A DNA stretch of 64,000 nt, from the NCBI GenBank assembly GCA_019454045.1, contig SKCR01033432.1:310001-374000 (forward strand), given 5' to 3'. The notes under the pieces are model-generated. The model was not told the DNA's origin and made no database searches. It was given only the letters and a program-made list of their open reading frames with translations. The position numbers were made by a program, and so were the translations under genes. Below are positions 1-64,000 of this stretch, piece by piece (position 1 is the stretch's first letter; each line of letters begins with the position of its first letter). Source of the stretch: Zanthoxylum bungeanum. Its lineage: Eukaryota; Streptophyta; Magnoliopsida; Sapindales; Rutaceae.

Positions 1-672
1 TTATAATTTAATTATATGGACTAAAGGTTATACCGCCTTAATGGCTGATTTTATTTATTTGACATAATGTGACACCACCTATATAGCCGGTCTTTATGTG
101 ACATATGATTACCGCCTATATGGTTGGTTGATGGACAAATAATAACACTTTCTTTATGGTCGGTTAGACTTAATTGAAAATCTGGCTTAGTTAGGATACC
201 GTCTATATGGTCGGTTGGTAGTATCACTGATAATTTCTATATTATAGTAAGAGAGATTTCTAAATTAGAATTAGTAAAGGTGGATACTTTAAATCCCAAT
301 ATTTTATTTTTTATTTTAGGGAAGTGATGAAGCACAATATTCACAAGTTTCATAATTGATTTTCTTTATATTATGGGTAATACTTTGGTTTGTTTATTGA
401 GTCTTAAACTTAATACTTCTTGTTAACTGGCCATTAATAAGATTGATTTAGTAAACTTAAAATAAACTTGACGAAGGGATTTTAGGTTTTAGCCTTAGAT
501 TCAATAGTCCACGATCTCCCTTAAGGATAGATAACCCTTAATAGATTTCCTTATAGGATAGACATATACCTGTCAGACAGGGGTAGCCATTATTGGAACT
601 TGAACTTAATGAATTTAGGTAACTTGGTTAACATAGACATATGATTAATTAGGTTATTTGAGTGTTTGCATC
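1..672 (+). repeat. Relic LTR-like sequence with 'accgcctatatggt' motifs
   Basis: No coding sequence is visible. The first 230 bases carry at least four degenerate copies of a motif such as taccgcctatatggttggt. The Athila LTRs at 9154-10201 and 50270-50500 contain the same motif in the opposite orientation. I therefore read this as the decayed LTR of an Athila relative lying plus-sense. The tract is cut at the window edge on the left and by the solo LTR at 673 on the right, and probably resumes at 4736. The family link is inference from short motifs. Confidence 0.4.
668..672. repeat. Target-site duplication (left) of the 4-kb solo LTR
   Basis: GCATC lies directly before the LTR end and is repeated at 4731-4735 directly after the other end. 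A 5-bp duplication is what Ty3/gypsy integrases leave. Confidence 0.75.
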
Positions 673-2111
673 GGTAACATCCCGCCTAGGTCAGGATGCT
701 ACCGGCAGGAGACAGGCTAAACCCACCTCCATAAGCCTCTGAACCTCACGAAATTTAGACATGATGTATTCGTAACATCATGCAACCTGCCCTGTAGCCA
801 GCATCCACATACAACAAAAACAAAACAATCTCGGCCTCAGGCCTGAACTCAAAGAACAAATGCAAATACATGGCCTTCGGCCAGAACTCAAAATAAACTA
901 TACTATTACATGACTGATACAAATGAAATAAAAATGCAATTGTAAATACACAATAAGGAGTCGTGATGACCCAATTTGACCCAGGACTCAAAATGCTCTT
1001 GACTGCAATTGAGGCGATCCGCTGTCTTCAAAGTCTTCACCGAACTACTACTACTGACCTGCAAAACTACAACTGAAAAGATGTGAATCATATTGACTCA
1101 GTAAGTAAACATACTCATAACTTTAGCGTTCAAAACATATACAAGGTCTAGGTTAAGTTTCTGTATAAACTTGAGTTATATATAAAACCAATTAAGAATA
1201 CTCAAAGTTTGAAATAACCATAACTCTTATCTCTTTTATTTCCTTTCTACTTGCTACTAGTCTTTCTAACTATTGTTTATGCACTTACAATCCCGAAACT
1301 CTTACAACATCTATAACTTTATTCACTAAGGCAAATCTTACCATGTCCTCGCTGCATTACAGAGATACCTTATGCTTATCCACTTACTCGTTTGCTACAC
1401 CAATCTGGTTATTGATTAAACTTATCTTTATTTTATTTCATTGAAATATCATCAAATTGGATTTATAAGCTAATTTTTCTATCAATCATTCATTTTTTGA
1501 CCGTTTTACAAACTATGTACTAGCTCCATCATTAATATACTTCACATGCAGATAACTGAACTTACTTGCATATCTAATCATCACATTATGATACACATAA
1601 GTAATCTAGTGTACTGTAAATCCAACGTTTCATACAATTATATTGAAACTTATTAAGCTTTAATGCTATAAACACATGCATTTATAAATTTCTATTTTCA
1701 ATTAATAATACAATACATGTATATGAATTCAGGTTATCAACACCGCCATCATGCATGTATATAAACTACATACAACTCAAATGATATCTAAAATGTATAA
1801 ACGTAAATATAACTTGTAAACTACTTTTTACTATGGCATGTTATACTATTTAGAATATTCTTTCTAAAACTTTCTTTGAAAAACTGTTTTCTAAATTCTG
1901 TTTGTGAAAACTCTTTACTGGAAGTTTTCTTCTGAAAACTCTTTACTAAAGACTTTACTTGAAAACTGGTTTCTACTTTAAACTTTTGAATCTCTTATAA
2001 AACTAATGTTTCTGAAATCTATTTTCTGAAAACTGTGCTTTGAAAATCTTAGAGTGTATAAAATCTGGAATCTAAAAGCTGAAAATCTGAAATCTGAAAA
2101 CTGTTCTACGT

Positions 2112-2255
2112 CCAGGAAAACGACTCAACTGGACGTCTCTCTGCACCCAGGAAAATGACTCAACTGGGTGTCTCGGAAACTGGTGGTGCCCTACGCCCAG
2201 GAAAACGACTCGACTGAACGTAGAGATCTATGTCTAGGAAAATGACTCAACTGGA
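2112..2255 (+). repeat. Four degenerate ~40-bp repeats inside the solo LTR
   Basis: A core close to aggaaaacgactcaactgg recurs at about 2112, 2147, 2196 and 2233. Each copy is preceded by a variable cgtcc/cacc/cgcc/tgtct stretch. Arrays of this kind often mark regulatory tracts of long gypsy LTRs; no function is shown here. Confidence 0.7.
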
Positions 2256-2553
2256 TATGATCATCTCTAGAGTCCAGGTACACGAACCTAAGCCGTCGTC
2301 CTGACTCTCTACATGTGCACATGTCTCTGAATCCGTCAATTCCAACTGCATCTCAAGTTACATACTAGGGTGAGGTTTTACCTCATGCCCCGAAAACACG
2401 AAACTGCAAATAAACTTTTAAAAACTTAAATCAAATCCCAAACTGTAAAGAACATCTTGTCAAAACATTTGAAAACTAGTCTTTGTAACACTTTGAAATT
2501 TAAAACACTTTTAGCTTTAACTTAACTTCTGAAAACCATAGCAAATGCATAAT

Positions 2554-2591
<38 letters not shown>

Positions 2592-3025
2592 CATGCAAAC
2601 TCTATGCTCTCACAAACTATCTTGACAGTCATACTTATTTATATGCTTACATGTATACAAACCAACATGCTCGAGATCTCATTTACATATGTTCTTATGC
2701 ACAATACTCTGTTCACTTTAAACCTACATCAAGATACTTTTTCACAAAACAAATACCTACCATATACTAACTTACTTATTTCTCCATGTATACTTGCCCG
2801 CTTTTGTACTTATGTGCTTACTTTTTGATAATTTATCATTCTTAAACTTTGATCTCATTCCCTAGGGTGTAGATTTCTACATCCCCCATACCTAAGTCTC
2901 AATATATATATTTATATTCATAAACATAATATCATTCATATGCTCTATCTATTTATATAAATACATATACTGGTTTATATCTAGATATGTGTCTCATTAT
3001 TTCTATATACTCATGCTTGTCTTTA

Positions 3026-3027
<2 letters not shown>

Positions 3028-3062
<35 letters not shown>
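3028..3062. repeat. TA dinucleotide microsatellite
   Basis: An uninterrupted run of TA repeats of about 35 bp. A second run lies at about 2555-2585 and a shorter one at 10941-10962. These are simple repeats inside retroelement sequence. Confidence 0.95.
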
Positions 3063-3069
<7 letters not shown>

Positions 3070-4730
3070 CTTGTAGCCGCTTGTCTACATCTACATAAGT
3101 AAACTGATACAGTTACTCCATTCTTTTATGTTCCTCTCTATATGCATACAGGTTTCATACTTATAGATATATACAACTTTGTTATATTACTGATTTCGAG
3201 TAACACTAAACTTCTTAAGTAATCAAAGCATGAGTTACTTAACTGGCTAAGCGAATGCCCGCGATCCAGGTACGATCTGTCAAGCAAGTAACAATGCAAG
3301 GTTAGTACCGCTATTTACGGAACTTTCTACTCATCTACAATAAACTACGGACTTTCTCGAAATACTCAAATCCTCACCGACTCTACGATTTAAGTTTCAT
3401 TACTCTAATATGTCTTTCTATACTATTTTGAACTGACTAGATACCTCACATTCTCATTTTACGCGTTTGGGACAAAACTTACGGAAAAATTTCCGCAAAC
3501 GCTACGGAAGGGTCTCGAACCCTCCGAACTAATCCGGAAATACTCAATTACCCTCGAAATGCCATATTTACATCATAATTATGTTTACGATCATCTACGC
3601 TCAATCGCGCGAGAAACTCCGTTTTACCGGAATCTTGCTAATTCTATCGGATCGATCATATCTCATCTGATTCTCCCTGGATTCTACCATATTTATCGTT
3701 TTAACATATTAAAACACATCCAATTCACTTCAAGCTAATTCGCTAAACTACGGAACTACTAGAAGCATCCGAATAAAAAGCTACAAACTTTAAAATGACG
3801 AATTCTAAACGGAGAGTCGTAACGAAATTCCGAGGCCATATTTAGACTCCCAACGACCATACGAACGCACTGGTGCGATCGGAATTCCAATCAGAGCTAC
3901 TGTTCAACATGGGTTTACTGTTCATGTGTGTTTTTCTCCTCGTTTCGCGTGCTTTCGGCTGCTGTTCGGTGAAATCGATCCCGTTTCCTTGTAGTACTCA
4001 TCGAGAGCATCGATTTGATAGGCGGCTCAGGCCGTGAAATGGACCGATGAGCCGGATCCGGATGACCCACTTCCGCACATTTCTTCTCCATTTTCGCCGT
4101 TCGCCGGCGCTCTCTGGTCAGCCGCCGGCCGTCAGGGCCTGGGGGAGAGGTCAGCGCACCGGCCGGCATCAGGCCGCCAGACGGGGGTGGCCGAATGGTC
4201 GCCGGCTAGGGTCTTCTTTCCCCCCTCCCCCTTCGCACATTTCTGTCTCTCGTATCTCTCTTTCTTTTTTTTTTTTTTCTTTTGTTTTTCTTTTGTTTTC
4301 TGTCTAAGCTAATAATAATTAACAATAATAAAAACAAATATCTCATAACCCAAATTACAAAAATACCCACACCACCAAGGGTAATTTCGGAAATCATCGC
4401 TTTTGAAGCCCTTCTAGCGCGATTATCGAAAAGTATTCAACACGAAAGTTGTTCGGCTCGAAAAAAAAGAGTCCGACGGTTCAAGAATCAACTCAATCGG
4501 AGTTCGTTTGCTAATTTTGTGGTCAAAACAGTAAACTTTACGCGTTTTACGAAAATCGCGTAACTAACTTTTGACCCCTCACGTTTTCCAACGGGACGAA
4601 TATTCATAATATATTACTCTAACCCTTATAACATCAATTGAACTCTTATTCTTCATTATCATCATGATCCGAAACTATAAAAACAGTCCGGGAATCTTCT
4701 AAAACAGTCTCGAAAATCTGGGATGTTACA

Positions 4731-5406
4731 GCATCTGACCATCGACAGAGGCTTTTGCATATTTTCGTGTTCCAGGTTAGCAAACTAATTTATTACACAT
4801 ATATAAGAAAATCAATTCAACATTAAAATAATATTGTGTGGAATCACAACCCTAGATGTTTGTGTCTTTTGTTTATTTTCCTTTGTATTTTCTTTTTGTG
4901 TCTTTATTTAATTATTTAGTAAATCAACATTCAACCAACCAATCAAGCAATCATTCTCTTCTCCCTTAATTAGATACCTATAAATAAATAGTATCAATAA
5001 TTAATAACAAAGTAGGAATTAAGTCCTCGTGTGATCGATATTTTTGTACTACTTGAACGATACGTGCGTTTGCATTATACGTGTGTGATCACGCTAGTCA
5101 AGGACTAATCTAAACGACACGTTATACAACAGGGAAGATTTTAATGAGTTACTATAAAATCAAACGGGTTAGCTTATGCTCTACGACAACAGATTTTACT
5201 CTACATCAATAAATAATTGAAAGATTTTGATAAATATCCCAAAAGGAAACAACTCTACGAGGAGAAAATTATTTTATTAATCAAAGTCTACCCAAACATG
5301 TAACATAAGCTCTATATTCATTGGAGGCAAATCTAATGGCCTAAATAACTCAAATGTAGAAATAGAATCCAAATCAAACAAATATAGAAAGATTTTAATA
5401 ATATAC
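4731..5406. other. Right TSD plus unassigned AT-rich sequence
   Basis: 4731-4735 is the right copy of the GCATC target duplication. The remainder is AT-rich DNA that would join 1-672 if the solo LTR were removed. No open frame, RNA gene or recognised repeat end is visible. It is probably more of the relic LTR that starts the window. Confidence 0.4.
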
Positions 5407-7586
5407 TGTAGGAATCGTTATCGCGAACTCTTCACGCTTCTCACGCAGCAGAATTTACATCTAGATCCCAAGATCGACCTTAAAAAATTTTCTTCCCTTC
5501 TCTTCTTAATCCTAAATATTTCCTCCAAAAATTCAGCTTCAGAACAACCCCGAAGTTGGCCGTACATGTGCGCACACTCAGTGCTTCAACTTTGCAAGAT
5601 GAAGTCTAGCATGAGACGTCCAGTGACTCTTCGGCTTCCATCAGCCATGGAAATTTAGCTTTGGCAATTGCCAATCCATTGTGACAATGATTTGGAGAAT
5701 CCAAGGTCCACCATGTGATTCACAAGCCACTTCGTGATGGCACTTTGCAATGCACGTTGATTTTGATAATACATGCACGTTTATGGTCCAATTCGCGCCT
5801 TTGATATTGATTTCTTGCCTTTGTTGCTGCTTCATCAAGACGTGCCCTTCATGATCGTCATGCATGCGATTTGTTTTGTCGCTATTATTGCATGCAACGG
5901 TGACTTCTTGATCATGCGTGAATGATTTTGTTTCATAATTTTTTATTATTTGGGATCAAGTCTACAACTCATTCTTCCGTACTATGATTCATCACCAATA
6001 AATTTAACTGTGGATTCTCTCATAATTTTCTAATCTCTAAAATCTTTAGAGAAAAATATTATCACATAATTTTCTCATTTCTTTCTTACACCTTTGGAAG
6101 AAGATGAAGAACTTGAGAGATGGTTAGGGTTTGTAAAAATGATTAGCTCATAAAAAATAAAACAAGCTTTTCTTTTTATATGATAGGGTTTAGATTAGGT
6201 TAATTGTAATTAAAATTACAAAACTAACCCCTAGCAAGCTTGCAATTTTCGGCCATCCCTTGTTAACAATAAAATTTCAATTTAATTATTTAATGAAAAA
6301 CACATTAAACATCCATCATTAAACTTGTAACTTAAAATTTTGAAATAATCTGTGTTGAAATTCAATTTCAAAAATCATTATTTTCGAAATTTTATTTTAA
6401 ATTATCAAATATAATTTAATGATTACAAATTTTAAATCTTTAAATGCAAAACTCATAATCATGAATTTTGAAAACTTTATATTAAACTTTCAAGTGACTT
6501 TAATTATTAATCATATTAATAATTTTGGCATAATAAATTATTATGCATGTGAGTTCATAATTGGACTATCCAAGTATTACATGATTTGCTATAGCATATC
6601 GAGTTAGAACATAGACCAAATGAACCCGCAGCTCTGATCTGCAATAATCTCGAAATATTAATTAAAACTCTTTAATTTAAAATTTCGAATTATTATCATT
6701 AGGTTATTTCACTAAAAACCTAAAGTTTCACTCGCATCATTTTAGATTTTACATAAACAGATCCACGTCAGCGTCCACCGATATAATTACTGTATATAGA
6801 TTGACCATCCACATGTATCTCGTAATTACAGCAGGGTTATAATGTCTGTTATACCCCTCTAATTATTTTGTGTCATAAATATCTTTGATTCTCTAATGAA
6901 CAATTTATTCATAACTATTATGAATTTTTTTTTCTATTCGTAATAGAAAGATTCGAGCACTCTAACTGTTCAAGTACGAATCAACCCTTAATGACGATAA
7001 TCCTCTACTTCTAGTAGGAATAAGTGGAAGCCACACATCAAACTATGTCCCCAAAGTATGTAGCTATTGGTTGGAATTTCTTGACCTACCTCACCTTTTT
7101 AAATCAACTGAGCCTGCCATACAGAAGTTCATAGTATGCTCAAGATTCAAATCAACCCATATATGATCATTTATGAGACTGATATGACATTCTTTATTGA
7201 ACATGAATTAAAAGAAATTCATTTGTCTTGGTTCAGCCTTATATGATCGCATCATATAAAGTGCCTTCATTCACATGTCACCACATGAACGAACTCGGAT
7301 CAAAGTCATACAATATGGAATGGACCATAGTAGTAGGTAAACCACAAACAAAGTGCTCGTCTTCGTTTGCTCTTTACGGGATATTTCGGATTACTAATTT
7401 CAGACTTAAATCCTCTTTTGTATAACATTTATACACTAAGTCTAAAAGTACTTTTAGTATCATACATGACAATTTATAATATGCAACTTTAAAAATAACA
7501 CTTGATTAATGAATAAATGCATCATTCATAAATAAAATAAATTTCGTTTACATATTATATCACACTATATGGCATATATCCCAACA
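5407..7586 (-). repeat. Copia LTR (3' LTR of a decayed minus-strand element)
   Basis: Read on the minus strand, this begins TGTTGGGATATATGCCATAT at 7586, directly after a purine tract. It appears to end ...GATTCCTACA at 5407, giving about 2.18 kb. The 7586 boundary is well supported by the polypurine tract next to it and TG at the start. The 5407 boundary rests only on a plausible CA end and could be wrong. It contains no real coding sequence. Confidence 0.5.
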
Positions 7587-7604
7587 ATCTCCTACTTTCA
7601 CTTG
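7587..7604 (-). other. Polypurine tract of the left Copia
   Basis: The minus strand reads caagtgaaagtaggagat immediately before the TGTTGGG LTR start. This is the usual site for plus-strand DNA priming in Copia elements. Confidence 0.65.
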
Positions 7605-8640
7605 AGCAAATGAGACATGTCACGTAATACTAGACCCTATTGTAAACGGATCAGCCATATTCTATGATGATGCAATCTGCACTATCTCCTTAATGAGATC
7701 ACATTTCCTCTATATTTACTGCTCTCTCTTGTGGCTTCTTGATTGTTTATAATTCACCACTATACCATTACACCATTATTATCGTAATAAAGTGTGAATG
7801 GTTTATCCATATCAGGAATAACTTCCAGATCTCCTAAGAATTTTCGGAGTCAGATTGTTTCTTTATGTACTTCATACGCTGTTACACACTCAGCCTTCAT
7901 GGGGAGGTCAGCAATGCAAGATTGTTTTATACTCCTACATCCTATGACTCCACCATTTAGGGTTAATACTGATTAAGATGTAGATTTCTCGGAATCTACA
8001 TCTATCTAAAAATCAGTATCTATATATCCTCTAAGGATCATATTCTCTTAAGAATATACAAGTATATAGTTTCTCATTTTCTTATGATATTAAGAATATG
8101 CTTTACAGTCACCCACTGATCTAATCCTTGGTTAAACTGAAATGTACTAACTTCTCCTATTATATAACAGATGTCCGGACTCGTGCATAGCATAACATAC
8201 ATGAGACTTCCAACTGCAGAGACATATAAGATGTGTCTCATCTTCTCAATGACTTGAGGTGCCTTATGAAACTATTCATTCAACAAGGAAATTCCATGTC
8301 GAAAAGGTGAATTACCTTTCTTGGAATTCTGCATCTAGAACCTCACAATAGTCTTGTCGATATATGATACCGAGATATAGTTAACAATCGTCTCTTGTGA
8401 TCTTGAATAATCTAGATCTCAAGTACACAACTCGCTTCTTTTAAATGTTTCATTTGGTATTGTTTAGTTAGCCAGGATTTTACATATGATAATATTTTTA
8501 CATCATTCCTAATTAATAAAATATCATTTTATCATCAATGATCCGTTTGTATATGCAAAGTTTATCGACGTTATGTTCAAATTCATAAGAATTTATCATC
8601 ATTGTAAGAGCAAAATGGGATTTAATGTTATACATATGAT
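7605..8640 (-). pseudogene. Decayed Copia RNase H / reverse transcriptase end
   Basis: No long frame survives, but minus-strand translation around 8160-8215 gives a peptide close to MYVMLCTSPDIC. This matches the conserved MYAMLCTRPDI block between RT and RNase H of Copia polyproteins. The order LTR, PPT, RNase H end, RT fits the 3' end of a minus-strand Copia whose 5' part is missing. Frameshifts and stops are frequent, so it is an old copy. The right breakpoint near 8640 is where recognisable Copia sequence stops; what follows is unrelated. Confidence 0.55.
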
Positions 8641-9148
8641 GTGGACGACCACGACAATATTGAACTCGCAGCCTGTAGAGAGTACGGATAGCCCTATGAG
8701 GGGACTAACTAGAGAATAAAGGAGTCACCATCTAGTATGAAACACTAAGAATGATTTAATGCCGCATTATTTCCTCTGCTTTCTGATTTTGACTAACTAA
8801 CCCATTATCTGTGCTCTTTCTATCCTCCTCAAATTGAAAAAGCCTGGTGGAGACCACCATTATTGCTCTTCCTGAGCCTGTGCGATTATCATTTCAAAAG
8901 AATGGCCTGTGTCCACTACTTCTAGGTACCAACCAGCGCCGCTGGCACTTGGCAAGCGAGTGTTCTTATGGCCCACAGAGTTCATATTTTACCTCCGCCT
9001 TCCATGTTTTTCGATTTTAAGATTGAGGGGAGGACCGTATGGTAGCACTGAATCGCCGCCTCGCTAATGACTTCTTGGCTGAGGGTGAAACCATCAGTGG
9101 GTCCACTTTTCCCTACTCGGGTCCTTATTTTTATTCGATCCCCTTTTG
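8641..9148. other. Unassigned sequence left of the Athila insertion
   Basis: About 500 bp of moderately GC-rich DNA, which continues at 51229 once the Athila element is removed. Plus-strand translation of 8900-9060 gives short proline- and leucine-rich stretches interrupted by stops. It may be a broken gene or retroelement gag-like segment, but I recognise no family. Confidence 0.3.
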
Positions 9149-9153
9149 ACTAC
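9149..9153. repeat. Target-site duplication (left) of the Athila element
   Basis: ACTAC immediately precedes the LTR end at 9154 and recurs at 51224-51228 immediately after the other LTR, 42 kb away. This ties the two distant LTRs to one insertion. Confidence 0.85.
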
Positions 9154-10201
9154 TGCACGCTCATAAAATGGTCTTTTACTCCTAAGTATCAGAGTATTGA
9201 AGTAACAAAATAACCCGATAAGTCCGGGGGTGATCTACAGGGAATAAATTTAGCAAAATAGAATGATAAATAGAGCGAAAAGAAAAAGGTTTGATTTTTG
9301 GAAGTTGTTGGAAACTTTTAAGTGAAAATGCAATAATAAAATGAAACCATCTATAAAGGCGGTGATAGCGTATAAAACCAGCCATAAAGACGGTGATATC
9401 GTTTGTCTATAACAAGTCCAGTTAGGTACTCAATTATGCTAAAATCGTATAAAACCAGACATATAGACGACAGAAAGCTATAACCAGCCATATAGGCGTT
9501 AACCAATTTTGTTAATAATAAATCCATATCTAAATCAAGTTTTAATCATTAGATTATAATTATTTATTATAATTTAAGCGAGATTGATCTAAGTTTTTAA
9601 TTATAAAAGCTTCACCCTTTACCTCAGAAAAAAGAAACTAGCTACTAAGTTTGTAATTAAAAATACTCATAATTTTATTACTTAAAGAAAAATATATTAA
9701 AGAAAGCTTTAAATAAATAAACACACAAGGAACTCTTTTCAAAAGTCTATAGAGAAATCGGAAAGAAAACATGAAAATTTCTTTTGCCAGAAGCTTTAAT
9801 TTATAGGCAAAATTTTGTTCACTCGTCGTGACGCAGGTGCCAATTTTGTACATGTGTCGAAAGGTTAGGGCATCACGACGCTAAAGTTCTGGGTGTTGTG
9901 TCACAAAAAGCGGTTCTTGTGGTGTCTTTGTCTTAATGGGTGCGTCGCGATACTAAGTCCTTGAGCGTCACGATGAGCATGCTGAAATTTCATTTTTTCC
10001 CTTTTCCAAGTCTGGTTTTTCCTATCGAGCTTTCAAGCAGTATTTTACCTACCAAATAATAAAAATACATAATAAAAATATACGAAACATTCTTTAAAAT
10101 TATTATTTCACAGACGTGCTAAATTAAGAGGATTAGTGAAACTACAAGTGTAAAATGATTGATTTTGCGTATAATAAATATGCACATTTTAGTGTTCATC
10201 A
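9154..10201 (-). repeat. Athila 3' LTR
   Basis: This 1048-bp LTR reads TGATGAACACTAAAATGTGC at its sense start (10201) and ends ...GAGCGTGCA at 9154. It aligns with the right-hand LTR but lacks about 200 bp that the other copy has between roughly 50150 and 50380. Both carry degenerate repeats of aaaccagccataaaggcgg. Confidence 0.85.
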
Positions 10202-10215
10202 CACCCCCAACCAGC
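10202..10215 (-). other. Athila polypurine tract
   Basis: The minus strand reads gctggttgggggtg directly before the LTR start TGATGAAC. This purine-rich stretch is the expected plus-strand primer site. Confidence 0.7.
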
Positions 10216-11547
10216 TTATTACTAGTCCCTAGTAATTCAAGAGAAAACTGAAAAATTCTCATATAAGTTAATAATTGTTTTCTTTCTTTCTAAAGGATCA
10301 AATATATAAATTCTGATGTTCTTTTTACTATTCTTCCATACACTTATACAATAAGGTATTAATTAATTGATTGGTCCCACAATATTCACAGGTATTTATT
10401 GAAAGAGAGTAATATTTTTATCTTAAAATTATATTAGAATTCGGACCTATTGGCAATGAAAGTTTATTTACAAATACATCTTCAATCCTTATATCGAGCT
10501 TTGGGCCAATGACTCCCAAACCAGTTGGTTTTAGGGCAATAAGTGTTAAGACACCCCTACGGACTTAATTCCTCGGATCTCATATATATATATATTTTTT
10601 TAAAAGGTGAACCATTGTAAAGAGTTTTGGGCCAGTGACTCCTAAACTAGTTGGCCTTAGGGCACTAAGTGTTAAGACAACCAAACAAACTTAATTACTC
10701 GAGTTAAAAAGGCTACAAAAATGAACTTATTCAAACTCCAAAATTTTTTTAATTTTTTCTTAACAAGCTTTACTGTTTTACTTGAACAATCACTACTTGC
10801 TGAGGCAAGATGTCCGGTTACTGAGTAAAATCTTTATTATATTTTTTTATTAAACTAAATCAAGTTCTATCATTTTACGCGAACAATCAATGCCTGCTGA
10901 GGCAAGATATCCGGTTACTAAGTAAAAGCATGATTAGTTATATATATATATATATATATATATTCACTGCCTTTTGGTGTTACCTCCAACAAACTAAAGA
11001 ACTGAATATTACAAAATTTTCACTTACTACTCATGAGCATATATTACTATGTCGTTGATAATATCTATCAAATGAGCATAAAAAGATCAAATTTAATGAA
11101 TATTATGGAGAATTCATAAATTTAAATGATTCAAAATTAAAGGAACAACAAATAAATTCTTATGCATTATTTTGAAATACGTCTCAAGAGCGAAAGTTCA
11201 TTACACAGCCACCTCCGAACAACAATTCCACTTGGTTTAGAAAACAATTTGTTTTTAGAGTGTGTGTGTATATATGGATATATATTCTTACACAAAAAAT
11301 TATCGACAAAGTAAAAATAAATTTTTTTGAATAAAAATCGCGACGAAAAATGAAAATTATCTTATAAACTATCATCTCCCCAAACCAAAATGAGACATTG
11401 TCCCCAATATTTAAAAAAAAAATAGAAGTGGAGTTTAGAAGATATCTCCTGGTTAGTGTGGAATTGACAATTGCATCTACGACTAATGATTACAGATTAA
11501 TATCCAAATTTACTCTGCATTTTTTGCCATATCGTTACCAAACCAAT
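10216..11547 (-). other. Athila 3' untranslated region with two local duplications
   Basis: About 1.3 kb without a credible gene between the LOG-like pseudogene and the PPT. Two tandem duplications are visible. One is a unit around 10499-10570 repeated at about 10622-10690, with the core actcc(c/t)aaac(c/t)agttgg. The other is a unit at about 10765-10830 repeated at 10868-10930, with the core gctgaggcaagat(g/a)tccgg. A TA microsatellite lies at 10941-10962. Long non-coding 3' regions are common in Athila. Confidence 0.6.
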
Positions 11548-12141
11548 TCATTTGGAAAGGATATGGTCGATTTTTGGTTCATAAGTTAAGAGTTGGTCAA
11601 TTAAATCATCAGCTTTTCTTGCAGTTAGGAAGATATCTCTTACTGGTTTTGAAATAAACCCATTTCTTTTGGCATCTTCAAAAAATACAAAAATAAAATT
11701 GAAAAATCCATTAACATTAAATATCCCAATGAGATTTTGGTAAATATTCAAGTTTTCCCATGACGCAACTGTGAATATTTCTTCCATCGTGCCCAGCTCA
11801 CATAGTAAAGCAATAAAAGTGTTAGAATGATTGATCATTTCAGTGAGTCTTTCAGATATACCTGGGACAATGTATTATTTTCCATTTGATTTTCCAATGA
11901 TATTATCATTTGTCAAGGGTTTTGGAATAATCCCCAAAACCTGACTGTCACATTCTTATACAACCATTGAAATACATCCCATCAATCCAATATTACCATT
12001 GCCATATGCTAAGTGCATGTTTTTATTTACCATAACTCTATCCAATTCTTTTGCAGACTCAACAAATTCTGGTTTAGTTCCAGAGCTATTTCCATAAAAT
12101 AAACAGATATTAGTGACTCGTCATTTTGAAGTTGTCTCCAT
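11548..12141 (-). pseudogene. Intronless LOG-family pseudogene (cytokinin-activating enzyme) carried by the Athila element
   Basis: A single minus-strand frame runs from ATG at 12141 to a stop at 11548, about 197 codons, close to the 200-220 residues usual for LOG proteins. Internal stops sit at 12121-12123, 11956-11958 and 11875-11877; there is no frameshift. Blocks in LOG order: NICLFYGNSSG (family FCGSS), HLAYGNGNIGLMG (family YGGGSIGLMG), VLGIIPKPL (family GVIPKTL), TFIALLCELGTMEE (family FIALPGGYGTLEE), then GIFNVNGFF and NGFISKPVR near the C-terminus. LOG enzymes release free cytokinin bases from riboside monophosphates in the cytosol. The GTxxE part of the catalytic motif remains, but PGGY has become CEL. 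Plant LOG genes normally have several introns; none is present. The frame lies between integrase and the 3' LTR in retroelement sense, suggesting capture. Family call firm; enzymatic activity not expected. Confidence 0.82.
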
Positions 12142-12191
12142 TTGTGCTATGTCTCTTAGCTAGATATATTGAAGAGAGATAAATGATGAGC

Positions 12192-12203
12192 TGAATTTAT
12201 AGA
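12192..12203 (-). promoter_or_regulatory. TATA-like box upstream of the LOG-like frame
   Basis: The minus strand reads CTATAAATTCAG about 50-60 bases before the ATG at 12141. It is followed by a pyrimidine-rich stretch (tttatctctcttcaat) that could hold a transcription start. The spacing suits a plant core promoter with a very short leader. In an AT-rich element the match could be chance, so this is suggestive only. Confidence 0.4.
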
Positions 12204-12399
12204 TCCTGAAAAGGGAGTGAGTAATAAATGCACTAGTACTTGCAAATGATAATTATCAGTAAAATAGATCATGAATAAAAATGGTTAGCTATTGTCGGTA
12301 AAAAGTGAAGAACAGTAAAGTAAATCAAAACAGTAATTAAAATCAAAGCAATAAATATATACTGACAGTTGTGATTGTGGCTCACATCTTCCTCTGATT

Positions 12400-12976
12400 T
12401 TACGTCCAGTAACAGCTTGAACGCCCTCTATGTGTCGGGGATAGGCTTCCCATCAAACTTTCTTCTAAATTACCAATATAGTCTTTTAAAGTAAGATTTC
12501 CGAGACTATATTGTTGTATTTCTTTTTGAAATTGTGTATGTAAATTGTGAATCTCACGATTAACATATATACTAGCTTGCGTCTCAAGAGTTAATGATAT
12601 ATCATCTAAAGACTCCTTACTTAAGCCATCTTTAATGAATATAATTTTATCTTTGAGATTATCAGACATCATTCTTAAAGAACGATAACGAGTGTTGCAC
12701 GTACATAATGCATATTTATAACGAACACCTAATCGTTTAGCTCTTCTTTTTTTTTACATTGGTATTTTCCCCTAAACCAGACATGTAAGAAATGAAAGAG
12801 TCAGATGACTCACCTGTCAAGCTAACTTTTGCTTCAATTACCCAACGAATATCACTAGGAATACCGTGAATCATAAGAAGCCTCATTGTTTTTGTGCGTG
12901 CTTTGTAAATTTTTGTAAGATCATTCTGGGGATAAGAAGGAAAATATTTGTAGAGTTTTACGAGAGTTTCTTCCAT
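12400..12976 (-). pseudogene. Unrecognised ORF downstream of Athila integrase
   Basis: Two minus-strand open segments, 12976-12737 (79 codons from MEETLVKLYKYFPSYP) and 12672-12400 (90 codons), read as one protein of about 190 residues if a frame change is allowed at the A-run (poly-T on the plus strand, about 12745-12754). The junction region is strongly basic (KKKRAKRLGVRYKY). The second half looks helical and amphipathic (NREIHNLHTQFQKEIQQY). No membrane segment or signal peptide is obvious, unlike the env-like ORFs described for some Athila relatives that occupy this position. I do not recognise the family. It could be a diverged third ORF or another captured gene. Confidence 0.5.
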
Positions 12977-13145
12977 TCTTTAGTTGTAGGGTATCATTAA
13001 TTTTAGGAGACTGAAATAACCGACTTTGAGTTACAAAATACCGTTATTCGCTGCTTAACTAGGGTGTGAGAAAAAGACAAATATGTTGCAAAACTAAGAA
13101 AATGGAAATTATAAAAATATTAAACAGAAAATAAAAGAAATTACA

Positions 13146-14280
13146 TCAATCACAATACACTGGGTTTGATAGGAAAAAAGATTCTCGAAAATTTGAACAC
13201 TCCAAAAATGGTTTAAGACGTTGTCCATTCACTTTAAATATATCATCATCCCTAGGATTCTCAATGTCAATAGCCTCATATGGATAAATGTTTTTCACAA
13301 TAAATGGGCCACTCCACTTGGATTTCAATTTTCCAGGAAATAAATGAAGATAAGAATTACAAAGAAAAACCTTTTGACCAACTTCAAATGTTGTTTGTGC
13401 AATTCGACTATCATGAAAGGCCTTAGTTTTAGCTTTAAGAATTTTTGTATTCTCATATGAATCATTCATTAACTCTTCAAGTTCATTTAATTGAAATTTA
13501 CGTTTGTGACTGACATTTTTAAGGTTTGAATTGAATACTTTAATAGCCCAATATACTTTATGTTCAAGTTCTACAGGCAAATAAAAATGTTTTCCATAAA
13601 CGAGACGATAAGGTGACATTCCCAAAGACATTTTGAAAATTATTAGGTATGCCCAAAGTGCATCGATTAATCAAAGAGACAAATCTTTACGATTTGGGTT
13701 AATCATTTTTTCTAAAATTTATTTAATTTCCCTATTCGCTAATTCAACTTGACCATTTGTCGAAAAGTGATAGAAGGTGGAAACTTTATGTGTGACTCCA
13801 TATTTTTTCATTAAGGACTCAAAGGGTCTGTTATAAAAGTGTTTACCTCCATCACTTATAATGGCCTAAGGGATTCCAAATCGACTTAAAATATTTTTTT
13901 TAATAATTTGATCATAGTTGTGTGATCATTATTCTGACAAGGAATCGTCTAAACCCATTTAGAGACATAATCGACTACAACTAAAATATATAAAAATCTA
14001 AATGATGGTGGAAATAGGCCCATGAAATCTATCCCTAAACAATCAAATATTTCGATGATAAGGATGGGTTTTGAAGGCATAATGTTTCTTTTTGAAATGG
14101 ATCCCAACTTTTGAGAGTTTTCACAAGTTTTGTAGAAAGTTTGTGTATCTTTAAAAATGGTGGGCTAATAAAATCAACACTGTAAGATTTGTACCGTAGT
14201 TTTCTTAGATGAAAAATGACTCCACATGCTTCTGAATGACAAAACTAAATAACACCACTTATCTCACTGTGCGGTATGCA
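13146..14280 (-). pseudogene. Athila integrase (C-terminal part open, core decayed)
   Basis: The segment 13631-13146 is an open frame of 161 codons with the Athila integrase C-terminus: MSPYRLVYGK, LPVELEHK, QLNELEEL, then a KLKSKWSGPF block typical of the C-terminal DNA-binding region. Upstream, 13632-14280 covers the zinc-binding and catalytic core but is full of stops and frame changes. Integrase joins the retroelement cDNA to chromosomal DNA. This copy cannot encode a working enzyme. It is the last pol domain; ORF3 begins about 170 bp further on. Confidence 0.8.
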
Positions 14281-14880
14281 TCATCTGAAAATCTGATCAG
14301 GACAACATTTAAACAGATATGGATCATCTAAATAGAATCTTTTAACTTCGGTCAAAAATTTTCTTATGTCTTGTTGGCTCCAGTCTGGAGGTATCTTTCT
14401 TATTGCAAGAAAATTGACAATATTAGCATACAAATACATTGTGTTTACAGAGAATAAAAACTCATTCGGAAATGAGTCATTGATGTGAGTTGTATCAATT
14501 AGTGACTCATTTATGAGTCTCGATAAATTATCTACAACTATGTTATACACCCATTTCTTGTCTTTGATTGTGACATTGAATTCTTGAAGCAACAAAATCC
14601 ACCGTATTAATCTTGACTTTGCATCTTGTTTAGACATCAAATATCTAATAGCAGAATGATCAAAATAGACAATGATTGAAGAACCAATTAAATATGATCA
14701 AAATTTATCCAATGCAAATATTATAGCAAACAGTTCTTTTTCTGTGGTAGTGCAATTCATTTGTGCATTGTTTAAAGTTCTACTTGCATAATATATTACA
14801 TGTGGCTTACCTTCCTTTCTCTGTCCTAGAATTGCACCAACTACATAATCACTAGCATAACACATTAGCTTAAAAGGCAA
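14281..14880 (-). pseudogene. Athila RNase H and connection region
   Basis: The frame 14880-14698 starts MPFKLMCYASDYVVGAILGQ and continues HVIYYASRTLNNAQMN and TTTEKELFAI. These are the hallmark RNase H motifs of Ty3/gypsy polyproteins (Asp in the CYASD block, Glu in TEKEL). The frame 14640-14281 continues with QDAKSRLIRWILLLQEF and VDNLSRL. A stop and a frame change separate the two. X1 was inserted exactly at the upstream end (14887), and the coding sequence resumes at 35325. Confidence 0.85.
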
Positions 14881-14881
14881 T

Positions 14882-14886
14882 GACCA
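14882..14886. repeat. Target-site duplication (left) of Copia X1
   Basis: GACCA precedes the LTR at 14887 and recurs at 35320-35324 after the far LTR. Athila pol sequence continues directly across it. Confidence 0.85.
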
Positions 14887-15490
14887 TGTTGGTTTCTAAT
14901 TAGGTCCAAAGATCATTATAAGCATGAAAAACATATGTGAATACATCAACGGAGATAGCGGAATACTCACATCGATCGGTTGAGACGATTTGATGAAGAA
15001 CAAAACTCATTTTATGGGCCTCCAAGATGCGCCCACTGCAGCAGTCCACTACCCAAAATTTTCAGTTTTGAGTGATGATTTTGAGCTCCAAGCTTGAATC
15101 AAATGGTTCCCAGCTCGTGGGTGGGTTTCCCTATCACCTTCGTATAACTCTCGGTGTGCTAGCACTTCTGATTTTGCCACAAAATCAACTCCTAAATCCC
15201 CTTACTGCTCACATTTTTTCTGTCCATGGCAGCCCCTTGGGCGTGAACTTTGGGAGGGAGAAAGAGAAGGAGAGATGGAAGAAAGAGAGAGAGATGTGTG
15301 TTATGAATTTGCATTTGGGTTTCAAGTGTATCTAATACACTTCTTGTGAATTTCAAATGAATTTCATTTGAATTTGCTTTTAAAAAGTCAAACAATTAAA
15401 AGCCAACAACCACACATCATGTCACATCAAGTCAAGTGTCAAGTCACATCCCTCAATCAAGTTGTCAAGTCACATCACTCAAAGTGACAA

Positions 15491-15562
15491 GTGATTTGAC
15501 GCTTGAAACGACTAGTGATTTGACGCTTGATGCGACTAATGATTTGACGCTTGATTTGACTT
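15491..15562 (+). repeat. Three tandem 24-bp repeats in the family-X LTR
   Basis: Units at 15491-15514, 15515-15538 and 15539-15562 share the core tgatttgacgcttga followed by a variable end. The same array is in the X1 5' LTR (about 33825-33895), and two units remain in X3 (about 44115-44160). Short tandem repeats like this often act as enhancer elements in retroelement LTRs, but that is not shown here. Confidence 0.8.
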
Positions 15563-15629
15563 ACGTTCTGCATTCGAATTCGAAATGCGAATGCGCTCGC
15601 AAATAATTTCGGGCTCGGGTTCGATAATT

Positions 15630-15937
15630 CCAAATTAACGAATTATCCGTTGCATTGCAATTAAATCTAATTTAATTAAATAATCATGCCAAGCATAATT
15701 ACTATTCACGTTGCTAACGAATTAATTCCAAATTAATTCGTTCGCCCGAATTAAAATCTAATTTTAATTCCACGTCGAAATCCAATTTCGTTTAATATAT
15801 CGAATATATTAATTTACCGATTAATTCCAAATTAATTGTTATCTCTCTTTTATTGATATTTTATCCAAGATAAAATTTCTCCGAAATTAATCCTAGATTA
15901 ATTTTCTCTCTTTGCTAATTAATCCCAGATTAATTAA
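15630..15937. repeat. Chain of short palindromes with 3-nt CNR spacers
   Basis: Successive perfect or near-perfect inverted repeats, mostly with 7-12 bp arms, have a 3-base spacer. Examples: AACGAATTAATT-cca-AATTAATTCGTT shortened to its core, CGAAAT-cca-ATTTCG, TTAATATAT-cga-ATATATTAA, ATTTTATC-caa-GATAAAAT and AAATTAATC-cta-GATTAATTT. A further unit lies at 15324-15342 (AAGTGTAT-cta-ATACACTT). Equivalent chains are in all family-X LTRs: 19667-19936, 27721-27985, 33955-34270, 44221-44570 and 48717-48985. Confidence 0.85.
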
Positions 15938-16840
15938 AGTGCGAGTCATACGTCATTGGTGAATCTTTGGGAAGCGACCCATGAGATCCCCGGATATGTT
16001 GGCAGTAAATTCGGTCGTCGGACTATCCGAACACGTAAGTACCTCGTACTACGTTTTACCGATTTACAAGACAAGGTTGGCCTCTAGCAAAGCGCAATGC
16101 CTATCCAATTCTCCGGAAATATCCTTACAGGAATAAGGGATCTGTATCAGGCGTAGTATACGTAGTATTGCGTATTCCTGTCCAGTATCGGATGATCACT
16201 TGCTAGGCCTAGGGCTGGAATTATGTGTGCCCCGTACGAAGCACATATCGGATGTCTGGTAACTAGTCTCTATAATCGGATAAACCTGACCTAGTCATTT
16301 TATCCCGATAGCTGCAGCATTTAAAAGTACTAATATCGTATCCTACGTGACCATCATCTCCACTAAGACTAGAGTGATACTTCCGTCTTGACATCACACC
16401 CAACACACTACGATTCTCAATATGCCCAGTATTGGCGTACACATAACCTGTTAAAGCCCTGGACGACCGCAACCAAAGTATATTGATTGTCGCAAGTATT
16501 AGCGGTGCAAGTCTCAGGTTAAGACTAAATACACCTACCCTGATTTCGGACTTCCATAGACACATAGTCATACTACCAATGGAATTCCGAGGGGGTCTAT
16601 CTAGAGCGAAGCTGTTTCCCATACCATCGGTGAAACACAACCTCCTATTACACTTGCATGAGTATCCTATACCCAAAAATATGAGAACTATGTCGTTGTG
16701 CCCTCACAACACGCACAAGTGCAATACTAGTATTTTACGTATTTATCGATGTCCAATCTCGATAATAATCTGACTAGAGATATTTAATGATTTATCCTTC
16801 GTTGATTGATACTGTCTCATATCATTCTCAATCAAGGAAC

Positions 16841-17848
16841 AAATAAGCTTAACATGTATTGTTGGAATGTTGAATGTGCATTACAAAGTCCAAAAGGAAT
16901 TTTCCTAAATACAAATATTCCAATGCGGCATGTGAATATGGTATTTTCCTAGTCTTCTAAAGCAATGGGAATCTGATAATACCTAAGTATCCATCAAGAA
17001 AACAATAGTATGGATGTCCAACTACTCTTTCCAAAATTTGTCAAGAATGGTAAAGAGAAATGTTTTTTCCAGTTGCGTCATTTAGTTTTCTATAATCAAT
17101 GCACATACGCCAACTAGATGGGATGCGAGTTGGGATTAATTATCCTTTATCATTTTTTACAACAGTAATTCTTGATTTTTGGGTACAACTTGTGTAGAAC
17201 TTACCCACTTACTATCAGAGATATGGTAGATAATGCCTAAATCAAGAAGTTTAAGGACCTCGATTTTTACTATTTCTTTCATGTAAGGGTTTAATCTTCT
17301 TTGGGGTTGATGATATATTCTAGTATTATCTTCTAAATGTATTTGGTGTGTGCAGATTAATCGATTAATGTCTTTTATGTCTTTTAAAGCCCATCCGACT
17401 GCTAGTTTATGTTCTTTCAACATATTTAACAACTTACCTTTTAATTGCTTGTAAGAAGAGAAGAAATTACCACAGGGTAAGTTTGTTTATCTTCTAGAAA
17501 TGCATATTTCAGTCCTTCTAGCAAAGCTTTTAACTCCAATTTGGGTGCTTCCTCATATTTTTCTTCTTCCAATGTTCCTAGTTCTTCCAAATTTTTAATC
17601 TCTCATTCGTCTTCCAATATCTATGTACAGTCAAGTAGAAAATCATTAGTAATATCCGAATCCATTTCCGTACTTGATTCAACAAAATTACATGTCTAAA
17701 TTTTCATGGGATCCGATAAACTCCCATGAATATGCTTATCCATAATTGGTTCAATTAATTCTATGCTTTCGTTTTCATTATCCTCAGCATATGGGTGTTT
17801 GGACATGTTAAAAATATTTACCTCCAATGTCATGTTGCCAAAAGACAG
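16841..17848 (-). other. Athila RT-to-protease patch inserted into X1
   Basis: These 1008 bp are nearly identical, in the same orientation, to Athila sequence at 35750-36726 joined to 45625-45658, that is, the Athila region without the X3 insertion. The left junction shares AAAT with the X1 LTR and the right junction shares ACAG with Copia RNase H sequence. On the minus strand it encodes Athila RT with several stops (AVGWALKDIKDINRLICTHQ and IIYHISDSKWVSS are readable). It replaces the end of X1 pol, the PPT and the LTR start. Confidence 0.85.
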
Positions 17849-19059
17849 TATCTTGATTGGAAGATTTCCAGCTCACTGTTCTATTATTCAAACTTTATAG
17901 TACCATTTTTATCGGTTTAGGAAACTTACATCAGTGATCCCAGTCTCTTCAAGTTCTCCTTCTCTACAGATTAAAATAGCATTCTTAGATCTCTAAGATT
18001 CTAACGGATGTTCTTAATATTAATCCAGTGACTACACTTGGATTGGCCTGTTTGTGAATCCATATGCTCAAAGCGTATGAGACACCAGGTCGCGTACTTT
18101 TTTCAATGTACGAGTTTCTCAGAGAGTTTTCTTGAAAGCTTAGCTTTCGCCGATTGTAATTTTAGGGAATATCATTTCCAAATAGGACAGCCACTGTCAG
18201 TGCGCTCCCACTAACCCTCTTATATACACAAGAATCATATTCGTTTTGAATCAAATCATACACCATTATGATTACATCAAAACGGTAATTCCAAGAACTC
18301 AATGCTTGCTACAATCCAAACATGGATCGAACAACCTGCAAACCTTGTTTGCTAGTTTTGGCACGAAAAAACCGACAGGATGTTGAAAACATCCTCCAAA
18401 AGTTCCTTTTCAGGAAATCAATTTTTCGTTCTACTGTCATATTTCATAAATGAAACATGCAGCTTAGCAAGCACCATCCAAATGGATTTACCGTGGCAAC
18501 AGTTTAAAAGGTTGAATCGTAATCAAAAAATGTTGATAACGATACCTTTCGCTAAAAGCCTAGCTTAGTGCGTTGGTATGTTGCCATCCATGTATGTCTT
18601 CCTTGAAGACTTATAAAGTACCAGTATGTACAATACCTTGCAGTACATCAACTAGTATCTAAACATAGTGATATACATGGAATCCATTCGGATTCTTGGC
18701 ACTTTGCCATTAATAGGGAGTCGAACCTCGTATCACACCTCATACGTAGTCAGTTGGTATACCTCAATAAGATAGACATCTTTATGAGTTGAGATCAGAA
18801 AGCCCATACCACAAGTTGTTTTCTGACTCTCTCGACTACGTGGTTCTTGTGTATTCGAAGATTATTGGTACTATTTCATCCTTGATGAACTGTTTATGTT
18901 CCAATTAAAATTCGGTGCCTTGGACAGTATTACTCCGATTTTATCGGTTTTTACTCTTCCTACACTTGCCACTTGTGCATATCGGTCTTACTCTTAGGAA
19001 AAACCGCACATGGCGAGCAAACAATAACATTGTTCTCTTGTGAGACGTATAGTACTCTA
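17849..19059 (-). pseudogene. X1 reverse transcriptase / RNase H relic
   Basis: Aligned by eye with X2 (20993-22600) and with the reverse complement of X3 (about 41460-42720), this is Copia pol with many stops. It lacks about 250 bp equivalent to X2 21630-21890 and a smaller piece holding the YVDD active-site codons. X3 lacks the same pieces. The ggaagatttccagctcactg stretch at 17859 corresponds to the SWKSSKQ block at the start of RNase H. X2 interrupts it at 19060. Confidence 0.75.
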
Positions 19060-20979
19060 TGTTGGTTTCTATATTTGTCCCAAGGAAAGTATAAGCATAT
19101 GAAATACAACAAATGAATATATAATAAACTTGAAGCATGGCGGAATCATACTTACAAAGCTTTTGTGATGAAGAAGATGAAGAAAAGGTTGAAGCTCCAA
19201 GTTCCTTTAGGTTCGGCCAAGAGGAGAAATGAGTGGAAGCTCCAAGCTTTGTGTATTCCAAGCTCTTTGATGGTTTCCCTATCACCTCCTTTGATCATAA
19301 AATGTGCTAGCAACAATGGAGAAAAGAAAATCAATTTCCTTTTGCCTTTGGAGTTCACGGCATTCCAAGAGAGAGAGAGGGAGAGAAGCTTTTGTTTTTG
19401 TTGTTTTCTAAAAACAAATATGAAAATAATTACCAAAATATTTGGTAAATACCTTTCCAAAAAGTCAAAAACATTTTCCCTCCAAAAAGCCATTAAATGG
19501 CTCACCAACTTCTTTCATGAATAGTGACATGTGTCACTTTAATAAAGTGACTTGTGACATCTATCACCAAGTCATGTCAAGTGATGTGACTTCGCGATGT
19601 GACTTGCGGGTCCCACTCGTTTTAAAATACGAATGTGTCCGCAAACACTTTCGGGCTCGGTTTCGCTAATTCCGAATTAACGAATTTCCGTCGCGACGTA
19701 AATTAAATAATTACGCCTAGCGAAATCACTATTCACGTCGCTAAGAATTAATTCTAAATTAATTCGTTTGCCCGAATTAAAATCCGATTTTAAATCCGCG
19801 TCGAAATCTAATTTCGTTTAATATATATCGAATATATTATTTTACCGATTAATTCCAAATTAATCGTTCTCTCTCAAAATAAGGCATTTTATCCAAGATA
19901 AAGTTTCTCCGTAATTAATCCAAGATTAATAAAGTTCGAATCAAATATCATAGGTGAATCTTCAGGAAGCGACCCGAGAGATCTCCGGATATGTTGGCAG
20001 TAAATACGGTCGTCGGATAATCCAACACGTACGTACCTTGTACTACGTTTTTACCGATTTACAAGACAAGGTTGGCTTCTAGCAAAGCGCGATGCCTACC
20101 CAATTCTCCAGAAATATTCTTATTGGAATATTAGATCTATATCAAGCGTAGTATACCGTAGTATTGCGTACATCGATCCAGTATCGGACGATCACATGTT
20201 AGGCCTGGGGCTGGAAATGTGTCTGCCCCGTACGAAACATATATCGGACATCAAGCAACTAGTCTCTTTAAATCGGGCAATCCTGACCTAGTCATATTGA
20301 CCCGACGGTTGCAACCTTTTATAGAGCACTAGTTCTGTATCCTGCGCGATCATCAACTCCATATGTCTGAAGTGACACTTCCATCTTGACATCACACCCA
20401 GTACACTACGATTCCTGATAAACCCAGAAGTGGTGAACACAGAACCGGTTAAAGCCCCCAACCACCAAAACCAAAGTTTACCGATTGTCGCAAGTACTAG
20501 CGATGCAAGTCTCAGGTTAAGACCATATACACCTACCCTGATGCGGCCTCCCATAGACACGCAGACATACTACCAATGGGATTCCGCGGGGTCTATCCAG
20601 AGCGAAGCTGTTTTCCGTACCATCGGTAAACACAACCTCCTATCGCACTTGCATAAGTATCCTATACTTAAATATATGAGAACTATGCCGTTGTGCCCTC
20701 ACAACGTGCACAAGTGCAATACTAGTCTATTCCGCATTATCGATGTCCGATCTCGATAATACTCCGACTAGGGATATTTAATGATTAAACCTTTATGTAT
20801 TGATACTGTCTCATATCATCTCAATACGGAACTAATCATATGGACTTTCGCCATTTATATATCAAAGTAAATAAATTACAAAACGGCAAAAGGCAATTTC
20901 ATTATCACATAGTTAATTTTGTACAATAATACAATATCATTTACAAAACAGTGACGCTATGGGTCATAATGTCTAACAA
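19060..20979 (-). repeat. X2 3' LTR
   Basis: 1920 bp, from tgttggtttctatatttg on the plus strand to tgtctaaca at 20979; the sense start is TGTTAGACATTATGACCCAT. It differs from the partner LTR mainly by small indels. It carries the palindrome chain (19667-19936). The long plus-strand lysine-rich frame at 19165-19524 is antisense LTR sequence, not a gene. Confidence 0.9.
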
Positions 20980-20990
20980 TCTCCCACTTG
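20980..20990 (-). other. X2 polypurine tract
   Basis: The minus strand reads aagtgggagat immediately before the LTR start TGTTAGAC. The same tract ends the X3 internal region (aagtgggagat before 43061). Confidence 0.85.
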
Positions 20991-20992
20991 GC

Positions 20993-21632
20993 CTATAGCC
21001 AGTCACTCAAGCATCTAATACCTGAACTATGTATATGTCGTTCAAACACATGCGGATAAACAGCCTTCGTCAGCGGATCTGCAATGTTGTTATCTGATGC
21101 GACCTTCTCGACCTTTACATCGCCACGATGTATAATCTCCCGAATCAGATGGTAACGCCGAAGAACATGCTTGGATCGTTGATGAGACCTTGGTTCCTTA
21201 GCTTGTGCTATAGCCCCGTTATTGTCACAATACAATGGAACGGGCTCAGCTGCTAACGGAACTACTCCTAATCCGATTAGGAATTTCGGATCCAAACTGC
21301 CTCCTTTGCTGCTTCCGACGCAGCGATATACTCCGCTTCTGTTGTTGAATCGGCAACAGTATCTTGCTTGGAAGATTTCCAGCTCACTGCTCCGTTATTC
21401 AAACAAAAATGTACCCGGATTGCGACTTGAAGTCGTCCTTGTCGGTTTGGAAACTTGCATCGGCATACCCAGATACCACAAGTTCTCCTTCTCCGTAAAT
21501 TAAGAAAGCATCCTTAGTTCGTCTAAGATACTTAAGGATATTCTTAACTGCCATCCAGTGACCTTCACCTGGATCGGCCTGATAGCGACTGCACATGCTC
21601 AAAGCATATGACACATCAGGTCGCGTGTACAT
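20993..21632 (-). pseudogene. X2 RNase H domain
   Basis: The frame 21632-21399 gives MYTRPDVSYALSMCSRYQ and [19 protein letters not shown] short broken stretch covers the [19 protein letters not shown] block. The frame 21295-20993 gives PLYCDNNGAIAQAKEPRSHQ, YHLIREIIHRGDV and NIADPLTKA, ending at the PPT. These are the conserved RNase H motifs of Copia, which degrade the RNA template during cDNA synthesis. The frame breaks between 21300 and 21400 disable this copy. Confidence 0.88.
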
Positions 21633-22509
21633 ATCATGGCATACATGATCGATCCGACTGCCGAGGCGAACGGTATCCGACTCATGTTATCTCTCTCTTC
21701 TTGAGTCTTAGGACACATGTCCTTAGACAGAGAGATACCACGTAACATTGGCATCAATCCCTTCTTGGATTGATCCATGCTGAATCGCTTCAACACTTTG
21801 TCAATATATGTACTCTGGGAGAGTCCAAGCAGCTTTCTAGATCTATCCCGGTAGATCTTTATTCCCAGAATAAAGGCTGCTTCTCCCAGATCTTTCATGG
21901 AGAATTTTAATGAAAGCCAAGCTTTCACCGACGTTAGCATGGGAATGTCATTGCCTATAAGCAATACATCGTCGACATAAAGGACAATAAAAGTCAGTGC
22001 TCTCCCACTAACCTTCTTGTATACACAAGGGTCATCTTCGTTTTGCACGAAATCATATTCTTTTATGATCTCATCAAAACGCTGATTCCATGACCGTGAT
22101 GCTTGCTTCAATCCATAAATGGATCGATTTAACTTACAAACCTTGTTTGCAAGTCTAGGTACGATAAAACCGTCAGGCTGTTGCATATAAACATCCTCCA
22201 AAAGGTTTCCGTTAAGGAAAGCGGTTTTAACGTCCATCTGCCATATCTCGTAATCGAAATATGCAGCTATTGCAAGCATATCCGAATGGATTTAATCATG
22301 GCAACGGGTGAGAAAGTTTCGTCATAATCAATACCATATTGTTGACGATACCCCTTTGCTACAAGCCTAGCTTTGTACGTTTGCACGTTGCCATCCATGT
22401 CGGTCTTCTTCTTGAAGATCCATCTGCATCCAATAGGCTTTACGCCTTCTGGTGCATCAACCAGTGTCCAAACTTGGTTGGCATACATGGAATCCATCTC
22501 GGACTTCAT
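21599..22509 (-). pseudogene. X2 reverse transcriptase
   Basis: Overlapping frames 22509-22267 and 22279-21599 carry the full Copia RT order: WTLVDAPEGVKPIGCRWIFK, YKARLVAKGYRQQYGIDYDE, TFSPVA, MDVKTAFLNG, VYMQQPDGF, SIYGLKQASRSWN, LYVDDVLLIGND (catalytic Asp pair), KFSMKDLGEA, ILGIKIYRDR and GSIMYAM. A one-base change of frame near 22270 separates the two. It is the only YVDD-containing RT among the family-X copies in this window, so an X2-like element is the probable source of enzyme for X1 and X3. Confidence 0.9.
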
Positions 22510-22607
22510 GGCTTCTTGCCATAAAGCGGAATCAATATTCTGTATTGCTTCCTCATACGTAGCCGGTTCATTTTCCTCAATAAGATTAATATCTACATGA
22601 GGCGAGA

Positions 22608-22895
22608 TCAGGACCCATACCTCTCAGGTACTGTCCTGACTCTCTCCGACCTACGCGGTCCTTGTGTATATGAAGATTGTGGTACAGACTCATCCCGGAT
22701 GGTCTGTTCATGTTCCGTCGTTGATTCATTGCCAGGAACAGTATCACTACGATTTTCATCGAGCTCCACTTTCCTCCCACTTACCACTGCATCTAGGAAT
22801 TCCTTCTCAAGGAAAAATGCATGTAGAGCAACAAATACTTTGTTCTCTTGTGGGTGATAGAAGTAATATCCTTTGGTTTCCCTAGGATATCCCAC
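22608..22895 (-). pseudogene. X2 integrase C-terminal tail / linker
   Basis: The frame starts MGYPRETKGYYFYHP and NKVFVALHAFFLEKEFL, the usual block after the Copia integrase core. An acidic, serine-rich linker with RRSERVRTVPERYG just before RT follows. It is out of frame with its neighbours, which indicates small indels. Confidence 0.8.
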
Positions 22896-22921
22896 GAAAA
22901 GGCATTTATCTGATTTGGGTT

Positions 22922-23443
22922 CTAGTTTGGTTTACCTTCCAAACGTTTAACATATGCCCAGCATCCCCAAATCTTCAGGAAAGAGAAACCCGGTTTCCTT
23001 CCTGTCCATATCTCATATGGAGTCTGTTCAACAGACTTTGACGGAACCTTATTCAAAATAAGTACTGCACTGTTTAATGCGTATCCCCAGAAGGATATTG
23101 GTAGCTCAGTGCGACTCATCATCGACCTTACCATGTCTAACAAGGTACGGTTTCTCCGTTCAGACACACCGTTTAATTGCGGTGTTCCAGGAGGAGTCCA
23201 CTGTGAAAGAATACCATATTCTTTCAAGTAATCTTGAAACTCATAACTTAAGTATTCGCCACCACGGTCCGACCGCAATGCCTTAATACTCTTGCCTGTT
23301 TGTTTTTCTACTTCGTGTCGAAACTCTTTGAATTTCTCAAAAGTTTCCGACTTGTGTCTCATTAGATACACATAACCATAACGAGATGCATCATCCGTAA
23401 AGGTTACGAAGTAAAGATATCCACCTCTAGCCTGGCTAGACAT
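22922..23443 (-). pseudogene. X2 integrase catalytic core
   Basis: 173 codons with the retroviral-type DDE triad: first Asp in VTFTDDASRYGYVYLMRHK, second in LRSDRGGEYLS, and Glu in GVSERRNRTLLDMVRSMM. It also has the Copia landmarks PISFWGYAL, NKVPSKSV, PYEIWTGRKP and IWGCWAYVKR. The core itself has no stop, but it is out of frame with the zinc-binding part upstream (23404-24171), overlapping it by about 40 bp. Confidence 0.9.
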
Positions 23444-24171
23444 GGGCCCACAACGTCACTATGAACGAGGGCTAACAGTTCTGTGGCACGTTCACCTTTA
23501 CCGCTAAAAGGTGATTTAGGCATTTTGCCTAAAAGACAAGATTCGCAGACATCATATGAATTAGGATCAAATCCGTCCAAGTACCCACTCTTCGAAAGTG
23601 TGGATATGCGAGTCTTGTTGATGTGTCCTAGACGACAATGCCACATGTAAGCTTCATCTTTTAGATTACTCCTTTTGAGCCTTTTGTTTGTCATTTTATG
23701 TTTAGGAGATTCATTTATATTCAAAATATAAAGACCATTATTTGCAACAACAGTGCAAATTTCTGCATCATTTTTATATAAATAACACCCAGTGTTTCTA
23801 AATACAAAAGTGTACCCATGCTGGGTTAACAAAGATACAGATATGATATTCCTAGTTAAACTAGGTATATAATAACAGTTCAAAAGTTTAAGTACATGCC
23901 CCGAGGGCAGTTCCAAAACAAAAGTCCCTACAGCCAAAACAGCAACTGGTGTTCCGTTTCCGACTCGTAGGTCAACCTCCCCTGAATCCAGCATCCTGCT
24001 ATTCTGCAGATCCTGCAAATCAGTACAAATATGAGCAGCACAACCAGAATCAAAAATCCAATTTTTAAGACTAGAAGTAGTCATATTTATTTCAATAACA
24101 AACATACCAGAGGCTGAGTGCCTTGCCTGCCTTGATATCCTCCCTGTGTCCTTTGCCCACTCGGCAGTCAC
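23404..24171 (-). pseudogene. X2 protease and GAG-pre-integrase domain
   Basis: In the N-terminal third, NWIFDSGCAAHIC carries the DSG aspartic protease active site. The middle contains YYIPSLTRNIISVSLL. The C-terminal third has the HHCC zinc-binding module of Copia integrases: WHCRLGHINKTRI and CESCLLGKMPKSPF, then ERATELLALVHSDVVGP. The frame is open for 255 codons. The next domain continues in another frame. Confidence 0.88.
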
Positions 24172-24212
24172 GTTTCCAGTGACCCTTTTGCCGCATTTGA
24201 GGCAGACATCTT
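24150..24212 (-). pseudogene. X2 gag zinc knuckle, split by a frameshift
   Basis: One frame reads CLKCGK and the next frame reads GHWKRDCR directly after it. Together these give the CX2CX4HX4C nucleic-acid-binding knuckle of gag. A single-base indel between them breaks the motif here, so gag-pol can no longer be made as one chain. Confidence 0.8.
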
Positions 24213-24244
24213 GAGACTGTCCCTTGGCTTCCCAGAAGCTTTTG

Positions 24245-24912
24245 TCAACTTGCCTTTACCCTTGTTCTTATTTCCTCTTCTTCACCCCTCCAGTTGCCTT
24301 GGGCCCAGCCTTGGCCCCTGAGAGGTCGATGCATAGTGCGCCTCGCGCTTGCCCCCTTTTGGAGTTCTTTTTCAGACTCCTTCAACATGGATAACAGCTC
24401 TCCAAGAGTGTCATCCGTGTCCATCAACTTGTAGTTGATTATGATTTGTTTCCAAGTATCAGGAAGTGACTAAAGAGCATGTCTACAGTCAGCTCAGCCT
24501 CCAAGACTATTCCCAACTTGCCCAACTCATCAATATCGGCGATCATTTGAGTCCCGTGGGCCTCAACTGATGCGCCTTCAGTCATTCGGGTGCGGAAGAG
24601 TTTCTTCACCAACTCATACCTCTCCATCCGCTTATTGGTGCGGTGGAGATCATACAGTCTAGCCATCATGTTATAAGGATCCAAGTCCCTATTCTGGCGA
24701 CGAAAGTGCTGAGTCATCGAAGCCAACATAACAGACTGAGCTGTGTCACAATCCTCGCTGTGAGTTTTCCATAACTCCAGCTCAAGTGGCTCAGTGGGTC
24801 TAGGCGGGAGAGGTGTCTGTATAGTGTACAGTAGCCTCTCAGCCCCAAGGACTATCCTCAGGTTCATTTCCCAGTCAGCGAAGTTTGTGCCCTTAAAGAC
24901 ATTATCACCCAT
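24245..24912 (-). pseudogene. X2 gag
   Basis: The ATG at 24912 opens a 157-codon frame (MGDNVFKGTNFADWEMNLRI, LYTIQTPLPPRP, MMARLYDLHR, MERYELVKKLFRTRM, IDELGKLGI, LFSHFLILGNKS). It continues in another frame (24427-24245). The pattern NFADWEMNLRIVL and a VKKLFRTRM helix block are typical of the gag of Copia elements (UBN2-type family). Gag forms the cytoplasmic virus-like particle. A frameshift near 24435 and the broken zinc knuckle make it non-functional. Confidence 0.85.
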
Positions 24913-27116
24913 GATGATGTCTCGGACATTTCCTTGCTTGCCATCTCAACTACGATAGTCTAACTATCTAGTTGACGATAAAATGGGTACAGTCAAACTG
25001 TTACAAGAAAAATAACAATGTATTAGTCCAACTAATTTAATAAATAGACGAAATAATTTTGAAAGACGCGTAAGGCAAAGTATCTGAACGAAATTGCAAA
25101 TTCACACACTAGCCTCCCACTATTTTCATCAAGTCTCTAACCCTCTGTTGAGAACTCGGGAAATCCTATTTCCTAGTGGGCTAGGATCCCGTTAAATAAC
25201 ACACAACCTTGACTTTGGCCAACAAGCTGTATGCTATTTAACTAGGTAGATCTCACAGATCAATTGGATCCAATCCAATTCCTAGATCCGGTTAGGTGGA
25301 CATCCAAGTCCTAAACATATTACTTATGCCAATGTATCTAATACATTTTCCTAACCATATCCTCCGAATCATCTAGGCCTTGGCTTTGGCACAACAAACC
25401 TAATGATTCCAGTTAAGCGGGACCCATTGACAAGGATAGTTTCGTAATCAATGTCGTTGGACAAGAAGTGATCTTGACTTTGGCCAACAAATCACAACTT
25501 GGACAAGACACCGATGTGGAACAAAACTCTCATGATTCAAGTACATCCTAATTGACAAGGTCTTGACTTTGGCCAACAAAACCAATGCCAATTGGATCTT
25601 GAACAAGAATCATTCAATGGAAGGATAATCGCTTAATATAGATTGAGGGATTTTTGCGTAATTGGCAACCAATTTATTATCTTTGTTAGGTCTCATCAAC
25701 ATACACCCTTAAGCATGCTTCTAAAACATCATAAAGCGCGTAAAGTAAATTAATAGTGATATACGGATGGATATATAACACAACTTGTTCCTAGAACAAA
25801 TCATCCTCCTCCCGCTAGCATCTATTCTACTACCCATTACATAATACAATAAGAGAAACCTCATTTGCATTGAGGGGAATTAGGTGAGAAGAGAATACAA
25901 AGAGATAAAAGAGATAAGGCTGGACACGCAGGTCCAATTTATAAATTCTAAATTTACAATAATTTCTAAAATTACCCTTTCCCTTCTAATATCCATCCGA
26001 TATACACTATTCATTCATCACATACATATATATTCAATCAAGACATGCTATACAACCAATCTAATCCAATTAATTAGTCTTTGTTAAAGTGATCATCCAA
26101 TGTTCAAACAACGTTTTGATTTTGCGCGAGTCCAACTCGTTTGAGAATAAGTACATAAGGTACGAATTCGCGAATTATATCGAACTACTTATTAAATCTA
26201 ATTTAATTCGTATTCAATACTAATTCAATTATTTAATTCCAAATTAAATGTTTACACTTTTAATGTGCTTTAAAGACTTTGATTCTAAATCTAATCTAAT
26301 TGGGTCTCAAAGCCCAACTAACATCCAATGTTTGTTTAATTAAAGTCCGATGGGCTTTCAATTGATTTATTAAGGCTTGGGCTTTGGTCAATGTGGGTCA
26401 AACCCAATTACCAAGCCCAAATAAGGAATCACCCTTAAATGCCACAAAATCAATTTCAAGCCCATAAGGCCCAATTAAACTTTAAAGCCCATTATACTAT
26501 ATTTGGACTTAATGGAGTGATTTAGGCCCAAATTGGATCCAATCCTTTTGGCCCAAATCTACTTGGCCCAACCAAGCCCATTATGCCCAAATATAATATT
26601 ACAAGCCCAATTTTACAATTAAGCCCATTAATTAAATTTCAATATTCCAAATTTTAAAATTCAATTAATTAAAGTGTAAAACCAGATTAATACATTAAAC
26701 CAAATATTTCAAAATACCAATTTAATTTATTAATCATCTATTGTTCAAAACATATGTCCAACATTAATTTGAACAAAAATCAAGTCCATTTCATGTCCAT
26801 TAGTATTCGGCCAAGTGAGAATTTTTGTGTCGATTTGTTTTTCAATCCGATTGAATCACTAATCTACGTCCCGTATACGTTTTAAGTCATCCAATGATCT
26901 TGTACACAAAAAATTCCAACACATCCATGGATACACCCATTCGGCCAAGGCTAATTTTGGGGAAAAATCATCCAATGCATTTTTCTCAAAATTGATTCCA
27001 TATAATATCATTTTATATACATGTAAGCATACTCATTCATCAAATTTCACAAGAACATGCTTCAATCAATTTTACCCAAATTTTAACCTAATGTATTTCA
27101 TGCTTAAACATGGCCA
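24913..27116 (-). other. X2 leader between PBS and gag
   Basis: 2.2 kb without a gene, unusually long. It contains three exact copies of cttgactttggccaacaa (about 25208, 25473 and 25562), a variant cttggctttggcacaacaa at 25379, and many GGCCCAA-type words between 26330 and 26640. X1 and X3 have the same leader. Such regions hold packaging and dimerisation signals in retroelements; none is demonstrated here. Confidence 0.7.
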
Positions 27117-27124
27117 TGATACCA
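27117..27124 (-). other. X2 primer-binding site
   Basis: The minus strand reads TGGTATCA one base after the LTR end (...AAACCAACA). This matches the first 8 bases complementary to the plant initiator tRNA-Met 3' end. The related X1 and X3 elements have TGGCATCA instead (33206-33213 region and 37252). Confidence 0.8.
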
Positions 27125-27125
27125 T

Positions 27126-29034
27126 TGTTGGTTTCTATTATTGTCCCAAGGAAAGATAAGCATATGAAATACAACAAATGAATATATAATAAACTTGAAG
27201 CATGGCGGAATCATACTTACAAAGCTTTTGTGATGAAAAGATGAACAAAGGTTGAAGCTCCAAGATCCTTTAGGTTCGGCCAAGAGGAGAAAATGAGTGG
27301 AAGCTCCAAGCTTTGTGTATTCCAAGCTCTTTGATGGTTTCCCTATCACCTCCTTTGATCATAAATGTGCTAGCAAAATGGAGAAAAGAAATCACAATTT
27401 CTTTTTGCCTTTGGAGCTCACGGCATTCCAAGAGAGAGAGAGGGAGAGAGTTTGTTTTTGTTTTGTTTTCTAAAACAATAAATGAAAAATAATACCAAAT
27501 ATTTGGTAATACCCTTCCAAAAAGTCAAACCTTTCCCTCCAAAAAGCCATTAAATGGCCTCACCAACTTCTTCATGAATAGTGACAATGTGTCACTTTAA
27601 TAAAGACTTGTGACATCTATCACCAAGTCATGTCAAGTGATGTGACTTCGCGATGTGACTTGCGGGTCCCACTCGTTTCAAAATACGAATGTGTCCGCAA
27701 ACACTTTCGGGCTCGGTTTCGCTAATTCCGAATTAACGAATTTCCGTCGCGACGTAAATTAAATAATTACGCCTAGCGAAATCACTATTCACGTCGCTAA
27801 CGAATTAATTCTAAATTAATTCGTTTGCCCGAATTAAAATCCGATTTTAATTCGCGTCGAAATCTAATTTCGTTTAATATATATCGAATATATTATTTTA
27901 CGATTAATTCCAAATTAATCGTTCTCTCTCAAAATAAGGCATTTTATCCAAGATAAAGTTTCTCCGTAATTAATCCAAGATTAATAAAGTTCGAATCAAA
28001 TATCATAGGTGAATCTTCAGGAAGCGACCCGAGAGATCTCCGGATATGTTGGCAGTAAATACGGCTGTCGGATAATCCGAACACGTACGTACCTTGTACT
28101 ACGTTTTTACCGATTTACAAGACAAGGTTGGCTTCTAGCAAAGCGCGATGCCTACCCAATTCTCCAGAAATATTCTTATTGGAATATTAGATCTATATCA
28201 AGCGTAGTATACCGTAGTATTGTGTACATCGATCCAGTATCGGACGATCACATGTTAGGCCTGGGGCTGGAAATGTGTCTGCCCCGTACGAAACATATAT
28301 CGGACATCAAGCAACTAGTCTCTTTAAATCGGCAATCCTGACCTAGTCATATTGACCCGACGGTTGCAACCTTTTATAGAGCACTAGTTCTGTATCCTGC
28401 GCGATCATCAACTCCATATGTCTGAAGTGACACTTCCATCTTGACATCACACCCAGTACACTACGATTCCTGATAAACCCAGAAGTGGTGAACACAGAAC
28501 CGGTTAAAGCCCCCAACCACCAAAACCAAAGTTTACCGATTGTCGCAAGTACTAGCGATGCAAGTCTCAGGTTAAGACCATATACACCTACCCTGATGCG
28601 GCCTCCCATAGACACGCAGACATACTACCAATGGGATCCGCGGGGGTCTATCCAGAGCGAAGCTGTTTTCCGTACCATCGGTAAAACACAACCTCCTATC
28701 GCACTTGCATAAGTATCCTATACTTAAATATATGAGAACTATGCCGTTGTGCCCTCACAACGTGCACAAGTGCAATACTAGTCTATTCCGCATTATCGAT
28801 GTCCGATCTCGATAATACTCCGACTAGGGATATTTAATGATTAAACCTTTATGTATTGATACTGTCTCATATCATCTCAATACGGAACTAATCATATGGA
28901 CTTTCGCCATTTATATATCAAAGTAAATAAATTACAAAACGGAAAAAGGCAATTTCATTATCACATAGTTAATTTTGTACAATAATACAATATCATTTAC
29001 AAAACAGTGACGCTATGGGTCATAATGTCTAACA
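27126..29034 (-). repeat. X2 5' LTR
   Basis: 1909 bp, nearly identical to 19060-20979, with the same palindrome chain (27721-27985) and the same 90-codon sense frame (28615-28343). The near-identity of the two LTRs indicates a recent insertion. Confidence 0.9.
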
Positions 29035-30300
29035 CTATACTTAATTGTTCCCTATGAAACCTTACAATTGACACCTATCCAATTTGGGTTCTAGTTTGGT
29101 ATCACGCAAAACATCTATGCTTAGCATACCCAAATATAGAGGAATGTGAAACCCGGTGGTTTCTTTCCCAATCATATCTAATAGAAATCTGTCAAATAGA
29201 TTTTTAATGGCACCTTATTCTAAATAAGTCTGCACTGTTAATGCTTATCCGTTGAAAGGAAAGGAAAAAAATAGCTCGAGCGACTCATGATTAACCTTAT
29301 CTTTCTAACCACATTCGGTTCTCAGTTTGACACATCGCAAATTACCGTGTTCGGGAGGAGTCCTAGTTGGAAAACTTACTATACTCTTTCAAGTATATTC
29401 GAAATTATTGCTTAAGTATTTCCATTACGGTCTTACGTGACGTTTTAATACTTTAGCCGATCTGTTTTTGTCTATTTGTGTCGAAACTTTAAGAGGTTTC
29501 TGATTTGTGTTTTCTTCAAAGAAACACATAACCATAACGCGAGGCACATCCGTGAAGGTACACAAAACATATCATATCCACATCTAGTCTTGCTAGACAT
29601 GGGCCCACTTGCTTCACTATGAACTAGGGCTAACAGGTCGGTGGCATTTACACTTTTACCAAGTAATAGTGTTTTAGGCACTTTGCCTAATAAACTAGAT
29701 TCGTAGACTATTTGATTGGAATCAAATCAGTCCTAGTACCCACTCTTCAACAGTGTGGATATACGATTCTTATTTGATTGTGTCCCAGACAACAACGCCA
29801 CATTAGTTTCATCTGATCAAATCAGTTTGAGCTATTTGTTTGTCATGTTATATGTTTCAGATATTATTTATATTCAAAATATAAATACCATATTCACATC
29901 TAATGTGTTTATCTCAATATTATCTTTATGTAATAAACACTTTAGTGTCTTAGAACATAAAGGTTCACCCGCAGCGGGGTTAAACACTGATATAGAGATA
30001 ATGTATCTAGTCAAACTAGTTACATTATAACAGTTTCCTAATTTAAGTACATACCCGAGGGTAGTTCATAAAATTAGGTATCTACGGTTAAAACAGCGAC
30101 TTTCGTCCCCTTTTTCATTCGCAGATTAATCTCAATTGAAGTCAGTATCCTGCTCACAGCAGATACTACACATCAGTACATATTTATGTACCTCACTAAG
30201 TATTTTAAAATCTAATTTTAATACTAGTAATGAACATAATTTTGACAAACATATTTAAAGTCAGAGCCTTACCCTTTCTTTAATTCCTTCATGTCTGCTT
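29035..30300 (-). pseudogene. X1 integrase and GAG-pre-integrase relic
   Basis: Minus-strand fragments match the X2 integrase half but carry many stops. LLALVHSEASGPMSSKTRCGY is readable near 29600, equivalent to the LLALVHSDVVGP block of X2. Aligned X2 coordinates run through integrase into the protease region. X3 (about 40300-41420, reverse complement) shares many of the same lesions. Confidence 0.75.
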
Positions 30301-33213
30301 TGTCCAAACGGCAGTCACGCTTACGCGATCCCGTTTGCCACATTTAAACAGACATTTTAGGATATGTCATTTATCTTCCCATAAGATTATAATGATTTTG
30401 CCTTTGCCCCTTTTTAACATTTTAGAAGCTTTTGGCCTAGCCTCGGCCTTCTAGAATATCGAAGTAAGGTCCACCTTGCGCTACTTGCCTAATTAAAAAG
30501 TTTGACTTTGTCTCATTGAGAACAGTCATTAACTCTCCAAGAGTTATAATTGCAATTTAGTACTTCTAAAATCTAAACATAGATTATGAAGATCCTTCAA
30601 TTTCAGTATCTACTTTAAGGATCTAATCCTTAGTTCTAATTTAGAAATTAAGGAGTCTACTGCGACAAGCTTAATGGATTAAGCACTAAATTTATCATTA
30701 CATAAATCTTCCAAAGATTATGCTCGACTATTTGCTTAACTCCGGGATTAGGCTTAATAGATTATTTTATCAAATAAAATATCTTATTATTTTCCAGGAC
30801 CATCCTGAATTAAACCATTTAAATACATTTTCCTTAGGATTATGTATTAAACGTTAATCTTTCAATTTTATATCTTGATTCTAATAGTCTAACTATTTAA
30901 TCAACGATTTAGGTACTATTTATTATAATGATTACAATAGTCCAACTATTTAATCAGCTATAATTTTAATAGATTAAAAAATCAATTATATTGATTACTA
31001 TAATCAAATTATAAAATCAACTGTAAATGAATAGTTTGAATATAGTCCAACTATTTATTAAACACAACGTTTAAATATTAGTCCAACTAACATTTAATTT
31101 TGTAACGACGAATGATATTTGTTTGAGCGTGTATGGCAAGCAATTAAACGAATATTGCAAATTCAATTCTTGCCTCCCACTATTTTTCGGCGAGCCTCTA
31201 ACCTCTGTTGAGTACTCGGGAAATCGTGTTTCCTAGTGGGCTAGGATCCCGTTAAATATCACACAATCTTGACTTTGGCCAACAAATTGTATGATAATTA
31301 ACTAGGTAGATCTCTAAGATTAATTGGATCCAATCCAATTCCTAGATCCGGTAGGAGGACATCCAAGTCCGAAACATATATCTTGTATATGCCAATACAT
31401 CCAATGTATTACCTAACCTTTTTCCTCTGAATCAACTAAGCCTTGGCTTTGGCACAACAAGCTTAATGATCCCAGTTAAGCGGAACCCATTGACCATGGA
31501 AAGCTTCATAATCAATGTCGATGGACAAGAAGTGGTCTTGACTTTGGCCAACAAACCACAACTTGGACAAGACACTGATATGGAACAAAGCCTTCGTGAT
31601 TCAAACACATCTTCGACAAACAAAGGCCTTGACTTTGGCCAACAAACCAATGCCGTCTTAGATCTTGAGTAAGAATCACTCAATGGAAGGAAAAACGCTT
31701 AATATTAATTGAAGGTTTTTCGCGTGCAAATTGGCAACCAATTTATTATCTTTGTTAAGGTCTCATGATCATACACCCTTAAACATGCATTCTAAACACA
31801 TAATAAGCGCGTATGAAAATAAATAATAATGATATGCGGATGGATACTTAACACATTGATCCTAGATCAAATCTCTCTCTTTCTCTCTCAAGCTAGCACT
31901 TGTATTACTTCTACCCGTTACACTACACTTCTAAAGAAACCTCATTTACATTGAGGGGAATAGGTGATAAGAGAATACAAAGAATAGGAGGTGATAAGGC
32001 TGGACACGCAGGTCCAATTTAATAAATCAAATTTATTACAATAATTTCCAAAATTGCCCCCACCCGACTAATATCCATCTGATATACATTATTCATTCAT
32101 CACAACCATGTATTCACACAAACATGTTATCAATCAATCTAATCAAATTAATTAATCTGATAATTAGTGATCATCCAATGTTCAAACAACGATTTGATTT
32201 TGCTCGAGTCAAACTCATTTTGCGAATAAGTACTCAAAGTACGAATTCTCGAATTAAATTAAACTACATCATTAAATCCAATTTAATGTGCATTTAATTC
32301 TAATTCGCTATTTAATTCCAAGTTAAATATTACACTTTAATAATAAAACTTTTACGACTTAAATTCCAAATTTAATCGTAACGCGTCTCAAAGACCGATT
32401 AACGCAACGTCAATTCAATTAAAGTCTAATGGGCTTTTAATTGATTTCTTAAGGCGTGGACTTTTGGTCAACTCGGGTCAAACCGAATAACCAAAATCCA
32501 ATCCGGGATTTACCCCATAAGCCCATAAATCAATCTTGGCCCATTAGGCCCAATTAAACTTTAAGTTTCATTAAGTCGCATTTGGGCTTAACGGAAGTGG
32601 TTTTTGGCCCCATTGGATCCAATCCATTTGGCCTAAACCTAACTTTGTACAACAAAGCCCAACAAGCCCAATTACAACATAATAAGCCCAAATCCAATTA
32701 AAGGCCCAATTAATTAAATTACATAAATCCAATTTCGCAATTTAATTATATAAAGTGTTCAACACAATTAATTCTCCAATTAACATTTCTAAAACATCAA
32801 TTAGCCTAATTAATCATGTTCATCATCATTATCACATGTCCAACACATTGATGAAAAATCAAACCCAATTTCATGCTTTAAAGTCTCGGCAATTTGGGGA
32901 TTTTTTGTCTGATTCGAATTCAATCCAATTAATTACACAATTGACATTAAATAATATACCCGAATGATTTCCAACACATCCAATGTCCAAAAAATCAAAA
33001 TTCCAAGACTTAATAGGGCTAAGGCATTCAGCCAACACATTCAATTTGGGGGAAAATGATCCAATCACATTTTCATGAAATTGATCCAATCAATCTTCAA
33101 TTCAACCACATTTAAGCATACTTAATCATCCAATTTCATAAAATCATGCTCAAATTCAAATACCCAAATTTTAAGCCCTAACTTTCATCTCAAACCTAGG
33201 CTCTTGATGCCAT
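30301..33213 (-). other. X1 degraded gag and leader
   Basis: No gene survives. The gag part (to about 31150) is unreadable except for scattered short matches. The leader resembles that of X2, with cttgactttggccaacaa-type motifs at about 31266, 31538 and 31628. The PBS, TGGCATCA on the minus strand, ends next to the LTR at 33214. Confidence 0.65.
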
Positions 33214-35319
33214 TGTTGGTTTCTAATTAGGTCCCAAGATCATTATAGCATGAAAGAATGATAAAATCACATACGGAAGATAGCGAGAGAGAGAAACGAT
33301 CGGTTGAGACGATCGTTTGAGACGATTTGTGAAGAACAAAACTCATTTTATAGGCCTCCAAGGTACGCCCACTGCAGCAGTCCACTGCCCAAAATTTTCA
33401 GTTTGGGTGATGATTTTGAGCTCCAAGCTTGAATCAAATGGTTCCCGGCTAGTGGGTGGGTTTCCCTATCACCTTCGTATAAATCTCGGTGTGCTAGCAC
33501 TTCCAATTTTGCCACAAAATCAACTCCTAAATCCCTTACTGCTCATATTTTTTCTGTCCATGGCAGCCCCTTGGGCGTGAACTTTGGGAGGGAGAAAGAG
33601 AGAAGGAGAGATGAAAGAAAGAGAGAGATGTGTGTTATGAATTTGCATTTGGGTTTCAAGTGTATCTAATACACTTCTTGTGAATTTCAAATGAATTTCA
33701 TTTGAATATGCTTTTAAAAAGTCAAACAATTAAAAGCCAACAACCACACATCATGTCACATCAAGTCAAGTGTCAAGTCACATCACTCAATCAAGTTGTC
33801 AAGTCACATCACTCAAAGTGACAAGTGATTTTACGCTTGAAACGACTAGTGATTTGACGCTTGATGCGACTAATGATTTGACGCTTGATTTGACTTGCGT
33901 TCCGTATTCGAATTCGAAATACGAATGCGCTCGCAAATAATCTCGGGCTTAGGTTCGATAATTCCAAATTAACGATTTATCCGTTGCGTCACAATTAAAT
34001 CTAATTTAATTAAATAATCATGTCAAGCATAATTACTATTCACGTCGCTAATGAATTAATTCTAAATTAATTCGTTCGCCTGAATTAAAATTGAATTTTA
34101 ATTCCGCGTCGAAATCTAATTTCATTTAATATATCAAATATATTAATTTACCGATTAATTCCAAATTAATCGTTATCTCTATTTTATTGATATTTTATCG
34201 TAGATAAAATTTCTCTGAAATTAATCCCAGATTAATTTTCTCTCTATTCTAATTAATCCCAGATTAATTAAAGTGCGAGTCATACGTCATCGGTGAATCT
34301 TTGGGAAGCGACCCATGAGATCCCCGGATATGTGGCAGTAAATTCGATCGTCGGACTATCCGAACACGTAAGTACCTCGTACTACGTTTTACCGATTTAC
34401 AAGATAAGGTTGGCCTCTAGAAAGCGCCATGCCTACCCAATTCTCCTGAAATATCCTTACAGGAATAAAGGATCTGTATCAGGCGTAGTATACGTAGTAT
34501 TGCGTATTCCTGTCCAGTATCGGAAGATCACGTGCTAGGCCTGGGGCTGGAATTGTGTCTGCCCTGTACAAAGCACATGTCGGATGTCTGGTAACTATTC
34601 TCTATATTCGGATAAACCTGACCTAGTCATTTTATCCCGATAGCTGCAGCATTTAAGATTACTAATATCGTATCCTACGTGACCATTATCTCCACTAAGA
34701 CTGGAGTGATACTTCTGTCTTGACATCACACCCAACACACTACGATTCTCAATATGCCCAGTATTGGCGTACACAGAACCTGTTAAATCCCTGGACGACC
34801 GCAACCAAAGTATATTGATTGTCGTAAGTATTAGCGGTGCAAGTCTCAGGTTAAGACTAAATACACCTACCCTGATTTCGGACTTCCATAGACATATAGT
34901 CATACTACCAATGGAATTCCGAGGGGGTCTATTTAGAGCGAAGCTGTTTCCCATACCATCGGTGAAACACAACCTCCTATTACACTTGCATGAGTATCCT
35001 ATACCCAAATATATGAGAACTATGTCGTTGTGTCCTCATAACGCGCAAAAGTGCAATGCTAGTCTTTTACGTATTTATCGATGTCCAATCTCGATAATAC
35101 TCTAACTAGAGATATTTAATGATTTATCCTTCGTTGATTGATACTGTCTCATATCATTCTCAATCAAGGAACAAATCACAATGACCTCTCATCATTTATA
35201 CATCTACGTGATCTAATCACAAATGATAAGAGTGCAATCTCCTTTGTCACATAGTTAATTTGTACAACAACACCATGATCTGTACAAATAGTGACGCTAT
35301 GGGTCATAGTTGTCCAACA
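33214..35319 (-). repeat. X1 5' LTR
   Basis: Complete 2106-bp LTR; sense start TGTTGGACAACTATGACCCA at 35319, sense end ...AAACCAACA at 33214, followed by the PBS. It carries the palindrome chain (33955-34270) and the 24-bp repeats. The TSD GACCA follows at 35320-35324, then Athila RT resumes. Confidence 0.9.
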
Positions 35320-35324
35320 GACCA

Positions 35325-36726
35325 ATCATGGGATTACATAATAGGAGTAGAATTCAAAAGACTGATAATTTTCTCGAATGATTTTTGACATTCTTCTATC
35401 CATTTAAATGTTGCATCTTTTAATAGGAGGTTACATAATGGTCTAGATATGGTACTAAAGTTCTTAATGAACCTCCTAAAATCCTGCATATCCTTAGAAA
35501 GAAAAAATTTCCCTAACCATTTTTAGTGATGACAATTTAGAGATTACATCTAATTTTGCCTTGTCAATTTCAATACCTTATATGACACAACGTGACCCAA
35601 AATAATTCTTGAATTAATCATGAAATGGTATTTTTTCTCAGTTTAACACAAGTCATTTTTTTCACATCTTTTCAAATTATTCAGGCAATTATCAAATGAA
35701 TTCCCATATCATCCATATAGACCTCTAAACAGTATTCAACCATGTCACTAAATAAGCTTAACATGCATTGTTGGAATGTTGAATGTGCATTACAAAGTCC
35801 AAAAGGAATTTTCCTAAATACAAATATTCCAATGCGGCATGTGAATATGGTTTTTCCTGGTCTTCTAAAGCAATGGGAATCTGATAATACCAGAGTATCC
35901 ATCAAGAAAACAATAGTTTGGATGTCCAGCTACTCTTTCCAAAATTTGGTCAAGAAATGGTAAAGAGAAATGATTTTTCTAGTTGCGTCATTTAGTTTTC
36001 TATAATCAATGCACATACGCCAACTAGATGGGATGCGAGTTGGGATTAATTATCCTTTATCATTTTTTACAACAGTAATTTTAGATTTTTTGGGTAAAAC
36101 TTGTGTAGAACTTACCCACTTACTATCAGAGATATGGTAGATAATGCCTAAATCAAGAAGTTTAAGGACCTCGGTTTTTACTATTTCTTTCATGTGAGGG
36201 TTTAATCTTCTTTGGGGTTGATGATATGTTCTAGTATTATCTTATAAATGTATTTGGTGTGTGCAGATTAATGGATTAATGTCTTTTATGTCTTTTAAAG
36301 CCCATCCGACTGCTAGTTTATGTTCTTTCACATATTTAACAACTTACCTTTTTAATTGCTTGTAAGAATAGAAGAAATTACCACATGGTAAGTTTGTTTT
36401 ATCTTCTAGAAATGCATATTTCAGTCCTTCTAGCAAAGCTTTTAACTCCAATTTGGGTGCTTCCTCATATTTTTCTTCTTCCAATGTTCCTAGTTCTTCC
36501 AAATTTTTAATCTCTCATTCGTCTTCCAATATCTATGTACAGTCAAGTAGAAAATCATTAGTAATATCCGAATCCATTTATGTACTTGATTCAACAAAAT
36601 TACATGTCTAAATTTTCATGGGATCCGATAAACTCCCCTGAATATGCTTATCCATAATTGGTTCAATTAATTCTATGCTTTCGATTTCATTATCCTCAGC
36701 ATATGGGTGTTTGCACATGTTAAAAA
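35325..36726 (-). pseudogene. Athila reverse transcriptase, interrupted by X1 and X3
   Basis: Minus-strand translation gives Ty3/gypsy RT blocks in order with stops between: AVGWALKDIK, QRRLNPHMKEIV, WVSSTQV, MCIDYRKLND, FTCRIGIFVFRKIPFGLCNA, TFQQCMLSLFSDMVE and VYMDDMGIH. YMDD is the active-site motif. The polymerase copies element RNA into DNA. Upstream it joins the protease across X3 (36727-45619); downstream it joins RNase H at 14880 across X1. An almost identical partial copy lies at 16841-17848. Confidence 0.85.
36722..36726. repeat. Target-site duplication (left) of X3
   Basis: AAAAA before 36727 is repeated at 45620-45624. The uninterrupted copy at about 17813-17826 reads gttaaaaatatttacc with a single AAAAA, which proves the duplication. 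Confidence 0.85.
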
Positions 36727-37250
36727 TGTTGGGTTTTAATTGTTTGACTTTTAAAAAACAAATTCAAATGAAATTCATTTGAAATTCAAGAGAAGTGTAT
36801 TAGATACACTTGCAACCCTAAAGTAAACCTAACACACATCTCTCTCTTTTTTTCATCTCTCTCTCATTCTCTCCTTCTCCCTCTAAAATGCACGCCCAAG
36901 GGGCTGCCTTTAAGTGAAATTTTCGTGAGCAGTGAGGGTGATTAGGGGCTGATTTTGTTGTAAAATCCCTAGTGCTAGCACACCGAGAGTTATACGTAGG
37001 TGATAGGGAAACACACCCACGAGCCGGGAACCATTTGATTCAAGCTTGGAGCTCAAATAACCAACCAAAATCTGATTTTTCTGGGCGGTGGACTGCTGCA
37101 GTGGCGCCACCTTGGAGGACCTAAAATGAGTTTTGTTCTTCATCAAATCATCTCAACCGATTCGATGTGAGTATTCCGCTATCTCTTTTGATGTATTCAC
37201 ACATGTTTTTCATGCTTCTATTGATCTTGGGATCTAGAATAAAACCAACA
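36727..37250 (+). repeat. X3 partial 5' LTR (3' portion only)
   Basis: It begins at an internal family-X LTR position (tgttgggttttaattg, equivalent to tgttggcttttaattg in X1) and ends at the normal aaaaccaaca. PBS sequence atggcatcaagagcc follows at 37251. About three quarters of a normal LTR is absent. Confidence 0.85.
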
Positions 37251-37251
37251 A

Positions 37252-40250
37252 TGGCATCAAGAGCCTAGGTTTGAGCATGAAAGTTTAGGGCTTAAAATTG
37301 GGTATTTTGAATTTGAGCATGATTTTATGAAATTTGATGATTAAGTATGCTTAAATATGTTTGAATTGAAGTTTGATTGGATCAATTTCAAGAAAATATG
37401 ATTGGATCTTTTTTCCCCAATTGGTTATGGTGGCCGAATCTTACTGCCCTAATAAGTCTTGGAATTTGATTTTTTGGCAATTGGATGTGTTGGAAATCAT
37501 TCGGGATGTGGATTTAATATCGATCGTGAAATTAATTGGATTGAATTCGAATCGGATAAAAAGTCCCTCCTTGGCCGAGACTTGAAGTAGCATGTTTGGG
37601 TTTGATTTTTGTTAAAATGTGTTTGGACATGTTTTAAGTTAATGAGCATGATTAATTAGGCTAAATGATGTTTTTAGAAATGTTAATTTGGTAATTAATT
37701 ATGTTAAACACTTTATGTAATTAAATTACGAAATTGAATTTATGTAATTTAATTATTTGGGCCTAATTTTGGAAATTGGACTTTTAAAATTGTAATTGGG
37801 CTTTTTGGGCTTTGTTGTACAAAGTTGGGTTAAGGCAAATTGGATTGGATCCAATTGGGCCCAAAAACCACTTCCATTAAGCCCAAATGCGACTTAATGA
37901 ACTTTAAAGTTAAATTGGGCCTAATGGGCCAAGATTGATTTATGGGCTTATGGGGTAAATCCCGATTGGATTTTCGTTATTCGGTTTGACCGAGTTGACC
38001 AAAAGTCCACGCCTTAAGAAATCAATTAAAAGCCCATTGGACTTTAATTGAATTGACGTTGGACGTTAATCGGTCTTTGAAACGCGTTACGATTAAATTT
38101 GGAATTTAAGTTGTAAAAGATTTATTAAGTGTAGTGTAATTTTTATTTTGAATTAAATAGCGAATAATATTAAATACATGTTAAATTAGATTTAATGTTG
38201 TAGTTTAATTTAATTCGAGAATTCGTACTTTGAGTACTTATTCGCAAAATGAGTTTGACTCGAGCAAAATCAAATCATTGTTTGAACATTGGATGATCAC
38301 TAATTATCAGATTAATTAATTGATTAGATTGATTGATAACATGCTTGTTGAATACTTGGTTGTGATGAATGAATAATGTATATCGGATGGATATTAGTCG
38401 GGTGGGGGCAATTTTGGAATTGTTGTAATAAATTCGATTTATTAAATTGGACCTGCGTGTCCAGTCTTATCACCTCATATTCTTTGTATTCTCTTCTCAT
38501 CTATTCCCCTCAATGTAAATGAGGTTTCTTTAGAAGTGTAGTGTAACGGGTAGAAGTAATACAAGTGCTAGCCGTAGAGAGAAAGGGAGAGATTTGATCT
38601 AGGATCAATGTGTTAAGTATCCATCCGCATATCATTATTATTTATTTTCATATGCGCTTTATTATGTGTTTAGAATGCATGTTTAAGGGTGTATGAAGAT
38701 GAGACCTTAACAAAGATAATAAATTGGTAGCCAATTTGCACGCGAAAAACCCTCGCTATTATATTAAGCTTCTTCCCTTCCATTGAGTGATTCTTGCTCA
38801 AGATCTAAGACGGCATTGGTTTGTTGGCCAAAGTCAAGGCCCTTGTCTGTCGAAGATGTGTTTGAATCACGAAGGCTTTGTTCCATATCAGTGTCTTGTC
38901 CAAGTTGTGGTTTGTTGGCCAAAGTCAAGACCACTTCTTGTCCATCGATATTGATTACGAAGCTTTCCATGGTCAATGGGTCGCGCTTAACTGTGATCAT
39001 TAAGCTTGTTGTGCCAAATCCAAGGCTTAGTTGATTCAGAGGAAAAAGGTTAGGTAATACATTGAATGTATTGGCATATATAAGATATATGTTTCGGACT
39101 TGGATGTCCTCCTACCGGATCTAGGAATTGGATTGGATCCAATTGATCTTAGAGATCTACCTAGTTAATTATCATACAATTTATTGGCCAAAGTCAAGAT
39201 TATGTGATATTTAACGGGATCTTAGCCCACTAGGAAACACAGTTTCCCGAGTACTCGACAGAGGGTTAGAGGCTCGCCGAAAAATAATGGGGGGCAAGAA
39301 TTGAATTTGCAATATTCGTTTAATTGCTTGCTATACGCGCTCAAACAAATATCATTCGTCATTTAAATTAAATGTTAGTTGGACTAATATTTAAATCGTT
39401 GTTTTAATAAATAGTTGGACTATATTCAAACTATTAATTTATAGTTGATTTTATAATTGGATTATAGTAATCAATATAATTGATTTTAATCTATTAAATT
39501 ATATTTGATTAAATAGTTGGACTATTGTAATCATTATAATAAATAGTACCAAAGTCGTTGATTAAATAGTTGGACTATTAGAATCAAGATATAAATAATT
39601 GAAAGAATGACGTTTAATACATAATCCTAGGGAAAATGTATTTAAATGGTTTAATTTTCAAATTGGGAATATATTTCAGGATGGTCCTGGAAAATAATAA
39701 GTTATTTTATTTGATAAAATAATATATTAAGCCTAAGCTCGGAGTTAAGCAAATAGTCGAGCATAATCTTTGGAAGATTTATGTAATGATAACTTTAGTG
39801 CTTAATCCATTAAGCTTGTCGCAGTAGACTCCTTAATTTCTGAATCAGAAGTAAGGATTAGATGCATAAAGTATGATAATGAATTGAATGATCTTCAAAG
39901 AATCTATCCTTAGAATCTTAGAAGTACTAAGTTGCAATTAATAACTCTTGGAGAGTTAATAACTATTCTCAAGGAGATAAAGTCAAACTTTGCAATTAGG
40001 CAAGTTGCGCAAGGCGCACCTTACTTCGATATTCTACAAGGCCAAGGCTTGGCCAAAGGCTACTAGAATGTTGAAAAGGGCGAAGGCACGATCATTATAA
40101 TCTTCTGGGAAGATAAAGAACATATCCCAAAATGTCTGCTTAAATGTGGCAAATGGCATCGCGGAAACGTGACTGCCGTTTGAACAAAGCAGACATGAAG
40201 GAATTAAAGAAAGGGCAAGGCTCTGCCTTTAAATGCGTTTGTCAATATTA
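37252..40250 (+). other. X3 PBS, leader and decayed gag
   Basis: The PBS TGGCATCA at 37252 is followed by a leader like those of X1 and X2, including ttgttggccaaagtcaag motifs near 38820, 38915 and 39182. The gag region from about 39300 is AT-rich and full of stops. No usable frame remains. Confidence 0.65.
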
Positions 40251-43046
40251 TGTTCACTACTAGTATTAAAATTAGATTTTAAATACTTAGTGTGTTACAT
40301 AAATATGTACTGATGTGCAGGATCTGCTGTAAGCAGGATACTGACCTCAGTTGAGATTAATTTGCGGACTGGAAACGGGACGAAAGTCGCTGTTTTTTTT
40401 AACCGTAGATACCTAAGTTTAGGAACTACCTTCGGGTATGTACCTAAATTAGGAAACTGTTACAATGTAACTAGTTTGACTAGAAACATTATCTCTATAT
40501 CAGTGTTTAATCCGTTGCGGATGAACCTTTATATTCTAGAACACTAAAGTGTTTTATTATATAGAGATGATATTGAGATTTACACGTTAGATGTGAATAA
40601 CAGTATTTATATTTTGAATATAAATAATATCTCGAACATATCAGATGACAATCAAATAGCTCAAACTGATTTGATCAGAAGAAACTAATTGTGGCATTGT
40701 TGTTTGGGACACAATAAAACCAGAATCGTATATCCGCACTTTTGAAGAGTGGGTACTAAGACTAATTTGATTCTAATCAAATAAAGTCTATGAATCTAGT
40801 TTATTGGGCAATGTGCCTAAAACACTATTTACTTGGTAAAAGAATAAATGCCACAGATCTGTTAGCCCTAGTTCATAGTAAAGCAAGTGGGCACATGTCT
40901 AGCTAGGCTAGATATGGATATGAATATTTCGTGACCCATACGGATGTGGCATCGCGTTATGGTTATGTGTTTCTTTTGAAGAACACAAATCGGAAACTTT
41001 TACAGTTTTGACACGAAATAGACAAACAGATCAGCTAAAGTATTAAAACATCACGGTAAGACCGTAATGGAAATTACTTAAGCAATAAGTTTCTAAAATA
41101 CTTGAAAGAGTATAATATTATTTCAAATAAGGACTCCTCACGGAACACGTCAATTTGACGATGTGTCCGAAAAAGGATAAACTGAATTTTGTTGGACATG
41201 ATAAGGTTAATCATGAGTCGCTATGAGCTACTATTTCCTTCAACGGATAAATATATACAGTGCATAACTTATTTAGAATAAGGTTCCATCAAAATCTGTT
41301 TGACAGATTTCATATTAGATATGAATAGGAAAGAAATCGGGTTTCACATTCCTATATATTTGGGTATGTTATGCATATATTTGGTGATGATACCAAACTA
41401 GAACCCAATTGTATAAGTGCCAATTGTAAGGTTATCCTAGAGATACCATAAGTATTGTATTTATACATCTCACCTGAGAACAATTAGATTGTTGCTCACC
41501 ATGCGGTTTTCCTAAGAGGAATACCGATATGCAGTGGTAAGTGAGAGGATAGTAAAAACTCGATAAAAATCGGAGTAATACTGTCCAAGGCACCGAATCT
41601 TAATGGAACATAAATAGTTCATCAAGGATGAAACTATTACCAATAATCTTCGAATACACAAGAACCGCGTAGATCGGAGAGAGTCAGAAAACAACCTCAG
41701 GTATGGGTTTCTGATCTCACCTCATAAATATGTCTATCTTATTGAGGTATACCAACTGACTACGTATGAGGTAGTGATACAAGGTATCGACTTCCAATTG
41801 TGACAAAGTGTCATGAATCCGAAATGGATTCCATGTATATCAACTATGTTTAGACACTAGTTGTTGTACCGCAAGGCATTGTGCCTACTGGTACTATATA
41901 AGTCGTCAAGGAAGACATACATAGTTGGCAACATACCAACACATAAAGCTAGGCTTTTGCGGAAAGGTATCGTTATCGACATTGTGTTGATTATGATTCA
42001 ACTTTTTAACTGTTGCCACGGTAAATCCATTTGGATAATGCTTGCTGATGCTGTATGTTTCATTTATGAAATATGTCAGCTGAACGGGAAAATCACTTTC
42101 CTGAAAAGGAAACCTTGGAGGATGTTTTTCAACATCCTGACGGTTTTGTCGTACCAAAACTAGCAAACAAGGTTTGCAAGTTATTCGATATCCATGTTTG
42201 GATTGACGTAAGCATAGGTTCTAGGAATTATCGTTTTGACATAATCATAATAGAGTATGGATTAATTCAAAACGAAATGATTCTTGTGTATATAAGGAGG
42301 TTAGTGGGAGCGCACTGAAAGTGGCTGTCCTATAAATAATGATAATATATGTCATTTCTTGGAAATGATATTCCCATAAATAACAGTCAGGGAAAGCTAA
42401 GCTTTCGAGTAAACTCTCCGAGAAACCGTACATTGAAAAATTTACGCAACCTGGTGTCTCATATGCTTTGAGCATATAGATTCACAAACAGGCCAGTCCA
42501 AGTGATAGTCACTGGATTGAAGTTAAGAACATCCGTTAGTATCTTAGAGAACTAAGGATGCATGTCTTAATCTGTGGAGAAAGAGAACTTGAAGTGACTG
42601 GGATCACTACTGTAAGTTTCCTAAACCGATATAACGACTAAAAGTCGCAAACGGTACTATACAGTTTGAATAACGGTACAGTGAGCTGGAAATCTTCCAA
42701 GCAAGATACTGTTACCGAATAAACAACAAATACGGGTAATTGTTGCAGCTGTGGCAGCAATGGAAGACATCTTGGTCAATAAAATATCTAATTAGATTAG
42801 ATACAGTTCTGTTAGCAGCTGAGCTAGGCGTCAGCGCAGGCTAAAGAATTAATGGTCTCATCAACGATCTAAATATATACTTCGATATTCATCTGATTCT
42901 TTCGGATCATATATCGTGGTGATGTGATGATCGAATAAATCGCATCAGATGATAATCATGCAAATCCACTTATGAAAGCATTTCCTCAGTAATTTGAGCC
43001 AACCGTACATAGTTCGGGTGTTAGACACTCGAGTGACTGGTTATAG
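40251..43046 (+). pseudogene. X3 gag-pol relic (protease to RNase H)
   Basis: Plus-strand translation shows scattered Copia blocks: LGNCYNVTSLTRNIISISVF near 40460 (the block after the protease), a GAG-pre-integrase stretch near 40800-40900, and VFQHPDGFVVPKLANKVCKL near 42130 (RT block corresponding to VYMQQPDGF). Stops and indels are frequent. It lacks the YVDD segment and about 250 bp after it, as X1 does. Confidence 0.75.
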
Positions 43047-43049
43047 GCC

Positions 43050-43060
43050 AAGTGGGAGAT
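43050..43060 (+). other. X3 polypurine tract
   Basis: aagtgggagat directly precedes the LTR start TGTTGGACAA at 43061, identical to the tract of X2. Confidence 0.85.
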
Positions 43061-43787
43061 TGTTGGACAATTATGACCCATAGCGTCACTATTTGTACAG
43101 ATCATGATGTTGTTGTACAAATTAACTATGTAACATAGGAAGTTGCACTCTTATCGTTTGTGATTAGATCACCTAGATATATAAATGATGAGAGGTCCCT
43201 ATGATTTGTTCCTGGACGGAGAATGATATGAGACAGTATCAGTCCACGTAGGATAAATCATTAAATATCCCTAGTCAGAGTATTATCGAGATTGGACATC
43301 GATAGATACGTAAAAGACTATATTACACTTGTGCGTGTTTGTGAGGCCACAACGACATAGTTCTCATATATTTGGGTATATGATACTCATGCAAGTGTAG
43401 TAGGAGGTTGTGTTTCACCGATGGTACGGGAAACAGCTTCGCTCTGGATAGACCCCCTCGGAATCCCATTGGTAGTATGACTATGTGTCTATGGGAGTCC
43501 GACATCAGGGTAGGAGTATTTGGTCTTAACCTGAGACTTGCACCGCTAATACTTGCGACAATCAATATAATTTGGTTACGGTTGTCCAGGGCTTTAACAA
43601 GTTCTCTGCGTACGCCAATACTGGGTATATTGAGAATCGTAGTATGTTGGGTGTGATGTCAAGATGAAAGTATCACTCCAGTCATAGTGGAGATGATGGT
43701 CACGTAGGATACGGGACTGGTGCTCTTAAATGCTGCAACTATCTGGATAAAATGACAAGGTCAGGTTTATCCGATTATAGATACTAG
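43061..43787 (+). repeat. X3 3' LTR, first 727 bp, plus sense
   Basis: It starts TGTTGGACAATTATGACCCA and stops at ...atactag, where the sequence turns into antisense LTR. It is highly similar to the reverse complement of 44893-45619 and less similar to other copies, so the two arms look like sister LTRs. Confidence 0.85.
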
Positions 43788-45619
43788 CACTAGGGATTTT
43801 GCAATAAAATCAGCCCCTAATCACCCTCACTGCTCACGGCAATTTCAGTTGAAGGCAGCCCATTGGGCGTGTATTTTAGAGGGAGAAGGAGAGAATGAGA
43901 GAGAGATGAAAAAGAGAGAGAGATGTGTGTTAGGTTTACTTTAGGGTTGCAAGTGTATCTAATACACTTCTCTTGAATTTCAATTGAATTTCATTTGCAT
44001 TTGCTTTTTAAAAGTCAAACAATTAAAACCCAACAACCACACATCATGTCACATCAAGTCATATCAACTTTAATAAAGTGACATGATGTCATGTCACATC
44101 ACTCAAAGTGATAAGTGATTTGACGCTTGATGCGACTAATGATTTGACGCTTGATATGACTTACGTGCCGCACTCGAATTCGAAATGCGAATGAGCTCGA
44201 AAATAATCTCGGGCTCAGATTCGTTAATTCCAAATTAACGATTTCTTCGTTGCGTCGTAATTAAATCTAATTTAATTAAATAATCATGCCAAGCATAATT
44301 ACTATTCACATCGCTAACGAATTAATTCTAAATTAATTCGTTCGCCCGAATTAAAATCCAATTTTAATTCCGCATCGAAATCCAATTCGTTTAATATATC
44401 AAATATATTAATTTACCGATTAATTCCAAATTAATCGTTATCTCTCTTTAAATGAATTTTATCTTAGATAAAATATCTCCGAAATTAATCCCAGATTAAT
44501 TTTCTCTCTCTTCTAATTAATCCTAGATTAATTTTCTCTCTCTTCTAATTAATCCCAAATTAATTTTAAAGTGCAAGTCATACATCATCGATGAATTATT
44601 GGGAAGCGACACATGAGATCCCCGGATATGTTGGCAGTAACTACGGTTGTCGGACTATCCGAACACGTAAGTACCTCGTACTACGTTTTACCGATTTACA
44701 AGACAAGGTTGGCCTCTAGCAAAGCGCCATGCCTACCCAATTCTCTGAAAATATCCTTACAGGAATAGAGGATCTGTATCAGGCATAGTATACGTAGTAT
44801 TACGTATTTCTGTCTAGTAACGGATGATCACGTGCTAGGCCTGGGGCTGGAATTATGTCTACCCCCTACGAAGCACATGTCGGATGTCTGGTAACTAGTC
44901 TCTATAATCGGATAAACCTGACCTTGTCATTTTATCCCGATAGCTGCAGCATTTAAGAGCACCAGTCCCGTATCCTACGTGACCATCATCTCCACTATGA
45001 CTGGAGTGATACTTCCGTCTTGACATCACACCCAACACACTACGATTCTCAATATACCTAGTATTGGCGTACGCAGAACCTGTTAAAGCCCTGGAGGACC
45101 GCAACCAAAGTATATTGATTGTCTCAAGTATTAGCGGTGCAAGTCGCAGGTTAAGACAAAATACACCTACCCTGATGTTGGACTCCCATAGACACATAGT
45201 CATACTACCAATGGGATTTCGAGGGGGTCTATCCAGAGCGAAGCTGTTTCCCGTACCATCGGTGAAACACAACCTCCTACTACACTTGCATGAGTATCCT
45301 ATACCCAAATATATGAGAACTATGCCGTTGTGCCCTCACAAACGCGCACAAGTGTAATATAGTCTTTTACGTATCTATCGATGTCCAATCTCGATAATAC
45401 TCTGACTAGGGATATTTAATGATTTATCCTACGTGGACTGATACTGTCTCATCTCATTCTCCGTCCAGGAACAAATCATAGGGACCTCTCATCATTTATA
45501 TATCTAGGTGATCTAATCACAAACGATAAGAATGCAACTTCCTATGTTACATAGTTAATTTGTACAACAACATCATGATCTGTACAAACAGTGACGCTAC
45601 GGGTCATAATTGTCCAACA
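43784..45619 (-). repeat. X3 antisense LTR copy (1836 bp)
   Basis: Minus-sense LTR from its true start at 45619 (TGTTGGACAATTATGACCCG) to ...aaaatccctagtg near 43789, missing only the last few hundred bases of a full LTR. It contains the palindrome chain (44221-44570), with an extra repeat of the ctaattaatcc unit, and a 137-codon sense frame (45308-44895). Confidence 0.85.
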
Positions 45620-46291
45620 AAAAATATTTACCTTCAATGTCATGTTGCCAAAAGACAGATTAATGATTCTATTCCTGCAATTAATTAAAGCGTTAGATGT
45701 TGCTAAAAATGGGCAACCAAATATTGCAGGGATTGGCTTATAACTGTCTGCCACAGGTTGTGTTTCTAAGAAAATAAAAACCACATGATATATGATTTTA
45801 TCGACTTGTAATAACACATCTTCCGCAATTCCTTTTGGTACATTAACAGGGCTATCTGCAACTAAAAGAGTAGTTAAAGTTGGTTTTATCTCACCGATAT
45901 TAAGTTGTTGGTAAACTGAAAATTGAAGTAAATTTACACTAGCTCCAAGATCAAGCAAAACATGTTCAATGTTTTGACTTCTAATAATACAAGAAATAGT
46001 TGGACAACCAGGGTCCTTATATTTTGATGCATTATTGGTTGAGAGAATGAAGCTTCTCTGTTCTGCTAGAAAGGCTTTTTCTCTTACCTGATGTTTTCTT
46101 TTAACGGTGCACAAGTCTTTCAGAAATTTAGCATAAGATGGTATATGTTGGATGGAATCTAACAAAAGAATATTGACATTTACCTGTTTAAATATTTCAT
46201 AAATTTCTGGGGAATGGTTCAATTTCTTTGTTTTTAATGCTTGAGGAAATGGAGGTGCATATGACAAATTATTATTATCAACGACGGGCAA
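45620..46291 (-). pseudogene. Athila protease and gag C-terminus
   Basis: The frame from 46291 includes CPTISCIIRS, then VLLDLGASVNLLQFSVYQQL with the retropepsin D-x-G-A-S active site, VPKGIAEDVLLQVD, IPAIFGCPFLATSNALINCR and LSFGNMTLKVNIF, where X3 interrupts it. These are characteristic of Athila proteases, which cleave the Gag-Pol polyprotein. The window frame runs on into X3 LTR sequence, so residues after VNIF are not Athila. The frame itself is open, but neighbouring parts are not. Confidence 0.88.
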
Positions 46292-46342
46292 TGGTTCATC
46301 AACCCCTTCCTCACCCTCTGAATCTATTTTATTCTCAACTTT

Positions 46343-47782
46343 TCAAGGTTCAAGAATAGGTTTGTGGATGTCCTTGCCACTACAGAGTAATAACATATTG
46401 ACGTGGTCTAAGTGTTGATTTCTAGAACTACCCTCGTAAGGATTTAGATGACTTTTGGGATTTAACTGTGGTTGTGCAGAAAACTTTCCTTTCTCATTAA
46501 TGGTTAATGCATATGTGATTTTGGCAAAAGTTTCTCTCAAATCACTCATTATTTGTGCATTTTGGTTATTGAGGATACATGTTTCTCCATGAATGCATTC
46601 AAGGTATCCTCAATGGTTTTTCCTATATGATGGGACAAATGGTGCATAATTCTGGGAATTTCAGAAATTCTAGTGAACCTAAGGAGGTTGTTGCGATGAT
46701 TGTGCTTGGTTATCATTCCTACAATTGAAGTTTGGATGGTTTCTCCAACCATAATTGTAGGTCTTTGAGTATGGCTTTGGATTTGGTCTATTGAATGTGT
46801 TTACGAAACGGACTTGGTCATGAAGGCATTCTTGCAGGGCTGGCAATAATGGGCAAATTTGTGTGACATGTTCATTTGAATTACAGATTTGACATAGGAC
46901 TTCTTGAACTGACTTGACATAATCACTCTTCCTACTTCTAAAGCCTCAATTTTTTAAGAAAGAGATGCATACTGGACAGTAAGGTCATGGTCTTCCCTAA
47001 GGTTAAACATACATTTACTAGATAGTTGTTGTTTTATAGATGACTCATAAATGCCAACTGTATCTCATTATTGTGCATCCTCTACTATAAGTTCTAGGTA
47101 ATCTAATGCATCTTCGGGATCTTTATCCCTAAACTCATCGTTAAATATCATCTCCACTACTTGTCTAGCTTGGGGTGTTAAAATCTCGTAGAAGTACACA
47201 ACCAACCTCCATGTTTCAAACCCGAGATGTAGATAAACATTTAACATTTCTTTAAACCTCTCCAACATTGGTAAAGTGGTTCCCCCGACTCTTGTGTGAA
47301 GGTTGTGATTCTCCTCTTAAAAGAAGTTGTTATATAAGGGACAAAGAAATTTTTAAGAAACTATTCTTGTAAATCATCTCATGTTCTAATAGATCCCGAC
47401 TTAAGGTTTGACAGCCAAATTTTGGCTATGTCCTTTAAAGAAAAAGGAAAAAAAAATTTAAACGAATTAAATTCATGCTACAATTTTGGTATGTGTAAGT
47501 GTTACATACCTTTTCAAACTCCTTTAAGTGCTGATAATGATTTTCTGATTCTAGACAGTAAAATATGGGTAAAGGAGGATGATACATAATTTAAAATTGA
47601 AACATGTTGCATCTGGAGGAAAAACAATACAAGATAGTAATCTTGTCTTAATAGGATTATTATCTGAGTGTCCTAGGATGATTAGGATCTCCATGATGAG
47701 ATTCATTTTCTTCCTGATTAACTGGGTTTTCAACTCGGGCATGTGGATTTTCAACTGGATTTTCAATTTGGTTCTCAGCCAT
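46343..47782 (-). pseudogene. Athila gag
   Basis: The likely start is the ATG at 47782 (MAENQIENPVENPHARVEN). A typical retrotransposon gag block lies at 47268-47068 (MLERFKEMLNVYLHLGF, VVYFYEILTPQARQVVEMI, DKDPEDALDYLELIVEDAQ). A CX2CX4HX4C zinc knuckle (CQICNSNEHVTQIC) lies at about 46850-46900. Later frames 46752-46549 and 46549-46343 hold a proline/asparagine-rich tail. Several frameshifts and stops separate these pieces, so no gag protein can be made. Confidence 0.8.
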
Positions 47783-48002
47783 TTTGACGAACGATGAAGG
47801 TGATGGAGATTCTCTGTTTAGTCTTTCGCTGGATGATCGAGACCAGTGTCTCATGCAACCTAAACAAAAAAATAAAACAAAAGCAAACACAATATTTTAC
47901 AAAAAGGAAATAAATGACAAGAAAAAAAATAAACTAAACAAAAAATGAAAATAAAATAAAGAAAAATAAAAAGAAAAATTATTATATTTACTAAATAATA
48001 AT
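47783..48002 (-). other. Athila leader
   Basis: AT- and A-rich stretch of about 220 bp between the PBS and the gag ATG. Nothing else is recognised in it. Confidence 0.6.
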
Positions 48003-48020
48003 TCCCAGGCAACGATGCTA
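48003..48020 (-). other. Athila primer-binding site (tRNA-Asp-like)
   Basis: The minus strand reads tagcatcgttgcctggga, a mutated form of TGGCGCCGTTGCCGGGGA. Athila and Tat elements use that sequence to prime from tRNA-Asp. It lies 6 bases from the LTR end at 48027. Confidence 0.7.
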
Positions 48021-48026
48021 GAAACT

Positions 48027-51000
48027 TGACACGCTCACAAAGTGGCCTTTTACTCTTAAGAGTGTCGAAGTAATAAAATAACCCGATAAGTCTGGGGTCT
48101 GTTGGTTTCTATGATTTGTCCCAAGATCATAATGAACAAAGAAATGCGAATGAATAATGAAGAAGTGAGGCGGAATCACACTTACATCGAACGGATTTGG
48201 ATGCGTCAAACAACAAAATGAACCCCTCCAAGGTGCTCCAAGATTCGGCCAAGACAAAGTAGAAGCTCCAAGCTTTAATTTGATTTTTCCAAGCCCTTGA
48301 ATAGGTTTCCCTATCACCTCTTGATGATCCTTGAAGAGTGCTAGCCCTTAGTGAATTTTTACAACAAAAACTTCACACTTTTCCTTCACAAATTTGGCTA
48401 AGAAATGAAAAAAATGGAGAGCCCAAAACTTGTTCAGTTTTCGGAAATGGGGAGAGAGAAGAGACTATGTGAATTTGATTTCAAAAATCAATATATTTGT
48501 TTCAAAAACAATTAATTAATCATATACCAAAAATTGGTTTAGGTATATGTCAACATGTCTTTCATCTTTCTTTATTTGGAGTGTCTTTCACTCTTTCACC
48601 AACCCACCAAAACCCATCAAACTAAAGTGACAAGTGATGTGATGGTTGATGTGACATGTGGGCCCCACTCGATTCCGAATGCGAGTGGGCCCGCAAACAC
48701 TCCCGAGCTCGGGTTCGCTAATTCCGAATTAACGAACTTCTGTCGCGACGTAATTAAATCGAATTTAATTAAATAATTATGCATAGCAAAATCACTATTC
48801 ACATCGCTAACGAATTAATTCTAAATTAACTCGTTTGCCCGAATTAAAATTTAATTTTAATTCCGCGTCGAAATCTAATTTCGAATATATTATTTTAATG
48901 ATTAATTCCAAATTAATCTTTCTCTCTCTTCAAATAGTACTTTATTCAAGATAAAGTCTCTCCGCAATTAATCCTAGATTAATTAAGTTCGAATCATACG
49001 TCATCGGTGAATCTTCGGGAAGCGACCCAAGAGATCCCTGGATATGTTGGTAATAAATTCTGTCGTCGGACTATCCGAACACGTACGTACCTCGTACTAC
49101 ATTTTTATCGATTTACGAGACAAGGTTGGCTTCTAGCAAAGCATCATGCCTACCCAATTCTCCAGAAATATTCTTACAAGAATATACGATCTTTATCATG
49201 CGTAGTATACCGCAGTATTGCGTATGCGATCCAGTATCAGATGTCACGTGTAAGGCCTGGGGCTGGAATAGTGTCTGCCCCGTACGAAGCACATATCAGA
49301 TATCTAGCATCTAGTCTCTTTGAATCGGATAATCATGACCTTGTCATATTACCCCGATGGTTACCACACAATAGAGAACCAGTTCTGAATCTCTGCGTGA
49401 TCATCATCTCCATATGTCTGAAGTGATAATTTCGTCTTGATATCACATCCAATACACTAGGATTCTCAATAAACCCAGTAGAGGCGTACACAGAACCTGT
49501 TAAAGCCCTGGACGACCAAAACTAAAGTTTACCGATTGTCGCAAGTACTAGCGATGTAAGTCTCAAGTTAAGACCAAATACACCTTCCCTGAAGCGGACT
49601 CCCATAGACACATATACATACTACCAATAGGATTCTGCGGGGTCTATCCAGAGCGAAGCTGTTTTCCGTACCATCGGTAAAACACAACCTCCTATCGCAC
49701 TTGCATAAGTATCATATACTTAAACATATGAAAATTATGCTGTTATGCCCTCACAACGCGCACAAGTGAAATACTAGTCTATTCCGCATTATCGATGTCC
49801 AATCTCGATAATACTATGACTAGGGATATTTAATGATTAAACCTTTATGGATTGATACTGTCTCATATCATCTCAATCCGGAACTAATCATATGGACTTT
49901 TACCATTTATATATATCAAAGTAAATGAATCGCAAAATGGTAAAAGGCAATTTCATTACTACATAGTTGATTTTGTACAAAAACACAACGTCTTTTACAA
50001 ACAGTGACGCTATGGGTCATAACTGTCCAACAGGGTCGATCCACAGAGAATAGATTTAGTAAAATAGAATGATAAGTCGAGTGAAAGGAAAAAGGTTTGA
50101 TTTGTTGAAGTTGTTGGAAACTTTTAAGTGAAAATGCAATAATAAAATGAAATACTAGAGTTTGGGGATCCACTTTTAATATTTCAACTCTAGAAATCTC
50201 GCTTCTTATAATATAAATTGTTCTTGTTACCCAATTAATTTATCTCATGAATTAAATATTCCAATATGTAGAACCGGCTATAAAAGCGGTAGTCATTTCT
50301 GTCAATAACAAGTCCTGCCAAGGTATTAAATATGCCAAAAACAAAAAACCAGCCATAAAAGAGGTGATACCGTATAAAACCAGCCATAAAGGTGGTGATA
50401 TCATTTGTCTATAACAAGTCTAGTTAGGTACTCAATTATGCCAAAATCGTATAAAACCAGACATATAGGTAGTAGCAAGATATAACCATCCATATACACG
50501 GTAGTCAATTTTGCCAATAATTAATCCAGATCTAAATCAAATTTTAATCATTAGATTATAATTTATTTAATATAATGTAAGGGAGATTGATCTAAGTTTT
50601 TAATTATAAAAGCTTCATCCTTTACACCAGCAAAAAGAAACTAGCTACTCATTTTGTAATAAAAAATACTCGTAATTTTATTACTGAAAGAGAAAGACAT
50701 TACAGAAAGCTTTAAATAAATAAACACACAAGACACTCTCTTCCAAAGTCTATAGAGAAATAGAAATAAAGCATCAAAATTTCTTCTGTCAGAAGTTTCA
50801 ATTCATAGGTAAAATTTTACCTACGCGTCGCAACACCAAAGCTATGCTCATCATGACGTTGATGCCAGTTGTGTACATGTGTCGAAAGATTAGGGCATCA
50901 CGACGATCAAGTCTTGTATGTCACTACGCGAAAGGCAGTTCTGCGATGTCTTTATCTTCATAAGCGTGTCGCGACACTAAGTCCTTGCGCGTCACAACAC

Positions 51001-51223
51001 GCATGTTGAAATGTCGTTTTTGCTCTTTTCCAAGTCTGGTTTTTTCAGTCAAGCTTTCAAGCAATATTTTACCAACCAAATAATAAAATTACACCATAAA
51101 AATATACAAAACATAACTTAAAATATTATTTCACAGACGTGCTAAATTAAGGGAATTAGTTAAACTATAAGTGTAAAATGATTGATTTTGCGTATAATAA
51201 ATATGTACTTTTTGTATTCATCA
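48027..51223 (-). repeat. Athila 5' LTR, split by solo LTR X4
   Basis: Left part 48027-48099 and right part 50038-51223. It aligns with 9154-10201 once X4 and its duplication are removed, leaving 1259 bp. It retains about 200 bp lost from the 3' LTR. The sense start at 51223 (TGATGAATACAAAAAGTACA) is followed by the ACTAC duplication at 51224-51228. The right part has repeated aaccagccataaaggtggtgat motifs (50270-50490). Confidence 0.85.
48100..50032 (-). mobile_element. Solo LTR X4 of the family-X Copia
   Basis: A complete 1933-bp LTR (sense TGTTGGACAGTTATGACCCA ... AAACCAACA) flanked by GGGTC at 48095-48099 and 50033-50037, with no internal region. It is most like the X2 LTR type (same tgttggtttctat end) and contains the palindrome chain at 48717-48985. 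It arose by recombination between the two LTRs of a full element inserted in the Athila LTR. Confidence 0.92.
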
Positions 51224-51228
51224 ACTAC

Positions 51229-52315
51229 TTAGGTATGTGTTGTTATTTAACATTTCCAAATTCCCTTCCAAATTTATTATATTCCTTACAGACATAATTC
51301 ATGTTATAGGTTTGGGGTCGAGGTTATTGCGAGGTGCATTATGCATGCCAACCCTCCGATTTTAATGAGGGGGGGCGATGGAGGCTGCAGCGGATCTAAC
51401 ACCATCTTCTTCCATGTGAGTTCGGCCTTGGGCTCCATCTTCCTAACAAGTTCTATTTCTGGCGTCAACAACAACCTCAATACTAGCTCCCTCTTCAAGC
51501 ATCATCCCTGGCTCGGTAGGCATCTAGTTGTACATGAATTACATGGTTCGTAGTAATATTGAAGGTTCGGAGGTTCGATAACTGTCCTTATAGTAGATGC
51601 AACGCCTATCACTCACCCCTTCAGATGCTACCCATGTAAGTGCCTCTAAGTATTTATTTTCTATTCTCTTTTTAGTTTACCATACAGACCAAGTTGCATT
51701 TGCAGGTCTCTGCTAACTTCGACCATTGTTATCGTCTGGCAAAGGCGGCGAAGGCTGAGCTATCCTTGCAGAGCTTCTCATATCAGGTACTTGTAAAATA
51801 GAGTTATTTGAATACATGTATGTATGATTCCCTAATATTGTTTTTCGTGTTTCTGATAACAAGCTCTTCTACATCGAGATGACATTTTACGCAAACACTA
51901 TACCCATCTACAAGCCTACTCCAAGTGATGGGAGGTTTTTACGAAGGGACTGGACTCTCAAAATGCGTCGAGGGAACTTCAGCCAGATCCTACGGCATTT
52001 GAGAAGGAGGATGAGGAGTCTCACAAGGAACGGGAGGATGAGGAATCGTCCTCCAAGAAGTATAATGGCTTACTTATTTTTCCATATCAATTTTGTATCA
52101 GAACAATGACCGTAAAATTACTTTTATACAAATTTTGGATTTAATTAATGAAATCATTATTTTATTTCCTCAATCTTCCTTTATAATGCATTGTCACATT
52201 AACATCATATCAGTATTCTATTCGAGAGTCCAGGCGTCTGGCCGGATATAAGTTAAGTACGATCGAACATTATCATTGACGTAAGGCTAGATATGTAATA
52301 TGCAAATCAGGCCAA
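51229..52315 (+). other. Unassigned sequence with exon-like segments
   Basis: Continuation of 8641-9148. Plus-strand open stretches with splice-like borders are visible: gtaagt-like sites at 51637 and a tttgcag before 51706, then SANFDHCYRLAKAAKAELSL, a gtacttg donor-like site near 51788, and an acidic LQPDPTAFEKEDEESHKERE stretch near 51985-52045. The layout resembles intron-containing retroelement ORFs such as the one at 61646, but I find no sequence match between them. It may be a fragment of a gene or element ORF. Confidence 0.3.
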
Positions 52316-53574
52316 TGTTAGGGTTGGTGCTCGGAGTTCCAATCCGAATCGTATTTATGCTCGATTCATAAATACTAGCAATTATATTTTCTATAATATT
52401 ACTAATTTTAGTGTTAGTACCTTTGTCTTTTACACGCTTATTCAATCTAATGGCTATTAGATATCTGATTACTATTATATTGAAACTGAATCTGGTTCAG
52501 TGATACATGTATATTAGACGAAGACCCTAGGATTTACAGTATAGTACGTAGTTACAACGTAGTTTGAAATTGACATTGAGAAGCTCACTATTAGTTGTAT
52601 ATCCTTAAATAAAGTTCCTGATCAAGATTTACTAACACAGGTCAGTTAGTAAAATCTACTGAGACCAGTACATGTCGTATATCATGACTTGATCCGATGG
52701 TTTATCCTAGTGAACCATGAGTCTCAGAAGACTCGTATAGACATGTAGGTGTTTATTTGATAAGACACCGAACGAATCACTGAAGGTTTCCTAATAGATG
52801 GTACACCAACGTCAATAGGAACCTTCTAGAGTTGAGCGAGCATATTGGTCATTCGACTTGAGATACCACTGTGGATATGTGAGCTATCCTACACACTTTG
52901 ATGGCAGTCACGTCAACGATCTAGTCATGATCAGACCGCCGCCTGTTCTTTGGGTGCGGAATGATGCTCATGATATCCCATGTGTATCAAGATAGGATCC
53001 GTCAGTCCTGTGTACAGGGCATAGACATCCTCACGTGTTTACGATCTAGTAAATCCATGGCCGTGGTATAATTCAGAAACCAGTTGCGAGTGTTATTTTG
53101 TGATCCTAAATTGAAAGTCGACTGTTGACTTTCTGATCTATATCCTAGGTATAATATGGATGGCCTGTGGCGGAGGGATTATACGTATGCTATGATCTCA
53201 ACTTGCATAGTTTAGCGAGATTATCTGTGGTCGTCATAATCCATGAGTGGGTGGATTATAGACACGAAATTGGATTTCATGACGGATAGACCTAAACTTA
53301 GTGAGTCGCACAATATGAAGTGTACTCGTTGAGCACTTGGGCAACGCGATATGAATAATATGGATTATTTGTAATACATCACTGGATTAAATGAGTTAAT
53401 TCGGATCGTTTAATCGGTTAAACGATAATACATGCATTAGGGGATTTCGTCCGCTAATAATTATTGTGTATTTATATTTGATACATAATACGATTAGATA
53501 AATATTAATTATTCATCAAATGAGATTTTAACAAATGCCAATAATAAATGTATTATTATTTAATGTAAATAAAA

Positions 53575-53751
53575 TACATATATATGTATATTAATTGTTT
53601 AATTATTTAATAGTTACATAATTAAATAATTAAAATTAGAAATCTTATCTTTTTTTCATAATTGCTATGACAAAAAGATAAGATTTCTAATTTTAATTAT
53701 TTAATTATGTAACTATTAAATAATTAAACAATTAATATACATATATATGTA
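53575..53751. repeat. Perfect 80-bp inverted repeat (hairpin)
   Basis: 53575-53654 is the exact reverse complement of 53672-53751, with a 17-base spacer. Arms begin tacatatatatgtatatt. The decamer ctatgacaaa lies at the spacer/right-arm border (53665-53674) and again just after the right arm (53752-53761). It sits about 80 bp upstream of the LTR TATA box. Confidence 0.95.
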
Positions 53752-53832
53752 CTATGACAAATAGTAATGCATAATTGGTAACACATGGCATGAATCAAAT
53801 TAGTCTTTGTGTGTCCAATTTTGATTGGATAT

Positions 53833-53839
53833 TATAAAG
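53833..53839 (+). promoter_or_regulatory. TATA box of LTR Y
   Basis: TATAAAG in ggatattataaagg. A purine-rich leader with a gaaagaaaagcaaagaaaatgg stretch lies downstream, consistent with the U3/R boundary of a Copia LTR. Confidence 0.5.
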
Positions 53840-54940
53840 GTTAATGCATTTAATATGATTAAATTTTGAAAAGACAATAATACCCCTCATTTATGCCCAA
53901 TTTCGGTCCACATATAATGAAAGAGAAAATTATTTTTTCTTTATCATCTTCCTCACCTCATTGCCGAAAGAAAAGCAAAGAAAATGGGTTTCACTTGCTT
54001 GATGGATTAAGTGAGAAACAAAGAAAATGCTTAGGAAAAAAAATGAAGAATTAAGGTAATTCCTCTATTCCCTAAGTCTAGAAATTTTGTTTCATGTTTC
54101 TTGTTGATCTTATAAGATCTAGGGTTTCTTCTTTGTTATAAAAATTGGGGTATTTGATGTTGGAGGATGAATTGGAAGCTATTGGTGCATGTGTGAAGTT
54201 AATTGGAAGTAATTATTGTAATTATATTCCAATTTATTCAAATTATTGTTGGAAAATTTTATTGCCATTCTAGAGTTTGATAGCCACTCTTATTATGCCT
54301 AGAATTAATCTAGAGTCATTCATGTGTGGTGACTTTGAATTGCTGTAAGATAAATTTGATTAATTTGTGATAAAAATGGATTTAAGGCATGTTTTGTAGA
54401 CTGTTTTTCTTTACTGTTCAGACCTGAAAAATGTTCTATTTTGGTGATAAATATGTGGTCTTTTGAATGTTTTGGATGTTTTTTGGGAGTTGGCACAATT
54501 TCCGGAAAGTGTTTCCGACTTCAAATAAGCGAAAACAGCTAAAAACGGCGTTACCGGGTGGATTTTGAGCCAACCGAGTGACGGCTGTCCAAACAGTGAA
54601 TCCATCACTGTTTGGGTAGCCCATGAACTGCGCCGACTATTGGAACTGACCTGGGCAGTTTCCATAAGTGTCAGGTAGTCGGTTCGGTCAAGAACACGTT
54701 TTAGACCATTTTACAAAAAAAACTATTTTCGTAAAACATTCGCGAGTTTTCAACGATGTTTATGCCAATATTTGATATTGAATAAATAGGTTTAGGTGAA
54801 ATATGAATAAATTATTCATATTAGATATTGAATAATTTATTTGGTATTTTGAAAAAGTTTTAAAATACGATTTCGCTCGAACCACGCTTCCGCTGCTCCC
54901 CGTCACCCAAAACCCCAACAATATTTTGGTAGTATGAGTC

Positions 54941-56553
54941 CTTTTGAGATCATGTATTTGGTTTTCATACGGTTATAACCCTCAAAAATATATATATGGG
55001 CCTCATCCCTTATTTTATTTCATCACAAAGCCATCCCCTCATGTTTAGCGACCGGGATCACTCATGTTGTCACATGGGGCACTGATCATCCCATAGGCTT
55101 TTCATGTTCATGTACATGTTTCCCTTACTTACTTGGTGCTAGTTCCTACTAAGTAGGTTTCACGCCTCCAAGTTACAATACTTGTGTGGGTTTTCATGTT
55201 TTAAAACATATGCATGTGTAAGCGGGGTTGTCCCGGTCCATATGAAGACAGGGGGGAGACGTCCCAATCCCAATTATTGCATATATATTTTCAGATATGT
55301 TTACAGTTTATGAATTTGATTTCAGTTCATCTATGCAGATTCAGATTATGTTCATGATTTCTATTTATGACACGTTTTCAAGTTCATGATTTCATTTTCA
55401 GTACGAAATTTAGTTTTCAGTTAATGTGTATACTTTACAGTTTTTCAGTCATGTTTTCATGTTTACAAGTTTAATAATATCTTTATGATTTCATTGACGT
55501 ATTTCATTCATGTAATGTCATGTTTTCAATTGATGTTCCGTCATTTTCAATCGGTTTTCATGTTGACATTTTTCAGGCCAAGTTTATGCTTTCAGGACAT
55601 GTTTTGTAATTCATGGTTTCATTTCCACGTCTTGAAGTATTCCCAATTTTCAATCAAGTTATCATTTTCAGTTTCCATATTCACGTACAGTCACATTATC
55701 ACCTTTTAATTTTCAAGTCATGTTATAGTTTCAGCTTTATGATTAGTTCATCTCATGGTCAAGGTCACGGGATCTTTCTTGTTTTATGCTACATTTATGT
55801 TATTATGTTTCAGTGATGAATTGTGTTACAAGTCCCCAAGTCAAGATACAATTCATGTATATATGTATGATAATTAGTTATGTCTCACATTTCAGGTTTG
55901 GAGTAGTATTTTAATAAATTATTCATTTGATAGTACTTATCTTATGCCTTTACATTCATTCACTATATTGTCATGGCACTTACTTCTTTGAATTTCAGTC
56001 ATCAAGCATCTCACTCCGACATGCAGAGGACAAGCTTCAGGAATGGTGGACAACAGTTATTGCAGTCGTTAGGGGGAAAATGTTAGGGCTCACAAATAAA
56101 ATACATGTATTAGTGTAAGTGGCTAAAATTTATTAGTGATATATTATAGTAATTTATATTGGTAACAATGTGAACAAATTTATGAGTATAGCAAATTTAA
56201 TTCAGATATTTAAGTTGATATTATGCTTATATTAGGAAAATCATTAACAAGCAATGATTAAATGGATCGTGATATATCATATATGTGTTAGTAATAAAAT
56301 TCATATCATTCAGGTCATGAGTATGACATGCATATATATGTAATAAGAATATTATAGGGTCTAATCACGCCATGCATGTCTAGTGTGAACTTAAAATTAT
56401 AATATATCTGTTTAGGGAAAATTATAAGCTAATGCACACAGGAGTAGCCACGTACAAACCAAAGTTATGACTTATCATATGTTAGCCATGAGGCTCAAGG
56501 ATATGGCCACGTTATCTCCTACCGATCATTTCTTAAGAAATTGGGACGTGACA
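54941..56553 (+). repeat. 5'-truncated LTR of large-LTR gypsy element Z
   Basis: Its right end gggacgtgaca at 56553 is followed by a PBS. Its left end is missing: the start sequence tgtaacaccctgatc (seen at 56781) does not occur upstream, and the tract abuts the end of LTR Y near 54940. T-rich frames such as 55485-55709 are LTR sequence. The LTR style (tgtaacaccc...gtgaca) is chromovirus-like. Confidence 0.55.
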
Positions 56554-56780
56554 GAGATGGTATCAGAGTAAAATCCTAGGTGTTAGTGACAGCAGCAAGT
56601 CCATCAAACTCAAAGTATGTTATCTAACCCATGTAGGGAATTCATTACAAGTGGTAGTCATGATATAAGTGCACGTGGCAGTTATGATATCATTGCATGT
56701 GACAATCAAATTCGTTGCATGTGACACATCATATGGCCTAGGTTAGGATTCGAGGATGAATCCTAGATAAGGGGGGAAAA
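56554..56780 (+). mobile_element. 227-bp internal region of element Z (PBS to PPT)
   Basis: Only 227 bp separate the PBS from the polypurine tract aaggggggaaaa (56769-56780) that precedes the next LTR start at 56781. There is no coding capacity. Short repeated words such as gcacgtggcagttatgatat and gcatgtgacaatc fill it. It is either a deletion derivative or a naturally tiny non-autonomous (TRIM-like) element with very large LTRs. Confidence 0.65.
56558..56568 (+). other. Primer-binding site of element Z
   Basis: TGGTATCAGAG, complementary to the 3' end of plant initiator tRNA-Met, four bases after the LTR end. Confidence 0.85.
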
Positions 56781-56889
56781 TGTAACACCCTGATCATTTC
56801 ATTGTAATCTGGTAATTGTTTTTGGAAATTTAAACGTATTAAGTATCACAAAACCTATTTATCTGATTGCTAATCATATATAGACTACC
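56781..56889 (+). repeat. Start of the 3' LTR of element Z
   Basis: Begins tgtaacaccctgatcatttc right after the PPT and is cut after about 110 bp, where Copia Y' LTR sequence starts (about 56890). Confidence 0.65.
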
Positions 56890-57476
56890 TATGCTCTGTA
56901 CACAGAACTGGCGGATCCTATCTCGACACACAGAGGACACCCTGAGGATCTATCCAACCCAATAAACAGACGGAGGTCTGATCTGTATAGATCGGTGACA
57001 TGACTGCATCTGAGTGTGGATGATGTCTCATGTGCCCACAGTGGTATCTGAAGTTGAAGAATCATAAATGCTACTCAACTCGAGAAGATTCTTATTGACG
57101 TTGGTGTACCATCCATTAAGAATCTTCGGTGAGTCGTTCAGTGTTTATCCGTTATAAACACCTACACGTTTATACGAGTCTCTAAGACTCATGGATCATT
57201 GAGAAACCATTGGAATCATATATTCCAGTATATGACATGTACCGGTCACAACGGGTTTACTTTACTGACCAAGTAGTGTAAACTTTGACCAGGAACTGTC
57301 TAAGAATGACAACGTCATGATACAACTCAATGTCAATTGTGACACTTTTGCAACTGCATCATTACTAATCATTCTAAGGTATAGAAACTACTTATTTTAT
57401 TTATAATAAAACGTTTACAATATTATTTAAAAGAAAATGCAACAGAGAATTGGCGCTCTGAGCACTAACCTCAACA
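56890..57476 (-). repeat. Partial 3' LTR of Copia Y'
   Basis: Sense start TGTTGAGGTTAGTGCTCAGA at 57476. Related to but diverged from 52316 onward, with matching blocks around atggtacaccaacgtcaat. Confidence 0.75.
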
Positions 57477-57490
57477 AAATCTCTCACTTG

Positions 57491-58292
57491 CTCTAGTGCC
57501 AATATCGATTGTATCTAATACCCATCGACTCCACATATTTATCAAATAACTTCAGAGGTATGGCCTTCGTAAGCGGGTCTGTTATATTATCTTCACGTGG
57601 AACCTTACACACGACAATATCCCCTTATGACACAATCTCTCGAATGATATGGTACTTGCGTTCCATATGCTTCGACTTCTTATGTGCCCTCAGTTCCTTT
57701 GCTTGTGCAATGGCTCCAGTATTATCACAGTATAACAGAATCGCATTCTCAATACTTGGGACAACTCCCAATTCTGTGATAAAGTTCATAATCCATACAA
57801 CTTCTTTTTCAGCTTCAGAAACTGTAATGTATTCCACTTCTATTGTGGAATATGCTGTTGAATCCTATTTGAAACTCATCCGGCAAACTGAACCTCCGTT
57901 AAGGGTAAAGATGAATCCAAATATATACTTTCTTTCATCTGGATCTGATTGAAGTCGGAATTCGTATACTCGGTAACTTGTAGTTCACTTCGTCCATAAA
58001 TGATCAACTTATCCTTAATACCTTTAAGATACTTCAGGATATGTTTAATGGCCATCCAATGGTCATTTTCTGGATTGGATTGATATCTACTAGTTACGTT
58101 AATAGCGAAACTGACATCAGGCCTAGTACATAACATGACATACATTATGCTACCCAAACACGAAGAATAAGGTTGGTTAGACATTCTAACCTTCTTATCT
58201 TCTGTTTGTGGACTCATATTTCTAGAAAGATGAATCCCATATCTGAATGGTATATTTACTGTCTTACAATTACTAAAATTATACCGTTCCAA
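57491..58292 (-). pseudogene. Y' RNase H
   Basis: The frame 58292-57876 gives GSIMYVMLCTRPDVSFAIN, HWMAIKHILKYLKGIKD. The frame 57837-57625 gives MEYITVSEAEKEVVWIM, YCDNTGAIAQAKELRAH and KYHIIREIVS. These are Copia RNase H motifs in correct order, followed by the PPT. A break near 57850-57880 removes the SWKSSKQ-type segment from frame. Confidence 0.85.
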
Positions 58293-58296
58293 AATC

Positions 58297-58961
58297 TTAT
58301 CTATGTACGTTGATTGGGATAACCCAATCAGCTTCCTCTCTATCTCTATAGAGTTTTATGCCTAAAATATAGGAAGCTTCTCCCAGATCCTTCATGGAGA
58401 AATTCTTACAGAGGTAAGCTTTGGTGTCTTGCATCATCCATATATCATTCCCAATTATGAGGATGTCATCAACATAGAGGATTAAAAATACCACCATGCT
58501 CCCACAGGCTTTTGATACACACAGGATTCTTTCGAATTCTTGAGAAAACCAGATAATCTAGTAATCTCATCAAATCGAAGATTCCAACTTCCTGAACCTT
58601 GTTTAAGTCCATAAATGAACTTCTTAAGCGTACATACTATACCCGAGTTCTCGCTGGAGGCAAAACCTTCCGGCTGTTCCATATAGATTTCTTCATCAAC
58701 AAATCCATTTAGAAAAGTCATTTTGACATCCATTTACCAAATCTCGTAGTCCTGATACGTATCTATAGAAAGAAAAATCCTAATAGACTTAAGAATTACT
58801 ACTGGTGAAAAAGCTTTATCGTAGTCGACATCATATCGTTGCGTGTAACATTTTACTACCAGTCGGGCCTTATAGGTTTCAACCTTTCCATCAGGCTTGC
58901 GCTTGCTCTTGTAAACCCATTTACAACCGATATGAATAATTCCTTCAGGAAGAGGAACCAA
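58297..58961 (-). pseudogene. Y' reverse transcriptase
   Basis: Three adjoining frames carry IHIGCKWVYKSKRKPDGKVE, YKARLVVKCYTQRYDVDYDK, AFSPVV, MDVKMTFLNGFVDEEIYMEQ, FIYGLKQGSGSWNLRFDE, then LYVDDILIIGND with the catalytic Asp pair and KNFSMKDLGEASYILGIKLY. Stops between them disable it. The YVDD motif is intact. Confidence 0.87.
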
Positions 58962-59280
58962 GTCTCAAACTTCATTCCCATGCATTGAGTCTAACTCGGA
59001 TTTCATGGCACTTTGCCACTTCCAGAAGTCGATGTCCAATATCGATTCTCTATAGGTAAAATGGACTTTCTCTTCAATTAAGAGAACATCTAGACTCTTC
59101 TCTTGTATCAAATACAAGCGTTCAGGAGGTCTAGATACCCTTTGTGACCTGCGGAGTGTGTGTGTTGAAGCTTCTTCATCTACTTGAACTTTAGGTTCCT
59201 CCGTTGGTTCGTTTTTTCAGGTTGGACTTCATCAAATTCAACATGTCTATGATTACCACCTTCTAACAAAAATTCTACTT

Positions 59281-59810
59281 CTAAAATTTTACGAAGCGAG
59301 CTACGAACACATTTTGATGCTCGGTATCATAGAATAGATATCCCTCCGTATTCGAATGATATCCAATAAACCTAAACTTTTTCCCTCGAGGCGAAAGCTT
59401 ATCTTGCTGAGCCATCCTAACATAGGCAAGACAACCCCAAACCTTAATATAATTAAGATTTGATCTCCTACCGGTCTGTATCTCATATGGAATTGTAGAA
59501 ACAGCTTTTGAAGGAATTTTATTCAAAAGATGTGCAGTTGTTAAAAGAGAGTAGCCCAATAAGTAATAAGGCAAATCTATTAATGTCAATATTGATCGGA
59601 CCATATCAAATAAAGTCTGATTTCTCCTCTCAGACACTCTATTGTGCTGTGGAGTATCTGGAGGAGTATATTGAGCAAGAATCTCATTCCCTTCATATAT
59701 TCACCGTCTCGATCAGATCGAAGGCATTTAATATATTGACCAGTCAATTTTTCTACTTCATTACGGAACTCTTTGAACTTTTCAAAGGTTTTCGATTTAT
59801 GTCTAATCAA
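59281..59810 (-). pseudogene. Y' integrase core
   Basis: The frame 59810-59586 includes HKSKTFEKFKEFRNEVEKLT and LRSDRDGEYM (second catalytic Asp). The frame 59637-59281 starts MSERRNQTLFDMVRSIL with the catalytic Glu and continues NKIPSKAVSTIPYEIQTGRR and VWGCLAYVRM. A frameshift separates the two, and the first catalytic Asp lies further upstream near 59830. Confidence 0.85.
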
Positions 59811-59879
59811 ATAGGCATAACCGTACCGTGACAGATCATCGGTAAAGGTAACGAAGTACGAATAACAATTATGAGCAGT

Positions 59880-60083
59880 CTAACTTAGTGGACCACATAC
59901 ATCAGAATGTATGAGTTCCAGTAAGTTAGTGGCACGGTGTCCAACACCAGAAAATGAGGCTTTGGTCATCCTACCCTGAAAACATGATTCACAAGTTGGA
60001 TAGGGTTCAATGATGAGATCTGGTATCAAACCATTCCTAACCAATCGGGTAAGGCATTTAACACATATATGACCTAGACTCAT
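59880..60083 (-). pseudogene. Y' GAG-pre-integrase zinc-binding module
   Basis: LGHICVKCLTRLVRNGLI, CESCFQGRMTKASFSG and GHRATNLLELIHSDVCGPLS, the standard block before the Copia integrase core. Recognisable Copia sequence ends a few tens of bases further right, so the element is truncated here. Confidence 0.82.
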
Positions 60084-60100
60084 TTACAAAAGTTCAGTAT

Positions 60101-61299
60101 TATTAATAACAGGTAAACTACATTTATTAATCCCTATTGATGGCTGATTTTAGTCTCAGGGGCAGTTAGGGCTCTTTGCTCCCGAGATAATCCCCCTGTA
60201 ACTGTGAATTTGTTTTGTTATGGGAAATCAAAAGCAAATTTGACAAAGATAAATAAACACACCAATCAACAGAGAGATTTAACATGGTTCGGTGGATCTG
60301 ATCCAATCTACGTCCGCGGGCACAAAATGAATGATGTTTTATTACTAAAAAATTTGCTGCTTTTTTGGTTTACAGATCTCATCCCCCCGTCAAATATGCA
60401 CTCCCCTCATACTTATACTAGCCAAGAGATTGTTTCCCTTTCCCACAAGACCTCTTAACCGAAACTACATTCCTTTTTTATCGTTATCCCGTGAAAGTAG
60501 GGTGGTATAACATCTCATCCCGTAAAAAATAGGATGAATTATCCTCTGGAACATATCTTGCCATCTGCTCGGTCTTGATGAGGTCGGTCACAATTGTCAT
60601 TTGAATTGAGAATGCTGCTACCAATCTGATAATGCCCGGTCACCCGAGCCTAAGTGGTCGGTCACAAGTCGTTAAGTGCTCGGCTTTTTTTTCGTTGGCT
60701 CATGCAATATCGGATGGTCGGATCGGCATTAATGGTCTCGATCGAAAAGGGAATTACCCTTTTACCCATTTCGTACTGCTTAAATATCGTAGTGCCTGAA
60801 AATATCACTAACATCTGTCCCATAGTTCTCGGTTCCAACGAATATACAAGTTGGTGCCGGGAACTATATAATAGAACAGTACTCCGGATGGACTGATGGC
60901 TGACTTCGCCAACACAAAATCCTTCCGCTGCCCTTCTGGAGATTCTCTCGAGACACGCAATCGTCATATCTATTAAATGCCCATCAAATCATCTCTAGGG
61001 TTTAACTTGAGCCTGACACTTGTCAAACATCCACCGGTTTCCCGCCAAAAGAAAAACAAGATCGACCGTTTATTGCCGTCAACAAAATACATCCAATCTC
61101 GACCGTTCATTCAACTCAGACAAGTCACTTCTGATGTCGATAAATGGCGCTCATCTGGGGCTATCTTTTGATCTAACGGCCACAAATGCTCACTAGAGAG
61201 TATAGGAAGATGAAGCGATCACCCCGCGTCTGTTTGGCAAAGAACTTGAACTTTATCAACTGCAAGAGCTCTCTTCTCCCCAACTGTGACCCGTCCGAC
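60101..61299. other. LTR-like and promoter-like sequence before the PF04195-like gene
   Basis: 60230-60330, read on the minus strand, has the cgcggacgtag...ccgaaccatg pattern often seen near the 3' end of plant Copia LTRs. 60560-60720 holds repeated ctcggtc/gtcggtc words (gtggtcggtcacaag). The 60900-61300 part looks like a 5' leader to the gene that follows. No gene is recognised, and the plus-strand frame 60204-60458 is probably chance. Confidence 0.35.
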
Positions 61300-64000
61300 T
61301 AGTGTGACCAAAGCTCTCGGAATACTCTTCCAACCTTCGAAAAGAACCAAGTAAGTCTCTTAACGACCTACTTGGTTTGTACTTACTGTTTATTATTTTT
61401 TTGTGGTGGAGCATGATTGGGTTTTGTGATGCTGGGTAAAGATTAGGGAGACTTCGGGTTGTTCTGGGTTCTGTGTCTTGCTCCATGTTGCTAGGGAGAG
61501 ACTTATGGTTTGATTGATGTTGTTAGGGTACTTAGGACCCGCAAGCTTTTTTTCCCGAATTCTTCTAGGGTGACTGTGAGATCCCTATGCAGTTTTAGAA
61601 ATTAGCTGTAGACTGACCTCTTCTTTCCCGTCTCTGATGTCAGGGATGTCTGACAATGAATCTTCCTCGGCAAACCCTGCTGAACCTTCGACTGCCCCTA
61701 CCATAGAGCTCTCCTCGAGCTCGGGGGCACCAAGCGTAGAGAACCTCGACACTACCCTAACTTCTTCTGAAGTTGAAGAAGATACCTACCATCACAGAAT
61801 TCCATGAAATGATCCAGAGCCCGGTGAATTCGACTACTCGGCTCTGGATATGAATCGGCCCTCCAAAATAATCGAAGATGATCTGGCACTGCTCCGGCAA
61901 CGCTATGCTATTCCGATAGATATTGCCTCGAAGTCCCTCGTCCGCTTGATCGTGCCAGTCATCCTGATAAGGGTTCGGTGGCTCTTCTTCTGGCCTTCTT
62001 TGAGTGTGGACTCTGGCTGCCAATTCAGCCTTATTTCGTCTGGTTGTTGGCCGAGATGGAGATCGCCCCTAGCCAACTGAGCCTAAATAATTGGATGATC
62101 TTGGCTAGTCTATACGTGATTTGGCATCGGGCAGGCCTCGGTGAACCTACTATTGAGAAAGTAAAGAGGTTGTATCGGTTGAAGGCAAACCCAAGAACGC
62201 ATCATGGATGGTACTACCTTTCTGCCTACGCCGAATTATCAAATATCATAGGCAAACTCCCTGACTCCAACAAAAACTTCAAAGATTTATGGTTCTGGGC
62301 CACGGGAGATTGGGGTCGGGCCCTGAGAACATATAAAGAGGAGACTTAAGTCCCGGACATCTTTAGAGCAGGAGGTTTGTAATCTAATTTTAGTGTTCCT
62401 GCTCTTTAATTCTGTGATAGGATTCTAACTTCTTTGGCTCTTCTCAGCTTATTGGAGGGACGCTCCCAAGGTCTCTCATCGGATCTGGGTGCGGATACGA
62501 TGGGCTCGGTAATATTCCGACCATTGGAAGCAATTGGTTAATGATGCGGCCTTTATTGAGTCGGGCCTCATTCAGACTACTCCTCCGAAGGTCCCGGGGC
62601 GGAGAGGTAGATTCTTACTAACCCTCTAACCAATCCCCTTGTCTGCTTAGCATGATGATGACTTGAAATTATTCAGATTCAGGACTGACCACTTTTTCGC
62701 CTTTTCCTTTTGTAGAAATGTCGAGGAGACCAAAATACCTTGATCAATTGACCGGTGCAGCGAAGAAAACTAGCCATACTAGAGCCGGAGCTTCTCGAAA
62801 ACGGCCAGCAACTACCGAGGCCATAAGGGTGACTGAAGAGGCAGCCACGTCAGTTACCCAAAGCTTATCTCCCCATCCAGGGCATCGCCCACAGTCATTG
62901 CCCGACTTGTCAGCTCCCCAAAACCTACTAGAAAAAGAGACGTCTGATCCGGGCAGAGGAAACCGAGCTAGTTCAGGAGATAGAAGAGGAACAAGTCCTG
63001 AGCAAAATACAGCCAGCTCCGAAAGAGAAGAAAACGGCGGATGTCCCTTCTAGAAAGTTAAAAGGCGCCGTGATTCTTGGCGCCGAGGACCTCAGTCAGG
63101 ATATCAGGGAGGCCACATCTCACCTGGTCCCGGCAATCAGTGAACTGACCGAAGCGGTTCATTCGGTGAAGATTTCGAGATACGAAGATCTCTCTCCCGA
63201 GGATGTGGTTATCGGGTTGTGCTCCCAGATGGCAAAGGTACCCGTCATTTTTATTCCCGTTCTAAGTTTTTACTTGAACTTGATTTCTGAATTTCTATTC
63301 TTTCTCAGCAAGTGACCTATCTAGCAGCCAAGAATAAGGATCTCCTCCTGAACCTTCTATCTCATGGTGGCCAAGCCCAGAGGCTTCAGAACCGCCTTAC
63401 TAAAATGGAGGTCGGGCTGGCTAATAAGGACGAAACAATAAAAAACTTGGAGCTGGCCGCGGTCGAGGGCCATTCAATAAATAAAGTTCTTAGGGCCGCC
63501 GCCTCTCTAGAGAGGAAAAACGCTGAGACTACCATGAAGGACTTGGAGGCTGCCCAGGCTGACAACAGGATCCTTCAAGTGGGAATGTGCAGCGTTGAAT
63601 CCAAATTGAGGGCCAAAGATGAAGAACTGGCACGGGTCCGTGATGAGCTTAAGAGAGAGAGAGCGGAGTTGGAGTCCGAGAGGGAAGAAATCAGACTCGA
63701 GGCGGTCGGGGACTGCGTCGAGATTATCCCGGTGGTATTCCCCGACCTGGATATGGGGCCTATCTATGCGACCATTCGCTTCTACAAAGGGGAAAACTCT
63801 CAGGAGGAGTTTCAAAAATGGATACCCCTTCTCCTGAGGAGGTGATGGATCCCGACCCAATTTTGATCATCTCGGTGCCCCCAGCTCTTGAAGAAAACCG
63901 ACATAAGGCTCATGTTCCTACCTCCGGAGCTATAATTGTCGGGGCCTCTTAGGCTATCGAAGTGGAAGCCATTACCCCTCCCGCCGAGGCCGAGCCCAAC
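61300..64000 (+). pseudogene. Intron-bearing PF04195-like ORF (putative gypsy-type transposon protein), partial
   Basis: A 5' UTR intron is likely (donor gtaagt at 61351, acceptor cag at 61643), with ATG at 61646. Exon 1 runs to about 62374, exon 2 62448-62606, exon 3 62716-63237, exon 4 from 63309; all inferred borders are GT...AG and phases match. Exon 1 holds the family pattern LLLAFFECGLWLPIQPYF and SQLSLNNWMILASLYVIW, which I associate with the 'putative gypsy type transposon' domain. Exon 3 is basic and low-complexity. Exon 4 is a long coiled coil (ELARVRDELKRERAELESER). Stops at 61805-61807, 62347-62349 and in exon 2, and frameshifts near 61920, 62930 and 63830, make it a pseudogene. 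Such ORFs occur in large plant LTR elements; the gene runs off the window or ends near 63950. Confidence 0.65.

Follow-up and report, generated by a model that had tools for sequence, protein, structure and literature searches.

An intronless LOG-like gene, of the family that activates cytokinins, lies within an Athila-type retrotransposon in the window analysed here (the whole stretch of Zanthoxylum bungeanum DNA under study, 64 kb in length), and its position raises the questions of whether it is a stray insertion or a regular part of the element, and whether it could supply a working enzyme. The minus-strand LOG frame with its series of conserved blocks, as described in the initial annotation, was borne out by matches to the Pfam profile PF03641 (E 9.5e-22; 78 bits, cut-off 27) and to TIGR00730 (E 2.2e-31; 109 bits, cut-off 96.35); the equivalog NF058542 scored 60.9 bits, far under its cut-off of 300. 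The best solved relative was Arabidopsis LOG3 (At2g37210; structure 2a33; E 2e-38). Plant LOG genes contain introns, and the gapless alignment to LOG3 over 185 residues agrees with the earlier statement that the window copy has none. Three in-frame stops were also present as described (codons 7, 62 and 89, counted from the ATG at 12141). However, homology to the closest protein among the matches listed, the intact P0001 (217 aa; 76% over the query), revealed two frame breaks where none had been reported. The TGA at codon 198 (11550-11548), located after a frame break and previously taken as the end of the frame, is not the true end of the gene because homology to P0001 runs on past the second break to 11490, where a remnant of the C-terminal tail is found (VNLDINL and a stop; 11490..11513, minus strand). 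The LOG-like pseudogene thus covers 11490..12141 on the minus strand and corresponds to the 217-codon frame of P0001. The motif PGGxGTxxE is a hallmark of type-I LOG phosphoribohydrolases; in the window it reads LCELGTMEE, i.e. the catalytic motif has been lost. With three stops, two frame breaks and no uninterrupted frame the window LOG is a dead copy, and the notion that this copy itself is a source of the enzyme is not supported. An Rfam scan gave no match at the gathering threshold.

Read in the sense of the element, the window contains, in order and all on the minus strand, RNase H, integrase, an extra ORF, LOG, a TTGGGGACAATGT motif, a polypurine-tract-like TTGGGGGTG and an LTR. The RNase H region (14281..14895) is broken and matched PF17919 (E 5e-18) and PF17917 (E 1e-17 and 4e-8); it is followed by an integrase core fragment (13719..13865; PF00665 at E 0.0095, under the curated cut-off) and the integrase C-terminal region (13146..13670). 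The LOG had been placed between integrase and the 3' LTR, and this place holds, except that a broken extra ORF (12400..12979) also lies between integrase and LOG, separated from the latter by a further segment (12142..12399). Behind the LOG, reading of the sequence identified TTGGGGACAATGT (11395..11407) and the polypurine-tract-like TTGGGGGTG (10202..10210), followed by the 3' LTR (9228..10201), which starts with TGATGAAC at 10201 and whose outer end is not fixed. Neither the integrase piece used as a query nor the extra ORF (12979-12400) gave a Pfam match above cut-off; PF00665 was present in 13 of the best 120 of 1380 relatives of the integrase piece, and the extra ORF resembled, at 50-53% in two pieces, the tail of Rhamnella P0237, in which this tail is fused to the integrase C-terminus. 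From the wording of its integrase and RNase H, the element is a probable member of the Athila lineage.

The remaining coding pieces have been displaced by nested copia-type insertions. The start of the reverse transcriptase (RT) region (17157..17486, minus strand) had no Pfam match and was assigned by position, lying after protease and before RNase H in three other copies. A protease-region segment moved apart by the nested insertions (45620..46342) and a gag segment of the LOG-carrying family (47068..47316), both on the minus strand, were recognised by comparison with other family copies, and one part of the former (46252-46163) gave a 77% match to a segment in the Xanthoceras LOG models P0023/P0025. 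A second LTR of the family (50033..51223, minus strand) is either the 5' LTR or part of another copy; if the two LTRs are a pair, they differ at 127 of 967 aligned bases. The window may hold two copies, because the pieces ending at about 45.6 kb and starting at about 17.87 kb overlap in one short protein stretch, and dating of the element from its LTRs was dropped since they may belong to two copies. Among the nested copia-type elements there is an inverted pair (29031-33742 and 36727-41461; 88% identity across 4.8 kb) and a set of six LTR-like repeats related at about 77-97% identity, at 15.2-16.8, 19.5-21.0, 27.6-29.0, 33.5-35.3, 43.8-45.6 and 48.6-50.0 kb. A block in which a copia-type LTR adjoins an RT piece from the Athila-type family occurs twice (14887-17818 and 33214-36730), the two copies being 94-97% identical, and 177 bases at 53575-53751 are the reverse complement of themselves at 96%.

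The genome (3,956,113,105 bases, 3.96 Gb, in 51,709 contigs) was searched with the LOG DNA, which gave 7582 first-look candidates, 40 of them scored; the candidates do not represent a copy count, and the scored rows are a lower bound. All scored matches spanned the whole query or almost all of it, with 87-89% identity, apart from the window itself at 100%. Of these loci, 39 were read (one near a contig end was omitted), and as one was the window (L001), 38 others remained. The same order of element parts was present in all 38: the segment preceding LOG was found in 38, the extra ORF in 35, integrase in 33, the 3' flank in 32 and the LTR in 29, some loci ending short of the LTR and seven having about 1.5 kb of sequence or less per side. 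Selection of copies by their LOG limits what can be inferred about linkage, and for presence, though for presence alone, this was answered by a second search, with the extra ORF as query (9142 first-look candidates, of which 40 were scored), in which 31 scored copies were on contigs outside the LOG list. The first 20 of these 31 were read downstream; LOG was present over at least 90% in 13, partially in five and not at all in two. Both LOG-less copies were truncated, either within the pre-LOG segment or shortly behind the point where it begins, and a clean empty site at the place of LOG was found in none of the 20. Because the order was the same in 38/38 copies and no clean empty site occurred among the 20, LOG belongs to the regular gene content of a high-copy Athila-type Ty3/gypsy family and is not a later insertion. 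The proposal that LOG was carried through transposition was therefore upheld, with all or part of the gene in 18 of the 20 extra-ORF-picked copies, and the contrary sign, LOG-less copies showing an unrelated later insertion, was not seen. When four copies were read 10 kb upstream, three had LTR, gag, protease, RT, RNase H and integrase in order, with coding pieces 83-89% identical to the scattered pieces of the window, and the fourth had integrase alone; the LTR pairs of the three differed at 38/469, 57/538 and 78/1113 aligned columns. In L015, L016, L018 and L019 (four contigs), and probably in L012, the LOG was within 1% of a copy on another contig and no 3' flank or LTR was found behind it, as in a recently copied truncated version or a duplicated assembly.

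The least credible alternative, that a processed LOG retrocopy strayed late into one resident Athila copy, has in its favour the missing introns, the lack of any second LOG match elsewhere within the 64-kb window and the many nested insertions there, but it is refuted by the 38/38 order and by the 20 extra-ORF-picked copies, and moreover no poly-A tract was seen behind the LOG segment and the longest exact word common to its flanks (8 bases) is about that of random sequence (mean 7.6, maximum 12). Barely better placed, and still highly improbable, is the view that the repeat is a family of host LOG genes that multiplied by duplication and just happens to have elements close by. Some relatives are indeed named LOGL10 in Populus, for which the relevant part of one report counts 13 LOG genes (PMC3866579), but in the copies read element parts are ordered on both sides of LOG. 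That order refutes duplication of a host gene for the Zanthoxylum bungeanum genome only, and does not cover the named Populus genes.

We consider it likely that the window LOG is a dead copy of the regular gene of this high-copy family, inherited from an ancestor that had captured an intronless LOG. The parts of the family stand in the order LTR, gag, protease, RT, RNase H, integrase, extra ORF, LOG, LTR. The ancestor would have acquired its intronless copy either from spliced LOG RNA by template switching, which is given as a gene capture route in the part of the literature consulted (PMC13317346), or from an intronless gene, and the family would then have spread, LOG included.

Whether the element has any use for this gene is a separate matter. 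A single harmless capture could have been copied along with a successful element as a passenger without ever being useful to it, and we regard this as a serious possibility, though somewhat short of an even chance. The state of the copies is in keeping with a passenger. Intact frames, which the initial annotation proposed to look for in other copies, do occur, but sparsely: tblastn with P0001 gave an open stretch over the 217 codons in 6 of the 38 LOG-picked copies (stops in 30, a split match in 20) and in none of the 20 extra-ORF-picked ones (stops in 14, split in 12). PGGxGTxxE was kept in 20/38 of the former and in 5 of the 14 of the latter that cover it, and a C-terminal LxLxL was present in 28 of the 37 LOG-picked copies reaching the end and in 9/13 of the extra-ORF-picked. 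Pairwise dN/dS for LOG was 0.73 (528 pairs) compared with 0.54 for integrase (325 pairs), and the LOG value may be near neutral because the method ignores transition bias. Common LOG variants were distributed over the three codon positions as 33/37/32 and single ones as 93/80/73, without third-position bias, as a passenger would have it. But the integrase, in the same tests, was nearly as weak (common 19/13/24, single 67/53/57; a weak and not clear bias); the count on 28 loci gave the same picture. As integrase must have worked and yet gives nearly the same signal, the codon tests have little power and are compatible with LOG having evolved either with or without constraint in this genome's active lineage. 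The weakly constrained look of codon-position variants and dN/dS suggests that most differences between copies probably arose after insertion. Also against a passenger, LOG is no more divergent than integrase (mean pairwise divergence in up to 33 copies 0.087 and 0.102, with 0.096 for the extra ORF, 0.116 and 0.131 for the flanks and 0.181 for the LTR), although the LOG value is lowered because the 38 copies were chosen by LOG similarity.

Two further points against a passenger come from outside this genome, namely LOG domains in Citrus and Populus elements (in the part of PMC9289625 compared) and constraint in the database relatives. The latter were taken as the best 120 of 7389 database matches. 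P0001 was the best database LOG row for 54 of 56 genome loci and is therefore close to an undamaged member of the element family. A 108-row tree, built from 105 of the 129 LOG matches (chosen by length) with the window, LOG3 and LOG8 added, grouped the window with P0001 (support 99/83), their end branches being 0.28 and 0.034. Conservation was scored in an alignment, A2, of 35 rows chosen from the 129, with 11 of the other 34 rows tested, each excluded from its own scoring. All 11 change 1.5-16% of conserved columns against 33-62% elsewhere, whereas the window, with stop codons and the last 20 residues excluded, changes 19/65 conserved columns (29%) and 25/129 others (19%; Fisher p 0.15). Of ten controls, nine deviate at no more than one invariant column; the tenth, P0027, deviates at 5/26, near the window's 5/21. 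Within one database clade the Spearman correlation was 0.36 with outgroup entropy and 0.15 (p 0.04) with window-clade entropy, which is weak. The database relatives thus evolve under constraint, part of which may stem from host LOG genes among them. Searches of viral contigs with the LOG alignment and with the integrase piece, and of genome contigs with P0001, gave no confirmed relative.

Among the matches listed, PGGxGTxxE is present in 99 of the 118 rows of at least 170 aa, but MHxRK in only 6 of 105. A C-terminal LxLxL occurs in 86 of these 105 rows, a basic patch in 94 and both in 85; of the 19460 windows (12 residues each) taken elsewhere in the proteins, 24 contained LxLxL. The clade of database matches listed around the window has a strict LxLxL in 12/20 rows and the catalytic motif in 19/20. 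We liken the LxLxL tail to an EAR motif and the basic patch to an NLS, both presumptive names. The basic patch followed by a terminal LxLxL can be seen in, e.g. P0001, P0002, P0044, P0079 and P0110; the LxLxL is missing from the Xanthoceras rows P0090/P0127 and from P0039/P0041/P0051. A single-sequence model of P0001 was poor (pLDDT 45), hence the prediction was rerun with the 35 rows of A2 and reached pLDDT 84, the tail (203-217) staying under 50. Foldseek matched this model to 2a33 (E 1e-22) and to the AMP-bound LOG 5zbk (E 9e-20), so that the intact relative is predicted to have the LOG fold.

Active copies of the family may differ from the window copy. They would most likely express a working LOG-type phosphoribohydrolase and thereby release free cytokinin in the cells where the element is active, although we put the odds of this no higher than about even. 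Expression might start at a promoter-like stretch that is short and conserved, or rely on splicing into an acceptor-like CCCTTTTCAG site before the ATG. The TATA-like box reported 50-60 bp upstream is there, as TATAAAT at 12201-12195 (minus strand), 54-60 bp ahead of the ATG, but this alone means little because the 7-mer occurs 38 times on the two strands of the window. An acceptor-like CTCCCTTTTCAG is located at 12217-12206 (minus strand) in the pre-LOG segment. Bases 12243-12175, which precede the ATG by 34-102 bp, match the N-terminal extension of P0003, as a similar stretch does that of P0021; in neither case did any of 2000 base shuffles score as well. Use of the pre-LOG stretch as a promoter or for splicing is a guess, as is any benefit to the element through more cell division or meristem activity. 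If the gene is active, a repeat with thousands of candidates would place the last step of cytokinin activation under retroelement control, and the open frames together with the intact P0001 make this testable at the bench. A bolder and rather doubtful extension is that the LOG-derived gene, with its basic patch and EAR-like LxLxL tail, would serve Athila-type elements across several plant orders as a functional accessory gene, maintained by selection on the element, and that its product would free cytokinin in meristem cells and might bind a TOPLESS-type co-repressor in the nucleus. Were it true, a repeat among the most abundant in a genome would act on the hormone state and gene expression of its host.

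The association of LOG with retroelements, which the initial annotation had considered novel, is not new: LOG (YgdH) domains have already been reported in Gypsy-type elements of Citrus and Populus. In the part compared, PMC9289625 reports for Citrus sinensis, C. clementina and Populus trichocarpa that consensus LTR elements contain YgdH domains (apparently at least five consensuses in each Citrus species, Populus trichocarpa being without that filter), places all atypical domains of its screen in Gypsy-type elements and states that the Citrus and Populus result agrees with Steinbauerova et al. 2011 (Genetica 139:1543). The likeness to our family is a LOG-type domain within Gypsy-type elements of trees; here, in addition, the gene holds a fixed position within a very high-copy Athila-type family, whereas the part of PMC9289625 compared is silent on lineage, position, copy number and selection. 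The same source describes an AlkB-type RNA demethylase ORF in Phalaenopsis Gypsy elements, likewise a case of a Gypsy family with an established host-type enzyme domain; that protein is active in vitro, whereas the element LOG is known here from its sequence. The env-like genes of some Athila/Tat elements, as treated in the relevant parts of PMC7264820 and PMC9040795, are similarly sense ORFs between pol and the 3' LTR, but in our family the gene is of a host enzyme type and adjoins the LTR after a further ORF. A literature search, with most subscription journals outside its reach, found no further treatment of element-borne LOG genes. With the plant LOGs of solved structure (At2g37210 and At5g11950; 2a33 and 1ydh) the element LOG shares gapless colinearity, the predicted fold of P0001 and, in most rows, PGGxGTxxE; it differs in having no introns, in its LxLxL tail and in the rarity of MHxRK, and the window copy also in its lost motif. 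Even if LOG is a passenger, counts of annotated LOG genes in plants may be inflated by element copies. In Xanthoceras, two of the five long LOG gene models contain a protease-region stretch of such elements.
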